From Clostridia bacterium (GTDB lineage: Bacteria; Bacillota; Clostridia; TANB77; CAG-508): a stretch of DNA of 64,000 nt. Location: positions 1 to 64,000 of the forward strand of contig JAFWNQ010000025.1 of assembly GCA_017510245.1 (NCBI GenBank). Direction: 5' to 3'. The position numbers and the translations under genes are program-made. The notes beneath the pieces were generated by a model. That model ran no database searches. It saw nothing but the letters and a program-made list of their open reading frames with translations, and was not told where the DNA came from. Of this stretch, positions 1-64,000 are shown one piece after another. The number at the start of each line of letters is the position of its first letter. Position 1 is the first letter of the stretch.

Positions 1-1496
<1,496 letters not shown>

Positions 1497-1521
1497 GTAC
1501 GTGACGAGTGTGAGATATTTT

Positions 1522-1554
1522 AAAGGTAAAAGGGAAATACTCCCTTTTATCTTT
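1522..1554 (+). terminator. Hairpin between dnaK and dnaJ
   Basis: A 14-bp stem with one G-U pair and a 5-base loop sits in the dnaK-dnaJ gap. It is followed by AATTAG, not a T-run, and dnaJ starts 18 bases later. It therefore looks more like a partial attenuator or RNA-stability hairpin that lowers dnaJ relative to dnaK than a full terminator. That role is inferred. Confidence 0.55.
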
Positions 1555-1572
1555 AATTAGAAAGGAAAAAAC

Positions 1573-2742
1573 ATGGCAAAGGATTACTATGAGACATTGG
1601 GTGTATCAAAGGGTGCATCAGATGATGAAATAAAAAAAGCTTATAGAAAACTAGCAAAAAAATGGCATCCGGATGCTAATCCAGATAATAGAAAAGAGGC
1701 TGAAGAAAAGTTTAAAGAAGTTGGAGAAGCTTATGATGTTCTTTCAAATCCTCAAAAAAGAAAAATGTATGATCAATTTGGATCGGCTGATGGACCACAA
1801 GGATTTGATGGTGCAAGCGGATTTAGTGGATTTGATGGATTTGGAGGATTTGGCAATGGCTCTTATACATATACAACAAGTGGTTTTGGCTTTAATGATG
1901 TAGTAGATGATTTTGTGTCATCAATATTTGGTGGTGGATCTAGAAGAAGAGCTAGAAGACCAGATGAACCACAAAAAGGCTCTGACTTAAGGTCTAACAT
2001 TAATATTAGTTTTGAAGAATCTTTTACTGGATGTAAAAAAGAATTTACAATTAACAAAAATGTAAAATGCGAACATTGTGATGGAAAAGGTGCTAAGCCA
2101 GGTACTAAAATTGAAACATGTAATATATGTCATGGAACTGGTCAGGTTAGAAAAAATCAATCTTTGGGAGGTTTTGCTACTTTTCAAACTGTTGGAACTT
2201 GTGAGCATTGTAGAGGAACAGGAAAAGTAATAAAAGAACCATGTGATTCATGCGGAGGAAAGGGTACAATAAGAAAGAATGTCGATATTGAAGTAGATAT
2301 TCCAGCAGGAATACAAGATGGTCAAACTTTAAGATTGAGTAATAAAGGTGAACCAGGTATTAATGGTGGACAAAATGGGGATATTTACCTAGATGTCAAA
2401 GTTAAGAAGAGTAAAATTTTTACAAGAAATGGATACAATGTTGAATGTACAATACCAATTACAATCACTCAGGCAACTTTAGGTGCAGATTTAAAAATAC
2501 CAACAGTTACTGGCGAAAAAGAAGATTTTTCTATAGCAGAAGGTACTCAAACAGGAACACAATTTGCAATTAGAGGTAAAGGATTTAAAAGATTAAATAG
2601 CAATGCTGTTGGAGATTTAATCTTTACAGTTCAAGTTCAAACTCCAAAGCGCTTGACAAAACAGCAACGAGAATTATTTAACGAATTAGCAAAAACAATG
2701 AACGAACAACCACCAGTAAAAAAACGTGGATTTTGGGGATAA
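1573..2742 (+). CDS. dnaJ: Chaperone DnaJ (Hsp40)
   Basis: Co-chaperone that stimulates DnaK ATPase and delivers clients. The 389-aa product has the full type I layout: a J-domain (residues 4-70) with the HPD motif in KKWHPDANP, a Gly/Phe-rich stretch (about 78-120), four CxxCxGxG zinc-binding repeats ([32 protein letters not shown], about 163-235) and a C-terminal substrate-binding region. Length is normal for the family. The start has an AAAGGAAA ribosome site. It is downstream of dnaK and probably cotranscribed with it. Confidence 0.98.
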
Positions 2743-2768
2743 TGATATAAATATGTAACTAGTTAAAA

Positions 2769-2787
2769 AATAGCGAAAAACGCTATT
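2769..2787 (+). terminator. Short hairpin after dnaJ
   Basis: A perfect 7-bp stem (AATAGCG/CGCTATT) with an AAAAA loop lies 27 bases after the dnaJ stop. The T-run is poor (CTGTTGG), so termination here would be weak. It separates the chaperone genes from the next promoter. Confidence 0.45.
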
Positions 2788-2794
2788 CTGTTGG

Positions 2795-2823
2795 TTTACA
2801 GGTAGCTAAAAATATGGTATAAT
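2795..2823 (+). promoter_or_regulatory. Promoter of first small membrane protein
   Basis: TTTACA, 17 bases, TATAAT. The spacer ends in GCTAAAAATATGG and the initial transcribed region carries ATCGTCTAGAGAAAGGA. Both are almost identical to the promoter at 3198-3226, so the two paralogues probably share regulation. Confidence 0.7.
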
Positions 2824-2855
2824 TAATATAGTATCGTCTAGAGAAAGGAAATGCA

Positions 2856-3062
2856 ATGCTACTTGTAATTATTTTTGGCATTGTAATATGTCTATGGCTT
2901 ACACTTGAAAGCCTTGATGAATTTTGGCGGATTTGGAAGTTTAACCGAACTGTTCAAAAGGGCAGAACAAAAGAATATAAAAGGTATTCACTTATGTGGA
3001 TTATAGGAGTCTTTTGTATTATCTATTTGATTGTGTTAGGTAAACTGACTGGGACGTTCTAG
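2856..3062 (+). CDS. Small two-helix membrane protein, copy 1
   Basis: A 68-aa protein of unknown function: a hydrophobic helix at about residues 2-17, a charged loop with ESLDEFWRIWKF and basic residues (18-46), a second helix at about 48-63, and a GKLTGTF tail. It is clearly paralogous to the gene at 3259: both start ML.VII, share ESLD.F.R.W.FN and end in VGKL.GTF. It has its own promoter, a good AGAAAGGA ribosome site and its own terminator, so it forms a single-gene unit. No known family was recognised. A membrane stress or regulatory peptide is possible but unproven. Confidence 0.8.
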   Translation: MLLVIIFGIVICLWLTLESLDEFWRIWKFNRTVQKGRTKEYKRYSLMWIIGVFCIIYLIVLGKLTGTF

Positions 3063-3097
3063 CAAGAGAGGGGGGAAACCTCCCTCTCTTGCTTTTG
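3061..3097 (+). terminator. Intrinsic terminator of small membrane gene 1
   Basis: A 15-bp stem (one G-U pair) with an AAA loop, followed by TTTT. It overlaps the stop codon of the preceding gene. Confidence 0.8.
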
Positions 3098-3113
3098 AGG
3101 ACGGAGAATTTTC

Positions 3114-3175
3114 TGTCATTGGGGACGCTGTTATTTTGACATTTAAATGTCAAAATAACAGCGTCCCCAATGACA
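3114..3175. repeat. Perfect 62-bp palindrome (REP-like element)
   Basis: Two 31-base arms are exact reverse complements with no loop, centred between 3144 and 3145 on ATTTAAAT. The arms contain TTGGGGACGCTG and TTTTGACA. A third partial CCCAATGACA follows at 3176. The GGGGAC core resembles the palindromes mobilised by REP-associated (Y1) transposases in Firmicutes; that link is inferred, and no transposase is present here. Confidence 0.75.
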
Positions 3176-3197
3176 CCCAATGACAACAAACAACATA

Positions 3198-3226
3198 TTT
3201 ACAATTATGCTAAAAAATGGTATAAT
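3198..3226 (+). promoter_or_regulatory. Promoter of second small membrane protein
   Basis: TTTACA, 17 bases, TATAAT. It matches the promoter at 2795-2823, including the GCTAAAAA..ATGG spacer and the ATCGTCTAGAGAAAGGA leader. Confidence 0.7.
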
Positions 3227-3258
3227 ATAAGTAATATCGTCTAGAGAAAGGAAGAGAG

Positions 3259-3465
3259 ATGCTGTGGGTGATTATTATCATCAGTGCAATGTCAATTTGG
3301 TTCGCAATTGAGAGCCTGGACGATTTTAAACGTACATGGGAATTCAACCACATCCATTCAAATGTAGAAGAGGATAACAAAAGGAAATACAATTTTCTCT
3401 GGATTGGTTGTATCCTATTAATAATCTATATGATTATTGTAGGAAAACTCCATGGGACGTTTTAG
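3259..3465 (+). CDS. Small two-helix membrane protein, copy 2
   Basis: A 68-aa paralogue of the protein at 2856, identical in length and topology: helix 1 at about 2-16, the conserved ESLDDFKRTWEFN loop, helix 2 at about 48-63, and VGKLHGTF at the C-terminus. Helices and loop ends are conserved while the middle of the loop has diverged (HIHSNVEEDN against RTVQKGRTKE), as expected for an old tandem duplication kept under selection. It has its own promoter and terminator. Function is unknown. Confidence 0.8.
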   Translation: MLWVIIIISAMSIWFAIESLDDFKRTWEFNHIHSNVEEDNKRKYNFLWIGCILLIIYMIIVGKLHGTF

Positions 3466-3504
3466 CAGAGAGGAGGGAAACCGTGAGGAATCCCTCTTCT
3501 TTGC
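3465..3504 (+). terminator. Hairpin after small membrane gene 2
   Basis: GCAGAGAGGAGGGA pairs with TCCCTCTTCTTTGC using several G-U pairs, around a 12-base loop. The T-run is weak. It occupies the same place as the terminator after copy 1. Confidence 0.55.
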
Positions 3505-3535
3505 AATTGTAAATAACTTAAATAAATGATTTTTA

Positions 3536-3564
3536 TTGACAATTTTATGGCTTTTTTATATAAT
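3536..3564 (+). promoter_or_regulatory. Promoter of the exopolysaccharide locus
   Basis: Consensus TTGACA, 17 bases, TATAAT, 26 bases before the sugar transferase start. It is the only strong promoter seen before a run of closely spaced genes and probably drives at least the sugar transferase and LCP genes. Confidence 0.8.
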
Positions 3565-3589
3565 AATATATGTACATTTAGAAGGATAA

Positions 3590-4303
3590 ATGGAAAAAAG
3601 GGGGAGTAAGTTAAGGATGATAACTCAAGAAGTTGAAGAAGAATCATTAAACCCTAATAAGATTTATGGAAAAGAAAAAAAACATATACTGTATAGATTT
3701 ATAAAAAGATTCATAGATATTTTAGGAGGAATTGTTGGAACTATCCTATTGATTCCTATAATGATTATAGTTTGGATAATGAGAAAAAAGAATAAGGAAG
3801 ATGGTCCGATTTTTTACGAACAATTAAGAATAGGCAAGAATGGTAAAACTTTTAGATTTTATAAATTTCGTTCAATGGTAATTGGTGCAGATGATACATT
3901 AAAGAAGTATTTAGCAGAAAATCCTAAAGAAGCTAAAGAATATAAGAAATATAAAAAGCTTAAAAATGATCCTAGAATTACTAAGACAGGAGAGTTTTTA
4001 AGAAAAACATCTTTAGACGAGTGGCCACAATTCATTAATGTACTTAATGGAACAATGAGTTTGGTTGGACCTAGACCATATCTTCCACGAGAAAAAGAAG
4101 ACATGGAAGAGTATTATGAATACATAATAAAAGTTAAGCCAGGAATAACTGGTCCATGGCAAGCTGGAGGTAGGTCTAATGTAACATTTGAAGACAGAAT
4201 GATAATTGATAAAGAATATGTTAGAAATAGAAGTTTAGGAAAAGATTTAAAAATAATAATAAAAACAATAGCAAAAGTATTTATAAAAGAAGGAGCACAA
4301 TAA
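3590..4303 (+). CDS. Exopolysaccharide initiating sugar (phospho)transferase
   Basis: Bacterial sugar transferase that moves a sugar-1-phosphate from a UDP-sugar to undecaprenyl phosphate, the first membrane step of repeat-unit synthesis. The 237-aa product is the short form with one N-terminal membrane helix (about 42-65) and the catalytic domain: KFRSMV, KTSLDEWPQFINVLNG, SLVGPRPYL and PGITGPWQ. The ATG at 3590 has AGAAGG six bases upstream; an internal ATG at 3617, preceded by GGGGAG, is an alternative that loses only nine residues. An LCP gene follows closely. The sugar used cannot be told from sequence. Confidence 0.93.
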   Translation: MEKRGSKLRMITQEVEEESLNPNKIYGKEKKHILYRFIKRFIDILGGIVGTILLIPIMIIVWIMRKKNKEDGPIFYEQLRIGKNGKTFRFYKFRSMVIGADDTLKKYLAENPKEAKEYKKYKKLKNDPRITKTGEFLRKTSLDEWPQFINVLNGTMSLVGPRPYLPREKEDMEEYYEYIIKVKPGITGPWQAGGRSNVTFEDRMIIDKEYVRNRSLGKDLKIIIKTIAKVFIKEGAQ

Positions 4304-4327
4304 AAGATAAAAAGGGAGGAATTAAAT

Positions 4328-5416
4328 ATGTCACACCACCATCATCATTCAAAATTAAAAAAGGTTTTAAAGGTTATTATAATAATCTTAATAGTAGTCG
4401 CTGTATTAGGAGTAGCAGGATTTTTCTTAGTAAAAAGCTATTTAAAAAACAAAACAGGAAAAATACAATATGAAGAATTAAATGTTACTGCAGACGATTT
4501 GGGAATTTCAGAAGAGCAACAAAAAAATACTAAATATAGAAATATTGCAATTCTAGGTACAGATTCTAGATACAATGACTATGATGATTTTGCAAGAACA
4601 GATTGTATTATGGTTGCAAGTATTAATACAGAAAACAATGATGTAACATTATTTTCTATATATAGAGACACTCTTGTAGAAATGGACTTATATGATAAAA
4701 CAAGAATGGATAAAATAAATCATTCATATTATGGTGGAGTTGAGACAACGTTAAAAACTATTAACACCAATTTTGACTTAAATATTCAAGAATATGTTAT
4801 TGTAGATTTTGAAGCAGTTGCAGAGATTGTTGACAAAGTTGGTGGAATAGAACTTAATATAACAGATAGTGAATTGAAATTTATCAATTATTATGTAAAA
4901 GGAAATACTGAATCTACGGGAATAGAATCTTCAAAAGTTACTAAAACAGGAAAGCAGATGGTTGATGGTATACAGGCATTAGCTTATGCTCGTATTCGCT
5001 ATACAGAAGGAAGTGATTACAAGAGAGCTGATAGAATGAGAACTGTATTGGAAAAGACAGTGGAAAAATTAAAACAAAAAGGTGTTAAAGAGTTAAATAG
5101 TATTGCAGATGAGATTATGCCTAAAATAAGAACGAATATCACATCTGATAGCATTAATGAATTATTACCAAAAGCAGTTAGTTTTAATATAGTTAAAAAG
5201 TTTGGATTTGCATATAATTCGAGAAGTATGGCATTAGATTTGAAAGATTATTATGAAGGTACAAAAAAAGGCGTTGATTACTATGATGTACCATTGAGCT
5301 TTACAGAAGATGTTGAGAAATTACATAGAGAAACATTTGGTGAAGAAGACTATGTTGCACCAGATAAAATTAGAGAAATAGAAGCAAAAATAAAAGAAAC
5401 TGCACATTTGAATTAA
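4328..5416 (+). CDS. LytR-CpsA-Psr (LCP) family glycopolymer ligase
   Basis: LCP enzymes attach lipid-linked glycopolymers to peptidoglycan outside the membrane. The 362-aa protein has a short cytoplasmic N-terminus, one helix (about 14-36) and the LCP domain (about 74-255) with ILGTDSR, ARTDCIMV, SIYRDTLV, MDKINHSY, YARIRYTEG and the conserved RADRMRTVL. A natural run of five histidines at residues 3-7 is unusual. The ribosome site GGGAGG is strong. Its place after the sugar transferase suggests it anchors this locus's polysaccharide to the wall. Confidence 0.93.
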   Translation: MSHHHHHSKLKKVLKVIIIILIVVAVLGVAGFFLVKSYLKNKTGKIQYEELNVTADDLGISEEQQKNTKYRNIAILGTDSRYNDYDDFARTDCIMVASINTENNDVTLFSIYRDTLVEMDLYDKTRMDKINHSYYGGVETTLKTINTNFDLNIQEYVIVDFEAVAEIVDKVGGIELNITDSELKFINYYVKGNTESTGIESSKVTKTGKQMVDGIQALAYARIRYTEGSDYKRADRMRTVLEKTVEKLKQKGVKELNSIADEIMPKIRTNITSDSINELLPKAVSFNIVKKFGFAYNSRSMALDLKDYYEGTKKGVDYYDVPLSFTEDVEKLHRETFGEEDYVAPDKIREIEAKIKETAHLN

Positions 5417-5449
5417 GAATCTTAATGAAGCTATGAAAGGAATTAACAT

Positions 5450-5767
5450 ATGGAGATTAATCTTTTGTTAGTGCCAATGATAAATTTGATATTATTAAGT
5501 ATTATGAATATAAAGGAATTTTTTATTAATCCTTTATTCAACAATGGATTTATGGGGTATTTCATAAAATGGACTACTGTAGCAAGTTATGGAGTAGCAT
5601 TTATAATTTGTATTATTTCAATATACTTTTTGGCAATTGCAATTATAAACGTAGAAAATGACCATCCTATGAAAGCAAAGACTAATAATAAGATTGGTAT
5701 GATTCTATATTTGATATCTACAACATTGATGGCTTTAACAATGATATTGCTTGTGATTTTTAAATAA
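5450..5767 (+). CDS. Hypothetical three-helix membrane protein
   Basis: A 105-aa protein with three hydrophobic segments at about residues 3-20, 42-66 and 80-103, and a basic loop MKAKTNNK before the third. No family was recognised. It starts 33 bases after the LCP stop with AAAGGAA as ribosome site, so it may be the last gene of the sugar transferase-LCP unit. It resembles other small integral proteins in polysaccharide loci only in general character. Confidence 0.7.
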   Translation: MEINLLLVPMINLILLSIMNIKEFFINPLFNNGFMGYFIKWTTVASYGVAFIICIISIYFLAIAIINVENDHPMKAKTNNKIGMILYLISTTLMALTMILLVIFK

Positions 5768-5781
5768 AAAGTTTATAACAT

Positions 5782-5810
5782 TTAACAAAATTTGTTAAAA
5801 TTATTATAAT
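5782..5810 (+). promoter_or_regulatory. Candidate promoter of a short transcript
   Basis: TTAACA, 17 bases, TATAAT. The -35 region overlaps a near-perfect inverted repeat, TTTAACAAAATTTGTTAAA (5781-5799), which could be an operator. The transcript would run only about 100 bases to the hairpin at 5881. Confidence 0.4.
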
Positions 5811-5829
5811 AAGTATATCAGTTAGAAAA

Positions 5830-5883
5830 ATGCATAATAAAAAAAGCGGTGATTCTGACCATAAACAGGAACTTAAAAAGTAG
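5830..5883 (+). other. Candidate 17-codon ORF or small RNA
   Basis: Between a candidate promoter and a hairpin lies a 17-codon reading frame encoding MHNKKSGDSDHKQELKK, hydrophilic and highly charged. There is no good ribosome site (TTAGAAAA). It may simply be part of a small untranslated RNA. No match is recognised. The rest of the 5768-6083 gap holds only the two hairpins and the next promoter. Confidence 0.25.
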
Positions 5884-5911
5884 GGGGATTTATATATATA
5901 AAATCCCCCTA
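5881..5911 (+). terminator. Hairpin of the short transcript
   Basis: TAGGGGGATTT pairs with AAATCCCCCTA around an AT-rich loop. The run after the stem is not T-rich, so it could act with the second hairpin at 5938. Confidence 0.5.
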
Positions 5912-5937
5912 AATCTATGAATAAAAAAATGTAAAAT

Positions 5938-5990
5938 AAAATCATATTCCAACTATTACAAAATGGAATATGATTTTCTCTGTTTTTTCT
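5938..5990 (+). terminator. Intrinsic terminator
   Basis: AAAATCATATTCC pairs perfectly with GGAATATGATTTT (13 bp) around a 14-base loop, followed by CTCTGTTTTTT. It isolates the following glycosyltransferase operon from upstream transcription. Confidence 0.7.
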
Positions 5991-6011
5991 ATAAAATAAT
6001 TGGTAATTTCA

Positions 6012-6040
6012 TTGCATAATATGTCGAAATATGATATTAT
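6012..6040 (+). promoter_or_regulatory. Promoter of the glycosyltransferase operon
   Basis: TTGCAT, 17 bases, TATTAT, 43 bases before the ATG at 6084. It follows a terminator, and the genes downstream to about 14.2 kb are nearly contiguous. Confidence 0.65.
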
Positions 6041-6083
6041 ATATTAGTAAGATTTTGCACTATAGAAAGGAGCAAATCCCATT

Positions 6084-7202
6084 ATGAAAATAGCAATGAT
6101 AGGACATAAAAGAATTCCTTCTCGAGAAGGTGGTGTTGAAATTGTTGTTGAAGAGCTATCAAAAAGACTTGTAAAAGATGGAAATAAAGTAGATGCGTTT
6201 AATAGAAAAGGAAAAAACGTTCAGGATAAAAATGCAGACAAATCAAATAAAAGTATTAAAGAATATAAAGGGATAAGAATACTAACTATTCCAACTATAA
6301 ACAAAAAAGGAATTGATGCAACACTTTATAGCTTTTTGGCTAGTATTAGAGCATTATTTGGTAAATATGATGTTTTGCATTATCATGCAGAAGGCTCTTG
6401 CGCAATGCTATGGATTCCACACATTTTTAGAAAGAGAAAAATTGTTACAATACATGGACTAGATTGGCAAAGATCAAAATGGGGAGGATTTGCTACAAAA
6501 TATATAAAATTTGGTGAAAAATGTGCAGTTAAATATGCAGATGAAATAATTGTATTGTCAAAGGGCGTTAAAGAGTATTTTAAGGATACATATAATAGAG
6601 AAACCGTTTTTATTCCAAATGGAGTTAATAAGCCTGAAATTAAAGAAGCAAAAATAATTACTAAAAAATATGGATTAAAAAAAGATGATTACATATTATT
6701 TCTTGCAAGAATTGTTCCAGAAAAAGGACTAGATTATCTAATTGATGCTTATAGTGAATTGAAAACTGATAAGAAACTAGTAATTGCAGGTGGAGCAAGT
6801 CATACTAACGATTATTTAGAACATATTAAAGATAAAGTGAAGAACAATGAAAATATAATTATGACTGGTTTTGTTCAGGGGGAAGAACTGGATGAATTAT
6901 ATAGCAATTGTTACTTATATTGTTTGCCAAGTGATATTGAAGGAATGCCAATTAGTTTGTTAGAAGCTATGAGCTATGGATGTAATTGTTTGGTAAGCGA
7001 TATTGAAGAGAATACACAAGTGGTTGAAAAATATGCTACAACATTCAAAAAAAGTGATATTAAGGATTTAAAAAAACAGCTTGAGAAATGTATTAAAGGA
7101 ACTAATAGAAAAGAAGCTAAGGTTCTACAAGAATACATTTTAAAGAAGTATGATTGGGATGATGTAGTTAAGAAAACAGAAAAACTATATAGGGGAAATT
7201 AA
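6084..7202 (+). CDS. GT4-family glycosyltransferase
   Basis: Retaining GT-B glycosyltransferase of the GT4 type that adds a sugar to the lipid-linked repeat unit at the cytoplasmic membrane face. The 372-aa protein has an N-terminal Rossmann half beginning MIGHKRIPSREGGVE, a long linker, and the C-terminal GT1/GT4 donor domain with FLARIVPEKGLDYLI and the E-x7-E type motif DIEGMPISLLEAMSYG. The start has AGAAAGGAG upstream. It is first of a tight operon; the next gene starts one base after its stop. Sugar donor is unknown. Confidence 0.92.
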   Translation: MKIAMIGHKRIPSREGGVEIVVEELSKRLVKDGNKVDAFNRKGKNVQDKNADKSNKSIKEYKGIRILTIPTINKKGIDATLYSFLASIRALFGKYDVLHYHAEGSCAMLWIPHIFRKRKIVTIHGLDWQRSKWGGFATKYIKFGEKCAVKYADEIIVLSKGVKEYFKDTYNRETVFIPNGVNKPEIKEAKIITKKYGLKKDDYILFLARIVPEKGLDYLIDAYSELKTDKKLVIAGGASHTNDYLEHIKDKVKNNENIIMTGFVQGEELDELYSNCYLYCLPSDIEGMPISLLEAMSYGCNCLVSDIEENTQVVEKYATTFKKSDIKDLKKQLEKCIKGTNRKEAKVLQEYILKKYDWDDVVKKTEKLYRGN

Positions 7203-7203
7203 G

Positions 7204-8412
7204 TTGAAGATTTTATTAGTTAATAAATTCCATTACTTAAAAGGTGGAAGTGAAAAATATTATTTTGAATTGGGTGAACTGTTAAAAGAACATGGACATG
7301 AAGTTGCTTGGTTTTCTATGGAAGATGATAAAAACATAACTACTGGAGATAAAGAATACTTTGTAGAGAAATTCGACTTAAATAATGGAAGTAAATTAAA
7401 AGCCTTAGATGTTATTTATTCGAAAGAAAACAAAAAGTTGATGGAAAAAGCACTTGATGAGTTCAAACCAGACATTGTACATTTAAATAATTTTCAAAGA
7501 CAATTATCAGCTTCAATTGTTAACCCAATAAAAGAAAGAAATATTCCAATAGTATTCACTGCTCATGATGTACAGGCTGTATGTCCAGCTATAACAATGC
7601 TAGATAATGATGGCAATATATGTGAAAAATGTATGGGAGGAAAATACATAAACTGTGTAAAAAAGAAATGTAACAAGGGTTCAACTCTTAAAAGTTTATT
7701 AGGAGCAATTGAAGGAAAGTATTATAGAAATAAGAAAATATATACTGAAAAAATAGAAAGTATTATTACTCCAAGTAGTTTTTATAAAGAAAAGCTTATT
7801 GAAGATGGAATAGAAAAAGACAAGATTATTGCCATTCACAACTTTATCAAAACTAGTGAATATGAGGTGGAAACTACTAATGAAGGATATGCACTTTATG
7901 TTGGAAGACTTTCTAAAGAAAAAGGTATTTTGGATTTAATAGATGCGTTTAAGAATATAGAAAATGGAAAACTACTTATAGCAGGAGATGGACCAGAAAA
8001 AGAGAACATACAGGCAACAATTAAAGAAAACAGTTTAGAAGATAGAATAGAATTATTAGGTTTTCTTGATAAAAAGGAAATTATAGATTATATATCAAAG
8101 TGTAGTTTTGTTGTAATCCCATCTATTTGGTATGAAAACTGCCCTTATTCAGCTCTTGAAACACAAGCAATAGGAAAAGCAATAATTGGAGCTAATATAG
8201 GAGGAATTCCAGAATTAGTTGATGATGGAAAAGAAGGATTACTATTTGAAAGTGGTAATACAGAAGATCTACAAGATAAAATGGAATTATTATTAAAGAA
8301 TACTGAGAAGGCTAATAAAATGGGAATGACTGCTAGAAATAATGCTAAAGAGAAGTATTCAATTGATAATTATTACAATAGTATAATAAAAGTTTATGAG
8401 AGTTTGCTATAA
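7204..8412 (+). CDS. GT4-family glycosyltransferase (TTG start)
   Basis: A 402-aa GT-B glycosyltransferase. The N-terminal half opens MKILLVNKFHYLKGGSEKY, typical of GT4 enzymes; the donor half has YVGRLSKEKGILDLI and SIWYENCPYSALETQAIG. Residues about 127-160 carry a cysteine cluster (CPA, CEKCMGG, NCVKKKCN) that looks metal-binding and occurs in some relatives of this family. TTG is the only in-frame start that keeps the first beta-strand, with AGGGGAAA upstream. It is coupled to the preceding gene by a one-base gap. Confidence 0.92.
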   Translation: MKILLVNKFHYLKGGSEKYYFELGELLKEHGHEVAWFSMEDDKNITTGDKEYFVEKFDLNNGSKLKALDVIYSKENKKLMEKALDEFKPDIVHLNNFQRQLSASIVNPIKERNIPIVFTAHDVQAVCPAITMLDNDGNICEKCMGGKYINCVKKKCNKGSTLKSLLGAIEGKYYRNKKIYTEKIESIITPSSFYKEKLIEDGIEKDKIIAIHNFIKTSEYEVETTNEGYALYVGRLSKEKGILDLIDAFKNIENGKLLIAGDGPEKENIQATIKENSLEDRIELLGFLDKKEIIDYISKCSFVVIPSIWYENCPYSALETQAIGKAIIGANIGGIPELVDDGKEGLLFESGNTEDLQDKMELLLKNTEKANKMGMTARNNAKEKYSIDNYYNSIIKVYESLL

Positions 8413-8433
8413 GCAAATGCAAAGGAGACAATA

Positions 8434-9618
8434 ATGGCAGAAAAGAAACTTAACGGAACAGTGATTGTTACATATAGATGTAATGCTAGATGTACAATGT
8501 GCAATAGATATAAGGCACCGTCAAAACCAGAAGAAGAAATTAGTTTAGAGACAATAAAAAAATTGCCTAAAATGTATTTTACTAATATTACAGGTGGAGA
8601 ACCATTTATTAGAGAAGATTTAGCAGATATAGTAAGAGAACTATATAAAAAATCTGATAGAATAGTTATTTCTACAAATGGATTCTTCACAGATAGAATT
8701 ATAAAACTTTGTGAAGAATTCCCTAATCTTGGAATAAGAATTTCTATAGAAGGTTTGGAAAAAACAAACAATGAAATTAGAGGTCTAAAGGATGGATTTA
8801 ATAAAGGTTACTCAACTCTTAAAAAACTAGTTGAGATGAAACATCCTGATGTTGGATTTGGAATGACAGTACAGGATAGAAATGCTAAAGACTTAGTACC
8901 TTTATATGATATGTCAGATGAGTTAGGAATGGAGTTCGCAACAGCTTCTTTACATAACAGTTTTTATTTTGTTGAGGCTAAAAATATTATTCATGATAGA
9001 CAAATGGTTGCAGAGAATTTTGAAGAATTAGTTAACAAGCTATTAAACTCAAAGTCACCTAAAAAATGGTTTAGAGCATATTTTAATCATGGATTAATTA
9101 ATTACATATATGGTCAACCTAGACTTCTCCCTTGTGATATGGCATTTGATACATTCTTCATAGATCCATATGGAGATGTAATGCCTTGTAATGGAACAAA
9201 GTGTAAACAAGTTATGGGAAATCTTAATGAACAAACTTGGGATGAATTATGGAATTCTGAACAAGCTGAAAAAGTAAGAAATATTGTAAGACATTGTGAT
9301 AGAAATTGCTGGATGATCGGATCAGTTTCACCTGCAATGCATAAATACATCTGGGTACCTGCTTGGTGGGTTATCAGGCATAAACTTAAATTTTGGACAA
9401 AGAAAAAGTATTCAATGTATGAAAACAAAATTGTAAGAGAATTAAGAGATGGAAAAGTTAGCAAAGAAGATCTAGATAAGCTATCAACATGTGATATGAA
9501 TGCAACAATTGAAAATGGCTTATCAGATGAATCTAAGGAACAACTAAAACACAAATCAGGCGAAGAAATTGTGGATGAAGATATAGAAAAGCAATATAAT
9601 TGCAATGAATCTAAGTAA
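8434..9618 (+). CDS. Radical SAM/SPASM-like protein
   Basis: A 394-aa radical SAM enzyme: the CxxxCxxC cluster motif is CNARCTMC (residues 15-22), followed by the glycine-rich NITGGEPF (SAM-binding) and ISTNGFFT. A C-terminal cysteine set (LPCDMAF, MPCNGTKC, HCDRNCW at about 230-292) resembles a SPASM/twitch region for auxiliary clusters. Radical SAM proteins occur in some polysaccharide loci, where they may modify a sugar or a lipid-linked intermediate; the substrate here is unknown. It sits between two glycosyltransferase genes with short gaps, so it belongs to the operon. Ribosome site AAAGGAG. Confidence 0.85.
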   Translation: MAEKKLNGTVIVTYRCNARCTMCNRYKAPSKPEEEISLETIKKLPKMYFTNITGGEPFIREDLADIVRELYKKSDRIVISTNGFFTDRIIKLCEEFPNLGIRISIEGLEKTNNEIRGLKDGFNKGYSTLKKLVEMKHPDVGFGMTVQDRNAKDLVPLYDMSDELGMEFATASLHNSFYFVEAKNIIHDRQMVAENFEELVNKLLNSKSPKKWFRAYFNHGLINYIYGQPRLLPCDMAFDTFFIDPYGDVMPCNGTKCKQVMGNLNEQTWDELWNSEQAEKVRNIVRHCDRNCWMIGSVSPAMHKYIWVPAWWVIRHKLKFWTKKKYSMYENKIVRELRDGKVSKEDLDKLSTCDMNATIENGLSDESKEQLKHKSGEEIVDEDIEKQYNCNESK

Positions 9619-9634
9619 ATAATTGGAGTAGAAA

Positions 9635-10723
9635 GTGTGCAAAATGAAAAAAGTATTATTTATTACTAATATTGAAGTACCTTATAGAGTGGAGTTCTTC
9701 AATGAACTTTCAAAAAAATGCAATTTAATGGTACTGTATGAGAGAGAGGAATCTAAAAACAGAGATAAAGATTGGACCAATAGTAAAAAAAAGAGTTTCA
9801 AATATAATTATTTAAAGGGAATAAAAATAGGAAATGAAAACTCTTTTGACTTAAGAGTATTAAAATATCTTTTTGATAAAAAATATGATGAAATAATTAT
9901 TGGATGTATTAATAGTCCTATTCAAATTTTTTCTATTTTAATAATGAATCTATTTCATAAAAGATACTCAATTAATTTAGACGGGGATGCCTTTATTGAA
10001 GAAAACGGCTGTAAAAACAAAATTAAAAGATTTTTATTAAAAAAAGCTGATAAATATTATATCTCTGGATTTGAGTATTCTAAAGTAATAAAAAAAATAA
10101 TGAATGTTAATAATGTTTTTACATATAGATTTAGTTCGATGAACAAAGAAGAATTAACTGACAATAAAGAATTAGTAAAAAAAGATAAAGGAAAAAGACA
10201 GGATTATTTCTTGATAGTGGGCCAGTTTTATAGATATAAAGGACTCGATGTTGCACTAGAGGTGGCAGATAGACTAAAGAATTATAAATTTAAATTTGTA
10301 GGAATGGGAAATAGAACGGATATATTGAAAAATAATGTAAATGCCAGAAAAATGAAAAATGTTGAATTAGTCAGTTTTTTATCAAAAGAAAAACTTAATG
10401 AAGAATATATTAAATGCAAAGCTTTAATTCTTCCTAGTAGAAAAGAATGTTGGGGATTAGTTGTAAATGAAGCAGCTTCGTTTGGAACTCCAATTATTTC
10501 AACATATGGTAGTGGGGCTGCAAAAGAGTTTTTAAATAATGAATATTCTATGTTTTTAGCAAAACCAGGAGACTCTGAAGATTTATATAATACAGTAGTT
10601 AGGTTTATACAAAGTAAAGAAAAAAACAGATTTAGTGAGTATTTAATGGATAAATCAAGTAACTATTCAATAGAAAATTCAGTACATGACTATTTGAAAG
10701 GAATAAGACTAAATGAAAAATGA
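9635..10723 (+). CDS. GT4-family glycosyltransferase (probable GTG start)
   Basis: A 362-aa GT-B glycosyltransferase with donor-site motifs VGQFYRYKGLDVAL and RKECWGLVVNEAASFG. The N-terminal motif is VLFITNIEVPYRVEFF. GTG at 9635 has GGAG six bases upstream; the ATG three codons later gives a more usual MKKVLF start but poor spacing, so the start is ambiguous by nine bases. The end overlaps the next gene by 11 bases, implying translational coupling. Confidence 0.88.
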   Translation: MCKMKKVLFITNIEVPYRVEFFNELSKKCNLMVLYEREESKNRDKDWTNSKKKSFKYNYLKGIKIGNENSFDLRVLKYLFDKKYDEIIIGCINSPIQIFSILIMNLFHKRYSINLDGDAFIEENGCKNKIKRFLLKKADKYYISGFEYSKVIKKIMNVNNVFTYRFSSMNKEELTDNKELVKKDKGKRQDYFLIVGQFYRYKGLDVALEVADRLKNYKFKFVGMGNRTDILKNNVNARKMKNVELVSFLSKEKLNEEYIKCKALILPSRKECWGLVVNEAASFGTPIISTYGSGAAKEFLNNEYSMFLAKPGDSEDLYNTVVRFIQSKEKNRFSEYLMDKSSNYSIENSVHDYLKGIRLNEK

Positions 10724-11723
10724 TTTGAATGAAGAAATCGATTTTGTAATCTTGTGGGTAGACGGAAATGATATAGAATGGAAAAAAGAAAAGAATAAGT
10801 ATAATATTGACAATCAAAACGACAATAATAGTGAAGCAAGATATAGAGATTGGGAAAATCTACAATACTGGTTTAGAGGTGTTGAAAAATTTGCACCTTG
10901 GGTGCACAAAGTTTTTTTTATTACATATGGGCATTTACCAAAGTGGCTTAATATAAACCATCCTAAACTTGAAATTGTTAAACATAGTGATTTTATTCCT
11001 AAAAAGTATTTACCAACATTTAATTCAAATGCAATTGAACTGAATTTAGATAAAATAGGAGAGCTGTCAGAAAAATTTGTTTTATTTAATGATGATATGT
11101 TTTTATGCAAGAAAGTAAACAAAAACGATTTTTTTAAAAATAATTTGCCATGTGAATGTTTTATAGAAGATTCCAGTACTTCACCATCAAAAACTGATTC
11201 TTTTGCACATGTTATTATTAATAATATGCAGATTGTAAATGAGAACTTTAATAAACGAAATGTTACAAGGAAAAATTTCTTTAAGTTCTTCAATATAAAG
11301 TATGGAATTAATTTAGTTAGAAATATTTGTTTAATACCTTGGAAAAGATATTCAGCAATAAAGGATTTACACATACCTGTTTCACTACTGAAGTCTACGA
11401 TTACAGAACTATGGAATAGGGAGAATGAAAGTTTAGATAGAACATGTTCAACAAAGTTTAGAAATGAGAATAATATTAATCAATACCTATTTAGATATTG
11501 GCAATTAATGGAAGGAAAATTTTACCCAAGAAGCACAAGAGTTGGAAAAATGTATCAAATTTCTGAAGAAAATAATGAATATTTGGATGCAATAAGGAAA
11601 CAAAAATATAAAATGATTTGTATAAATGATGGAAAAACAGTAAGCAATTTTGAAAAAACAAAATTAGATATAATTGAAGCATTTGAATACATATTACCTG
11701 AAAAATCTGAATATGAAAACTAA
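10713..11723 (+). CDS. Stealth-family capsular polysaccharide phosphotransferase
   Basis: Stealth enzymes transfer hexose-1-phosphate to build phosphodiester-linked capsule sugars. The 336-aa protein shows conserved region 1 as EEIDFVILWVDGND (residues 5-18), region 2 as RDWENLQYWFRGVEKFAPWV...FFITYGHLPKW (about 47-78), the FNSNAIE and LFNDDMFL acidic segments, and later HIPVSLLKS. Length matches other bacterial Stealth proteins. It overlaps the preceding gene. Together with LicD and the phosphonate genes it suggests a heavily phosphorylated or phosphonylated glycan. Confidence 0.9.
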   Translation: MKNDLNEEIDFVILWVDGNDIEWKKEKNKYNIDNQNDNNSEARYRDWENLQYWFRGVEKFAPWVHKVFFITYGHLPKWLNINHPKLEIVKHSDFIPKKYLPTFNSNAIELNLDKIGELSEKFVLFNDDMFLCKKVNKNDFFKNNLPCECFIEDSSTSPSKTDSFAHVIINNMQIVNENFNKRNVTRKNFFKFFNIKYGINLVRNICLIPWKRYSAIKDLHIPVSLLKSTITELWNRENESLDRTCSTKFRNENNINQYLFRYWQLMEGKFYPRSTRVGKMYQISEENNEYLDAIRKQKYKMICINDGKTVSNFEKTKLDIIEAFEYILPEKSEYEN

Positions 11724-11734
11724 GGAGAGAATAT

Positions 11735-12844
11735 ATGAAAAAAGTAGGAATAATAACATTCCATAGAGCAGAAAACTATGGAGCTATGTTGCAGGCTTAT
11801 GCACTACAAAAGACTCTAAAAAAGTGTGGATATGAATCATATATTATAGACTACAGAGACAAAAACATTGAAAGAAAGTATAGTTTATTAAGACTCGAAA
11901 AAAACGGAATAAAATCAAAAATTAGAGAATTTGCTATAAAATTATTATTTTTTTATAAAAATCTTATAAAAAAAAGTAGATATAAGGAATTCATTAAAAA
12001 TTATTATCAATTGTCTGAAAAAGAGTATAAAAGTGAAAGTGATTTAAAAGATAACTATCCAAAATATGATTGTTATATTGCTGGAAGCGATCAAATTTGG
12101 AATGAAATAATTACTAAAGGAATAAAAGACGTTTATACATTAAATTTTGGAGATAAAAAAATAAATAGGATAACATACGCGGTTAGTATCGGAACAGAAA
12201 AAATAAGTAAGAGTCAACAAATAGTATTAGGAGAAAAAATAAAATCTATAGATAAAATATCTGTAAGAGAAGAATCTGCGAAGAGAGTTTTATCAAAAAT
12301 AACAGACAAAGATATTGAGATATCTTTAGATCCTACTTTCTTATTAAATAAACGTGAGTGGGAAAAACTTATTAAAAATAGAATAATAAAAGAAAAATAT
12401 ATACTAGTATATACAAAGGAAGTAAATCCTAATGTAAAAAAAATTGTAGATTATATAAGCAAAGTAACAAATATAAATGTTGTACATTTTGATAAAAAAT
12501 GCAGATATAATAATGAGTTGAAAAATTGTTATTCGTCAGGACCAATTGAGTTTTTAAACCTAATAAAAAATGCCGAACTTATAATTACAAATTCATTTCA
12601 TGGAACTGCATTTTCGATTATATTTGAAAAAGAGTTTTTTACAATACCAGATACTATAGTAGGAAGTAGAATGACTGATCTACTAAAGAAGTTGAAATTA
12701 GAGGATAGGATGTTATATAATGATAATGAATTAAAGCAAAGAGATATGGATTCGATTTTCAGAGAAGTTAATTATAATAATTCCAATGCTATATTAAAGA
12801 ATGGAATTGAAGAATCAATGAACTATCTTAGAAAAAGTATATAA
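11735..12844 (+). CDS. Polysaccharide pyruvyltransferase family protein
   Basis: Enzymes of this family move a pyruvyl ketal from PEP onto glycan sugars. The 369-aa protein begins GIITFHRAENYGAMLQAYAL, the family N-terminus, followed by YIAGSDQIWN, SVREESA, SLDPTFLL and ITNSFHGTAFSIIF near the C-terminus. The ribosome site is AAGGAGAG. Ferredoxin-domain FrhB-like proteins often neighbour this family: one relic lies at 14175 and an intact one at 21116. The product could be a pyruvylated, hence acidic, sugar. Confidence 0.9.
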   Translation: MKKVGIITFHRAENYGAMLQAYALQKTLKKCGYESYIIDYRDKNIERKYSLLRLEKNGIKSKIREFAIKLLFFYKNLIKKSRYKEFIKNYYQLSEKEYKSESDLKDNYPKYDCYIAGSDQIWNEIITKGIKDVYTLNFGDKKINRITYAVSIGTEKISKSQQIVLGEKIKSIDKISVREESAKRVLSKITDKDIEISLDPTFLLNKREWEKLIKNRIIKEKYILVYTKEVNPNVKKIVDYISKVTNINVVHFDKKCRYNNELKNCYSSGPIEFLNLIKNAELIITNSFHGTAFSIIFEKEFFTIPDTIVGSRMTDLLKKLKLEDRMLYNDNELKQRDMDSIFREVNYNNSNAILKNGIEESMNYLRKSI

Positions 12845-12862
12845 TAATGGATGGAGCTGCTA

Positions 12863-14167
12863 ATGAAAAAAGTAAGTTTTTCAAATTTTATAGAGTTTAT
12901 AATAATAGTTCTGATAATACTAATTACCCTTACAGGGGGGAGTATTTTTAATAATTTAGTAGAAGTTAATATATTCTTACTGACTACACTTTTATTTGTT
13001 TTCATAAATGATCATAAAGGAAAATTGAAAAAAAACGGTTTAATAATATTATCCATAGGAATAGGCATCTACTTATTAATAGATGTAGTGTATATGTATC
13101 ATATTGTAGGAACTTTGGGATACATTTCGATTTTTTTCTGCATGATTGAACTTATGAATTGTTCTATAAAAGTTGAGTTTTTAAGTAAAATAGTAAAATG
13201 GATTTATATTTACTGTATAGTTGTAGGAATATCAATTATTTTAGGTAGTATTAATCACAGTATTATACTAGATACTTTTTCTTTTATGATTCCTAAAGAC
13301 TTAATAATACAAATGGAATATGAATATTCAAAAGGTTATATTTCTGGTATAGCTGTAGGTAAAGCTTTTGGTGCATATATTATGAATATTGGAATAGCGA
13401 CAGTAATATCAAGAATTTCTCTAGAAAAGAAAATTAACATTAAAACAATAATACCTTTAGGAATATTTATCATAGCATTAATGCTAACAGGAAAAAGAGT
13501 TCTAGCAATTATACCAATAGTCGCAACAATTGCATTACTATTTGTAAATATCAAAAGTATAAAAAAGAGTAGAATAGTTACTATGATTCTAATAGGAATT
13601 ATATTAGCCTTTTTTATAGTTAGATTTGTTCCAAGCACACAGATTGTTATAAAAAGATTTATTGAAGATGCAGATGATTTAGAAACATTTAATAATAGAG
13701 ATACAATGTGGTATTATTCATTAAAAATGTTTAATAATAAACCCATTATAGGATATGGAATTAATACATATAGAACTTTCTTAAGGAATAACGGTGTAGT
13801 AGAGAGATTGATAATGAATGGACATAATATGTATTTACAATTGTTAGGTGAAACAGGGATTGTTGGAAGTATACTTTTTTTTGTATTATTTATTATGGCA
13901 TTATTTAAGAATTACAAATTACTAAAAAACGAGTTGATTATAAAGAATAAAAGATGTTATAGATTATTAAATTTTTCAATGTATATTCAAATTTTATTTT
14001 TGATTTATGGAATTACAGGAAATAATATGCACACTTATAGTCAAATTTTTACATACTTTTTTGCTTTAACGATAGTTATTAACTGTGAAAACAAAGTTAA
14101 GATTGAAAATAATATGATAAAAGAAAGAAAGCAATATGGAGCTAATAATTGTAAAGTCAAAAAGTAA
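12863..14167 (+). CDS. Wzy-like polysaccharide polymerase / O-antigen ligase family
   Basis: A multi-spanning membrane protein (434 aa, about 11-12 hydrophobic segments) with a large outside loop containing RDTMWYYSLKMFNNKPIIGYG and NGHNMYLQLLGETGIVG, the diagnostic end of the O-antigen ligase/polymerase family. It would join repeat units on the outer face of the membrane. The ATG at 12863 is chosen because GGAG lies seven bases upstream; the ATG at 12851 is possible but overlaps that site. Last intact gene before the relic at 14175. Confidence 0.88.
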   Translation: MKKVSFSNFIEFIIIVLIILITLTGGSIFNNLVEVNIFLLTTLLFVFINDHKGKLKKNGLIILSIGIGIYLLIDVVYMYHIVGTLGYISIFFCMIELMNCSIKVEFLSKIVKWIYIYCIVVGISIILGSINHSIILDTFSFMIPKDLIIQMEYEYSKGYISGIAVGKAFGAYIMNIGIATVISRISLEKKINIKTIIPLGIFIIALMLTGKRVLAIIPIVATIALLFVNIKSIKKSRIVTMILIGIILAFFIVRFVPSTQIVIKRFIEDADDLETFNNRDTMWYYSLKMFNNKPIIGYGINTYRTFLRNNGVVERLIMNGHNMYLQLLGETGIVGSILFFVLFIMALFKNYKLLKNELIIKNKRCYRLLNFSMYIQILFLIYGITGNNMHTYSQIFTYFFALTIVINCENKVKIENNMIKERKQYGANNCKVKK

Positions 14168-14174
14168 AAATAAT

Positions 14175-14327
14175 ATGGTAAACTTGTTGTTGATTAATGG
14201 GTCTAAAGAAGAATGTAACTGATGTGGAGCATGTTCATCGGTATGTCAAGTGATTCATAATATGAATAAAACTGTTAAATATAGATTAACTATAAGAATA
14301 AAATACAGATCGAAAAGCATTAAATAA
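14175..14327 (+). pseudogene. Relic of a 4Fe-4S FrhB-like gene N-terminus
   Basis: One frame reads MVNLLLINGSKEECN, then TGA, then CGACSSVCQVIHNMN before degenerating. The CxxCGAC..C arrangement is the first ferredoxin motif of the FrhB-like protein still intact at 21116 (CTGCGACALIC), with the glycine codon turned into a stop at 14220. Only about 50 codons remain. It lies two genes after the pyruvyltransferase, the usual partner of such proteins. The 14168-14446 gap holds nothing else that I recognise. Confidence 0.7.
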
Positions 14328-14446
14328 AAAAAGCAAAAAAGAGATGAGTTATTGAGAATGATTGATAATTATTAGGCTAATGAAAATAAAAATAGTATAT
14401 TACATAACGAGAAAGATAATCTATTTCTTATTAGAGAGGGAAAAAA

Positions 14447-15904
14447 ATGTTAAAAAAATTTTATGTACACTATAAAAAGATGTCAGTTGTTGCAAAAGCA
14501 GCAATTTGGTTTGTATTTTGTACTGTTTTACAGAAAGGTATTGCCTTTATTACAGTTCCTATTTTTACGAGAATAATGCCTGCAGATGAATATGGGATGT
14601 ACAGCACATACTTATCATGGTACAGCATTATAGCAATTATTTGTACATTGAATATGCATAGTTGTGTGTATTTAAATACCATTGCAAAAAGGAAATCTGA
14701 AGAAGAAAATGATAAAGATGCAATATCAATGCTTTCGTTATCAGGATGTTTAACCTTATTAATTTTTGCAATATACATAATTTTTCAAGACTTTTTTAAT
14801 AAAATAATAGGATTGCCAACAGCATTGGTAAGTCTAATATTTGCACAAGTATTGTTTGAACCATCAGTAAATTTTTGGTCGACTAAGCAAAGGTTTAAAT
14901 ATAGATATATTAAATTAGTCATAAGAACAATTACTATGGTAATTTGTAATGCAGTACTAGGAATATTATTTGTATTAATCGCTAACAAAAATGAAGCAAT
15001 AGCAAGAGTGCTATCTATTGTTTTAGTTCAAATGATTTTTGGAGTGGCATTATACACTTATTATGTTAAGAGGGCAAAAAAAATATTTCATATAAATAAT
15101 TGGAAACACTATCTAGAGGTTCAACTACCTTTACTACCTCATAGTTTATCACTTACAATTCTTTCATCATCAGATAGGATTATGATAAATAACCTTGCGG
15201 GAAAAACAGAAACAGCATTATATAGTGTTGCGTATTCAGCAGGATATGTAGTTAATGTGCTAAAGAATAGCATTGTAGATGCATTAAGACCTTGGATGTA
15301 TAAAAAAATAAAAGAAAAAGATTTTACTAGTATAAGAAAAAATGTTAATACGGTTATGATTTTAATTACTTTAATTAGTATAGTTTTTACAGCTTTTGCA
15401 CCTGAAATAGTAAGAATTATGGCACCAGAACAATACTATAGTGCAATATACACAATACCACCAATAGCTGCAGGTTCTTTTTTTACATTTTTGTATAATA
15501 TATTTTCAATTCTAGGTTTTTATTATGAGCAAACAAAAAAAATTATGGTTGCATCAGTATCAGGAGCAGTTATAAATATAGTTTTAAATTTTGTATTTAT
15601 TCCAATATTTGGTTTTGTTTCCGCAGCATATACAACTTTAGTATCTTATTTTTTTCTTTCTGCTGCTCATTATTATATTATGAGGTTAATATGCAAAAAG
15701 AAATTAGATAATGCTCAAATCTATGATATGAGATTTATAGGGATTATGTCAGTTATAGTGTTAGCTTTTGCCAGTGTATTTACAATAACATATAGTAGCA
15801 TCATTATTAGATATGGCATAATTATACTAGTTATAGCTGTTATAACAATTAAGAGAAATATTTTTATTTCGGTACTTAAAGATTTAAAAAAAGATAAAAA
15901 TTAA
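14447..15904 (+). CDS. Wzx-like flippase / polysaccharide biosynthesis (MATE/MOP) protein
   Basis: A 485-aa multipass protein (about 12-14 helices) of the MOP exporter superfamily that flips undecaprenyl-linked repeat units outward. Recognisable parts are the N-terminal KGIAFITVPIFTRIMPADEYG, the central LPLLPHSLSLTILSSSDRIMINN and the C-terminal repeats. It pairs functionally with the polymerase at 12863. Ribosome site AGAGGG. It follows the relic gap, so it may have its own promoter, although none is clear. Confidence 0.92.
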   Translation: MLKKFYVHYKKMSVVAKAAIWFVFCTVLQKGIAFITVPIFTRIMPADEYGMYSTYLSWYSIIAIICTLNMHSCVYLNTIAKRKSEEENDKDAISMLSLSGCLTLLIFAIYIIFQDFFNKIIGLPTALVSLIFAQVLFEPSVNFWSTKQRFKYRYIKLVIRTITMVICNAVLGILFVLIANKNEAIARVLSIVLVQMIFGVALYTYYVKRAKKIFHINNWKHYLEVQLPLLPHSLSLTILSSSDRIMINNLAGKTETALYSVAYSAGYVVNVLKNSIVDALRPWMYKKIKEKDFTSIRKNVNTVMILITLISIVFTAFAPEIVRIMAPEQYYSAIYTIPPIAAGSFFTFLYNIFSILGFYYEQTKKIMVASVSGAVINIVLNFVFIPIFGFVSAAYTTLVSYFFLSAAHYYIMRLICKKKLDNAQIYDMRFIGIMSVIVLAFASVFTITYSSIIIRYGIIILVIAVITIKRNIFISVLKDLKKDKN

Positions 15905-15947
15905 CAATAATTGTTTATACTGAATAAAGAAAAGGAGAAAAAGTCCA

Positions 15948-16745
15948 ATGAAAGAATTAAACAAAGAAGAATTAAAAAATGTACAGTTAGAAATTTTAAA
16001 ATATATTAATACAATTTGCAAAGAAAATAACATAACTTATTATATTTTTTTTGGAACACTAATTGGTGCAGTTAGACACAAAGGTTTTATACCATGGGAT
16101 GACGATGTAGATATATGTATAAAGAGAGAAGAGTACAATAGATTTATTAAAGTCGTACAGAAAGATAAAAAATATAATCTTATTAGCTTTGAAACAGATC
16201 CTAATTACTATTTCCCATTTGCAAGAGTGTCAGATAAAAAAACTCAACTAGTTTTAAAAAACATTAGAGATATTAATAATTTTGGTGTGTTTGTTGATGT
16301 ATTCATAATAGATAACGCTCCAAATGAAGATGAATTTGAAGAGTGGTATAAAAAATATCAAAAACTAAATAAAAAAGTAAGAATGACGGTTCCTACTAAA
16401 ATAAAAAAGACAAGTTTTAGAGGAAAACTTTCTAGAATAAAGCATTTTCCGGAGAGAATTTTCTATGGAGTGAAAAATTTCAGCAAATATACGAACGAAT
16501 TAAATGAACTAATAACAAAATATAATAGTATTGAAACAGAAAAATGCATGGTTGCCTATGGCACAAAAGAAATTTTTAACAAAAGAGATTTTAAAGATAC
16601 CGTTGAACTAAACTTTGAAAATATTAAAGTATCAGCACCTATAGGATATGATCAAATATTGAGGCAGATATACGGAAACTACATGGAATTACCACCAGAG
16701 GACAAAAGAGCAAGTCATCATCATTTTACTGCATATTGGAAATGA
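15948..16745 (+). CDS. LicD-family phospho(no)choline-type transferase
   Basis: LicD proteins transfer phosphocholine or similar groups from a CDP donor onto glycans. The 265-aa protein has the family core FFGTLIGAVRHKGFIPWDDD (residues 25-44), with the DDD(V)D acidic cluster, and FPFARVSDKKTQL, FGVFVDVFIIDN. It directly precedes a cytidylyltransferase and three phosphonate genes, so its donor is more likely CMP-2-hydroxyethylphosphonate than CDP-choline (inferred; no choline uptake or kinase genes are seen here). Ribosome site AAAGGAG. Confidence 0.88.
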   Translation: MKELNKEELKNVQLEILKYINTICKENNITYYIFFGTLIGAVRHKGFIPWDDDVDICIKREEYNRFIKVVQKDKKYNLISFETDPNYYFPFARVSDKKTQLVLKNIRDINNFGVFVDVFIIDNAPNEDEFEEWYKKYQKLNKKVRMTVPTKIKKTSFRGKLSRIKHFPERIFYGVKNFSKYTNELNELITKYNSIETEKCMVAYGTKEIFNKRDFKDTVELNFENIKVSAPIGYDQILRQIYGNYMELPPEDKRASHHHFTAYWK

Positions 16746-16780
16746 GAAACTATAACAAAATAGAATAATAGGAGACTAGA

Positions 16781-17518
16781 ATGAAAGCATTAATTTTAAA
16801 TTCAGGCTTAGGAAGCCGTATGGGAGCACTAACTAGTGAACACCCAAAATGTATGACAGAAATTGACTCAAAAGATACAATTGTTAGTAGACAGCTTAGA
16901 CTACTAAACAATGCAGGAATACAAGATGTTGTAATGACAACAGGTCTATTTGATGATGTTCTAAGAGAGTATTGTGCTAGTTTAAACTTACCTTTAAACA
17001 TACAATTTGTACAAAATCCTATATTTAGGGAAACTAACTATATCTATTCTATTTATTGTGCAAGAGAATTGTTAGATGATGATATTGTATTAATGCATGG
17101 AGATTTAGTATTTTCTGAAGATGTACTATCTCAAACATTACATAGCAATGAGAGCTGTATGACTGTAAGCTCTACTGTACAACTACCAGAGAAAGACTTT
17201 AAAGCAGTAATTGAAAATGGTAGAATCAAAAAAGTAGGAATTGAATTCTTTGATAGTGCAATGGCAGCTCAACCACTATATAAAATAAATAGGAATGACT
17301 GGAGAATATGGCTGGATAAGATTTCTAGTTTTTGTGAAAATGGAGACACAAAATGTTATGCAGAAAATGCATTTAATGAAGTATCTGATGAATTCAGTAT
17401 ATTACCTTTAGACGTTAAAAGCGAATTATGTGCTGAAATTGACAATCCCGAGGATTTAAAAAGAATATCTAGCATTTTAAAAAGAAGAAAAGGAGGGAGA
17501 GACAGAAATGAAAGATAA
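16781..17518 (+). CDS. NTP transferase, probable phosphonate cytidylyltransferase
   Basis: A 245-aa nucleotidyltransferase of the LicC/PntC type. The N-terminus MKALILNSGLGSRMG is the nucleotide-binding loop, followed by HPKCMTEI, FRETNYIYSIYCARE and the metal-binding aspartate in MHGDLVFSE; EIDNPEDLKR closes the domain. Enzymes of this type make CDP-choline or, beside PepM, CMP-phosphonates. The end overlaps the PEP mutase gene by 11 bases, linking the two. Activity with hydroxyethylphosphonate is inferred. Confidence 0.85.
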   Translation: MKALILNSGLGSRMGALTSEHPKCMTEIDSKDTIVSRQLRLLNNAGIQDVVMTTGLFDDVLREYCASLNLPLNIQFVQNPIFRETNYIYSIYCARELLDDDIVLMHGDLVFSEDVLSQTLHSNESCMTVSSTVQLPEKDFKAVIENGRIKKVGIEFFDSAMAAQPLYKINRNDWRIWLDKISSFCENGDTKCYAENAFNEVSDEFSILPLDVKSELCAEIDNPEDLKRISSILKRRKGGRDRNER

Positions 17519-18827
17519 TAATGAAGATAAAATAGTATATATGTGTATGTCGACAGATATTATTCATGGTGGACATATAAAAATTATAAATAAAGCAAAA
17601 AAACTAGGAAAATTAATTATAGGTGTATTATCCGATGAAGCGGTAATGGGGTATAAGAGAATCCCATTAGTACCACTTGAAGAAAGAAAAAAACTGTACA
17701 AGAATATAGAAGGAATATATAAAGTTGTTGAACAAAAAGAATTAAGCTATAAAGATAATATAAAAAGAATACAACCAGATTATGTTGTGCATGGAGATAA
17801 CTGGGTAACTGGATATCAACAACCTATAAGGGAAGAAGTAATTGAACTATTAAAAGAATATGGAGGAGAACTGGTTGAATTTCCGTATTCATCTGAAAAG
17901 AAATATAAGGATATTGATGAAAGAACAAGACAAGAGCTATCACTACCGGACTTTAGACGTTCACGATTGAAAAAGGCCTTAGAGATGAAGGGGTTAGTAA
18001 CAGCAATGGAAGCGCATAGTGGATTAACAGGACTATTAGTTGAAACTACGACTGTAAATGAAAAAAATGGAGGATTGAAGCAATTTGATGCTATGTGGAT
18101 TAGTTCACTTTGCGACTCTACAGATAAGGGAAAACCGGATATGGAATTGGTTGACATGACATCTAGATTTAGGACGATAGATGACATTATGGAAGTTACA
18201 ACTAAGCCTATTATCTTCGATGGAGATACGGGAGGTTTAAAAGAACACTTTGGATATACTGTAAAAACACTTGAAAGAATGGGTGTTTCTATGGTAATAA
18301 TTGAAGACAAAATAGGATTGAAAAAAAATTCTTTATTTGGAACTGAAGTTAAACAAACTCAAGATAGTATAGAGAATTTCTGTGAAAAGATTAAAGCGGG
18401 TAAAGAAGCACAAAAGTCTGAAGACTTTATGATTTGTGCTAGAATAGAAAGCTTAATATTAGAGCAAGGAATGGAAGATGCACTAAATCGTGCATTTGCA
18501 TTTGCTGAAGCAGGGGCAGATGCTATCATGATACATAGCAGAAAAAAAGAACCTGATGAAATATTTGAATTTGTTGAAAAATTTAGAGAAAAAGATGAAT
18601 TTACTCCAATAGTTGTTGTTCCAACATCATTTAATACGGTAACAGAAGAAGAATTCAAAGAAAGAGGAGTAAACATTGTTATTTATGCAAACCAATTAAT
18701 AAGAGCTGCATTTCCAGCTATGCAAAATGTGGCAAAAACAATATTGCAAAACCATAGAGCAAAAGAAGTTGATGACCAATGCATATCTATAAAAGAAATA
18801 ATAACATTAATACCAGAAGATTACTAG
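17508..18827 (+). CDS. pepM: Phosphoenolpyruvate mutase fused to a nucleotidyltransferase domain
   Basis: PEP mutase rearranges PEP to phosphonopyruvate, making the C-P bond that starts nearly all phosphonate pathways. The 439-aa protein has two parts: residues 9-140, a cytidylyltransferase-like fold with IIHGGHIKII and GYKRIPLVPLEERK; and residues 150-430, the PEP mutase barrel with FDGDTGG and the diagnostic EDKIGLKKNS (EDK-x5-NS). Start has AGGAGGGAG ten bases upstream. Similar two-domain PepM proteins are known; the role of the N-terminal domain is not settled. Translation is coupled to the upstream gene. Confidence 0.95.
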   Translation: MKDNNEDKIVYMCMSTDIIHGGHIKIINKAKKLGKLIIGVLSDEAVMGYKRIPLVPLEERKKLYKNIEGIYKVVEQKELSYKDNIKRIQPDYVVHGDNWVTGYQQPIREEVIELLKEYGGELVEFPYSSEKKYKDIDERTRQELSLPDFRRSRLKKALEMKGLVTAMEAHSGLTGLLVETTTVNEKNGGLKQFDAMWISSLCDSTDKGKPDMELVDMTSRFRTIDDIMEVTTKPIIFDGDTGGLKEHFGYTVKTLERMGVSMVIIEDKIGLKKNSLFGTEVKQTQDSIENFCEKIKAGKEAQKSEDFMICARIESLILEQGMEDALNRAFAFAEAGADAIMIHSRKKEPDEIFEFVEKFREKDEFTPIVVVPTSFNTVTEEEFKERGVNIVIYANQLIRAAFPAMQNVAKTILQNHRAKEVDDQCISIKEIITLIPEDY

Positions 18828-18839
18828 AAGGGAAATAAT

Positions 18840-19961
18840 ATGAATCAATTAATATTGTCATCTAAAGATGAATATAAAGAATTAAAAGATTTTTTTGAAA
18901 ATAGTAATATGAACAGCATTTTTATTGTGTGTACAGACGCGATTAATTTTTTAGAAATAAGAAAATTTTTTAATGATCTTTCTAAAACTATAAAAATAAC
19001 ATACTTTAATGAGTTTTTACCAAATCCAACATATGAATCTGTAGTTGAAGGAGTAAAAAGATTCAAAGAAAGTAAAAGTAATTTCATTGTTGCAGTTGGT
19101 GGAGGAAGTGCAATAGATGTTGCAAAATGTATAAAATTATATGCTAACATGGATGAAAATAAAAATTATTTAGAGCAAGAAATTATATCAAATGATATCA
19201 GCATACTTGCAGTTCCAACAACTGCAGGAACAGGAAGTGAAGCAACTAAATATGCAGTTATATATTACAACGGCGAAAAACAATCAATAAGTAGTGAAAG
19301 TTGTATTCCAAAATATGTTTTATTTGACTCTACTGCTCTAAAAACATTACCACTATATCAAAAGAAAGCTACAATGATTGATGCTCTAAGTCATTCAATG
19401 GAGTCATATTGGTCAATAAACTCTACAATTGAGAGCCAGGAATATTCTATAAAAGCATTAGAGCTAATAATTGATAATTATGAGGGATATTTAAACAGCG
19501 AAGATGAGGCTTGTGAAAAAATGCTACAAGCTGCAAACATAGCTGGAAAGGCAATAAATATTACTCAAACAACTGCTGGACATGCTATGTGTTATAAATT
19601 AACTAGCTTATATGGAATAGCACATGGGCATGCTGCTGGATTAGTAAATTCTGAACTATTCCCATATATGATTAGAAATATAGATAAGTGCAGGGATAAT
19701 AGAGGAAAAGATTATTTAAACAAAACATTCAACTATTTAAATCAAATTTTAGAAAATGAAGATTTTTTAAGAAATTTATTGAAAAAATTAGATTTATACA
19801 ATGTTGATATAAAAGAAGAAGATATAGATATACTTGTTAATTCTGTAAATACAACTAGATTAAAGAATAATCCTGTTTTATTAGAGAAGAGTGATATTAC
19901 AGTTGTGTATAAAAAAATACTTGATAGAATAAAGAAAGGAAGTAAATATGGAAGTAAGTAG
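18840..19961 (+). CDS. Iron-type alcohol dehydrogenase, probable phosphonoacetaldehyde reductase
   Basis: A 373-aa group III (iron-containing) dehydrogenase with GGGSAIDVAKCIKLY for NAD(P) binding, PTTAGTGSEATKYAV, and metal-site regions MIDALSHSMESYWS and GIAHGHAAGLV. Lying between pepM and ppd, it most likely reduces phosphonoacetaldehyde to 2-hydroxyethylphosphonate, like PhpC. No aminotransferase for 2-aminoethylphosphonate is present nearby, which favours the alcohol product. It overlaps ppd by 14 bases. Confidence 0.88.
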   Translation: MNQLILSSKDEYKELKDFFENSNMNSIFIVCTDAINFLEIRKFFNDLSKTIKITYFNEFLPNPTYESVVEGVKRFKESKSNFIVAVGGGSAIDVAKCIKLYANMDENKNYLEQEIISNDISILAVPTTAGTGSEATKYAVIYYNGEKQSISSESCIPKYVLFDSTALKTLPLYQKKATMIDALSHSMESYWSINSTIESQEYSIKALELIIDNYEGYLNSEDEACEKMLQAANIAGKAINITQTTAGHAMCYKLTSLYGIAHGHAAGLVNSELFPYMIRNIDKCRDNRGKDYLNKTFNYLNQILENEDFLRNLLKKLDLYNVDIKEEDIDILVNSVNTTRLKNNPVLLEKSDITVVYKKILDRIKKGSKYGSK

Positions 19962-21072
19962 TTTTGTTAAAATGTTAGGAGCAGATTTTTATACAGGAGT
20001 TCCAGATTCTCAATTAAAACCTCTCTGTAGTTATTTAATGAATACATATGGAATAGATAAGGAACACCACATAATAGCTGCAAATGAAGGAAACTGTACA
20101 GCTATAGCGGCAGGATATCATCTTGCAACAGGAAAAGTACCAGTTGTATATATGCAAAACAGTGGAGAAGGAAATATAATAAATCCAGTGACTTCTTTAC
20201 TTAATGACAAAGTATATGCAATACCTACAATATTTGTGATTGGGTGGAGAGGAGAACCTGGAATACATGATGAACCTCAACATATATTTCAAGGGGAAGT
20301 AACAGTAAAGCTTTTAGATGATATTGGGATAGACTCGTTTATAGTAAGCAAAGAGACTACAACTGACGAGTTAGAAAATAAAATGAGTGAATTTAAAAGA
20401 TTACTTAATGTAGGAAAAGACGTAGCTTTCATAATTAGAAAAGGTGCATTACAATATAATGAGAACATAGAATATAAAAATGACAACTCAATGGAAAGAG
20501 AAGAAGTAATTAAACACATTGTAAAGTATTCTAAAGATAATCCAATTGTTTCAACTACAGGTAAAGCAAGTAGAGAACTATTTGAAATAAGAGAAGCTAA
20601 CAATCAGGGGCATCAATATGACTTTTTAACAGTTGGCTCAATGGGTCATTCTTCCTCTATAGCATTAGGTGTTGCAATAAATAAACCAAACAAAAAAGTA
20701 TGGTGTATAGATGGTGATGGAGCAGCATTAATGCATCTTGGAGCAATGGCTGTAATTGGAAATATTAATCCAAATAACTTGGTACATATTGTAATAAATA
20801 ACGAGGCACATGAAACGGTTGGAGGAATGCCAACAGTTGCGAAAAAAACTGACTTATGTGGCATTGCTGATTCATGTGGATATAAAAAAGTAGCTAGTGT
20901 ATACAATTATACTGATTTAGATAAGATTTTAGAAGAAGCAACTAACAATAATGAATTAACATTTATCGAAATAAAATGCGCAATTGGTTCAAGAGAAGAT
21001 TTAGGAAGACCAACGACTACAGCAATTGAAAATAAAGAGAACTTTATGGAGTTTATAAAAGGAGTCAACTAA
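19948..21072 (+). CDS. ppd: Phosphonopyruvate decarboxylase
   Basis: Thiamine-diphosphate enzyme that converts phosphonopyruvate to phosphonoacetaldehyde and pulls the unfavourable PepM step forward. The 374-aa protein has TGVPDSQLKPLCSYL and AANEGNCTAIAAGYHLATG at the N-terminus (with the catalytic Glu), and the TPP/Mg site IDGDGAALMHLG...VINNEAHETVGG near residues 252-292. The C-terminal SREDLGRPTT is repeated as a relic at 23310. Ribosome site AAAGGAAG lies inside the end of the preceding gene. Confidence 0.94.
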   Translation: MEVSSFVKMLGADFYTGVPDSQLKPLCSYLMNTYGIDKEHHIIAANEGNCTAIAAGYHLATGKVPVVYMQNSGEGNIINPVTSLLNDKVYAIPTIFVIGWRGEPGIHDEPQHIFQGEVTVKLLDDIGIDSFIVSKETTTDELENKMSEFKRLLNVGKDVAFIIRKGALQYNENIEYKNDNSMEREEVIKHIVKYSKDNPIVSTTGKASRELFEIREANNQGHQYDFLTVGSMGHSSSIALGVAINKPNKKVWCIDGDGAALMHLGAMAVIGNINPNNLVHIVINNEAHETVGGMPTVAKKTDLCGIADSCGYKKVASVYNYTDLDKILEEATNNNELTFIEIKCAIGSREDLGRPTTTAIENKENFMEFIKGVN

Positions 21073-21115
21073 TATTGATTATAAACCTTGAAGTTTACTA
21101 GATTGGGGATAAAAA

Positions 21116-22333
21116 ATGAATAAAACTTATTTTGAAAGTAATAAAAAAAGAGATTGTACTGGATGTGGAGCATGTGCCCTTATTTGTCCACAAAAATGTA
21201 TAAAAATGATAGAAGATGAAGAAGGTTTCCTATATCCAAAAATTGACAAAACAAAATGCATTAAATGTAACTTATGTATTAAAAACTGTGCAAACAAAAA
21301 TGATAAAAAAGACATAAATGAAAGGGCATTTGCTGTTATAAATAAATCCAATGTGCAGAGAGAGAATAGTTCATCAGGAGGTTTTTTTTATTTACTTGCA
21401 GAGTATGTTATAAATAATAATGGTGTCGTTTTTGGTGTTACATTTAATGAAGACTTAGTTGCAATTCATAAATACGCAGTAAACATGAAACAATGCAAAG
21501 AGTTTTGTGGTTCAAAATATGTAAGAAGTGATCTAAAAGATTCATTCCAACAAGCTGAGGCTTTTTTAAAACAAGATAGAATAGTTCTTTTTACTGGCAC
21601 GGCTTGTCAAATTAATGGACTAAAAAAATATTTAAAAAAAGATTATAATAATTTAATACTATGTGATATATTATGTCATGCTAATCCATCTCCAAAGGTT
21701 TTTAAGTTTTATATAAAAAATCTGGAAATTAAAAACAAAAAAAAGGTTAAGAATGTTTTATTTAGAAGTAAGGAAAATGGATGGAAAAATCAAACTCCTA
21801 TAATTGAATATGATGACGGAAGTAGGAAAGAAGAAAACTCATATTTTAATGCGTTTGTGGAGGAAATGATAAACAGACAATCATGTTACTACTGCCAATT
21901 TGCTTCAAAAAGGAGAATTAGTGACATTACAATCGCAGACTTTTGGAAAATAGAAAGAGTAATACCAGATATGTATGATAGTAAAGGTGTGTCTTTAGTT
22001 AGTACAAATTCTTATAAAGGCAATCAATTGTTTGACATAATTAAAAATAAAACTAAATATAAAGAAGTAGATTACGACTTGGTTTGCTTATTTAATCACT
22101 ATAATAATGTACGACAACACCTAATGAGAAATATTTTTTTTAAGCAATTAGCAAATGGAACAATTAATGAGAGTAATATAATTAAAAAGTTTAATTTGTA
22201 TTCTAAAAAGTCAAGAATAATAAACAAAATATATAGATATGAAAGAACTGCAAAAAGAATAATTAGAATAAAAAGATATGAGAAAAGAAAAAGAAATAGA
22301 AATAGTAATAATACTTACAATAAATGGGTATAA
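21116..22333 (+). CDS. 4Fe-4S ferredoxin / FrhB-like (F420 dehydrogenase beta family) protein
   Basis: A 405-aa protein with an N-terminal double ferredoxin domain (CTGCGACALICPQKC and CIKCNLCIKNC, residues 16-60) and a C-terminal FrhB-like domain with ENSSSGGFFYLLAEYV, FTGTACQINGLKK, CDILCHANPSP and ISDITIADFWKIE. The name comes from coenzyme F420 hydrogenase, but polysaccharide-locus members occur in bacteria without F420 and often sit beside pyruvyltransferases. The exact reaction is unknown; a redox step on a nucleotide sugar or pyruvyl group is plausible. The last ~40 residues are strongly basic. Confidence 0.88.
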   Translation: MNKTYFESNKKRDCTGCGACALICPQKCIKMIEDEEGFLYPKIDKTKCIKCNLCIKNCANKNDKKDINERAFAVINKSNVQRENSSSGGFFYLLAEYVINNNGVVFGVTFNEDLVAIHKYAVNMKQCKEFCGSKYVRSDLKDSFQQAEAFLKQDRIVLFTGTACQINGLKKYLKKDYNNLILCDILCHANPSPKVFKFYIKNLEIKNKKKVKNVLFRSKENGWKNQTPIIEYDDGSRKEENSYFNAFVEEMINRQSCYYCQFASKRRISDITIADFWKIERVIPDMYDSKGVSLVSTNSYKGNQLFDIIKNKTKYKEVDYDLVCLFNHYNNVRQHLMRNIFFKQLANGTINESNIIKKFNLYSKKSRIINKIYRYERTAKRIIRIKRYEKRKRNRNSNNTYNKWV

Positions 22334-22459
22334 GCAGATTTTATTCTTTTACTATAATTATTTATATTTTAAAAGTATTGATTATTAGTTTATAAAATGT
22401 TAATATAAAACGTATAGGAGGATGTGATAACTATTTTTTGACATGGCATGTGGTTTATT

Positions 22460-23309
22460 ATGATAAAAAAGGAAGAAATCTTTTAAAATATTTAATTGCG
22501 CTGGTAGGATTAGCTATGTTATTTTTCTTTATAATACAAAATCATTTGAAACTATAGAAACGGAAGAGTCAACAGAAATAAGAAAACTAAGGAAAATGTT
22601 ATAAAGTTTTGAAGAAACAGGTGATATAAATAGAGTAGTTTACTATGTATCTAGTAATGGTAATTCAACAGACGGAGCAGATATCAATCATCCAATATAA
22701 TTAAAAAGAGCAAATGCAATGACATTTCATGAAAATGATAAGATATTGTTAAAAAAGGTAATATTTTTTATGGAACTTTAGAGATTAAACATGATTCAAA
22801 GAAAGATGAATTGCTTTATATTGGAAGTTAAGGAGACAGTGAAAAGTCTTTAGTGGGCTGATATTTTAGTGGATTCAAATGAATGGAAATTACAAAGAGA
22901 ACAAATATATAGATTAGATTTATCAAAAGAAAGTTCATTTGTTGAAATAGGGAATGAATACAATGAGTCTTATAATATAGGAATCATTGAAGATGAAAAT
23001 GGTAACATTTATGGAAATAGAAAAGAAAGAATAAGCTTAATTGAATAAGAATTTGATTTTTACTGTGAAGATACATATTTATATGTAAAGGCTCATGATA
23101 ATCCATCAAACTTATTAGGTAAAATTAAACTAGTATCAAGAAATATTTTGGTAAGACTATATTCAAATACTATATTTGAAGGAATTATAGTACAAGAAAC
23201 AGGAGTACATGGAGTTACTAGAGCTACTAATAATGTTAAAATATTAATATAAAAGATTGTTTTATACAGAGAATAGGAGGTAGTATTCAAAAACTTGAGT
23301 CTTTTACTA
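22460..23309 (+). pseudogene. Decayed second copy of the dockerin beta-helix gene
   Basis: Broken by several stops and frameshifts, this stretch is homologous to the N-terminal third of the protein encoded at 23430. It retains a membrane segment (KGRNLLKYLIALVGLAMLFF), then YYVSSNGNSTDGADINHPI, FYGTLEIK, LLYIGS and EFDFYCEDTYLYVKAHD. The 5' part is clearly diverged from the intact gene, but from 23049 to 23309 it is nearly identical to 24051-24313, as if recently copied. It stops abruptly at a ppd fragment. The wider 22334-23429 region contains only this and that fragment. Confidence 0.85.
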
Positions 23310-23390
23310 AGTAGAGAAGAATTAGGGCGACCAACAATTTCTACATTGGATAATAAGTTGATGTTTATGGATTTTATGAAAGATAGTTAA
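23310..23390 (+). pseudogene. Relic of a second phosphonopyruvate decarboxylase C-terminus
   Basis: A 26-codon frame reads SREELGRPTISTLDNK...FMDFMKDS and stops, matching the C-terminus of Ppd at 19948 (SREDLGRPTTTAIENK...FMEFIKGVN). It is joined directly to the broken dockerin gene and lies 39 bases upstream of the intact one. The divergence shows it is not a recent copy of the intact ppd tail. Confidence 0.8.
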
Positions 23391-23429
23391 ATAGAGTTAA
23401 TACTAAACAAGAGAAAAGGAGAAAAGGAA

Positions 23430-25946
23430 TTGAGCTACAAATTGAATAATAATTATAGAAAAAAAACAGTATATTTAGATTTCTTAAAGCGTATAAGTCT
23501 TATTTTGGCAATTGCTATTACTACTTTATTAATAGAAGTAAAGTATACAAATATTATTAGCGATGAAGTAGTAGAAGTTAGCAAGATTGAAAAAATTAGA
23601 ACCAGAATGGCTAATTCAAATAATTACAGAACATACTATGTTTCTGCTGATGGAACTTCAAACGATGGAACAGATATTAATAATCCAATGTCATTAAAGG
23701 AAGCTAATGCTAAAGTTTATGAAGGAAATGAAAAGGTTTTACTAAAACGTGGAGACACTTTTTATGGCACTTTAAAATTAAAAATAGCTAACGACGGACA
23801 AGAATCTATGCTTTATATAGGAAGCTATGGTAGTGGAAATAAACCTGTTATTAGTGGCGCGAATATATTAGTGAATCCTTCAGAATGGCAATTAGTTAAT
23901 AATCAAATTTATAGATTGAATATGGCAAATGAAAGTAGTTTTGCTGGAATAGGATTTGAATATAATGAGCCATTTAATATTGGATTTATTGAAGATGAAA
24001 GTGGGAATATACATGGCAATAGAAAAGAGAACATAGATTTATTAGCAAAAGAATTTGATTTTTACTGTGAAGATACATATTTATATGTAAAGGCTCATGA
24101 TAATCCATCAAACTTATTAGGCCAAATTAAACTAGTATCAAGAAATAATCTGGTAAGACTATATTCAAATACTATATTTGAAGGAATTATAGTACAAGAA
24201 ACAGGAGCTCATGGAATTACTAGAGCTACTAATAATGTTCAAAACATTTATGTAAAAAATTGTGTTATACAGAGAATAGGAGGTAGTATTCAAAAACTTG
24301 AGTCTTTTACTAGGTATGGCAATGGGATAGAATTTTGGGATGAAGCGAAAAACACTATAGTAGAAAATTGCATTATTAGAGATATTTATGATGCTGGATA
24401 TACAATTCAGTCTAATACAGTTACTACTGGTTTTTATAATAATATTTGTAGAAATAATATATTCATTAATTGTAGTTATTCTCATGAAATATTCTGCTAT
24501 AATAAAAATAATTTAGGAAAGGGTGATATTAAAAACTTTAAATATTATGGAAATATATCAATTAACGAAGGAAGAGGATGGGGATATGATGCACGACCAA
24601 GGAAAGAAACTGCAGCAGAGTTTACTGTATGGACTATTATTAATGATAGCGGAACCGATATTAAAGAATTTAATAATAGATCTTATAATCCAAGAAGATT
24701 ATATTATATAACTGGAAATACAATTAAAAGAGCAGGAGGAAATCTTAGAAAACTAATTCAATCACATAACAATTCATTCTACACTAATAATGATACAATA
24801 ATGTTAACCCGTGACAATAGCGAATTCAAAAGTACAAGTATACTAAATCAGTATGGATTAGAAATCAATTCAAGTTTTAGTAATCTAATTAGTACAGATT
24901 TAGACTATATACAAAATAAAACTATATTAAATTCAAATAACTACTCTGAGATAAAAGAGTACTACAATAAATTTGATGTTGCATACAGAAATAGAACAGC
25001 TATTACAAGTATCGTATTAAAAAACAAAGCAATTAAAGATAACAATTATGGTATTTATTCAAATAGAAAAGTTTCAAAAAAATATGATCAGTTTCTGCAA
25101 TCTGCTTCAAACATTATTTCAAACAATAAAAATATAAAAATAGCTACAATCAATACAATGTTTAATAAGCAGGTGGAACTCGTAGATGTAATATTAGAAG
25201 AGTTTTATAGTAATGCTAGAACATATCAAAACAAGAATACTACTATTGCAATTATAAAGGACATACTCAATATAACTGAAGATTATAAATCGATATTCTC
25301 ATACTATTTGATAAATGATAGTATTGAGGTTACTCCGACTATAACAAATATGATAAATGATACTATAAAAAAATACAATGAGAACGTTAATTCAAGTATA
25401 GGTGCTTCAACGGATTTTATTCAAAAAAGTAAGGACCTATATTTTGACATTTTATATCATGATGATTTGGTAGATAATTATTTAAAAAAACTGCAAATAA
25501 TGAAATTATGTGACATATCTATGGCAATAATTGATGTTGAAACAGGAAATGATGTCGATTACAACAGAAATTATTCAAGTTATGTTGTTGATGAAGATTA
25601 CATAAGGAATATTAAAGAAAATACAACAGTTATTAGTTTTCTTAATATATTAGGATTGCCTGATAATTATAAAGTATATGCTGAAAATGAAAAGAAAAAA
25701 AAGAAAAACAATATTATAGCAACTGGAGATACAATCAAACTAAATGGTACATATAGAATTGTTGTTACTGGAGATATATATGCAGATGGTGAGGTTAATG
25801 TAAAAGACCTAAATAAATTAAAAAACAAAGTATATAATAATATAGAACTTAATGAATTTGAAACATATGCTGCAGACATTAATAGTGACAGCATAATTGA
25901 TGAAAATGATATAGATGAATTAAAAGATATGATTTTAAATAATTAG
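23430..25946 (+). CDS. Secreted beta-helix protein with C-terminal dockerin
   Basis: An 838-aa exported protein. After a basic N-terminus and one hydrophobic segment (about 19-38) comes a right-handed parallel beta-helix region (about 65-330) opening YYVSADGTSNDGTDINNP and containing FEGIIVQETGAHGITR and VENCIIRDIYDAG, typical of pectate-lyase-like folds. Residues 330-770 have no clear family. The C-terminus carries two EF-hand-like dockerin loops, DIYADGEVNVKDL and DINSDSIIDENDI. TTG is the start, with AAAAGGAGAAAAGG upstream. It may be a glycan lyase or surface adhesin; no catalytic residues could be confirmed. Confidence 0.82.
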   Translation: MSYKLNNNYRKKTVYLDFLKRISLILAIAITTLLIEVKYTNIISDEVVEVSKIEKIRTRMANSNNYRTYYVSADGTSNDGTDINNPMSLKEANAKVYEGNEKVLLKRGDTFYGTLKLKIANDGQESMLYIGSYGSGNKPVISGANILVNPSEWQLVNNQIYRLNMANESSFAGIGFEYNEPFNIGFIEDESGNIHGNRKENIDLLAKEFDFYCEDTYLYVKAHDNPSNLLGQIKLVSRNNLVRLYSNTIFEGIIVQETGAHGITRATNNVQNIYVKNCVIQRIGGSIQKLESFTRYGNGIEFWDEAKNTIVENCIIRDIYDAGYTIQSNTVTTGFYNNICRNNIFINCSYSHEIFCYNKNNLGKGDIKNFKYYGNISINEGRGWGYDARPRKETAAEFTVWTIINDSGTDIKEFNNRSYNPRRLYYITGNTIKRAGGNLRKLIQSHNNSFYTNNDTIMLTRDNSEFKSTSILNQYGLEINSSFSNLISTDLDYIQNKTILNSNNYSEIKEYYNKFDVAYRNRTAITSIVLKNKAIKDNNYGIYSNRKVSKKYDQFLQSASNIISNNKNIKIATINTMFNKQVELVDVILEEFYSNARTYQNKNTTIAIIKDILNITEDYKSIFSYYLINDSIEVTPTITNMINDTIKKYNENVNSSIGASTDFIQKSKDLYFDILYHDDLVDNYLKKLQIMKLCDISMAIIDVETGNDVDYNRNYSSYVVDEDYIRNIKENTTVISFLNILGLPDNYKVYAENEKKKKKNNIIATGDTIKLNGTYRIVVTGDIYADGEVNVKDLNKLKNKVYNNIELNEFETYAADINSDSIIDENDIDELKDMILNN

Positions 25947-25970
25947 TTAATTCAGACTAATAAAAACAAC

Positions 25971-25999
25971 TTGACAATAAAAAGCAAATATTAGATAAT
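25971..25999 (+). promoter_or_regulatory. Promoter of the cohesin-like gene
   Basis: TTGACA, 17 bases, GATAAT, 33 bases before the ATG at 26033. It gives the cohesin gene, and perhaps the CpsC/D/B genes after it, a start separate from the upstream dockerin gene. Confidence 0.65.
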
Positions 26000-26032
26000 T
26001 AGTTTGAAAAAATAAACGATTAAGGGGAAAAA

Positions 26033-26875
26033 ATGAAAAGAATTATTAGAGTATTATTAATGGTTTTAGTGGTTGTATTTTTATTGATGTGTAAAACAAG
26101 CCTAGTAATCGCTGGATTACCAACAAATCCTGATTTGAAAGTTAAAATCAAATCAGATACTTCTGATTTGAAAAGCAAAAATAAAGTTTATTACAATGTT
26201 AGCCTTATTGATGTGGTTAATATAGATACTGAAAAATCAACAAGTTTTGAAGCCACAGTTAGTTATGATAGTTCTCTTTTAACTAATATGAGTATTAGTG
26301 GTCAAAATGGTTGGAGTGCAACTAAAAATGGAAATAAGATTTTGTTAGAATGTGATTCTTTTAATGCTGAACAGACTATTGCGACTATTAGTTTTGATGT
26401 AAAAACTCCTGTTCAAAAGACTACAAAAACAAAAATAAGTTTAACAAGTGTGACAGTTGATATACTTAATGAACATAATGCTGCATTTGAAAAAGTAGAT
26501 TCTGATGAAATTACAATAGGGGCTACAAGTGGAGGTTCATCTTCACAAAATGAAATACCATCACAAACAACTAATAGTGTAGAAAATGAGATAACAAGTA
26601 AAATACCAAGAACAACTGGAAATGAGGAAGTTATATATTCACAAGGAACACAAGGTGAATCTAGTATAAGTAGAAATACTAATTCAAACAATTCTGCTAA
26701 CACAAGTAATGGAAGTTCTCAAAAATTAAATACTATAGAAGCAGTTAAAGACTCAACAACTAGTAATAAACCTATACCACAAGCTGGTAGAACAGCAGTT
26801 ATATATATAGTAATCATAGCAATAGCTATAATAGGTGTATACACATTTATTAGAGATAAAAAGTTTTATGATTAA
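26033..26875 (+). CDS. Membrane-anchored cohesin-like protein
   Basis: A 280-aa surface protein: signal peptide (residues 1-28), one domain (about 33-165) with the cohesin pattern FEATVSYDSSLL, GNKILLECDS and ATISFDVKT, a Ser/Thr/Asn-rich linker (165-250) and a C-terminal membrane helix (about 253-273) followed by RDKKFYD. There is no LPXTG sorting signal, so it would be tethered by the helix. Cohesins bind dockerins, and the neighbour at 23430 ends in one. The cohesin call rests on pattern and context, so a related carbohydrate-binding beta-sandwich is possible. Confidence 0.7.
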   Translation: MKRIIRVLLMVLVVVFLLMCKTSLVIAGLPTNPDLKVKIKSDTSDLKSKNKVYYNVSLIDVVNIDTEKSTSFEATVSYDSSLLTNMSISGQNGWSATKNGNKILLECDSFNAEQTIATISFDVKTPVQKTTKTKISLTSVTVDILNEHNAAFEKVDSDEITIGATSGGSSSQNEIPSQTTNSVENEITSKIPRTTGNEEVIYSQGTQGESSISRNTNSNNSANTSNGSSQKLNTIEAVKDSTTSNKPIPQAGRTAVIYIVIIAIAIIGVYTFIRDKKFYD

Positions 26876-26951
26876 TATTAGTTTGAAGATATTAAATTAG
26901 AAAAAATCTTGATTCAAACATATAGGGACTTTAGAAAGGAATTTTAAAATA

Positions 26952-27653
26952 ATGGAAAACGAAGAAATTGATTTAAAAGAGGTAATTAATTTATTTTGGG
27001 AAAAAAGAGCAATTATTTTAGTGGCATTAATTATCTCAATAGTTTTAGGATGTGTATATACAATGTATTTAAAAGAGCCTAAATACACATCATCAGTTAC
27101 ATTACTTTTGGCACAAAAAGATGCTTCAGGAGATGGATCAAAAGCAGTAACACAAACTGATGTAACACTAAATGATAAGTTAATAGCTACATATAAAGAA
27201 TTGGCAAAAAGCAATTCAGTGGTTAGAGAGGTTATAAACAATTTAAATATCAATATGACTGAAGGAAAGCTTAAATCTGAAATAAATGTTACAGCAGTTA
27301 AAGATACACAAATATTAAAGATTTCAGTTACTGATTTGCAAGCTGTACAGGCACAGAAAATTGCAAATGAGCTTAGCCAGGTTTTTGTGAAGAAAACGGC
27401 AGATTTATATAAGATTGATAATATTAATATTGTGGATGAAGCTGAAATACCATCTGGACCAAGTAATGTAAACCACAAAAAGGACTTATTGATTTTTATG
27501 GCTGGTGGTGTTGTAGTAGCTATAATTGTTATATTGTTAATTAATGTATTAGATACTACTGTAAAATCAGCAGCTGATGTTGAAAAATCTGTTGATTTAA
27601 TGATTTTGGCTGAAGTACCTGAATGTAATTTTGATGGAAAGAAAATCGTATAG
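26952..27653 (+). CDS. cpsC: Wzz/CpsC-type chain-length determinant, tyrosine kinase adaptor
   Basis: A 233-aa polysaccharide co-polymerase with two membrane helices (about 20-39 and 177-198) flanking an extracellular domain. The N-terminus MENEEIDLKEVINLFWEKR is the Wzz family opening, and PSGPSNVNHKKDLLIF is the conserved proline-rich motif before helix 2. In Firmicutes this protein activates the separate cytoplasmic kinase encoded next (27666). The gene set CpsC-CpsD-CpsB controls polymer length and export. Confidence 0.93.
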   Translation: MENEEIDLKEVINLFWEKRAIILVALIISIVLGCVYTMYLKEPKYTSSVTLLLAQKDASGDGSKAVTQTDVTLNDKLIATYKELAKSNSVVREVINNLNINMTEGKLKSEINVTAVKDTQILKISVTDLQAVQAQKIANELSQVFVKKTADLYKIDNINIVDEAEIPSGPSNVNHKKDLLIFMAGGVVVAIIVILLINVLDTTVKSAADVEKSVDLMILAEVPECNFDGKKIV

Positions 27654-27665
27654 GTGGGAGGAAAA

Positions 27666-28586
27666 ATGAAGAAAGAAATAATTACAAGTGTAGATCCTAA
27701 ATCTCCAGTTTCTGAAGTGTTTAGAGCTCTAAGAACTAACTTACAATACTTAAATAAAAATGATGGTGTACAAACTATTTTAATTACTAGTACTATGCAA
27801 GGAGAAGGAAAATCATTTGTTGCTGCAAATTTAGCAGTAACTTTTGCACAAGCAGGCAAAGATGTTTTAATAATTGATACAGATATGCGTAGGCCTAGAC
27901 AGAATAAAATTTTTGATACTGATTTATATCCAGGACTATCTAACTTTTTATCTGGAGTTAATATATATAGAAGCTCTCATGAAGTTAAGCTTAAAGAGTG
28001 TATATACAAAACAAAGATAGATAATCTAAGTTTATTACCAGCTGGAAACATTCCTCCAAACCCATCAGAACTTTTACAATCAGAAAAACTTCCAGAACTT
28101 ATAAAAGAATTAAAAGGAATGTTTGACGTTTTGATTTTTGATGGAGCACCTTGCTTATTGGTTACAGATGCAACTTTAGTATCAAGACTAGTAGATGCTA
28201 CTATTTTAGTGTGCTCACAGAGAAAAACAAGAATAGAAGAATTAAAAGAAGCTAAAACAAGAATAAAAAGAGTTGGTGGAAATATAGCTGGTGTTGTTTT
28301 AAATAGAGTTAAAGTATCTAGCAAAAAATATGGAGAGAAATATTATTATGCTAGTACTGAAAAAGAAAATAAGTCAAGAAAACATCAAGCATCTAAGCGT
28401 AAAAAAGATTATTTTGCATATGAAGAAGATGTTGATGATGATGTTGAATATATTGAGCCAAAAGAAGAAACTAAAAAAAGAACTACAACGAAGAGTAGAA
28501 AATCTGAACCAACTGATAGTTCTAATTCAGATAAAATAAGAGAAATATTGGCTGAAATTAATAAAGTAAAAGAGGATAATAAATAA
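27666..28586 (+). CDS. cpsD: CpsD/CapB family tyrosine-protein kinase
   Basis: BY-kinase that autophosphorylates a C-terminal tyrosine cluster. The 306-aa protein has Walker A MQGEGKSFVAANLAVTFAQ, Walker A' VLIIDTDMRRP and Walker B VLIFDGAP. The tail has tyrosines in KKYGEKYYYAS, DYFAYEED and VEYIEP and ends in a long charged extension. ATG 27666 is chosen because the GGGAGGA before it is the ribosome site; a GTG at 27654 would lie across that site. The stop codon overlaps the next start by one base. Confidence 0.95.
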   Translation: MKKEIITSVDPKSPVSEVFRALRTNLQYLNKNDGVQTILITSTMQGEGKSFVAANLAVTFAQAGKDVLIIDTDMRRPRQNKIFDTDLYPGLSNFLSGVNIYRSSHEVKLKECIYKTKIDNLSLLPAGNIPPNPSELLQSEKLPELIKELKGMFDVLIFDGAPCLLVTDATLVSRLVDATILVCSQRKTRIEELKEAKTRIKRVGGNIAGVVLNRVKVSSKKYGEKYYYASTEKENKSRKHQASKRKKDYFAYEEDVDDDVEYIEPKEETKKRTTTKSRKSEPTDSSNSDKIREILAEINKVKEDNK

Positions 28587-29293
28587 TGATAGATATTCAT
28601 ACACACATTTTACCTTGCATTGATGATGGAGCTAAAAGTATAGAAGAGACATTAAAAATGATAAACGAAGCCTATATGGCTGGATTTACAGAAATAATAA
28701 CTACTTCACATTATATTGATGGGCATTTTGATGTTAATAAAGATGACAGACAACTACTCATAGATAATATAGAAGAGCTAATTTCTGTAGACTTAAAATT
28801 GCACAATGGAGCAGAATCATATATTACACCTAATCTTGTAGAACTATATAATGAAGGGCAAATCCCAACATTAGCTAATAGTAGATATGCACTTTTTGAA
28901 TTACCTATGAATACTGAAATATTATATGCTGATAGTATAATAAATGAGTTGATAAATAATAACTATATTCCAGTAATAGCTCATCCAGAAAGATATCAAT
29001 TTGTACAAAAGAATATAAAAAAAGCATATGATTTTATAGAAAGAGGAGCACTACTTCAGTGCAACTATGGAAGTTTTATAGGAAGATATGGAAATGAAGC
29101 ACAGAAAATAGCAATAAAATTATTAAAGAATGATCAGATTACTTTTTTAGGTACAGATACTCATAGATGTGATTCGATTTATACTAAAATAGATGATATT
29201 ATTCAAAAACTTGAAAAGACTGTAGGTATAGATAAAGTTGAAGAACTAACAGTTGAGAATCCTAAAAAGATATTAAATAATGAATATATATAA
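28586..29293 (+). CDS. cpsB: CpsB/CapC/YwqE PHP-type tyrosine phosphatase
   Basis: Metal-dependent phosphatase of the PHP superfamily that dephosphorylates the CpsD kinase. The 235-aa protein starts MIDIHTHILPCIDDGAKS with the first metal ligands, followed by TTSHY, IPVIAHPERY and LGTDTHRCD. Length is typical. It overlaps cpsD by one base (taATG), a clear sign of coupling, and closes the CpsC-D-B set and the first polysaccharide locus. Confidence 0.94.
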   Translation: MIDIHTHILPCIDDGAKSIEETLKMINEAYMAGFTEIITTSHYIDGHFDVNKDDRQLLIDNIEELISVDLKLHNGAESYITPNLVELYNEGQIPTLANSRYALFELPMNTEILYADSIINELINNNYIPVIAHPERYQFVQKNIKKAYDFIERGALLQCNYGSFIGRYGNEAQKIAIKLLKNDQITFLGTDTHRCDSIYTKIDDIIQKLEKTVGIDKVEELTVENPKKILNNEYI

Positions 29294-29305
29294 AGGAGGA
29301 AGTAT

Positions 29306-29320
29306 ATGCCTTGTATTTAG
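29306..29320 (+). other. Five-codon mini-ORF with a strong ribosome site
   Basis: An AAAGGAGG at 29292-29299 is followed by ATG and the codons for MPCI, then a stop, 22 bases before the pgi start. The strongest ribosome site in this gap therefore serves a four-residue peptide rather than pgi itself, which has only AAAAAAGAGG. It may couple translation of pgi to cpsB or be a remnant of an older gene start. Confidence 0.35.
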
Positions 29321-29341
29321 CAAAGCATAGAAAAAAGAGGT

Positions 29342-30646
29342 ATGGCTAATATTAAAATTGATTTATCAAATGTAGGAATTAGTAAAGAAGAAATACTTGA
29401 ACACTATCAAGTTGTTGAAGATGTTCATGATGAATTAATAGAAAAATCTGGAGACCCAAATGACTTTGTCGGATGGCTAAAGCTTCCTAGTACTTATATT
29501 AAAAGCAAAGAATATGAAAAGATAAAAAAAGCTGCAGAAAAAATACAATCAGATTCTGATGTTCTACTAGTAATAGGAATAGGAGGATCTTATCTTGGAG
29601 CAAGAGCTGTTATTGAAGCTTTACACAGCTCGATATATAGCGAAGATCCATGTAAAACGAAGATAATATATGTAGGAAACAACTTAAGCCCTGTATATAT
29701 AAATGACGTAATTCAAGCAATATCTGGTAAAGACTTTAGTATTAATGTTATTTCAAAATCGGGAACAACTACAGAGCCAGCAATAGCTTTCAGAATTTTT
29801 AGGGAAATAATTGAAAATAAATATGGCTTAGATGAAGCAAGAAAAAGAATATATGTTACAACAGATAGCAAAAAAGGAGCTTTAAAGCAACTTGCTAAGT
29901 CTGAAAATTATGAAACATTTGTTATTCCAGATGATGTAGGAGGAAGATTCTCTGTACTAACACCTGTTGGATTATTACCAATAGCGGCTAGCGGAATTGA
30001 TATAGATGAATTAATGAATGGAGCAATAGTTGCTGAAGACAAATATGCTGACAAGTCACTAGAATATAATGAATGTTATCAATATGCAGTTATTAGAAAT
30101 TTATTATATGATAATGGAAAATCAATTGAGATGCTAGAAACTTATGAACCAAAATTACATTATTTTATAGAATGGTGGAAACAGCTTTTTGGAGAAAGTG
30201 AAGGAAAAGATGGAAAAGGCTTATTCCCTGCAGGAGCAGAGTTTACTACAGATTTACATTCATTAGGGCAATATATCCAAGAGGGAAGAAGACTTATGTT
30301 TGAGACTGTGTTAAATTTTGAAGAATCTAATTCAGATATCACAATAAACACAGATGAAGATAATCTAGACAACTTAAACTACTTAACTGGAAAAAATCTT
30401 TCTTTTGTAAATAGGAAAGCAATGGAAGGAACAATACAAGCACATATTGATGGTGGAGTTCCAAATATATTGGTTAATGTAAAAAAACTAAATGCTGAAA
30501 CCATTGGGGAACTAATTTATTTCTTTGAAAAAGCATGTGCTATGTCTGCTGAACTATTAGAAGTAAATCCATTTAATCAACCAGGTGTAGAAAAATACAA
30601 AAATAACATGTTTAGACTTCTAAAGAAGCCAGGATATGAGAAATAG
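29342..30646 (+). CDS. pgi: Glucose-6-phosphate isomerase
   Basis: Interconverts glucose-6-phosphate and fructose-6-phosphate, joining glycolysis to sugar-nucleotide supply for the polysaccharide locus upstream. The 434-aa length fits the short Firmicutes form. Motifs: [53 protein letters not shown] and the C-terminal [15 protein letters not shown], which includes the usual catalytic lysine region. Weak own ribosome site, see the mini-ORF at 29306. Confidence 0.97.
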
Positions 30647-30659
30647 TATAAAAATGAAT

Positions 30660-30686
30660 GGCTGAGGTGTTATAAATACCTCAGCC
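30660..30686 (+). terminator. Hairpin after pgi
   Basis: GGCTGAGGT pairs perfectly with ACCTCAGCC around a 9-base loop, 13 bases after the pgi stop. The following TATATGTT is a poor T-run, so some read-through into the flavodiiron gene is likely. Confidence 0.6.
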
Positions 30687-30715
30687 TATATGTTAATTAG
30701 AGAAAGGAATATAAA

Positions 30716-31918
30716 ATGAGAGGTATTACTAAAAATATAAAATATGTTGGTGTTAACGACAACGAAATAGACTTGTTTGAAGGACAATACAATGTACCAA
30801 ATGGAATGACGTATAATTCTTATTTGATATTAGATGATAAGATTGCATTAATGGACACAGTGGATAAAACTAAAACAGTTGAATGGATTAATAATTTAGA
30901 AATGTTTTTAGAAGATAGAGAACCTGACTATTTGGTAATATCTCATATGGAGGAAGATCATGCTGGAAGTATAGAGAGAGCTTTAAACAAGTATCCTAAA
31001 ATGAAAGTGGTTCTTAATGCTATCTCATTAAGAATGTTTGGGCAATTCTTTGATATTGATATTTCAAATAGAACTTTATTAGTTAAAGAAGGAGATACTC
31101 TAGAACTAGGAAATCATACTTTAAAATTTATAATGGCTTCAATGGTACATTGGCCAGAAGTAATGTTTAGCTATGAAGAGAATACTAATACTCTATTTTC
31201 AGCAGATGCATTTGGAAAATTTGGTGCAAACAAGACAGAAGAAGATACTATATATAGTTATTCTAATACTGATAAAGTTGACTGGAAAGAATTGTGGGAT
31301 GATGAAGCTAGAAGATATTACATAAATATTTGTGGAAAATATGGACCACAAGTACAAGTTGTATTAGGAAAGCTAAGTACACTTAATGTAGAAGTAAAAA
31401 CTATATGTCCATTACATGGTCCAGTTCTTTCAGGAGATTTATCTCATTATTTGGACTTATATGATAAATGGAGCAAATATGAACCAGAAACTGATGGAAC
31501 GTTGATTGTATATGGAACAATTCATGGTAATACTGAGGAAGCAGCAAAAGAGTTATTTAATATGTTGAAAGAAAAAGGAAAAGAAGCTGAGATTATGGAT
31601 ATCGCACGATGTGATATGTCAGAAGCAATTTCAAAAGCATATAAGTATAAAAATTTAGCTATAGTATGTGTAACTTATAATATGTCAATATTTCCAAATA
31701 TGAATTTATTTATAACAATGCTTAAAGAAAAGAATTATCAAAACAGAAATCTTGCAATAGTTGAAAATGGAACATGGGCTCCAAATGCTGCCAATGTTAT
31801 TAAAAAATCTTTAGGTGAATTAAAAGATATAAATATAGTTGAGCCAATTATAACAATAAAATCAAAACTAAATGAGGAAACTAAAAAGAAATTAGAAGAA
31901 TTAGCAGAAAACATATAA
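30716..31918 (+). CDS. fprA: FprA-type flavodiiron protein
   Basis: Reduces O2 to water or NO to N2O in anaerobes, using electrons from rubredoxin. The 400-aa protein has a beta-lactamase-like diiron domain (about 1-250) with SHMEEDHAGS, MASMVHWPEVMF, SADAFGKFG and CPLHGPVLSGD, then a C-terminal flavodoxin domain (about 255-395) with YGTIHGNTEEAAKELF and ENGTWAPNAA. A rubredoxin gene, its usual donor, lies 158 bases downstream. Ribosome site AGAAAGGAA. Confidence 0.96.
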   Translation: MRGITKNIKYVGVNDNEIDLFEGQYNVPNGMTYNSYLILDDKIALMDTVDKTKTVEWINNLEMFLEDREPDYLVISHMEEDHAGSIERALNKYPKMKVVLNAISLRMFGQFFDIDISNRTLLVKEGDTLELGNHTLKFIMASMVHWPEVMFSYEENTNTLFSADAFGKFGANKTEEDTIYSYSNTDKVDWKELWDDEARRYYINICGKYGPQVQVVLGKLSTLNVEVKTICPLHGPVLSGDLSHYLDLYDKWSKYEPETDGTLIVYGTIHGNTEEAAKELFNMLKEKGKEAEIMDIARCDMSEAISKAYKYKNLAIVCVTYNMSIFPNMNLFITMLKEKNYQNRNLAIVENGTWAPNAANVIKKSLGELKDINIVEPIITIKSKLNEETKKKLEELAENI

Positions 31919-31929
31919 TTTAAACAGGG

Positions 31930-32022
31930 ATGCCAAGATTGACAATAGGCGACAAGATATTGTCAAAGCTATCTACATCCATTGACAAGACTCTTGGAAA
32001 AACTAGTGAAAGCAACAGCTGA
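31930..32022 (+). other. Possible decayed small ORF between fprA and rubredoxin
   Basis: A 30-codon frame (MPRLTIGDKILSKLS...) ends at 32022, and an overlapping +1 frame continues as [16 protein letters not shown]. Together they look like one small protein split by a frameshift, but no family was recognised. A small inverted repeat (GACAATA/TATTGTC, 31941-31964) lies inside. It could also be plain intergenic sequence. Confidence 0.25.
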
Positions 32023-32076
32023 AGAAGCTGATGTTAATATATTATTTGAGAAATGATTCTCAGGAAGGAGCAAATA

Positions 32077-32214
32077 ATGAAATACAAATGTACAATATGT
32101 GGATACATTTATGATGAAGAAAAAGAAGGAGTAAAATTCGAAGATTTACCAGAAGATTGGACATGCCCACTTTGTGGTGTAGGAAAAGATATGTTTGAAA
32201 AAGTTGAAGAATAG
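32077..32214 (+). CDS. Rubredoxin
   Basis: A 45-aa electron carrier with a single Fe(Cys)4 site: CTICGYIYD near the start and CPLCGVGKD near the end, the two CxxC pairs, plus the conserved [11 protein letters not shown] between them. It is slightly shorter than typical (about 52 aa). AGGAAGGAG lies six bases before the ATG. It probably delivers electrons to the flavodiiron protein upstream for oxygen or NO detoxification. Confidence 0.97.
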
Positions 32215-32220
32215 TTTTAG

Positions 32221-32257
32221 ACGAGAAATCTTTTAAATAAGGTTTCTTGTTTTTTTT
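32221..32257 (+). terminator. Intrinsic terminator after rubredoxin
   Basis: A 10-bp stem with two G-U pairs (ACGAGAAATC/GGTTTCTTGT) followed by eight T residues. It ends the fprA-rubredoxin unit. Confidence 0.8.
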
Positions 32258-32296
32258 AGGTTTAGTTTTGGAGTATATGAGAATTACACATAAAAA

Positions 32297-32325
32297 TTGA
32301 TTTTTTTGCTAAAATATGCTATAAT
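32297..32325 (+). promoter_or_regulatory. Promoter of the Ig-repeat dockerin gene
   Basis: TTGATT, 17 bases, TATAAT, 45 bases before the preferred ATG at 32371. Confidence 0.65.
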
Positions 32326-32370
32326 TAAGTGATGGGGAAACCTTTCTATATGAAGAAAGGAATGATATAT

Positions 32371-35300
32371 ATGAAAAAATCAATTATTAGAAATTTAATA
32401 GTATTTTTTATATCATTAATAATATTTTTTATTCCAAGTTTAACATATTCATATGAGAATATATTATTTGGAGATATAAATGGTGATGGCAAGGTAGATT
32501 CAATAGATCTACTTTATATTATGAGGCACATCGTAGCAGAAAATGGATATGAACATAAGGAATGGATTTTAGAAGGCGAAAAGTTTAATGTAGCAGATGT
32601 GACTCAAAATGGTGCAGTAAATTCAAGTGACTTATTAGTGATATTAAGATATATAGCAGCAAAAAATAATCCAGAAGAGATAGGAATAAAACATAAAGAT
32701 TGGTTAGAATTAAAAGTAATAAATGTAAAAAAGGAAGATAGTAGAAAGAATCAAGAAGATAATTCATCTTATTCACAAAATGCAATAAAAGAAAACAATA
32801 ACATAGAAATAGATAATAAAGTTGAAGAACCAGATGTAAAAGAAGATGAAATAAAATCGATAAAACTAAATAAATCATTAATAGAAATAGAAAAAGAAGA
32901 AACAGAACAAGTAATAGCAATAGTAGAGCCAAAAGAATCAAACAATGAAATAATAGAATGGAAAGTATTAAATACACAAATAGCAGAAGTAGATGAAACA
33001 GGAAAAATCACAGGTAAGAAAAATGGAGAGACAATAGTAATAGCAAGAACAACAAATGGAAAAGAAGCAGTAAGTAAAGTAAGAGTAGGAACATATCCAA
33101 AGGCAATAGTAATAAATAAAGAAGAAGTAAAAATAGACTTAAGTAAAAAAAGAACAGAGAAGGTTGAAGTAAGAGTAGAACCAGAAGATGCAAGTAACAA
33201 AGAAGTAGAGATAGAGAATAGTAATGAAAGAGTAGCAACAATAGATAAAGAAGGAAAGATAACAGCTAAGGAGAATGGGGATACAGAATTAACATTTAAG
33301 ACAGCAAATGGAATAGAGAAAAAGATAAAAGTAAAAGTAGAAACAAGTGCAATTGGAGTGAAATTAGATAAGAACTATGTACAATTAGATTTAAGTCAAA
33401 ATAAAGAAAGTATAGTAAAAGCAACAGTAGAACCAAGTACAGCAAGTAATAAAGAAGTAACATATACAAGCAGTAATGAGAGAGTAGCAACAGTAGATAA
33501 GAACGGCAAGATAACAGCAAAAGGAAATGGAGAAACAAACATAATAGTAAAAACAACAAATGGAAAAGAAGCAGTATGTAAAGTAGAAGTACAAACAGTG
33601 GCAACAAAGATAAACATGGACAAAAGTGTAAGTATAGACCTGAGCAAAGAAAAAGAGAAGACAATAAAAGTTGAAGTAGAACCAAAAGATGCAAAAAATA
33701 AATCAGTAATGATAAGAAGCAGCAATGAAGAAGTAGCTACAATAGATGCAAATGGAACAATAAAAGCAAAGAAAAATGGAGAAGCAACAATAACAGCGGA
33801 GATAGCAGGAACAGATATAGTAGAGACATGTAAAGTAACAGTTATAACAAGTCCAACAGGGTTAAAGCTAAGTAAAACAAACGTAAGCTTAGATGTAAGT
33901 GAAACAAAATCAACAAAACTAACAGCAGAAGTAGAGCCAAGTACAGCTAGTAATAAAAATATAAAATGGACGAATGGAAATAGTGAAATAGTATATTTAA
34001 GTTCAACAGGAGAAGAAGCAACACTAACAGGATTAGAAAATGGGGAAGCAACGATAATTGCAACAATAGAAGGAACGAATATAAGTAAAGAATGTAAAGT
34101 AACTGTTACAACAAGTCCAAAGAGTATAAAACTAAACAAAACTAGTGCAACTTTAGATATGAGTGGAACAAAAACAATACAACTAAGTGCAACAATAGAA
34201 CCAAGTACAGCAAGCAACAAAGAAATAACATATATTAGCAGTAACACGAGTATAGCAACAGTAGATAAAAATGGAAAAGTAGCAGGCAAGAAAAATGGAA
34301 CTGCAACAATAACTGCAAAAACATCTAACAATAAAGAATCGAAATGTACAATAACAGTACTAACCAATCCAACAGGAATACAATTAAACAAGAGTAGTTT
34401 ATCAATTAGAAATGGAAAAACAGCAATATTAACAGCAAAAGTTTTACCAAGTACAGTATCAAATAAAACGGTAACATGGAGTAGTAGCAACAAAGCAATA
34501 GCAGCAGTAGACAAAAATGGAAAAGTAACAGGCAAGAAAGTGGGAAGTGCAACAATTCTTGCAAAAACTAGCAATGGAAAAAAAGCATCATGTAAAATTA
34601 CAGTAATAAGAAAATATAACAATGATAGTTTAGAGCCAGATACTAAAAATTCTATTCTTGGTTGGCAAGAATACAATAAATACTATGGTTCGTATTATAT
34701 TACACAAACAGGAGCTTACGATGGTACTCACATTATAGCAGCTCAAAATGATGGAGTAATAAAAACACCTCGAGAAGTTGGTAGAAATGGAGGAAGACTA
34801 GCTTGGTATAATATAAAAACAGGTAAATTAACTAATACTTTAAAAATTGGACCAGAGGGATATCATATGGCTAGAATGGCTTATGATAGTGACAGGAATA
34901 TGGTTTTAGTAGGAGTTGTTGGAGAAAATAAACTAATACAAGTAAACAATTCTACAAAAAAATTTGCTTCGCAAAAATATACATACTTATCAGATGGAAC
35001 ATATAATTTGGCTTATGATTCTTATAATCATCAGCTATTAGGCTTCGCTGGAAATAATATTAATTTCTATAAATACAACAAGAATACTAATAAATATGTA
35101 AAAACTAAAAGTATCAAACTAAAGCCATCGGGTGTTTCAGGATATCCAGAGAACTTCTGCACAGATGGAGATGTAATATATGCTGTATATAGAATGGGAG
35201 GTTCAGTACCTAATGGAAAAGTTTTAGCATTTGATATAAACAGTGGAAAGTTAGTAGAAAGCCATAAGGAAAACGGTAGTAAATTTTATGTATACAAAAA

Positions 35301-35397
35301 TACAACGTCAGGACACGTACAAGATGCAATTATAGACAGTGAAGGAAAAATGTGGATGATTTGCGGACAAGTCTATTGGAAAGTAAAGAATTATTAA
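32371..35397 (+). CDS. Secreted protein: N-terminal dockerin, seven Ig-like repeats, propeller-like C-terminus
   Basis: A 1008-aa exported protein. Residues 1-29 form a signal peptide; about 32-100 a dockerin with two loops, GDINGDGKVDSIDLL and DVTQNGAVNSSDLL; 100-175 a charged spacer; then seven repeats of about 83 aa with the bacterial Ig-like (BIG2) pattern (VEPSTASNKEVTYTSSN, TVDKNGKITAKGNG, TTNGKEAVCKV); then a 260-aa C-terminal domain with repeated short strands (LAWYNIKTGKL, LAYDSYNHQLLGF, VLAFDINSGKL) like a beta-propeller. ATG 32371 fits the signal peptide and AGAAAGGA upstream; GTG/ATG at 32329 would add 14 residues. Likely a surface adhesin or scaffold client. Confidence 0.85.
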   Translation: MKKSIIRNLIVFFISLIIFFIPSLTYSYENILFGDINGDGKVDSIDLLYIMRHIVAENGYEHKEWILEGEKFNVADVTQNGAVNSSDLLVILRYIAAKNNPEEIGIKHKDWLELKVINVKKEDSRKNQEDNSSYSQNAIKENNNIEIDNKVEEPDVKEDEIKSIKLNKSLIEIEKEETEQVIAIVEPKESNNEIIEWKVLNTQIAEVDETGKITGKKNGETIVIARTTNGKEAVSKVRVGTYPKAIVINKEEVKIDLSKKRTEKVEVRVEPEDASNKEVEIENSNERVATIDKEGKITAKENGDTELTFKTANGIEKKIKVKVETSAIGVKLDKNYVQLDLSQNKESIVKATVEPSTASNKEVTYTSSNERVATVDKNGKITAKGNGETNIIVKTTNGKEAVCKVEVQTVATKINMDKSVSIDLSKEKEKTIKVEVEPKDAKNKSVMIRSSNEEVATIDANGTIKAKKNGEATITAEIAGTDIVETCKVTVITSPTGLKLSKTNVSLDVSETKSTKLTAEVEPSTASNKNIKWTNGNSEIVYLSSTGEEATLTGLENGEATIIATIEGTNISKECKVTVTTSPKSIKLNKTSATLDMSGTKTIQLSATIEPSTASNKEITYISSNTSIATVDKNGKVAGKKNGTATITAKTSNNKESKCTITVLTNPTGIQLNKSSLSIRNGKTAILTAKVLPSTVSNKTVTWSSSNKAIAAVDKNGKVTGKKVGSATILAKTSNGKKASCKITVIRKYNNDSLEPDTKNSILGWQEYNKYYGSYYITQTGAYDGTHIIAAQNDGVIKTPREVGRNGGRLAWYNIKTGKLTNTLKIGPEGYHMARMAYDSDRNMVLVGVVGENKLIQVNNSTKKFASQKYTYLSDGTYNLAYDSYNHQLLGFAGNNINFYKYNKNTNKYVKTKSIKLKPSGVSGYPENFCTDGDVIYAVYRMGGSVPNGKVLAFDINSGKLVESHKENGSKFYVYKNTTSGHVQDAIIDSEGKMWMICGQVYWKVKNY

Positions 35398-35478
35398 TAA
35401 AAATGTGATGTAAGAGGCATACAAAAATGCTCATCCACTAATGTAATATAGGATAAAAAGGAAAAAATTATTTTTCTC

Positions 35479-35507
35479 TTGACTTTTAAAAAAAATGAGA
35501 CTATAAT
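35479..35507 (+). promoter_or_regulatory. Promoter of the T-box transcript
   Basis: TTGACT, 17 bases, TATAAT. Transcription would begin about 35514, just before the T-box stem I. Confidence 0.75.
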
Positions 35508-35514
35508 ATAAATT

Positions 35515-35788
35515 ATAATCGACTTAAAATACTAATGGAAGACAGAGTAAAGCAAAGGTTGCTTTTAGAGAGAATTGGTCATAGGCTGTAAGCCAATTTA
35601 AGTAAACATGTTTGAAAACCAGCTTCTTATAGGGCTAGTGAAGTTAAGCTAGACGTGTTAGCTACGTTATAAGCTGAATAAATTAAGTTAAAAATATGGG
35701 TGGAACCGTGCTATTAATGCACCCCATTGTAGATACTTTGTGTATTTACAATGGGGTGTTATTTGTATGAAGGAAAGGAAGTGATATT
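35515..35788 (+). promoter_or_regulatory. T-box riboswitch leader, probably threonine-specific
   Basis: The leader has the AGAGAG element of stem I (near 35568), a short stem AATTGG/CCAATT, the invariant T-box GGGTGGAACCGTG at 35698-35710, and a terminator. Uncharged tRNA pairing would stabilise the antiterminator and turn on the downstream genes. The most likely specifier is ACC at 35618-35620, after GAAA, fitting tRNA-Thr and the thrS gene two genes downstream. The specifier call is inferred from position, not from a folded model. Confidence 0.88.
35720..35762 (+). terminator. T-box terminator
   Basis: A 17-bp stem with one G-U pair (CACCCCATTGTAGATAC with GTATTTACAATGGGGTG) around a TTTGT loop. 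Its 5' arm overlaps bases that the T-box would pair with in the antiterminator form. Confidence 0.88.
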
Positions 35789-36346
35789 ATGAAAAAACTT
35801 ATAATCGACTTAGATGACACAATAACAGAAAAAGGTTTTATTAGAATGGTAAATGAGTTTCTTGAAGCAGATTATGAGCAAGAAGATTCGGGGACTTACT
35901 ATGTAAATGATTTGATACCTAATGAAAGAATGGATGAATGGGTAAAGTTCTTTGAAGATAGAAATGTCTATGATTATGCCAATATAATTGAAGGAGCAAA
36001 GGAAACAATAAAAAAATTAACAGAAAAATATGATGTATATATAGCTACCTCATTTGTGTTTAGAGATAAGCCTGAAATTTCAGGTAAAATTGCATATGAT
36101 AAGTTTAATTTTATTATAAAAGAATTTCCTTTTCTTAATATGAGAAATATCATAATGATTAATAATAAGGATATGTTAGAGGCAGACATTAGAGTTGACG
36201 ACAGTATGAAAAAACTAAAAGGAGATGCAGAACTAAAATTATTGTTTACTGCTTATCACAACAAAAACATAAGTGATGATGAACTATCTAAAGAAGGAAT
36301 TACTAGGGTAAACACATGGAATGAAATTGAAAAAATATTGTTATAG
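35789..36346 (+). CDS. HAD-superfamily 5'(3')-deoxyribonucleotidase-like protein
   Basis: A 185-aa HAD hydrolase opening KKLIIDLDDTITEKGF, with the nucleophile/acid pair DLDDT, ATSFVFRDKP as the second motif and ADIRVDDSMKKL as the fourth. Layout and length resemble the NT5C-type nucleotidases. It lies directly under T-box control, ahead of thrS, so it is expected to rise when threonyl-tRNA is scarce. The substrate is unknown; nucleotidase activity is inferred from family resemblance. Confidence 0.8.
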   Translation: MKKLIIDLDDTITEKGFIRMVNEFLEADYEQEDSGTYYVNDLIPNERMDEWVKFFEDRNVYDYANIIEGAKETIKKLTEKYDVYIATSFVFRDKPEISGKIAYDKFNFIIKEFPFLNMRNIIMINNKDMLEADIRVDDSMKKLKGDAELKLLFTAYHNKNISDDELSKEGITRVNTWNEIEKILL

Positions 36347-36365
36347 GGATGTCCCAAACTGCACA

Positions 36366-36433
36366 CTTATGCAAAAAGGGACGGGGGATTTCTGCACATT
36401 TGTGCAGAAAAAGGACGTCCCTTTTTGCACAAG
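36366..36433. repeat. Palindromic repeat element before thrS
   Basis: An imperfect nested palindrome: outer arms CTTATGCAAAAAGGGACG and CGTCCCTTTTTGCACAAG, inner arms TTTCTGCAC and GTGCAGAAA. The GGGACG core and size recall the perfect palindrome at 3114-3175. It sits between the HAD gene and thrS and would fold in the transcript, perhaps lowering read-through to thrS. Confidence 0.65.
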
Positions 36434-36455
36434 GTGAAATTGAAAGGAGAATAAA

Positions 36456-38396
36456 ATGATTAATGTAGAATTAAAAGATGGAAGTGTTAAAGAAATTGAA
36501 GAAGGACTATCAGTTATTGAATTTGCTAAAGCTATTAGTGAAGGTTTAGCTAGAATGGCAACTTGCGCAAGAATAGATGGAAAAGTTGTTGATTTAAGAT
36601 ATGAAATAAAAGAGGATTGTAAGCTAGAAATTCTTACTTTTGAATCTGATTTGGATGGTAAAAAGGCATATTGGCATACTACTTCACACATTATGGCACA
36701 AGCTATAAAAAGAATTAATCCTAAAGCAAAATTAGCAATTGGACCTGCTATTGATGATGGATTTTATTATGACTTTGATGTAGAAAAGCCATTTACAGAT
36801 GAAGATAAAGAAAAAATTGAAACTGAAATGAAAAAGATAATAAAAGAAGATTTACCAATTGAAAGATTTTCTTTACCTAGAGATGAAGCAATTAAATTAA
36901 TGAAAGAGAAAGAAGAAGACTATAAGGTTGAATTAATTGAAGATTTACCTGAGGGAGAAGAAATATCATTTTATAAACAAGGTGAATTTACAGATCTTTG
37001 CGCTGGACCGCATCTTATGAGTACAGGAAAGGTGAAATTTGTGAAACTATTAAATAATTCAGGTGCATACTGGAGAGGTGATGAACATAACAAAATGCTT
37101 CAAAGAATATATGCTATATCATTCCCTAAAAAGAGCCAATTAGAAGAGCACTTACAATTATTAGAGGAGGCTAAAGAACGTGATCATAGAAAAATAGGAA
37201 AAGACTTAAATTTGTTTATGACTCATAAATGGGTTGGATCAGGGCTTCCAATGTATTTACCTGATGGTGCAACAATTAGAAGGACTTTAGAAAGATATAT
37301 TCAAGATAAGGAATTAGCATTGGGATACCAACATGTTTATACACCAAGTATGGCAAATACACAGCTTTATAAAGTAAGTGGACACTGGGATCATTACAAA
37401 GATGATATGTTTCCAGTAATGAAAATGGAGAATGAGGAGTTGGTTTTAAGACCTATGAATTGTCCACATCATATGCTTATTTATAAAAATAGTCTTCATT
37501 CTTACAAAGATTTACCAATTAAAATTGGCGAACTAGCTCATGATTTTAGATGGGAAAACTCTGGTGCTGTTTGTGGACTTGAAAGAGTTCGTCAAATGTG
37601 TCAAAATGATGCACACCTTTTTGTTCGTCCTGACCAAATCAAAGAAGAAGTTGGAAAAGTCTTAGATTTGATTTTTGAAGTTTATATGAAAGACTTTGGA
37701 TTCCCAGAATCAGCTTTTGCTTTTAGACTTTCATTAAGAGATAAAAATAATAAAGAAAAATATATAGACAATGATGAAATGTGGGAGACAGCTGAAAGTC
37801 AATTAAGACAAATACTTAAAGAGATGGACATAGAGTTTTATGAAGCAGAAGGTGAAGCAGCATTTTATGGACCAAAAATTGATATACAAATAAAAACGGC
37901 TTTAGGTCATGATGTAACAATTCCAACATGTCAACTTGATTTTGCGCTTCCAGAAAGATTTGATTTAGCTTTTATAGGAGAGGATGGAAAAGAACATAGA
38001 CCTGTTGTAATTCATAGAGCTATACTTGGATCATCAGATAGATTTATTTCTTTCTTATTAGAAGAAACTAAAGGAAATCTTCCAACTTGGCTTAATCCAC
38101 ATCAAGTTCGAATTCTACCAATTTCTGAAAAGCATTTAGATTATGCTAATAAGATAAAAGACATGATGCTTAAAGAACAAATTCGTGCAGAAGTTGATGA
38201 AAGAAATGAAAAGATTGGTTACAAGATAAGAGAAGCTCAAGTAAATAAAGTTTCTTATATGCTTGTTGTTGGAGATAAAGAACAAGATGAAAATAAAGTA
38301 TCAGTGAGGGCTAGAAATCAAGGTGATATCGGACAAATGGAAGTAAATGAATTCATCACAAAAATAGTAGAAGAAATAAAAGATAAAAAGATTTAA
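36456..38396 (+). CDS. thrS: Threonyl-tRNA synthetase
   Basis: Class II synthetase charging tRNA-Thr. The 646-aa protein has an N-terminal TGS domain (1-62), a SAD editing domain with HTTSHIMAQA (about 70-78) and CAGPH, the catalytic core with MNCPHHMLIYKN, RWENSGAVCGLERVRQMCQ and HRAILGSSDRFISFLLE, and a C-terminal anticodon-binding domain. Motif 2 reads NSGAVCGLERVRQMCQNDAH where many relatives have SGALHGLTRVR, a noticeable variation. AAAGGAG precedes the ATG. It is controlled by the T-box leader upstream. Confidence 0.98.
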   Translation: MINVELKDGSVKEIEEGLSVIEFAKAISEGLARMATCARIDGKVVDLRYEIKEDCKLEILTFESDLDGKKAYWHTTSHIMAQAIKRINPKAKLAIGPAIDDGFYYDFDVEKPFTDEDKEKIETEMKKIIKEDLPIERFSLPRDEAIKLMKEKEEDYKVELIEDLPEGEEISFYKQGEFTDLCAGPHLMSTGKVKFVKLLNNSGAYWRGDEHNKMLQRIYAISFPKKSQLEEHLQLLEEAKERDHRKIGKDLNLFMTHKWVGSGLPMYLPDGATIRRTLERYIQDKELALGYQHVYTPSMANTQLYKVSGHWDHYKDDMFPVMKMENEELVLRPMNCPHHMLIYKNSLHSYKDLPIKIGELAHDFRWENSGAVCGLERVRQMCQNDAHLFVRPDQIKEEVGKVLDLIFEVYMKDFGFPESAFAFRLSLRDKNNKEKYIDNDEMWETAESQLRQILKEMDIEFYEAEGEAAFYGPKIDIQIKTALGHDVTIPTCQLDFALPERFDLAFIGEDGKEHRPVVIHRAILGSSDRFISFLLEETKGNLPTWLNPHQVRILPISEKHLDYANKIKDMMLKEQIRAEVDERNEKIGYKIREAQVNKVSYMLVVGDKEQDENKVSVRARNQGDIGQMEVNEFITKIVEEIKDKKI

Positions 38397-38498
38397 AATG
38401 TAACAAATTTGAAAGTTGAGCATATTATAAGTTATCATAGTAAGTTTAGGAAAAAGCTAAGAAGTATCTCTTAGTTTCCTGATGATTAGGAGGATAAT

Positions 38499-38678
38499 AT
38501 GCGCAACTTTCTTTTTAATAATGAAAATAATGATTTTAATAGTGGATTTGACAATAGATCAAATTCTAATAATTCTGATGCAAGTTTTTTAGCAGAATTA
38601 CTAAGCAGTGATAATACAGAGATACTTCTTTTTCTAATAGTATTCCTTTTATTATTTACATCATTTGGGAGAAGATAA
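38499..38678 (+). CDS. Small asparagine-rich, membrane-tailed protein
   Basis: A 59-aa frame with an excellent AGGAGG ribosome site five bases before ATG. Residues 1-27 are rich in Asn, Asp, Ser and Phe (FNNENNDFNSGFDNR); residues 42-56 are a hydrophobic helix (ILLFLIVFLLLF), ending SFGRR. The shape recalls small spore-associated or tail-anchored membrane proteins of Clostridia, but no family is certain. It stands alone between thrS and the acetyltransferase-like gene; the surrounding gaps hold only a small hairpin (CTAAGAA/CTCTTAG) before it and a promoter after it. Confidence 0.65.
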   Translation: MRNFLFNNENNDFNSGFDNRSNSNNSDASFLAELLSSDNTEILLFLIVFLLLFTSFGRR

Positions 38679-38822
38679 ACGTTTTGCTTAATACTATTGT
38701 ATTAATAATTAGATAGAAATGAAAAAGATAATTGTAACCAAAATATTCACAAATGCTATAAGAACAAAAAATGAAATTAAATGATGTTGCATAAAGACAT
38801 ACATATCGAGATGTTTAATACA

Positions 38823-38851
38823 TTGAAAAATTCTCTATAATATGATAAAAT
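38823..38851 (+). promoter_or_regulatory. Promoter of the GNAT-like gene
   Basis: TTGAAA, 17 bases, TAAAAT, 31 bases before the ATG at 38883. Confidence 0.6.
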
Positions 38852-38882
38852 GTTAGTTGATGATGATTTTAGGAGGAATAAA

Positions 38883-40187
38883 ATGTCTTTTAAATACATA
38901 GAACTTACAAAAGATAATTATCATCAATATTTAGGACAAGTTGCTGACTTGGAAGAGCAAATATTAGCTTTGATGAGCGATGAAGGAAGAGATGGTCAAT
39001 TTTTTGCTACAGGTTATGATGATATTCTAGAGTATATATTATCAGAAGACAACACCGTGTTAGTAGCAATTGATGATGAAAATAGAGTACAAGCTGCATC
39101 GTATATAACAAAAGGACAAATTCCTTTTACTTATAATGATATAACAAAGTACTATAAAAAAGGTTCGGAATATGAGGAATGGGTAAGAAGCCAGTATGAA
39201 TCTGAAGCAAGTTACAAAGATGCGATGCTAGATGCCTATGCATTGAAAATGAAAGCTTATGCATATGCAAAAAGTAAAATACTAGGAGAAAACCCACAAT
39301 ATAGCAGTTTGTCAGAATATTTACAGCATGAATTGGAAGAACCAGAAAATGGCTTTCATGAAAAGAGTAAGCTTCGTGATGATTTTAATAAATATATGTC
39401 TGAATATGTAGAAAATGAGGGAAAACAAGAACTATATGAGCAGTTTTACTGGACGACTTCAGATGATATTGCTAGAGTTTTTGGAAAAGAAGTTCCAAAA
39501 GGTGGCGATATGGAAGAGTATGAACAAATTTTAACTAGTCAGAATTTGGATAGATTAGAAGAGCCAAACTTTGTCATAACTCCATATTTTTCTGCTAATA
39601 CAGGAAACTCTGTAGAGATTGATACATATATTACAAGTCCTGACACAAGAAGTAGTGGATTGTCGAGAATTCTTGTATATGAAGGAATTAAAAAATATAT
39701 AAAAGAGCATTTCAAAGATCCTAAGCAAAGAGAAATATTTTTATGTTCTACATTACATAGAGAAAATATATCTTCTAAATATGTTTCAGAGTTTTTTGGT
39801 TTAAAAGATAATTTATTAGTTAATAGAAGATTTGGCAGAACTAGAGAAGTACATATAAAAAGAATATCAAGAGAAGAAGCAGAACAGTATTTATTAGATA
39901 TGCAAGATAAATTAGCAGTATTATATGGATATAATCCTGATCATAAAAGAATTCCTGTTGAAAGGCAAATAGAAATACTTGAAGAACAAAAAGGATATGA
40001 TATGGAAGAATGCCGAAGAATACAGAATATTACTTTTGCCAAAACTTTGAATGGAGAATTTAGCGGTGAAAATACTCATAGAGGTGAGTATATGAGAGAA
40101 AGAATAAGAGGCAAAATTCAAAAAGTATTTGCATTACAAAAACGAATATCAAAGCTTAGAAGAGAAACAGAGAGAGAAGAAAGATAG
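38883..40187 (+). CDS. GNAT-like acetyltransferase-domain protein of unknown function
   Basis: A 434-aa cytoplasmic protein. The N-terminal part (about 5-80) and a central stretch with EIDTYITSPDTRSSGLSRIL and FLCSTLHRENISSKYVSEFFG look like the strands and acetyl-CoA loop of a GNAT fold, with a long helical, charged insert (about 85-210) in between. The C-terminal 110 residues are strongly basic and helical. ATG 38883 is chosen for AGGAGG upstream; an earlier ATG at 38850 would place that site inside the gene. Substrate unknown; GNAT membership is a pattern-based call. Confidence 0.6.
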   Translation: MSFKYIELTKDNYHQYLGQVADLEEQILALMSDEGRDGQFFATGYDDILEYILSEDNTVLVAIDDENRVQAASYITKGQIPFTYNDITKYYKKGSEYEEWVRSQYESEASYKDAMLDAYALKMKAYAYAKSKILGENPQYSSLSEYLQHELEEPENGFHEKSKLRDDFNKYMSEYVENEGKQELYEQFYWTTSDDIARVFGKEVPKGGDMEEYEQILTSQNLDRLEEPNFVITPYFSANTGNSVEIDTYITSPDTRSSGLSRILVYEGIKKYIKEHFKDPKQREIFLCSTLHRENISSKYVSEFFGLKDNLLVNRRFGRTREVHIKRISREEAEQYLLDMQDKLAVLYGYNPDHKRIPVERQIEILEEQKGYDMEECRRIQNITFAKTLNGEFSGENTHRGEYMRERIRGKIQKVFALQKRISKLRRETEREER

Positions 40188-40269
40188 GAAGAGCATTTAC
40201 TAATTATATGATTTAATTAGAACATATAATGGTATAACATAAAAAATACTAAAAATTAACAACAGTATA

Positions 40270-40298
40270 TTGACATATTTATAAAAATAGTGTAATAT
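40270..40298 (+). promoter_or_regulatory. Promoter of antitoxin-like RNA A
   Basis: TTGACA, 17 bases, TAATAT. It drives a transcript of under 90 bases toward a converging transcript from the other strand. Copy B has the same layout at 46944-46972. Confidence 0.7.
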
Positions 40299-40304
40299 AA
40301 TTAT

Positions 40305-40391
40305 GAATAGAGAGTAATCTCGTTCAGATCAATAACTTTTTCAGTGCACAAGACACTAAAAAACCCGTTGAGTCGCATTCAACGGGTTTTA
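40305..40391 (+). ncRNA. Candidate type I antitoxin RNA A (par RNAII-like)
   Basis: A short RNA with three parts: a 5' stem-loop (GAATAGAGA/TCTCGTTC), a single-stranded stretch with AGATCAATAACTT (40326-40338), and the shared bidirectional terminator. The 13-mer occurs again at 40433-40445, across the toxin start region read on the other strand, so this RNA is complementary to the toxin mRNA there and at the terminator. That is the layout of par of plasmid pAD1 (RNAI/RNAII). The 5' stem is kept in copy B with one compensatory pair change. Confidence 0.65.
40360..40390. terminator. Bidirectional terminator of locus A
   Basis: A 12-bp stem (AAAACCCGTTGA with TCAACGGGTTTT) around a 7-base loop, with four Ts on the + side and six on the - side. 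It can end both converging transcripts. Confidence 0.8.
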
Positions 40392-40397
40392 TCTATT

Positions 40398-40451
40398 CTA
40401 TAATTCTTTTAGTAATAAAAGAATTATGATCAAGATCAATAACTTCTCCAT
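40398..40451 (-). CDS. Candidate 17-aa hydrophobic toxin peptide A
   Basis: On the minus strand a 17-codon frame encodes MEKLLILIIILLLLKEL, one membrane-spanning helix with charged ends. GAGGTG lies six bases before ATG. The mRNA would start about 40504 and end at the shared terminator, giving a 50-base leader with an inverted repeat (GTCTTG/CAAGAC). It is shorter than Fst (33 aa) but similar in type. The start region is covered by the antisense repeat of the + strand RNA. Confidence 0.6.
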   Translation of the reverse strand: MEKLLILIIILLLLKEL

Positions 40452-40510
40452 AGCTATCACCTCGATTCTGTCTTGATATTATGTACAGTGATTGTACACA
40501 AGACTACCAT

Positions 40511-40539
40511 ATTTTAACATATAGCGAAAAATAAATCAA
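40511..40539 (-). promoter_or_regulatory. Minus-strand promoter of toxin mRNA A
   Basis: Read on the minus strand: TTGATT, 17 bases, TAAAAT. The sequence just downstream (ATATGGTAGTCTT) is identical in copy B. Confidence 0.65.
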
Positions 40540-40593
40540 TACGAAATAACAAAATATACCAAAAATATTAATTGATAATCTATAAAAAAACTC

Positions 40594-40622
40594 TTGACAA
40601 ATATTTTTTGTTGATAGATAAT
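40594..40622 (+). promoter_or_regulatory. Promoter of glgP
   Basis: TTGACA, 17 bases, GATAAT, 56 bases before the ATG at 40679. It points away from the toxin promoter at 40511-40539. Confidence 0.65.
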
Positions 40623-40678
40623 ATAGTATGTAAAAAGATGACAAAAGCTAAATTTCTAAAGAAACGAAGGAGGAAAAA

Positions 40679-43249
40679 ATGCCTTATTTATTTAATAAAA
40701 TAACAGTTCGTCCTCAATTACCAAAGAGGATAGACAAGTTATATGACATTTCATACAACCTATGGTGGTCATGGAATACAGATTTTTTGAGATTATTTAA
40801 AGAGCTAGATATAGATTTATGGGAAAAGTGTGGCAAAAATCCAGTAAAATTTTTAAGAATGGTATCACAGGATGTACTAGAAAACGCTACTCAAGACCAA
40901 GATTTTTTAAAGAAATATGATAAGATTGCTAAAGACTTTGAAGATTATATGAATGCTAAACATACATGGTTTTCTAAGAACTATCCTAGCAATACAAAAG
41001 ATTTAATTGCATATTTTTCAGCAGAGTATGGCCTTGATGAGACTATGCCTATTTATTCTGGTGGACTTGGAATACTATCTGGAGATCATTTGAAATCTGC
41101 AAGCGATATGGGAATTCCACTAGTTGGTGTGGGACTCCTTTATAAGCATGGGTATTTTCATCAATTAATAAATGGAAATGGAGACCAAGAGGATATCTAT
41201 AAAGACATTGAGATTAAAGAATTACCTATAAAACCAGTAAAAAATGTTAATGGAAAAGACTTATTAATCTCTATAAGAATCTTAAGAAAAAAAGTGTATT
41301 TGAAAGTATGGAGAGTTAATGTTGGAAGAGTTAATCTTTACTTGATGGATTCGGATATTGAAGAAAATGATGAAGAATATAGAGATATTACAACGAGGCT
41401 TTATGGTGGAGACCATGAAATGAGAATTAAGCAAGAAATAGTTTTAGGAATGGCAGGAGTAAACTTATTACAAATGCTTGGATTAAAACCTACAATATAC
41501 CACATGAATGAAGGGCATTCTTCTTTCTTGACATTAGAACTAATTCAAAGAGTAATGATTGATAAAGAGGTTTCTTTTGAAATAGCAAGAGAAATTGTAT
41601 CATCCAAAACAGTATTTACAACACATACACCAGTTCCAGCAGGAAATGATATATTTGGAGTAGATTTAATTGATAAATATTTTAAAGGCTATTGGGAAAA
41701 ACTTGGAATAACTAGAGAAGAATTTGTAAAATTAGGAATGAAACCTGATGATGATGAAACTAAAGGATTTAACATGGCTATTCTTGCACTAAAGATTGCT
41801 GGAAAGAAGAACGGAGTTAGTAAACTTCATGGTGCAGTCTCAAGAGAATTGTTTGGAGAAGTTTGGTCTAATATTCCTTCTAATGAATCACCTATAGATT
41901 ATGTTACTAATGGAGTACATACTTGTACATGGCTTGCACCAACCACTAAAACACTATATAATAAGTATTTAAGACCATATTGGCAAGATAATATGCAAGA
42001 TGATCTTGTTTGGGAAGACATAAATAAAATTCCTGATGAAGAACTTTGGAATGAACATAAATCAAGGAAAGAAAAACTAATAAAACTTGTAAAACAGTCT
42101 ACAACTGAAAGACTAAGAAGATATAATTACTCTTATGACGAAATAGAGAGTATCACAGAAAATTTAGACCCTAATGTTTTAACAATTGGATTTGCTAGAA
42201 GATTTGCAACATATAAAAGAGCTACTCTTATATTTAGAGATTTAGAGAGAATAACAAAAATATTTAATGAAAAGAATATGCCTATACAAATTATTTTTGC
42301 TGGAAAAGCTCATCCAATTGATCAAGAAGGACAGGGACTAATCAGATATATTCATGAGTTGTCACTAAAGCCACAATTTAAAGGAAAGCTATTTATCCTT
42401 GAGAATTATAATATGGGAATGTCAAGATATTTAGTTTCAGGTGTTGATGTTTGGCTTAATAATCCTAGAAGACCTATGGAAGCTTCAGGAACTAGCGGTC
42501 AAAAAGCTGCTGCAAATGGAGTTATTAACTTTAGTATTTTAGATGGTTGGTGGGCAGAAGCTTATAACCAGAAAAATGGTTGGAAAATTGGAACAAATGC
42601 AGAATACCAAAGCTATGATGAGCAGGATGAATCGGATGCTGCAAGTATGTATGAAACATTAGAAGAAAAGATTATACCTATGTATTATGCTAAAAATGAT
42701 AAAGGTTTTTCAGAACAGTGGGTTAGAATAATGAAAAATTGTATTATGACTAATGCTGGTAAGTATAGTACTGCTAGAATGCTTGAAGATTATGTGTCTA
42801 AGATGTATATTCCTTTATGTGACATAAATAAAAAGTATTATAGAGATCTTAATAATGTTTTAGAATTTAATGAATGGAAAAATGGATTTAAGAGAAACTT
42901 TTCAAAGATTGAAATCAAACAGAGCGAAACAAACTTTAATGATATAACTGTTGATGCTGGAAACAATATTGAAGTTGAATGTGAAATTAAACTACCAAAC
43001 AGCTTAATTAGTATAGAGAATATTGAAGTACAAGTATTCTATGGTAAAATATCAGATACAGGTGTTGTGGATGATATTAGCATTGATACTATGAAATACG
43101 ATGGTGAAGATGAAGGAATACATAGTTTTTCAGCAAAGATTGCATTAAAAACTGGTGGAGATTATGGCTATACGTTTAGAGTTATACCAAAGAATAATAT
43201 GATAATTAATCCAATGGATTTAAATCTAATTAAATGGGTAACTGATTAA
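40679..43249 (+). CDS. glgP: Alpha-glucan phosphorylase
   Basis: Releases glucose-1-phosphate from glycogen or maltodextrins, feeding sugar-nucleotide synthesis. The 856-aa protein is the form with the N-terminal DUF3417 region (about 1-110, YNLWWSWNTDFLRLF), followed by AYFSAEYGLDETMPIYSGGLGILSGDHLKSA-type family motifs, HMNEGHSSFLTLE, TTHTPVPAGND, RFATYKRATLI and EASGTSGQKAAANGV with the PLP-binding lysine. A C-terminal beta-rich extension (about 745-850) is present. No other glycogen gene is nearby. Confidence 0.96.
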   Translation: MPYLFNKITVRPQLPKRIDKLYDISYNLWWSWNTDFLRLFKELDIDLWEKCGKNPVKFLRMVSQDVLENATQDQDFLKKYDKIAKDFEDYMNAKHTWFSKNYPSNTKDLIAYFSAEYGLDETMPIYSGGLGILSGDHLKSASDMGIPLVGVGLLYKHGYFHQLINGNGDQEDIYKDIEIKELPIKPVKNVNGKDLLISIRILRKKVYLKVWRVNVGRVNLYLMDSDIEENDEEYRDITTRLYGGDHEMRIKQEIVLGMAGVNLLQMLGLKPTIYHMNEGHSSFLTLELIQRVMIDKEVSFEIAREIVSSKTVFTTHTPVPAGNDIFGVDLIDKYFKGYWEKLGITREEFVKLGMKPDDDETKGFNMAILALKIAGKKNGVSKLHGAVSRELFGEVWSNIPSNESPIDYVTNGVHTCTWLAPTTKTLYNKYLRPYWQDNMQDDLVWEDINKIPDEELWNEHKSRKEKLIKLVKQSTTERLRRYNYSYDEIESITENLDPNVLTIGFARRFATYKRATLIFRDLERITKIFNEKNMPIQIIFAGKAHPIDQEGQGLIRYIHELSLKPQFKGKLFILENYNMGMSRYLVSGVDVWLNNPRRPMEASGTSGQKAAANGVINFSILDGWWAEAYNQKNGWKIGTNAEYQSYDEQDESDAASMYETLEEKIIPMYYAKNDKGFSEQWVRIMKNCIMTNAGKYSTARMLEDYVSKMYIPLCDINKKYYRDLNNVLEFNEWKNGFKRNFSKIEIKQSETNFNDITVDAGNNIEVECEIKLPNSLISIENIEVQVFYGKISDTGVVDDISIDTMKYDGEDEGIHSFSAKIALKTGGDYGYTFRVIPKNNMIINPMDLNLIKWVTD

Positions 43250-43309
43250 AATATAAAGTGTGTAATAATGGACAATCCTCGATAATAACATTTACTGGAG
43301 GATTTGTTC

Positions 43310-44068
43310 ATGAGAGATACAAGAATAAAAAGAAATAATATATTAAGAATTGTAACAATTATAATGTTTTTTATAATTGTTACAATTTTTTCTAATTCAT
43401 TTGGAATGCAAAATTACTATAAAGTTGATTTTCAAACTGCGATTGTAACTGCGACAACATTAAATGTTAGAAGCGGGCCTGGTACTGGATATAGAGTTGT
43501 AGCAACAGTAAAAAAAGGAGAATATATAAGAGTTTTTGCTGGTGTTGGAAATTGGTATGTAGTTCAAGTTGAGGGAGATTATGTTGGAGTAGTAAGCAAG
43601 CAATATGTAAAACCTATAACACCTGGAGCTGGTTCAAGCTCAAATACGAGTGTTGGAACAACGAATACTATAGCATCTTCAGATTTAAGTTCAGATGAAA
43701 TAGAAGTATTTAATTTAATTAATAAACAAAGAATTAATAATGACTTACAAGCTTTAAAAATAGATAATGAAGTTCAAAGAGTTGCAAGAATAAAAGCTCA
43801 GGACATGGTAAGTAATAATTATTTTTCTCACAATTCACCAACATATGGTTCACCATTTGATATGCTAAATAGTTTTAAAATATCATATAAAACAGCAGGA
43901 GAAAACATTGCTGGAAATTCAAATAATAGTGCTGCTGTAAATGCATGGATGAATTCAACTGGACATAAAGCTAATATTCTAAACGGCAATTTTAATTACA
44001 CTGGAATAGGAGTAGTAAATGGCTCGCAATATGGAAAAATATATGTACAAATGTTTATTGGTAAATGA
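43310..44068 (+). CDS. Secreted SH3-CAP (YkwD-like) protein
   Basis: A 252-aa exported protein: an N-terminal hydrophobic segment (about 12-31), an SH3-type domain (about 48-104) with TTLNVRSGPGTGYRVVATV and GNWYVVQVEG, a Ser/Thr/Gly linker, and a C-terminal CAP/SCP domain (about 128-252) with LINKQRINNDLQALKI, HNSPTYGSPFDML, GENIAGNS and AWMNSTGHKANIL. SH3 domains of this kind bind peptidoglycan. ATG 43310 has GGAGG eight bases upstream. An upstream AATCCTC could pair with GAGGATT over that site. Confidence 0.93.
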   Translation: MRDTRIKRNNILRIVTIIMFFIIVTIFSNSFGMQNYYKVDFQTAIVTATTLNVRSGPGTGYRVVATVKKGEYIRVFAGVGNWYVVQVEGDYVGVVSKQYVKPITPGAGSSSNTSVGTTNTIASSDLSSDEIEVFNLINKQRINNDLQALKIDNEVQRVARIKAQDMVSNNYFSHNSPTYGSPFDMLNSFKISYKTAGENIAGNSNNSAAVNAWMNSTGHKANILNGNFNYTGIGVVNGSQYGKIYVQMFIGK

Positions 44069-44090
44069 TTTAAATGAGGCAAATGAAACA

Positions 44091-44119
44091 TTGACCGAGG
44101 TGCTTTTATGTGATATTAT
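44091..44119 (+). promoter_or_regulatory. Promoter of recG-rpiA
   Basis: TTGACC, 17 bases, TATTAT, 31 bases before the recG ATG. Confidence 0.65.
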
Positions 44120-44149
44120 TCATATATAATAAGAAGAAGGATTTATAAG

Positions 44150-46210
44150 ATGACAGATTTAAAAAAAGATGTTAAATATGTTAAAGGAGTTGGACCATCT
44201 AGGGTGAAAAGTCTTAATAAACTTGGAATATATACATTAGGAGATTTAGTTACTTATTTTCCAAGGGACTATGAAGACAGAAGTCAAATTAAAAAGATTG
44301 CTGAAGTACAAGATGGTGAAAAGGTTACGATTGAGGCAAGAGCAATTGCTAGTGTAAGTACTAGGATGCTTGGAAGATATAAAAGTATTGAGAAGTTGAT
44401 GGTAACTGATGAATCAGATAACTGTACTATCACATGGTTTAATCAAACATACATATCAAAGCAAATTAAAAGAGGAAACACATATAGATTTTTTGGTAAA
44501 GTAAATGTGAAAATGGGCTTAAAAGAGATGATGTCTCCTGTTTTTGATGAAATAGGAAAATCAAATAATACAGGAAAGATAATTCCAGCGTATCCACTTA
44601 TTTATGAAATAAAGCCTAGTACAATGAGAAGAATAATACAAAATGGATTGGAGTTAGTAAATGACATAAATGAAATTATTCCTGATTATTTGGTCAAGAA
44701 ATATAATTTAATGGATTACAATAAAGCAATTCATCAAATTCATTTTCCAGATAATTTCACAGAATTTAAAAAAGCAAGAAGAAGATTAGTTTTTGATGAA
44801 CTTCTAGCTATGCAGTTGGGATTACTTAAGTTAAAGGGTGAAAATAGAAAAGAAGTCAAAGGAATAAAATATGATATAGATGTTAGTATGTCTGATGTAA
44901 TAAATGACTTACCTTTCAAATTAACAAAAGCTCAATTAAGAGTTTTAGAAGAGATAAACGAAGATATGGAATCTGATAAGCCAATGAATAGACTTTTACA
45001 AGGTGACGTGGGATCAGGAAAAACAATAGTTGCATTAATTTCAGCGTATAAAGCTGTTAAAAGCGGATATCAAGCTGTAATAATGGCTCCAACAATGATT
45101 TTAGCAAATCAACACTTAGAAAATTGTATAAGAACTCTTGGAAAATATGGGATAAAATGTGAAGGCTTAGTTGGAGGAATGACTGCAAAGCAAAAAAGAT
45201 TAGCACTAGAAAGGATTGAATCAGGAGAAGCGGATATAATAATTGGAACTCATGCTATTCTGGAAGAAAATGTAGTATTTAAAAAACTAGGATTGGTTGT
45301 TACAGATGAACAACACAGATTTGGGGTAAAGCAAAGAAGTACAATAGTTGGTAAAGGAGAAAACCCAGATGTACTTGTAATGTCTGCAACACCTATACCA
45401 AGGACATTAGCATTGATTCTTTACGGAGATTTGGATATTTCCATTATAGATGAATTACCTCCAAATAGAAAGAAAATAGAAACTGTTGCAGTATCTAAAA
45501 AAATGGAATCAAGAGTTAATAATTTTATTAAAGAACAAATAGATGCAGGAAGACAAGCTTATGTAGTTTGCCCGCTTGTTGAAGAGACTGAGAATCTAGA
45601 TAATGCAAATCTAATATCCGCAACTGATTTGGCTAAAAAATATAAAGATGGTGAGTTTAAGAATTATAAAGTTGAATGTTTACATGGTAAAATGAGACCT
45701 AAGGAAAAAGATGAAATAATGCAAAGATTTAAAGAAGGACAAATAGATATATTGGTTTCAACAACTGTAATAGAGGTCGGAGTTGATGTTCCAAATGCAA
45801 GTCTAATGGTGATTGAAAATGCCGAAAGATTTGGATTGGCACAACTACATCAATTGAGAGGTAGAGTTGGAAGAGGAGAGTATAAATCATATTGTGTATT
45901 AAAGTATACAGGAAATAGCCAAAATACACGAGAAAGAATGGAAACAATGGTAAAAACAGATAACGGTATGATTGTTGCTGAAAAAGACCTTGAACTTAGA
46001 GGTTCGGGAGATTTTTTTGGAACTGCTCAACATGGTTTACCAGAATTCAAAATTGCAAACTTATTTACAGATGTTGAACAATTAAAAGAAGTTCAAGCTT
46101 TAGCATTAGAAATAACTGATAAAGATCCAGACTTAAGTACTTCAGAAAATTCAAGATTAAATAAACTTGTAAAGGAAAAATTTACAGCAAAAGAAGAAAT
46201 AACAATATAA
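44150..46210 (+). CDS. recG: ATP-dependent DNA helicase RecG
   Basis: Branch-migrating helicase that remodels stalled forks and recombination intermediates. The 686-aa protein has the N-terminal wedge/OB domain (about 1-200, VKGVGPSRVKSLNKLGI), Walker A GDVGSGKTIVAL, DEQHRFGV (the DEAH-box equivalent), MSATPIPRTLAL, VSTTVIEVGVDVPNA and LRGRVGRGEYKSYC. Length is standard. rpiA follows 62 bases later. Confidence 0.98.
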   Translation: MTDLKKDVKYVKGVGPSRVKSLNKLGIYTLGDLVTYFPRDYEDRSQIKKIAEVQDGEKVTIEARAIASVSTRMLGRYKSIEKLMVTDESDNCTITWFNQTYISKQIKRGNTYRFFGKVNVKMGLKEMMSPVFDEIGKSNNTGKIIPAYPLIYEIKPSTMRRIIQNGLELVNDINEIIPDYLVKKYNLMDYNKAIHQIHFPDNFTEFKKARRRLVFDELLAMQLGLLKLKGENRKEVKGIKYDIDVSMSDVINDLPFKLTKAQLRVLEEINEDMESDKPMNRLLQGDVGSGKTIVALISAYKAVKSGYQAVIMAPTMILANQHLENCIRTLGKYGIKCEGLVGGMTAKQKRLALERIESGEADIIIGTHAILEENVVFKKLGLVVTDEQHRFGVKQRSTIVGKGENPDVLVMSATPIPRTLALILYGDLDISIIDELPPNRKKIETVAVSKKMESRVNNFIKEQIDAGRQAYVVCPLVEETENLDNANLISATDLAKKYKDGEFKNYKVECLHGKMRPKEKDEIMQRFKEGQIDILVSTTVIEVGVDVPNASLMVIENAERFGLAQLHQLRGRVGRGEYKSYCVLKYTGNSQNTRERMETMVKTDNGMIVAEKDLELRGSGDFFGTAQHGLPEFKIANLFTDVEQLKEVQALALEITDKDPDLSTSENSRLNKLVKEKFTAKEEITI

Positions 46211-46271
46211 AAAATAGTATACTGTGAAGAAATGGAAAGTCCATAATTGCACAGGGAAAATGAGGTGAAAA

Positions 46272-46919
46272 ATGGATATAGATAAAATAGATAATAAAGA
46301 AGAAAAGCTCTTACTAGCTAGGAAGATAGCAGAAAAGGTTGTGGATGGACAAGTAATAGGATTTGGCTCGGGATCTACATCTTACCTTGCTACTATTGAA
46401 ATCGGAAAAACTATAAAGGAAAAAAATATTAGAATTAAAGCTATTCCAACATCAAACGAAATTGAAGATTTATGTAAAGAATGTGGAATAGAATTAGGAA
46501 GTTTAGTTGAAGATGAAATTGATTGGTCTTTTGATGGAGCGGATGAAGTTGATGGAAAAAACAATATGATAAAAGGCATGGGAAGAGCAATGTTTAGAGA
46601 AAAACTAAATATTTTGAACTCACCAATTACGTATATTCTTGTTGATAATACAAAGTTTGTGAATAGCTTAGGAGAGAAGCATCCTGTTCCAATAGAAGTA
46701 TTTCCATCTGCAATTAAATATGTGGCAAATGAGTTAACTAAAATTGGAGCTACAGAAACAATTTTTAGGGGAATGACAGATAATAATAATGCGATTTTGG
46801 ATACTAGATTTGAAAAAATAGATGAAGAACTTGAAAAGAAGATAAAATCAATAACAGGTGTTATAGAATCTGGTTTATTCATGAACAATAATATTAAAGT
46901 ATTAAGAATTGATGAATAA
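46272..46919 (+). CDS. rpiA: Ribose-5-phosphate isomerase A
   Basis: Interconverts ribose-5-phosphate and ribulose-5-phosphate in the pentose phosphate pathway. The 215-aa protein carries GFGSGSTSYLA (phosphate loop), SFDGADEVDGKNNMIKG (catalytic Asp region) and GAMFREK-like RAMFREKLNI with the conserved Lys. Slightly shorter than E. coli RpiA (219). Ribosome site GAGGTG eight bases upstream. Probably cotranscribed with recG. Confidence 0.96.
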   Translation: MDIDKIDNKEEKLLLARKIAEKVVDGQVIGFGSGSTSYLATIEIGKTIKEKNIRIKAIPTSNEIEDLCKECGIELGSLVEDEIDWSFDGADEVDGKNNMIKGMGRAMFREKLNILNSPITYILVDNTKFVNSLGEKHPVPIEVFPSAIKYVANELTKIGATETIFRGMTDNNNAILDTRFEKIDEELEKKIKSITGVIESGLFMNNNIKVLRIDE

Positions 46920-46943
46920 AATACTAAATTTTAACAAAAACTG

Positions 46944-46972
46944 TAGACATACAAAACAAAATAGTGTAATAT
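46944..46972 (+). promoter_or_regulatory. Promoter of antitoxin-like RNA B
   Basis: TAGACA, 17 bases, TAATAT, aligned with the copy A promoter at 40270-40298, including AATAGTG before the -10. Confidence 0.6.
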
Positions 46973-46978
46973 ATAATT

Positions 46979-47066
46979 GAATGGAGAAGCATATCTCATT
47001 CAAACTAGAAGTTTTCCAGTGCATAAGGCACTAAAAAAACCGTTGAATCTGACTCAACGGTTTTTC
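46979..47066 (+). ncRNA. Candidate type I antitoxin RNA B (par RNAII-like)
   Basis: Homologous to RNA A in layout: 5' stem-loop (GAATGGAGA/TCTCATTC), a repeat TCAAACTAGAAGTTTTCCA at 47000-47018, a small hairpin AGTGC/GCACT, then the shared terminator. The repeat recurs, slightly altered, at 47105-47124 over the toxin start. The repeat sequence is different from copy A, but within copy B both versions match each other, as expected if each RNA recognises only its own mRNA. Confidence 0.6.
47035..47065. terminator. Bidirectional terminator of locus B
   Basis: A 12-bp stem (AAAAACCGTTGA with TCAACGGTTTTT) around ATCTGAC. It has T-runs in both directions and is the counterpart of 40360-40390. Confidence 0.8.
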
Positions 47067-47089
47067 TATGTCTATAATTCTTTTACTAT

Positions 47090-47125
47090 TTAAAGAATTA
47101 TAATCAAAACTAGAAGCTTTTCCAT
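47090..47125 (-). CDS. Candidate hydrophobic toxin peptide B, possibly truncated
   Basis: A minus-strand frame encodes MEKLLVLIIIL (11 aa) and stops. In copy A the aligned codon is TTA (Leu), here TAA, and the six codons after it still align, through KEL and a stop. So a single base change shortened the peptide. The ribosome site is also weaker (GATGTG instead of GAGGTG). This copy may be inactive while its antitoxin RNA persists. Confidence 0.45.
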   Translation of the reverse strand: MEKLLVLIIIL

Positions 47126-47183
47126 AATTATCACATCTTTTCTGTCTTTTAACTATGTAGATTATTATGTATAAGACTACCAT

Positions 47184-47212
47184 ATTCTACCATAGCAATG
47201 CGAATAAATCAA
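47184..47212 (-). promoter_or_regulatory. Minus-strand promoter of toxin mRNA B
   Basis: Read on the minus strand: TTGATT, 17 bases, TAGAAT. It matches the copy A promoter in position and in the downstream ATATGGTAGTCTT. Confidence 0.6.
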
Positions 47213-47331
47213 TAAAAAATGACAAAAAATGTAAATAGAATAATATTTTTTATCTATATGCATATAATTAAATAAGTTGGGACTATATATAAATCATTGT
47301 AAATACAACTGATTTTGAAGGGAGAACAGCT

Positions 47332-47541
47332 ATGAGTATGTTGCAAATATGGATAACGATATGTTTGATGGTTCTAGGAATACTTTTTTCTGCTATGCCG
47401 GGATGTGTGTACATTGTACGGAATTATGGGAAATCAATGAAAGTAAGAATATATGTAATTATTTATTTTATTATATTGCTAGTACTTTTATTATATCTAA
47501 TTAACCAGAACCCAACAGAAATAAGGCAGCTAACTGAATGA
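47332..47541 (+). CDS. Small two-helix membrane protein
   Basis: A 69-aa protein with helices at about 5-26 and 39-57 joined by a basic loop (RNYGKSMKVR), ending QNPTEIRQLTE. GAAGGGAG precedes the ATG. It has the same general shape as the pair at 2856 and 3259 but shares no clear sequence motif with them. It has its own terminator. Function unknown. Confidence 0.65.
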   Translation: MSMLQIWITICLMVLGILFSAMPGCVYIVRNYGKSMKVRIYVIIYFIILLVLLLYLINQNPTEIRQLTE

Positions 47542-47544
47542 GAA

Positions 47545-47597
47545 AGAGGGACAGTTAAAATTTCCAAGAAAAATGGAAAAACGTAACTGTCCTTTTT
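47545..47597 (+). terminator. Intrinsic terminator
   Basis: GGACAGTTA pairs with TAACTGTCC, with an inner TTTCCA/TGGAAA stem, followed by TTTTTATT. It lies four bases after the small membrane gene. Confidence 0.75.
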
Positions 47598-47602
47598 ATT
47601 AT

Positions 47603-47661
47603 TGCCAAAAATCTCGGTACACCTTGCAACGTCCATTTTAGCAAAAATCTCTGTCCACTTT
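47603..47661. repeat. Tandem imperfect 23-bp repeats, possible insertion-sequence end
   Basis: TGCCAAAAATCTCGGTACACC and TAGCAAAAATCTCTGTCCACT are imperfect copies 36 bases apart, followed by TAGTACCC. Repeated transposase-binding sites near a terminal GTACCC/GTCCAC are typical of several IS families (IS21-like for example). No transposase is nearby, so this would be a solo remnant. Confidence 0.35.
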
Positions 47662-47735
47662 AGTACCCATTGATAGTACTCGTTGGGTTGTTTTTTAGTA
47701 GCTTAGAGAAATACTTCTTTTTTGTTGTATTTAAG

Positions 47736-47764
47736 TTGAAAAAAATCGTAATATGTAATATAAT
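47736..47764 (+). promoter_or_regulatory. Promoter of the second polysaccharide cluster
   Basis: TTGAAA, 17 bases, TATAAT, 22 bases before the ATG at 47787. Confidence 0.7.
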
Positions 47765-47786
47765 ATTGTGGTATGAAAGGAGCACT

Positions 47787-48863
47787 ATGAAAAAAATTTT
47801 GTTTGCATCATATTCACTTGATTTAGGAGGAATTGAAACAGCTTTGATTACATTATTAAAACATTTGGCTCCTAAATATGAAATAACATTAGTATTGGAA
47901 AGAAAACAAGGTATCTTTCTTGACCAAGTACCTGACAATGTGAATATAATTACATATACGGCTAGCGATTGCAAAATAAAGATATTAAGAAAATTCATTA
48001 ATCTTATAAAACAGATTAAATTTAAAATTAAGTATAAAAACAACTTTGATTTTTCGGCTAGTTTTGCAACATATAGTTTTCCATGTTCATTTATTGCAAG
48101 AAATGCAAGTAAGAATTCGGCATTATGGGTTCATAACAATTATATGAATTTTTATGGTGAAGATATTATACAATATAGACTATTTTTTAGTAGATTGAAA
48201 GCTGAAAGTTTTAACAAAATTGTTTTTGTTTCAGATTATGACAGAAAAACATTTATTGGGCAATTCCCAGAATGTGCAAAAAAAGCTATTGAATGCAACA
48301 ACTTAATTGATTATAAAAGCATAATTAATAAATCTGAAGATAAGGTAGACGATTTTATTAAAACTAGAAAAACTACATTCATTAACATTGGAAGACATGA
48401 TGAAAAGCAAAAAAGGCTAAGTAGAATTATTCAAGCTACAGAGAAATTAAACAAAGAAGGATATAAATTTAGAGTTGTTTTTGTTGGAAAAGGTTCAGAT
48501 ACTAGAATATATAAAGAAGCTAGTAAGAAAATAAAAAACATAATTTTTTTAGGGGCTAAGAAAAATCCATATCCATATTTAAAAATGAGTGATTGTTTCT
48601 TACTATCATCACAATTTGAAGGTTATCCAGTAGTATTTGTTGAATCACAAATACTAGGAAAACCAATTGTAACTACTGAAGTTTCAGATAGTAAAAAAGA
48701 CATTGATGGAAAATATGGAATTGTTGTTGAAAACTCAGAAGAAGGTGTTTATAAGGGTATGAAAGAGTTTCTAGATAAAGGCTTTACACCGATAGAGTTT
48801 TCTCCAGAGGATTTTAATAAAAAGATTTTAGAAAAATTAGATAGAATTATCCAAAACAAATAA
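47787..48863 (+). CDS. GT4-family glycosyltransferase
   Basis: A 358-aa GT-B enzyme. The acceptor half opens ILFASYSLDLGGIETALITLL; the donor half has INIGRHDEKQKRLSRII and SQFEGYPVVFVESQILGKP. ATG 47787 follows AAAGGAG by six bases and lies just after a TATAAT promoter; the longer open frame upstream would run across that promoter and is not coding. It is the first gene of the second cluster and resembles the gene at 50898 (both have LGAK.NPYPY), suggesting an old duplication. Confidence 0.9.
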   Translation: MKKILFASYSLDLGGIETALITLLKHLAPKYEITLVLERKQGIFLDQVPDNVNIITYTASDCKIKILRKFINLIKQIKFKIKYKNNFDFSASFATYSFPCSFIARNASKNSALWVHNNYMNFYGEDIIQYRLFFSRLKAESFNKIVFVSDYDRKTFIGQFPECAKKAIECNNLIDYKSIINKSEDKVDDFIKTRKTTFINIGRHDEKQKRLSRIIQATEKLNKEGYKFRVVFVGKGSDTRIYKEASKKIKNIIFLGAKKNPYPYLKMSDCFLLSSQFEGYPVVFVESQILGKPIVTTEVSDSKKDIDGKYGIVVENSEEGVYKGMKEFLDKGFTPIEFSPEDFNKKILEKLDRIIQNK

Positions 48864-48941
48864 GTTTTAAAAGATTATTATAAAAAACTTAAGAAAGGAG
48901 ATTCGATATAATTCACAATTTGGATTATACGAGGATAATTA

Positions 48942-49850
48942 ATGAAAGTTAGCTTTATTATTCCGGCTTATAATGTTGGAACTACTATTGAAAGGGCTAT
49001 TGAATCAGCTATCAATCAAAAAAACACTAAAATTGATTACGAAATTATAGTTGTTAACGATGGATCTACTGACAATATAGATGAAATCATAAGTAAATAT
49101 GAAAATAGAATAAAGTATTATAAAAAAGAAAATGGTGGACTTTCTGATGCTAGAAACTATGGTGTAGAAAAGGCTAAAGGTGAGTATATAATATTTGTAG
49201 ATGGAGATGATTACATTTCTACAAGTTTACTTAGTGACATAGAAGAGTTCATAAACCAAGATTTTGATTTAATAAAATGGAGTCCAATTATTGTAGATAA
49301 TAATGGAAAGCAGTTAAAAGAAAAATCTGTGAACAATCCAAATAATACAACTGGGGAAGAAGCTTTTAACCTTTTGTATGGAACAGATCCATTGCTTGTA
49401 TGTGCATGGAATTATGCTATAAAAAAGGATAAAGTAATAGAGTTTCCAAAAGGGATGTATCATGAGGATTTTGCAACTACTCCTTTAGTTTTATTAAAAT
49501 CTAAAACAGTTGCTATAACAGATAAATGTGAATACTTTTATGTACAAACAGATTCTAGCATAATGAGAGGAAATGATGAAAAAAAACAGAGAAAAAGAAT
49601 TGAAGATATGTTAGCACATTTTGACAATTTGATAAATACAACAAATAATATGAAGATTTCAAAAAGGACTAAAGAAAATGTTGGAATATTTGCGACAAAC
49701 GCAATGTTAGTTATTGTTTCAGACTTGAAAGGAGATAATAAAGATTATTATATTAAGGAACTGAAGAAAAGAAAGATTTCAAAATATATAAAAATAAGAA
49801 ATGTTAAACAACTAATAAAAAAAGTGTTTATACATGTAAGATTTAACTAA
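48942..49850 (+). CDS. GT2-family glycosyltransferase
   Basis: A 302-aa inverting GT-A enzyme: FIIPAYNVGTTIERAIES, EIIVVNDGSTDNIDEI, ENGGLSDARNYGVEKAKG and the metal-binding FVDGDDY. Nearly the same core recurs in the next gene, so the two probably arose by duplication and add similar sugars. The preceding 78 bases include AAAGGAG, but the nearest good site to this ATG is GAGGATAA. Donor unknown. Confidence 0.9.
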   Translation: MKVSFIIPAYNVGTTIERAIESAINQKNTKIDYEIIVVNDGSTDNIDEIISKYENRIKYYKKENGGLSDARNYGVEKAKGEYIIFVDGDDYISTSLLSDIEEFINQDFDLIKWSPIIVDNNGKQLKEKSVNNPNNTTGEEAFNLLYGTDPLLVCAWNYAIKKDKVIEFPKGMYHEDFATTPLVLLKSKTVAITDKCEYFYVQTDSSIMRGNDEKKQRKRIEDMLAHFDNLINTTNNMKISKRTKENVGIFATNAMLVIVSDLKGDNKDYYIKELKKRKISKYIKIRNVKQLIKKVFIHVRFN

Positions 49851-49910
49851 TTAAGACAAATATATTAGCACACTTAAGATAGCAAAATAGAGATTAGAAA
49901 GGAAACTGAT

Positions 49911-50876
49911 ATGCCAAAAGTTAGTGTTATTGTGCCAGTATATAATGTTGAGCAGTATTTAGAAAAGTGTTTAAATTCTTTAGTAGGACAAACTATAGCT
50001 GATGATATTGAAATAATTGTGGTAAACGATGGTTCTACAGATGGATCTCATGATATTATCAAAGAATTTGAAGAAAAGCATTCTAATATCATATACTTAA
50101 GAAAAGAAAATGGAGGATTATCTGATGCTAGAAACTATGGATTAAAACGTGCAACAGGTGATTACATTGCATTTTTAGACTCAGATGATTTTGTTGACGA
50201 AACTTTGTATGAGAAATTATATAATAAAGCAATTGAAGAAGAAGCTGATTATGTTGAATGTGATTTCTACTGGGCTTATCCTAAAAGAAAGAAGGATAAA
50301 TATAAATTAAAATTGGACAAGGGAATTAGATATGAGAACAAAGAAGAAATGATTTCTCATGGAAGAGTATGTGCATGGAACAAATTGATAAAAAAAGATA
50401 TAATTACTGAAGAGTTTCCAAAAGGATTAAAATTCGAGGATATTGAATTCTTTTATAAGTTGGTTCCAAATATAAATAAAGTTGCATTTGTTGAAGAACC
50501 ATTAATATATTATGTACAAAGAAGTAACTCACTTATAAATAAGCAAGATTATACTACTGGACAAATTTTTAATGTTCTAAATAATTCTATAGATTTCTAT
50601 GAAAAAGAAGGTTTATTTGAAGAATACAAAGATGAGTTAGGATATATATATACTAAGCTATTGTTTTGTAGTTCCTTAAAAAGAATTGCAAAGGTTAAAG
50701 ATAGGGTAGCAAGAGAAAGATTGTTTTATGAAACATGGCAAAATGTTAATACAAGATTTCCAAACTGGAAGAAAAACCCTATTTTGAAAAAAGAAAAAGG
50801 ATTAAAAAAAGTATATTTGATGCATTTAAACAAATATGTTTTTAAACTTACTTGTTTTATACTTAGATTTATTTAA
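49911..50876 (+). CDS. GT2-family glycosyltransferase
   Basis: A 321-aa GT-A enzyme: VIVPVYNVEQYLEKCLNSL, IIVVNDGSTDGSHDI, ENGGLSDARNYGLKRATG and FLDSDDFVDE. A basic, hydrophobic C-terminal helix (about 300-318) may hold it at the membrane. Clear similarity to the gene at 48942, with about 60 bases between them. Ribosome site AGAAAGGAAA. Confidence 0.92.
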   Translation: MPKVSVIVPVYNVEQYLEKCLNSLVGQTIADDIEIIVVNDGSTDGSHDIIKEFEEKHSNIIYLRKENGGLSDARNYGLKRATGDYIAFLDSDDFVDETLYEKLYNKAIEEEADYVECDFYWAYPKRKKDKYKLKLDKGIRYENKEEMISHGRVCAWNKLIKKDIITEEFPKGLKFEDIEFFYKLVPNINKVAFVEEPLIYYVQRSNSLINKQDYTTGQIFNVLNNSIDFYEKEGLFEEYKDELGYIYTKLLFCSSLKRIAKVKDRVARERLFYETWQNVNTRFPNWKKNPILKKEKGLKKVYLMHLNKYVFKLTCFILRFI

Positions 50877-50897
50877 TTACAAAAGGAAAGGAAAAAA

Positions 50898-52088
50898 ATG
50901 AAAAAAGTCTTATTTGGAATAACTAGCTTAACACTAGGCGGAGCAGAGAGAGTTTTAGTTGATTTATCAAACAGATTATCGACAGATTATGATATTACTA
51001 TTTTCACAATATATGATAATGGAATATTGAAAAATCAATTAAATGAAAATGTTAAAGTTATAAGCTTATACAATAAAGAGTTTAAAGAATTTAATAAAAT
51101 ACAAAGATTAATAATATCTTTTAAGCTATTGTTTTTGGATAAACCTCCTGAAGGTTATGATAAATATATAGCCTTTTTGGAAGGACCAATTACAAGATTG
51201 TTTGCTAAGGACATTAATAAAAAGAAAAACATCAAAAATTTGGGTGTGGCTCAAACTAGTCAAACTATAGCTCTTAATAATAATTCTGATGAAAGACTTG
51301 AAGAAGAAGTAAAAATAGCATGGGTTCATAATGATATTTCTAAAGTTTTTGGAAATGGATTTATTTCAAAAATAAAAAGATACTTTGACAAAAGAATCTA
51401 TCAAAAATTTAATAGAATAGTATTTGTCAGTAAAGAAAATCAGGATGATTTTAATAAGGTATATGGAAATAAATTTGATGAAATTATAATTAGAAATTAT
51501 TTAGATTATAATAAGGTGATAGAAAAATCAGAAGAAAAGATTGAACTACCATATGATAAAAATGATATTAACTTATTGACTGTTTGTAGATTGGAAGAGC
51601 AAAAGGCAATTGATAGATTTGTTAAGATTCATGCACAACTTGAAAAAGAAGGAATTCATTGCAAAGTTTATGTAGTTGGTGATGGATCACAAAGATATAA
51701 TATCCAAAGATTGATTGATAAACTAGATGAGACTGAAAGTTTTTATTTACTTGGGGCTAAGGAAAATCCATATCCATATATTAAGAATTGTGATTATTTT
51801 TGCTTACTATCATATTATGAAGGATATGGAATGGTCTTAGATGAAGCAAAAATATTAAATAAACCTATTATTATAACTGATACTGCTGCAAGAGAATGCG
51901 TTGAGAATTATGACAAATCCATAGTGTTAAAGAATACAGAAGAAGGTATTTTTGACGGGTTAAAACAGATACTAGAATATGATATAGAAAATGAAACAAC
52001 TACCAAAAAACAGAAAGAAGCATATATTAATAAAATAAAAAAATATTACGATAAGATAATAAAAGATATAGAAGGGACAATAGGATGA
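50898..52088 (+). CDS. GT4-family glycosyltransferase
   Basis: A 396-aa GT-B enzyme: VLFGITSLTLGGAERVLVDL at the start, LTVCRLEEQKAIDRFV and SYYEGYGMVLDEAKILNKP in the donor half. It overlaps the next gene by four bases (ATGA), so translation is coupled. Like the gene at 47787 it has LGAKENPYPYIKNCDYF. Ribosome site AAAGGAAAGG. Confidence 0.92.
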   Translation: MKKVLFGITSLTLGGAERVLVDLSNRLSTDYDITIFTIYDNGILKNQLNENVKVISLYNKEFKEFNKIQRLIISFKLLFLDKPPEGYDKYIAFLEGPITRLFAKDINKKKNIKNLGVAQTSQTIALNNNSDERLEEEVKIAWVHNDISKVFGNGFISKIKRYFDKRIYQKFNRIVFVSKENQDDFNKVYGNKFDEIIIRNYLDYNKVIEKSEEKIELPYDKNDINLLTVCRLEEQKAIDRFVKIHAQLEKEGIHCKVYVVGDGSQRYNIQRLIDKLDETESFYLLGAKENPYPYIKNCDYFCLLSYYEGYGMVLDEAKILNKPIIITDTAARECVENYDKSIVLKNTEEGIFDGLKQILEYDIENETTTKKQKEAYINKIKKYYDKIIKDIEGTIG

Positions 52089-52978
52089 AAATTTCAATAT
52101 TAACTCCAACTTATAATAGAGCTGAAGATTTAGAAAGATTATACACTAGCTTACTTGTTAACAATAATTCAGGAGTAGATTTTGAATGGTTGATAATGGA
52201 TGATGGCTCGACAGATAAATCTAAATTAATTGTAGATAATTATATAAAACAAGATATTATAGATATAAAGTATTTCTATCAAAGCAATCAGGGAAAAATG
52301 GTTGCGATAAACAACTTAATGAAAAGAGTAAAAGGAGACATAGTATTTACTTGTGATTCTGATGACTATTTGAGGACTGGAGCATTAGATACAATAGTAA
52401 AGTATTCAAAAAGATTACTCGAAGATGATACTGTTTATGCCTTAGCTTTTTTGAAAGAAACAGAAAAAGGAAAGATTAGTGGAAATAAATTCCCAGAAGA
52501 AGTGCATAGAAGTGATATGTTCAGTTTATACTTTAGAGAAAAAATGACAGGAGAAAAAATTCTTGTATTTAAAACAAGCATTAGAAAAAAATATAAGCAT
52601 GAACTTGAAGCAGATGAAAAGTTTATTACAGAATCGAGAATGTACCATAAGATGGATTTGGATTATGATATTATTGGAATAAATGAACCAATTGAAATTG
52701 GTGATTATAAAGATGATGGTTATACAAGCAATATTTTAAAAGTATTTAAGGAAAATCCATTAGGCTATTATATGTTTTTTAAAGAAATACTAGAGATGAA
52801 CTTTGAAGATGTTAGTTTTTCAAAAAGAATGTATGTATATAAACATTATATTTTATTTGCAAACCTTGCAGATAGGAGTCATGCAATAAGTTCTGTTGAA
52901 GGCTTATTAAATAAAATTATGATAATGATTTTATGGATTCCAGGTAAGATTGCTACTAAAAGAAGATTTAAAACGTAA
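52085..52978 (+). CDS. GT2-family glycosyltransferase
   Basis: A 297-aa GT-A enzyme: ILTPTYNRAEDLERLYTSL, WLIMDDGSTDKSKLI, QGKMVAINNLMKRVKGD and FTCDSDDYLRTG. The tail is long and helical and ends in a hydrophobic plus basic stretch (MIMILWIPGKIATKRR). It starts inside the end of the preceding gene. Last of the five-gene run before the ABC exporter. Confidence 0.9.
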   Translation: MKISILTPTYNRAEDLERLYTSLLVNNNSGVDFEWLIMDDGSTDKSKLIVDNYIKQDIIDIKYFYQSNQGKMVAINNLMKRVKGDIVFTCDSDDYLRTGALDTIVKYSKRLLEDDTVYALAFLKETEKGKISGNKFPEEVHRSDMFSLYFREKMTGEKILVFKTSIRKKYKHELEADEKFITESRMYHKMDLDYDIIGINEPIEIGDYKDDGYTSNILKVFKENPLGYYMFFKEILEMNFEDVSFSKRMYVYKHYILFANLADRSHAISSVEGLLNKIMIMILWIPGKIATKRRFKT

Positions 52979-53034
52979 AAGATTGTATACTACAAATCTT
53001 TATATTGAGCAAATAGTATCACATAATGCATCCT

Positions 53035-53063
53035 TTGACATCGTTAGTAATTTATAATATTAT
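53035..53063 (+). promoter_or_regulatory. Promoter of the ABC exporter genes
   Basis: TTGACA, 17 bases, TATTAT, 33 bases before the ATPase start. It lets the exporter be expressed apart from the upstream glycosyltransferases. Confidence 0.7.
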
Positions 53064-53096
53064 ATAGAAAAATAAATACATGAAAGGAATGGAAAA

Positions 53097-53837
53097 ATGC
53101 AAAAAAAGACTGAAAACAGAATAATAGTTGAGCATGTATATAAAAATTTTAATATTTATTTTGACAAGGCAAACAGTATTAAAGAAAAAATGCTGTTTTG
53201 GAATAGAAATAAAAAAGAAACAAGAGAAGTTTTAAAAGATATTAATTTGACTATAAAGAATGGCGAAGCAGTTGCGCTAATTGGAATAAATGGAAGCGGT
53301 AAATCTACTCTATTAAAATTAATGACAAAGATTATTTATCCAACAAAAGGAAAGATAACAGTAAATGGTAGATTAACTTCATTACTAGAATTAGGAGCTG
53401 GATTTCATCAGGATTTTTCGGGTAGAGAGAATATTTATTTTAATGCTTCTATTTTTGGTTTGACTAAAAAACAAATTGATGAAAGACTTGATCAAATAAT
53501 AGAATTTTCAGAATTACAAGATTTTATTGATAATCCAGTAAGAACTTACTCTTCAGGAATGTTTATGAGATTGGCTTTTGCTGTAGCTATAAATGTTGAT
53601 GCTGATATTTTGTTAGTTGATGAAATTTTATCTGTTGGAGATGCACATTTTCAGGAAAAGTGTATTAACAAAATGAAAGAATTAAAAGAACAAGGAACTA
53701 CTATGGTATTTGTTACACACAATCTTGGATCTGCAAAAGAATTGTGTGATAGAGCAATCTGGTTGAATAAAGGTGAAATACAATTAGATGGTAAAACAGA
53801 CAAAGTTATAGATAAGTATATTGAAGAAACAAAATAA
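53097..53837 (+). CDS. Polysaccharide/teichoic acid ABC exporter ATPase (TagH/Wzt-like)
   Basis: A 246-aa ATPase: Walker A GINGSGKSTLL, Q-loop region LLELGAGFHQDFSG (family hallmark), signature YSSGMFMRLAFA, Walker B DILLVDEILSVGD and H-loop VTHNLG. It ends soon after the core, lacking the C-terminal glycan-binding domain of long Wzt proteins, so it should not need a specific chain end. It pairs with the permease at 53859 to move a completed lipid-linked glycan across the membrane. Confidence 0.95.
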   Translation: MQKKTENRIIVEHVYKNFNIYFDKANSIKEKMLFWNRNKKETREVLKDINLTIKNGEAVALIGINGSGKSTLLKLMTKIIYPTKGKITVNGRLTSLLELGAGFHQDFSGRENIYFNASIFGLTKKQIDERLDQIIEFSELQDFIDNPVRTYSSGMFMRLAFAVAINVDADILLVDEILSVGDAHFQEKCINKMKELKEQGTTMVFVTHNLGSAKELCDRAIWLNKGEIQLDGKTDKVIDKYIEETK

Positions 53838-53858
53838 AACAATAGAGAGGAAGAATTA

Positions 53859-54632
53859 ATGAACGTTTTTAGAAATTTATATAATTATAGAGAACTGATA
53901 AAAACAAGTGTAAAAAAAGATATTGGTGGTAAGTATAAACATTCATTTTTAGGTGTTCTATGGTCTTTTATTAATCCTTTACTACAAATAGCTGTTTATG
54001 CAATAATATTCCCATTGATTATGAAAAATAATATAGAAAATTATACAGTTTTTATGGTTTGTGGACTTATTCCATGGACATATTTTTCGACAGTACTAAA
54101 TAGGGCTTCATTTGTTATGATAGAGAATGGAAATATAATAAAAAAAGTGTATTTTCCAAGAGAAATATTACCCTTGTCACTTGTGACAAGTGAAACGGTA
54201 AATTTTCTCATTTCAAGTTTACTAATATTAGCATTTGTGCTAATTAATGGCATGGGAATTAGCATATATGCATTAGCTTTTCCAATTGTATTATTAGCAC
54301 AATATATAATGCTTATTGGATTAGCATTAATCTTTTCAAGTGTAACAGTATATTTTAGAGATTTACAACATTTTATTGGTGTAGTATTACAATTATTCTT
54401 TTATGCAACTCCAATAGTATATTCTTTAGAAGTGATACCTGAGCAATTTAGATGGATACTACTTTTAAACCCTATGACATACATAATCGATGGATATAGA
54501 GATATTTTTTATAATAAAGAAATGCCAGAGATTTCAATGCTAGGAATAATAATAGCTATAGGGATAGCAGTAACTATTATTGGTTATTTATTATTTAATA
54601 AGTTACAAAAGAGGTTTGCAGAAGAATTGTAA
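53859..54632 (+). CDS. Polysaccharide ABC exporter permease (TagG/Wzm-like)
   Basis: A 257-aa ABC-2 permease with six hydrophobic helices. The N-terminal RELIKTSVKKDIGGKYKHSF and FLGVLWSFINPLLQI are the family pattern; YFRDLQHFIGV and NPMTYIIDGYRDI occur later. Ribosome site GAGAGGAAG. It follows the ATPase by 21 bases. With it, the second cluster is an ABC-dependent pathway, unlike the Wzx/Wzy pathway of the first. Confidence 0.94.
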   Translation: MNVFRNLYNYRELIKTSVKKDIGGKYKHSFLGVLWSFINPLLQIAVYAIIFPLIMKNNIENYTVFMVCGLIPWTYFSTVLNRASFVMIENGNIIKKVYFPREILPLSLVTSETVNFLISSLLILAFVLINGMGISIYALAFPIVLLAQYIMLIGLALIFSSVTVYFRDLQHFIGVVLQLFFYATPIVYSLEVIPEQFRWILLLNPMTYIIDGYRDIFYNKEMPEISMLGIIIAIGIAVTIIGYLLFNKLQKRFAEEL

Positions 54633-54645
54633 AAAGGGGTATTAT

Positions 54646-56019
54646 ATGAATAAGGGCAAAGTAATTTTAATTTGTCTAAACTACTTTCAAGTAGGTGGTG
54701 TTGAGACTTTTGTATATAATCAAATATTATCTTTGAAGCGAAAGGGATATACAGTTGTTGTGTTGGCAAAAGACGGAATTTACACTGATAAGTTCAAACA
54801 AACAGGTGCTATTTGTGTTGAATTCGAGTTTGAAAATAAAATCTATTATGATTATGAGAAAATTGAGCAGTTTATCAGTATATTGAAAAAATATAAAGTA
54901 TCAGAAGTATATAATAATTCATTTCAATCTATGAATGTTGTAATGCCTGCATGTTTAATTACAAATACTCCTTATGTCGCTTATACCCATATGTCTGAAA
55001 GTGTAATAGAGGATGAATATAAATTTTTTGAAGAACACTATGAAACCTATGAGGATAATATAAAACTTTTTTACAAATATGCAGATAAAATAATTGCTAT
55101 AACCCCTAAAACAAAAGAGTTTATAGAGAGAAAGTTTAATATAAGTGATAAGAATAAAGTTATTTATATGAGAAACTCAATTAGTATAGCAGACTTTAAA
55201 CCAAAGAGTAAGGTAAAAAGAATTAATGACATATTAATAATTAGTAGACTGGAAGAACTTCAATATAAATCAGTTTTAGACGGAATTAATCTTTATAAGG
55301 AATTATATAAAGATAATAATGAAATGACTTTAACTATTGCTGGAGATGGAAATGCTAAAGAAAAACTTGAAGAATATGTAAAAAGAGAGAGAATCAATAA
55401 TGTTAAATTTTTAGGTTCTATTTCTAATGTTAAAGAAGTAATGGAAAAATGTGATGCAGTAATTGGAGTTGGAAGGTGCATATTAGAAGCTATTGCGATG
55501 AAAAGATTAGCAATTATTTCAGGCTATACTGGAATAAGAGATATTCTTTCAAAAGAAAATTTTGATATAGAACTAAATGACAATTTTGGAGGAAAACATT
55601 TAGAAGAAAAAGAAGTTAGAGATATTTCTAAAAAGATAAAGAAACTAGATGAAAAATTAATAAGTGAGATTATCGAATATAACTATGAAAGAGCAAAGAA
55701 GGAATTAGATATTGATAACAATATTTATATAATAGATAAAGAAAACTATAAATATGACATAGACACTAGTGACATATTGATGGAAATGATAAAAATAAAT
55801 AGCACGATTGGAAAACTAGCAGAATATAGATTTAACAAAATGGAAAATGATTGGAAAGATCATTTAAAATATAAAGAGTGGATGGAAGAAAAAGAAAATA
55901 ATAACATAAAAGAAATAAAAGAACTAAAAGATAAAATAGATAATTATGAACGCACAATATCTTTTAGAGTAATAAGAAAAATAAAGAGAATTGTTAGAAA
56001 GGGAAAGATTAATGAATAA
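54646..56019 (+). CDS. GT4-family glycosyltransferase with coiled-coil tail
   Basis: A 457-aa GT-B enzyme: VILICLNYFQVGGVETFVYNQ, LIISRLEELQYKSVLDGI, and VGRCILEAIAMKRLAIISG, in which the usual acidic E-x7-E motif is weak. The last 70 residues are charged and helical (EWMEEKENNNIKEIKELKDK), probably coiled coil, then a basic end. ATG 54646 has AAAAGGGG upstream; the longer open frame upstream overlaps the permease. It overlaps the next gene by eight bases. Confidence 0.85.
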   Translation: MNKGKVILICLNYFQVGGVETFVYNQILSLKRKGYTVVVLAKDGIYTDKFKQTGAICVEFEFENKIYYDYEKIEQFISILKKYKVSEVYNNSFQSMNVVMPACLITNTPYVAYTHMSESVIEDEYKFFEEHYETYEDNIKLFYKYADKIIAITPKTKEFIERKFNISDKNKVIYMRNSISIADFKPKSKVKRINDILIISRLEELQYKSVLDGINLYKELYKDNNEMTLTIAGDGNAKEKLEEYVKRERINNVKFLGSISNVKEVMEKCDAVIGVGRCILEAIAMKRLAIISGYTGIRDILSKENFDIELNDNFGGKHLEEKEVRDISKKIKKLDEKLISEIIEYNYERAKKELDIDNNIYIIDKENYKYDIDTSDILMEMIKINSTIGKLAEYRFNKMENDWKDHLKYKEWMEEKENNNIKEIKELKDKIDNYERTISFRVIRKIKRIVRKGKINE

Positions 56020-58282
56020 TGTTTTTGACTTTAGTAAGCAACCTGGTAAGGAATTAAAGAGAATACAATTTGATAATAAAAAAATGGAACCTTTAATTAC
56101 AGTTGTAATACCATTTTATAATGATAAACAATATATAGAACAAGCTGTAAACTCAGTTCTAAACCAGACTTTTCCTTGCTTTGAAGTATTAATAATTGAT
56201 GATGGGTCAAAAGATGAAGAGAGCTTAAAAAAATTGCAAGAAGTATCTAAAATTGATGATAGAATCATAGTGTTTCACAAAGAAAATGAAGGTCTAGCGG
56301 CAACAAGGGATTATGGCGCAGAGAAGGCAAGCAATAGTTCAAAATACTTGTTCTTTTTAGATTCAGATGATTTAATAGAGCCTACATATTTTGAATGTGC
56401 TTACTGGACATTGGAAACAAATCAAAAAGCTTCATGGGCTTATACTGATTCTGTAGGATTTGAAGCAGATGAATACTTATGGAACAAATGGTTTGACTCA
56501 GAAAAAGAGAAAAAACAAAATGATTTAGTCGCTTCAGCTATGATTAGAAAAGATGACTTTAATCTTGTTGGAGGATATGAACTGAGAGAAAAATCAGTTA
56601 ATGAAGACTGGAATTTTTGGCTTAAAATGATTGCTAATGGCAAATTCCCAGTTAGAATGAATTTCTACGGATTTTGGTATAGAAGAAAAGAAAATGGCAG
56701 TGAATTAGCAAAATCTAAAGAAAACAAAAAAAGAGCTTTAGAAATTGTTAATGAGACTGCAAAAAAAATCAAAAAGCCTGTTAAGGCAATTCAATATCCT
56801 AATTATTCTTATAATTGGGAAAAACCAGTTATTGAAATTGAGAGTGTTCCAAAAATAAAAGTGAAAAAGAACTCTAAGACAAATCTATTAATGATTATTC
56901 CTTGGATGATTATGGGGGGAGCAGATAAGTTCAATTTAGACCTAATTAAAGGATTAGATAAAAATAAATTTGAGGTAACTATAATCTCAACTGAGCCTGC
57001 AACTAACCAATATGTTCAAGAGTTTTCTAAGTATGCAACGATTTATGAATTACCTTCATTTATTAATCAAAAGTATTGGACAGCTTTTATTAATTATATA
57101 ATAGAAAAAAATAATATTAATATTATAATGAACACTAATAGTGAGACTGGATATACAATGCTACCTTTCATAAAATCAAGCTATCCTAATATTCCGATAA
57201 TAGATTATATACATATGGAAGAATGGTATAACAGAAATGGTGGATATTCAAGAGATTCAAGTGCTGCTGCTTCTGTTATAGATAAAACATTAACATGTAA
57301 TAAGAATAGTGAGAGAATTCTTGAAGAGTATTTCGAAAGGAAAAAAGAAGAATTAGGAACTGTATATATAGGTGTTGATGAAGATATTTTTAATCCTAGG
57401 AATTATGATAAGGACTCGGAAAGAGAGTATTTTAAGATTAACAAAAAATATGTTATTGGTTATATATGCAGAATTACTGAACAGAAAAGACCATTTTTAC
57501 TATTAGAAGTTATAAAAGAACTTAAGAAAACAAGAGATGATTTTGTTGTTTTAATTGCTGGAACTGGAAACTTATTCCACAAAGTTAAATCAAAAGCCAA
57601 AGCACTTGGAATAAATGAAAACATAATATTTGCTGGTAAAGTGAGCGAAACTCAAAAATTCTATTCTGCGTGTGATTTAACTTTTAATTGCTCTATTAAG
57701 GAAGGATTAGCACTAACTTCATATGAATCATTGGCAATGGGAGTGCCTGTGATTTCAAGTGATGTTGGTGGACAAAATGAATTAATAAATGAGGATGTTG
57801 GAATAATAGTTCCTTGTCTTCAAAAAGAAGAAGATATTTTAGATTTTAATTATTCAGAAGAAGAAATAACTCAGTATGTTGATGGAATAAATAGAATAAT
57901 TGATAATATAGGTGATTATAAATCAAAATGCAGAGATAGAGTATTAAGTGGATTTACAATAAGCCAAATGGTTAGAAATATGTCTAATCTGTTAGAGGAA
58001 ACTAGAAAAAATCCTAATAAAACTAAAATAGAGAATGGAAAAAGATTAAGTAACTGTACAGATATTCTAAGTGAGCTAGTAGTTCGAGGTTTTATTTCAG
58101 ACGAAGAAAAATACAAGTGGGAATGTAAAGTATATAATGAAAGTTTTGGATTTGAGCAAGATGATTATAAAATGCAATTGTTTAAGGACAAGATGTGGGA
58201 ACGTGCATGGTATAGAGGGCTTATAAAATTGTTACAAAAGACAGGTATTATAAAAGTAGTAAAAAAGGTTAGAGGTAATTAG
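56012..58282 (+). CDS. Bifunctional GT2-GT4 glycosyltransferase
   Basis: A 756-aa fusion. The N-terminal GT2 domain (about 25-255) has VVIPFYNDKQYIEQAVNSVL, VLIIDDGSKDEE, ENEGLAATRDYG and FLDSDDLIEP. The C-terminal GT4 domain (about 290-690) has LMIIPWMIMGGADKFNLDL, IGYICRITEQKRPFLLLEV and CSIKEGLALTSYESLAMGVP. Two active sites in one chain suggest it adds two consecutive sugars. ATG 56012 is chosen (AAAGGGAAAG upstream); it overlaps the previous gene. Confidence 0.9.
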   Translation: MNNVFDFSKQPGKELKRIQFDNKKMEPLITVVIPFYNDKQYIEQAVNSVLNQTFPCFEVLIIDDGSKDEESLKKLQEVSKIDDRIIVFHKENEGLAATRDYGAEKASNSSKYLFFLDSDDLIEPTYFECAYWTLETNQKASWAYTDSVGFEADEYLWNKWFDSEKEKKQNDLVASAMIRKDDFNLVGGYELREKSVNEDWNFWLKMIANGKFPVRMNFYGFWYRRKENGSELAKSKENKKRALEIVNETAKKIKKPVKAIQYPNYSYNWEKPVIEIESVPKIKVKKNSKTNLLMIIPWMIMGGADKFNLDLIKGLDKNKFEVTIISTEPATNQYVQEFSKYATIYELPSFINQKYWTAFINYIIEKNNINIIMNTNSETGYTMLPFIKSSYPNIPIIDYIHMEEWYNRNGGYSRDSSAAASVIDKTLTCNKNSERILEEYFERKKEELGTVYIGVDEDIFNPRNYDKDSEREYFKINKKYVIGYICRITEQKRPFLLLEVIKELKKTRDDFVVLIAGTGNLFHKVKSKAKALGINENIIFAGKVSETQKFYSACDLTFNCSIKEGLALTSYESLAMGVPVISSDVGGQNELINEDVGIIVPCLQKEEDILDFNYSEEEITQYVDGINRIIDNIGDYKSKCRDRVLSGFTISQMVRNMSNLLEETRKNPNKTKIENGKRLSNCTDILSELVVRGFISDEEKYKWECKVYNESFGFEQDDYKMQLFKDKMWERAWYRGLIKLLQKTGIIKVVKKVRGN

Positions 58283-58331
58283 TTTTTTTACCAAAATAAT
58301 AAATCTACTTTTGAAAGGATGGTTATTAGAT

Positions 58332-59276
58332 ATGAAAAAGATTAGTATAATAATTCCAGCATATAATGAAGAAGAAGCTATACCACATTTGATGAAAAGA
58401 ATTAATAAATTGATGGATTTCGTGGATAAATATGAGTTTGAAATTCTATTTGTTAATGATGGATCAAAAGACAAAACTCTTGATTTAATTAAAGAGTATA
58501 GAAAAGAAGATAAGAGGATTAATTATGTGGATTTTTCAAGAAATTTTGGGAAAGAAACTGCAATGATAGCAGGACTTGATTATGCTACAGGAGATTGTGC
58601 TATATTTTTAGATGCTGATTTACAAGACCCCCCTGAATTGATTCCAGACATGATTGAATATTGGGAAAAAGGATATGATGATGTTTATGCCCAAAGAAGA
58701 ACTAGAAAAGGAGAATCTTGGCTAAAGAAGTTTACATCTAAGATGTATTATAGAGTGTTACAATCTTTGACAAAGGTTGAAATTCAAAAAGATACAGGAG
58801 ATTTTAGACTTTTAGATAGGAGATGCATGAATGCTCTTAAGAAGATGAGAGAATCTCAGAGATGTTCAAAGAGTATGTTTAGCTGGATAGGGTATAAGAA
58901 AAAAGCGATTTCATACGATAGAGATCCTCGTATTGCAGGAAAAACAAAATGGAATTATGGAAAACTAATAAATCTAGCTATTGATGGAATTACGTCTTTT
59001 ACTACTTCACCATTAAGATTATCAGTATATTTAGCAATTCCTACATTTATTACATTAATTGCATACTTTGTTTATGTTATTGTAAAATGTGCTAGACTAA
59101 ATGTTGTAATAGAAGCTTTTCAAGCAATAATATTATTAGTTTTATTCTTCTCAGGAATTCAAATAATGCTTTTTGGAATTGTTGGGGAGTATTTAGGTAG
59201 AATATTTAATGAAACAAAAAATAGGCCAATATATTTGGTTAATGAATACAATGAAGAAAAAGAGATGAATGAGTAA
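58332..59276 (+). CDS. GtrB/DPM-type GT2 glycosyltransferase with two C-terminal helices
   Basis: A 314-aa enzyme of the dolichol-phosphate mannosyltransferase-like group: ISIIIPAYNEEEAIPHLM, FVNDGSKDKTLDLI, DFSRNFGKETAMIAGLDYA, FLDADLQDPPELIP and GDFRLLDR. Two membrane helices follow (about 230-253 and 263-285). It makes undecaprenyl-phosphate-linked sugar, used by GT-C enzymes such as those at 61520 and 63066. ATG 58332 gives the usual start. Confidence 0.93.
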   Translation: MKKISIIIPAYNEEEAIPHLMKRINKLMDFVDKYEFEILFVNDGSKDKTLDLIKEYRKEDKRINYVDFSRNFGKETAMIAGLDYATGDCAIFLDADLQDPPELIPDMIEYWEKGYDDVYAQRRTRKGESWLKKFTSKMYYRVLQSLTKVEIQKDTGDFRLLDRRCMNALKKMRESQRCSKSMFSWIGYKKKAISYDRDPRIAGKTKWNYGKLINLAIDGITSFTTSPLRLSVYLAIPTFITLIAYFVYVIVKCARLNVVIEAFQAIILLVLFFSGIQIMLFGIVGEYLGRIFNETKNRPIYLVNEYNEEKEMNE

Positions 59277-59297
59277 AATATAGTTATAGATGATTTG

Positions 59298-59326
59298 TTG
59301 ATTTTAATATATATGTATGATATTAT
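59298..59326 (+). promoter_or_regulatory. Promoter of the TagO-like gene
   Basis: TTGATT, 17 bases, TATTAT, 25 bases before the ATG at 59351. Confidence 0.65.
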
Positions 59327-59350
59327 AAACAAAAAATGGAGGAATAATAT

Positions 59351-60457
59351 ATGTGGGGAGATATAGCTATAGCTTTTGTACTAGCATTTTTTACATCATT
59401 TGTTACAGTGCCTTATACAATAAAGCTAGCAAAAAAAGTTGGAGCAATAGATAAACCTAACAACAGAAAAATAAACAAAAAACCAATACCAAGGATTGGA
59501 GGAATAGCAATTCTAGTTGGATTCATTGTTTCATCAGTTTATTTAATAATTGCAATGACAATTGAGAAGAAGATTATATTGAATGATATTGATAACTATA
59601 AAATGAAGCTATTAGGATTCTTATTGGGAATAATGACAGTAGAAGTTTTCGCATATTTGGATGATATAAAAGATTTATCCCCAATAATAAAACTTCTTGC
59701 TCAAATAATATCAGCTCTATTTGTTTATTTCTTTGGAATAAGAATTGATGTAATTAATGGAGTGACATTGCAACCATTTATTAGTTTTGCTTTAACAATT
59801 GGATGGATTGTAGGAATAACTAATGCAATTAATTTAATAGATGGACTAGATGGACTTTCATCTGGAATAGGTTTAATATCATGTTTTTCATTGCTTATAA
59901 TCTTTGCAACAAATTACTCACCACTAATTTCAATTATACTAATTACAGCATTAGCGGGAGCTATACTTGGATTTATGCCATTTAATTTATATCCTGCAAA
60001 AACTTTTATGGGAGATGTAGGAGCTCAATTTATTGGATATTCACTTTCAGTAATTGCAATAATTGGCGTTGCAAAAACTGTAACTCTATTTGTTTTTATA
60101 GCACCAGTATTAGTATTAGGACTACCCATATTTGATACGTTATTTGCTATATGTAGAAGAATTATTAAAGGGAAATCTTTTAAAGCAGTATTTGAGGCAG
60201 ATAAAGGACATTTGCATCATAGACTTATGAAACAAGGTTTTACCCAAAAACAATCTGTTTTTATTTTGTATGCTTTAAGTGTAACACTTGGAATGCTAGC
60301 AATAATTATTATAGAAGATGGAATATGGAAAGCAGCTTCATTCCTATTATTACTAATGGCAATTGTTGCAATAGGATATAGTGAAATAACCAAATTTAAA
60401 GCAGAATTAATTAAGGAAAATAAAGAATTAGGACTTGTAGAAAAGGATAATAAGTAA
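59351..60457 (+). CDS. TagO/WecA-like undecaprenyl-phosphate GlcNAc-1-phosphate transferase
   Basis: Initiates teichoic acid or polysaccharide synthesis by moving GlcNAc-1-P to undecaprenyl phosphate. The 368-aa protein has about 10-11 helices and the family motifs DKPNNRKINKKPIPRIGG, AYLDDIKDLSP, NAINLIDGLDGLSSG, KTFMGDVGAQFIGY and DKGHLHHRLMKQGF. FMGDVGA differs from the more usual FMGDxGS. It likely supplies the lipid primer for the ABC-exported glycan of this cluster. Confidence 0.94.
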   Translation: MWGDIAIAFVLAFFTSFVTVPYTIKLAKKVGAIDKPNNRKINKKPIPRIGGIAILVGFIVSSVYLIIAMTIEKKIILNDIDNYKMKLLGFLLGIMTVEVFAYLDDIKDLSPIIKLLAQIISALFVYFFGIRIDVINGVTLQPFISFALTIGWIVGITNAINLIDGLDGLSSGIGLISCFSLLIIFATNYSPLISIILITALAGAILGFMPFNLYPAKTFMGDVGAQFIGYSLSVIAIIGVAKTVTLFVFIAPVLVLGLPIFDTLFAICRRIIKGKSFKAVFEADKGHLHHRLMKQGFTQKQSVFILYALSVTLGMLAIIIIEDGIWKAASFLLLLMAIVAIGYSEITKFKAELIKENKELGLVEKDNK

Positions 60458-60475
60458 ATTAAGGAAGTTACATTT

Positions 60476-61483
60476 ATGAATAATAATCTAATTAATCCGA
60501 GCTTGACCAATGAAAGAGAAGAACGACAAGAGAATATTTTAAGACCACAGAGCCTTAGTGAATATATTGGTCAAAATAAAGTTAAAGAAAATATGAAGAT
60601 TTATATAGAGGCAACAAAAAAAAGAGAAGAAGCACTTGATCATGTACTTCTTTATGGACCTCCTGGACTAGGAAAGACCACATTAGCTAATATTATTGCA
60701 AATGAGATGAATTCAAAAATAAAAATCACTTCTGGACCTGCAATAGAAAAACCTGGAGATTTGGCAGCAATTCTAACAAGTCTTTCAGAATATGATGTGT
60801 TGTTTATTGATGAGATACATAGAATTAACAAAAACATTGAAGAAGTTTTATATCCAGCATTAGAAGACTTTACATTAGATATAATAATAGGAAAAGGACC
60901 TACAGCAAAATCTATTAGATTGGATTTACCTAAATTCACTTTAATAGGAGCAACAACTAAGGCAGGATCATTAACAACACCATTAAGAGATAGATTTGGA
61001 ATTGTTGAAAGACTGGAACTATATGAAGTAAAAGATTTAAAAACTATAGTAAAAAGATCTGCAAGTATTTTAAAAATTGAAATAGAAGATGATGCAGCAA
61101 TTGAAATCGCTAAAAGATCAAGAGGAACACCTAGAATTGCAAATAGACTACTTAAAAGAGTAAGAGACTATGCTTTAGTACTGTCAGATGGAAACATAGA
61201 TATAAATATTGCAAAGATAGCTCTTAATAAATTGGAAATAGATGATATTGGACTTGATGCACTTGATAAAAGATTATTAGTAACATTAATAGAAAGTTAT
61301 AAAGGAAGACCTGTAGGTATTGAGACTCTTGCTACAACTTTAGGAGAAGAAGTTTCAACTATTGAGGATGTTTATGAACCATATTTAATACAAATTGGTT
61401 TTATTTCTCGTACTCCTAGAGGGAGAATTGCTATGCCAAAGGCTTATAAACACTTGGGGTATGAATACAAAAGTGAAAACTAG
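60476..61483 (+). CDS. ruvB: Holliday junction DNA helicase RuvB
   Basis: Hexameric AAA+ motor for Holliday junction branch migration. The 335-aa protein has [20 protein letters not shown] (Walker A), [16 protein letters not shown] (Walker B), [18 protein letters not shown] (sensor 1), a helix-turn-helix end with [16 protein letters not shown] and [12 protein letters not shown]. It follows the TagO-like gene by 18 bases. ruvA is not adjacent, and the surrounding genes are all for polysaccharides. Confidence 0.98.
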
Positions 61484-61519
61484 TCTTGTTATTTGATAGT
61501 TTATTGATTAGGAGAAAAA

Positions 61520-63031
61520 ATGATTGAAAAAATAAAAGAGAACAAAGATAAAATATTTGTCTTTGTAATGTTTTTATTAGTTTTTTTACATTTATTATCA
61601 ACTATATTGGTAAAAGAGATAAACAATTTAGATGAATTATGGAACTATAATATTGCAAGGAACATTACAAAAGGATTAGTCCCATATAAAGATATTAGTA
61701 TGATTACTACACCACTAGTATATATGATAGAAGCAATAGTATTAAAGATATTCTCAAATGAGCTAATTGTTTTTAGACTTATGAATGTTGTTCTATTAAC
61801 ATCAATTCTATATATGACATATAAAGTAATCAATTCATTAGTAAAAAGTAAAATTAATAGTTTAATAATAACACTTCCGTTATTGGCTATTCTAAAAAAC
61901 GATTTATTTTTAGACTATAATTTTTTTACAGTTTTTTTGAGTTTATTGATTATTTATTTGGAACTTCAAAAAATAGATAAAAAAAATCTGAAAAATGATT
62001 CTATCATTGGATTACTGGGGGGATTGGCATTTTGCACTAAACAAACTATTGGAATAATCATATGTGTAGGCGTAATTTTACCAACCCTTATTTGCTCTAT
62101 TAGAGATAAATCATTCAAAGCCTTTTGGGCTAGAATTGTTGGAATTCTAATACCAATTATTATATTACTTGTATATTTATTAATAACACAATCATTTAAC
62201 TCCTTTATAAGTTATGTTTTTTTATCTATTAATACTTTTGAGAATAATATATCTTATACAAATTTGATTAAACATAATGATTTGTTAATCAGAATACTAG
62301 CTGTATTATTACCGGTTTGCACAATAGCTAATATAGTTTTTATTACTATGTACAAGAACAAAGAAAATTTGAAATATATAAAAATAAAATCCCTATTTTT
62401 GTATAGTTTAACTTTAGTTTTAATAGAGTATCCTATAGCTGATAGAATTCATTTTATATTAGCTAATTGGGTGATGATTATTTTGTTATTAATTGAGGGA
62501 TATTATTCAATTCAAAAACTATATAGAAAATTTGATAATAGAATTAAAAGATTAGGCGTTGTTACTATAAAAGCTTTTATTATATTATATTTTATAACTA
62601 TAACTACGACAGTAATAATTAATAAAACAAAAGAGTATGCAATAGGAAATAAGAATTCGGAATTAAAATACTATAAGAACTTGATATTGTCAGATTATAT
62701 TGTAAAACTATATAACGATACGATTATTGTAGAAGAAAACTATGAAAATCAAGGAAAAGAAGTAATTATTCTTGACTCTAATGCTGCTTTAGTACACATA
62801 CCAATGGATAAATATAGAAAAAACTATGACATGTTCAATAAAGGAAACTTTGGAAAAGATGGAGAAGAAGGATTAATAAATCAGATAGAGAATGAAAAGA
62901 GTAATAATGTATATCTTATAAGAAATGACAAGTATCCAAAGAACTGGCAACATCCAAGTAAAGTAACAGACTTTGTAAAATCTAACTTCGCCAAAAGTGG
63001 AGAAGTGGGTATTTATGATATTTATGAATAA
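61520..63031 (+). CDS. GT-C-like multipass membrane glycosyltransferase (putative)
   Basis: A 503-aa protein with about 10-12 hydrophobic helices and a soluble C-terminal tail (about 385-503). The first outside loop contains NNLDELWNYNIARNITKGL and PYKDISMITTPL, the acidic DE pair and layout typical of PMT/ArnT-like GT-C enzymes that use polyprenyl-phosphate sugars. GCTTKQTIG-like FCTKQTIGIIIC follows. It probably uses the lipid-sugar made at 58332. The acceptor is unknown. Confidence 0.75.
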   Translation: MIEKIKENKDKIFVFVMFLLVFLHLLSTILVKEINNLDELWNYNIARNITKGLVPYKDISMITTPLVYMIEAIVLKIFSNELIVFRLMNVVLLTSILYMTYKVINSLVKSKINSLIITLPLLAILKNDLFLDYNFFTVFLSLLIIYLELQKIDKKNLKNDSIIGLLGGLAFCTKQTIGIIICVGVILPTLICSIRDKSFKAFWARIVGILIPIIILLVYLLITQSFNSFISYVFLSINTFENNISYTNLIKHNDLLIRILAVLLPVCTIANIVFITMYKNKENLKYIKIKSLFLYSLTLVLIEYPIADRIHFILANWVMIILLLIEGYYSIQKLYRKFDNRIKRLGVVTIKAFIILYFITITTTVIINKTKEYAIGNKNSELKYYKNLILSDYIVKLYNDTIIVEENYENQGKEVIILDSNAALVHIPMDKYRKNYDMFNKGNFGKDGEEGLINQIENEKSNNVYLIRNDKYPKNWQHPSKVTDFVKSNFAKSGEVGIYDIYE

Positions 63032-63065
63032 TTACAAATGATTTTATATGAGGAGAAAGCATAAA

Positions 63066-64000
63066 ATGAAAATAAAAAAAACAGAAATATTATCTTTGTA
63101 TTTAGCTTTTATTCATTTTATAATAAGTTTTTTTACAGATAAATTAATATTTAATACTAATATTTTAAATGTTTTAGAAAAAAACAATATAGAAATAAGT
63201 AAGTTTTACACATATAAACTCTGTTCGTTATTAGTATATATTATACTATATCAAATTATAATTAAAATAATTGCTAATCTAATAAAAAAAGACAAAAAAA
63301 CTAAAGAAATGATTATTTATTGGTTAGTATATTTGAGTATAAATGCTATTATTCTATTATTAACTTGGCCAGGAATTTGGAGATGGGATGAATTTAATAT
63401 ACTATATAGAGTTTCTGATTATAGTTTCTACACATGGCAGAATTATTTAACATCTTTGTTTTATATTATTTCATATATGATTATACCAATTCCATCAGGA
63501 GTAATTATTATACAGATAATATGTGCTTCAGCAATAGTGTCTTACATAATTTACAATTTTAAAATTATATTTAAAGATTCAAAACTAACATATCTTTTAT
63601 ACTTACCATTTATATTGCTACCAGTTTTAGATCACAATTTATATCCTTTAAGACTTTCTTTGTATAGTTATATTGAGCTAATGTTGATATGCCAGATTCT
63701 ATTCATGAAAAAAAGAGAAATTAATAAGTATGATTATATTGTTTTATCTGCAATTTTAGTAATTTTGGTTAGTTTGAGATCAGAAGGAAAAGTGTTCATA
63801 TTGTTAATTCCAATAATATACTTATTAATACTAAAAAAAGAAATAAAATCAATTAGAATTAAGTGTATGTATATGTGCTTTACTATTATAGTAGCAGTTT
63901 TATTAATTTTACCTCAGGACTATTTTTACAAGAAGGAAAATCATAATAGATATGAAGTAACAAGTTATATCAATCAATTATACGTAGCTATAAGATGTGA
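63066..64000 (+). CDS. Multipass membrane glycosyltransferase-like protein, 3'-truncated by window edge
   Basis: At least 311 codons, open to the window end, with seven or more hydrophobic helices. The first outside loop reads LLTWPGIWRWDEFNIL, a motif shared with GT-C-like DUF6020-type membrane proteins that have PGxxxxDE at this place. Later there is LRSEGKVFILLIP. Ribosome site GAGGAGAAAGC before ATG. Only a provisional call is possible without the C-terminus. Confidence 0.7.
   Translation, partial: MKIKKTEILSLYLAFIHFIISFFTDKLIFNTNILNVLEKNNIEISKFYTYKLCSLLVYIILYQIIIKIIANLIKKDKKTKEMIIYWLVYLSINAIILLLTWPGIWRWDEFNILYRVSDYSFYTWQNYLTSLFYIISYMIIPIPSGVIIIQIICASAIVSYIIYNFKIIFKDSKLTYLLYLPFILLPVLDHNLYPLRLSLYSYIELMLICQILFMKKREINKYDYIVLSAILVILVSLRSEGKVFILLIPIIYLLILKKEIKSIRIKCMYMCFTIIVAVLLILPQDYFYKKENHNRYEVTSYINQLYVAIRC

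Follow-up and report, generated by a model that had tools for sequence, protein, structure and literature searches.

Cohesin-dockerin systems have mainly been studied as cellulosomes, and ScaE of Ruminococcus flavefaciens is a single-cohesin sortase anchor. The report on the Limousia mucinolysome describes cSca5 as a single-cohesin anchor of LPxTG type (PMC12997984), and anchoring scaffoldins and single-cohesin proteins are catalogued in a further study (PMC11557425). The 280-aa cohesin protein of the locus analysed here resembles ScaE and cSca5 in having one cohesin, a linker and a C-terminal LPXTG-type signal for wall display, features which are here predicted from the genes. It differs in that ScaE and cSca5 hold multi-cohesin scaffoldins bearing many enzymes, whereas here a scaffoldin was not found and the gene of an 838-aa client lies just upstream. 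The nearest cohesin folds are those of the non-cellulosomal GH84C and GH33 sialidase of Clostridium perfringens (2jh2, 2vo8, 2w1n), in which the cohesin lies within the enzyme and not, as here, on a separate predicted wall anchor. The non-cellulosomal cohesin 2xdh of Archaeoglobus fulgidus has the same fold but is archaeal, and we know of nothing that ties it to an EPS locus or to sortase signals.

The client can be compared with RbmB, VexL, PslG and AlgL, which are lyases or hydrolases encoded among polysaccharide genes. By fold comparison, the client has the same beta-helix fold as RbmB and VexL, and the PslG family is GH39, to which the client module of one related species (G017) is similar. 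These enzymes are, however, secreted or periplasmic in Gram-negatives, and to our knowledge none of them is held by a cohesin-dockerin interaction. Among the titles and abstracts listed in searches of the open-access literature, none described dockerin/cohesin gene pairs within an EPS locus.

The gene pair and its EPS locus

The window, meaning the whole 64,000-nucleotide stretch analysed, is part of contig C25 of a genome of 1.24 Mb that is 82% complete (G000), and the features of the window given below lie on the forward strand. Pfam matches delimit an EPS/capsule biosynthesis block at 3590–22333, with genes for a sugar transferase, LCP, several glycosyltransferases, Stealth, a pyruvyl transferase, Wzy, Wzx and LicD as well as phosphonate genes. 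The latter, at 16781–21072, encode a nucleotidyltransferase, a CTP-transferase/PEP-mutase fusion, an Fe-alcohol dehydrogenase and a phosphonopyruvate-decarboxylase-like enzyme; these phosphonate-type genes adjoin LicD, and the EPS probably carries phosphonate decoration. Downstream of the gene pair lie genes for a Wzz-type chain-length protein (26952–27653, PF02706), an adjoining CpsD-like P-loop ATPase of the bacterial tyrosine-kinase type (27654–28586, Pfam) and a CpsB/CapC phosphatase (28586–29293, PF19567), which bears out the EPS-locus setting given in a preliminary description of this DNA.

The client gene (23430–25946) has a TTG start with AAGGAG upstream and encodes a hydrophobic N-terminal segment, a beta-helix (residues about 65–480; 23622–24869), a helical region (residues about 485–705; 24882–25544) and a C-terminal dockerin. 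The beta-helix was modelled by AF2 with a pLDDT mostly of 85–95, and its closest fold is alginate lyase 6kfn (Z 25.8). Rhamnogalacturonan lyase, Pel9A, GH136 and phage depolymerases are further neighbours, the neighbours being mostly polysaccharide lyases, hydrolases and depolymerases and including RbmB, the Vibrio polysaccharide lyase. PF13229 aligned below threshold with the orthologue in G005, and two acidic residues, E301 and D321, are invariant across the beta-helix family. The N-terminal half is predicted to be a right-handed beta-helix of polysaccharide lyase/hydrolase type; that this is a beta-helix protein had been noted in the preliminary description. The fold alone is no proof of enzyme activity, as the pneumococcal adhesin PfbA has the same fold and is found, along with phage tail proteins, among the neighbours. 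The protein matched no curated enzyme family in Pfam or NCBIfam, and NCBIfam gave no name to either protein of the pair. Just upstream, 22641–23313 is a decayed partial copy of the 5′ part of the client gene (residues 68–295; 691 bp at 79% DNA identity), broken by frameshifts and in-frame stops; it is a scar left by duplication or recombination where the enzyme module is exchanged.

The dockerin spans residues about 777–836 (25758–25937). The type I dockerin model (Dockerin_1, PF00404) aligned with residues 781–836 over 56 of its 57 positions at 17.8 bits, below the cut-off of 22.9, while orthologues at the same locus in relatives pass the cut-off (for example 39.0 and 41.1 bits), and many solved dockerins are matched by a profile of six homologues. 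The domain has the duplicated pair of calcium-loop/helix segments, each of about 22 residues. Loop 2 is intact with D-N-D-D-D spacing, and loop 1 is degenerate with Y at position 3, where D, N or S is usual, so calcium dependence may be partial. Judged by sequence, the protein ends in a divergent dockerin, and the two EF-hand-like loops noted earlier are upheld by the orthologues and the profile; structural claims on this region are withheld because its pLDDT is under 50. A simple (-3,-1) rule for signal cleavage, applied to clients, cohesins and other dockerin proteins, placed a canonical site in no more than one of the eight EPS-locus clients, but in most of the cohesins tested and several other dockerin proteins; there is a weak hint that EPS-locus clients keep an uncleaved N-terminal membrane segment.

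The anchor gene (26033–26875, by ORF and orthologue alignment) encodes a cohesin domain (residues 31–167; 26123–26533) and a disordered Ser/Thr/Asn-rich linker (26534–26773, with pLDDT under 50 at residues 165–241). The protein itself has no Pfam cohesin match, and residues 31–167 were modelled by AF2 at high confidence as a cohesin beta-sandwich. Against the PDB, the best 13 rows from Foldseek were cohesins only, as were all of the best 33 rows from VIA-align, led by C. perfringens modules with Z of 14.4, 14.1 and 13.8; in the best match, 2jh2, 122 residues aligned at 2.2 Å. Orthologues from eight species of the genus (24–40% identical) were aligned together with other single-cohesin proteins of the genus, and of the 28 matches of the resulting profile among PDB sequences 27 were cohesins. 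Three orthologues gave PF00963 scores of 25.8 (G009), 20.6 (G011) and 20.5 bits (G012), with that of G009 alone passing the cut-off. By predicted fold and sequence profile the domain is a cohesin; a single cohesin-like domain on a Ser/Thr linker had been proposed in the preliminary description, to be given up if a confident model showed another fold, and the model obtained is that of a cohesin.

The C-terminus (26774–26872) has the layout of a sortase-type sorting signal, with the sequence PIPQAG, a hydrophobic helix and the basic tail RDKKFYD. IPQAG deviates from LPXTG. Orthologues keep [LIM]PQ[AT]G before the terminal helix, Gram_pos_anchor matches three relatives and the genome encodes seven sortases, and for these reasons the helix probably belongs to a wall protein's sorting signal. 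The LPXTG-like motif, hydrophobic segment and basic tail, in a genome with sortases, are those expected of a sortase substrate, and wall attachment is therefore likelier than plain membrane anchoring, which was rejected in view of the conserved motif. Of the earlier reading as a membrane-anchored protein the C-terminal helix stands, but as the helix follows IPQAG the membrane does not stand as the final anchor; the membrane-held state is probably only a precursor before attachment to the wall by sortase.

Conservation of the arrangement and exchange of the enzyme module

The order client, cohesin, Wzz, kinase and CpsB is kept in six related species (G002, G005, G011, G012, G014 and G017). In G027 the cohesin is separated from Wzz by one gene and has a dockerin gene directly upstream, and in G009 the cohesin is immediately upstream of Wzz, with the client elsewhere in the locus at a distance of about 6 kb. 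Outside the genus, the succession of dockerin, cohesin and Wzz-like genes was seen in two genera (L141, L157). Dockerin and cohesin are constant across species, but the enzyme module is not: the N-terminal module of the client is a beta-helix in six species, that of the window included, and is GH10-like in G002, GH39-like in G017 and Glyco_hydro_cc-like in G027. The helical region is kept even where the enzyme module is swapped.

The case for module exchange is built on three different enzyme architectures and on one close species pair, G011 and G012. Between these two, identity is 50% in the beta-helix (dS about 1.0) and the glycosyltransferases upstream are only distantly related, while identity reaches 93–94% in the helical region, dockerin, cohesin domain and Wzz (dS 0.1–0.46). 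The pattern looks like exchange of the enzyme module by recombination and suggests that the enzyme follows the polysaccharide.

These observations bear on what the client does. With the same docking and wall display, the beta-helix could act on host or dietary glycans of mucin or milk type, its position in an EPS locus being incidental. The closest sequence match of the beta-helix family is a GH136 lacto-N-biosidase (E 1.7e-9), which is also among its best folds, and Limousia mucinolysomes include a single-cohesin LPxTG anchor (PMC12997984). However, the sequence match covers positions 48–134 only, about 90 residues at the N-terminus, and membership of GH136 was not adopted on that ground; the fold match (Z about 21–22) is no better than that of other beta-helix families. 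As many species keep the locus beside Wzz, kinase and CpsB, and the module varies where the glycosyltransferases vary, an action on host or dietary glycans is considered unlikely. It is also conceivable, with the same docking, that the client has no catalytic role but binds EPS or is adhesive, keeping EPS on the wall or serving in adhesion, as could be argued from the fold shared with PfbA and phage tail proteins and from the lack of a curated family match. The GH10-like, GH39-like and Glyco_hydro_cc-like modules which fill the same slot elsewhere point to catalysis, and with the invariant E301 and D321 they leave a non-catalytic client a rather low probability.

A further explanation is that the paired domains have lost their interaction and that the pairing is a historical linkage, with which the degenerate loop 1 and the weak Pfam scores of both domains would agree. 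Both domains are nevertheless under purifying selection (dN/dS about 0.1 between G011 and G012) and are still in one locus despite the rearrangement in G009, so that a lost interaction seems highly improbable.

Cohesin-dockerin pairs and dockerin classes

Among 31 genomes of the genus, Pfam dockerins were found in 29 and Pfam cohesins in 15. Using profiles built in this study, 27 of the 40 cohesin ORFs of the genus have a dockerin ORF immediately before them on the same strand, mostly with gaps of 12–120 nt, against a background of about 3.5 Pfam dockerin matches per genome, each genome having roughly 1,300 genes as estimated from its size. Six of the remaining cohesin ORFs contain a dockerin themselves and two have one just downstream. 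In the wider family, relatives of the anchor alignment occur in 157 of 195 genomes and 38 of 39 genera, some matches covering the linker and sorting-signal end only, and 19 of 26 inspected anchors have a dockerin gene upstream. Distances of paired cohesins and dockerins correlate (Mantel r 0.78, the best of 5,000 permutations reaching 0.15; r 0.35, P 5e-4, for distant pairs only), which shows co-inheritance and not binding, as the test takes no account of linked genes sharing their descent. Identity between the paired cohesins of a single genome is only 12–23%.

Other arrangements were also observed. In G005, dockerin-bearing proteins of peptidoglycan-hydrolase type (Amidase_3; SH3 repeats) at L110 3142–6773 and 8982–12846 and at L111 3869–6509 each precede a membrane protein in which a small region is beta-sandwich-like, with Cadherin-like domains in the one scanned; these membrane proteins were considered as candidate cohesins, and in profile comparison they matched over the signal peptide and first strand only. 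A 4,468-aa frame in G027 (L112 498–13904) has a Pfam cohesin and dockerin near its N-terminus. Cohesins with an N-terminal membrane helix and no sortase signal were seen at L116 11006–14677 and L024 5747–6412, with adjoining dockerin-bearing proteins, of which that in L116 has a YkuD-like C-terminus. On contig C24 of G024, four Pfam dockerin matches lie on one strand at 1394–9059 in open frames about 2–3 kb apart.

The genome of the window contains four cohesin genes, three single-cohesin genes detected by PF00963 and the anchor at 26033, and at least 15 dockerin matches in the genome-wide count proposed earlier, a lower bound because nine of the fifteen lie near contig ends. The assembly breaks at near-identical dockerin-Big_2 genes (C1, C5, C6, C14, C18, C23, C24, C25 and C26). 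By sequence, the dockerins fall into three classes. The first is the C-terminal dockerin of the window, with the neighbouring cohesin at 26033; the second is that of a 1,943-aa protein on C18, with a cohesin partner gene directly downstream; the third comprises N-terminal dockerins with the motif SIDLLYxMRHI...NSSDLLxxLRYIA on about a dozen dockerin-Big_2 proteins. A YkuD-like domain stands at the end of at least one protein of this third class, and the same sequence motif occurs in another. One member on C14 adjoins two cohesin genes, whose products are likely partners of third-class dockerins.

The second dockerin protein reported earlier (32371–35397), with an N-terminal dockerin at 32470–32655 and seven Big_2 repeats, is real (49 bits, Pfam) and belongs to this third class; it is therefore probably no client of the anchor at 26033, and was rejected as such. 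That the anchor might bind several dockerin proteins, this one included, would be in keeping with the surplus of dockerin matches over cohesin genes and with cellulosomes, in which many dockerins can use one cohesin. Yet the cohesins of this genome are only 16–18% identical, the dockerins form separate classes and the third has its own two neighbouring cohesin genes, and such sharing is considered very unlikely. Of the earlier interpretation, a non-cellulolytic pair with a client of glycan-active type in an EPS locus stands, while the shared surface scaffold does not: the anchor has a single cohesin, the two genes recur together as a unit that includes its own client, and the dockerin of the second protein differs in class.

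A cellulosome was also considered and rejected. GH9 cellulase was found in none of the 31 genomes, the control search giving a signal, and a PF00963 search of the 82% complete genome found no multi-cohesin scaffoldin, in agreement with the statement in the preliminary description that neither is present. GH48 likewise gave no match in 31 genomes, but its control search gave no signal either.

Proposed mechanism and significance

It is considered probable that the two genes encode an EPS-processing enzyme and the dedicated single-cohesin wall anchor that holds it. From the computed folds, gene order, conservation, domain exchange and co-divergence we infer binding, sortase cleavage, calcium dependence, substrate and catalytic activity as follows. 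The 280-aa protein would be secreted, and sortase would probably cut the IPQAG signal and join the protein to peptidoglycan, so displaying one cohesin on a flexible linker. The client would be exported and plug its C-terminal dockerin into this cohesin, fixing the lyase/hydrolase-type beta-helix at the surface where the Wzx, Wzy and Wzz of the locus deliver EPS. The enzyme would most likely trim, release or edit the EPS of the cell itself, a substrate suggested by gene position and module exchange. With the enzyme module swapped along with the polysaccharide genes and the docking parts constant, the arrangement would resemble a new bit in a fixed tool holder.

More tentatively, and with rather less than even confidence, it is proposed that in this family of small-genome gut Clostridia cohesin-dockerin serves for general surface display, with a private sortase-anchored socket encoded next to each client and many mutually exclusive specificities. 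The clients would include an EPS enzyme, an adhesin-like repeat protein and perhaps a peptidoglycan hydrolase. In the EPS locus an uncleaved N-terminal segment might, in addition, keep the client in the membrane, in which case the plug would bridge membrane and wall around the site of EPS export. Should the pairs prove mutually exclusive, this family would supply many natural orthogonal lock-and-key pairs, which could be used for reading the specificity code and in protein engineering. Cohesin and dockerin are found here as two-gene units of client and anchor, without scaffoldins or GH9 and linked to polysaccharide export, and a cellulosome-type part seems to serve as a general surface-attachment device. 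If the proposed mechanism is true, it would show how a Gram-positive cell could hold a changeable EPS-cutting enzyme at its surface.
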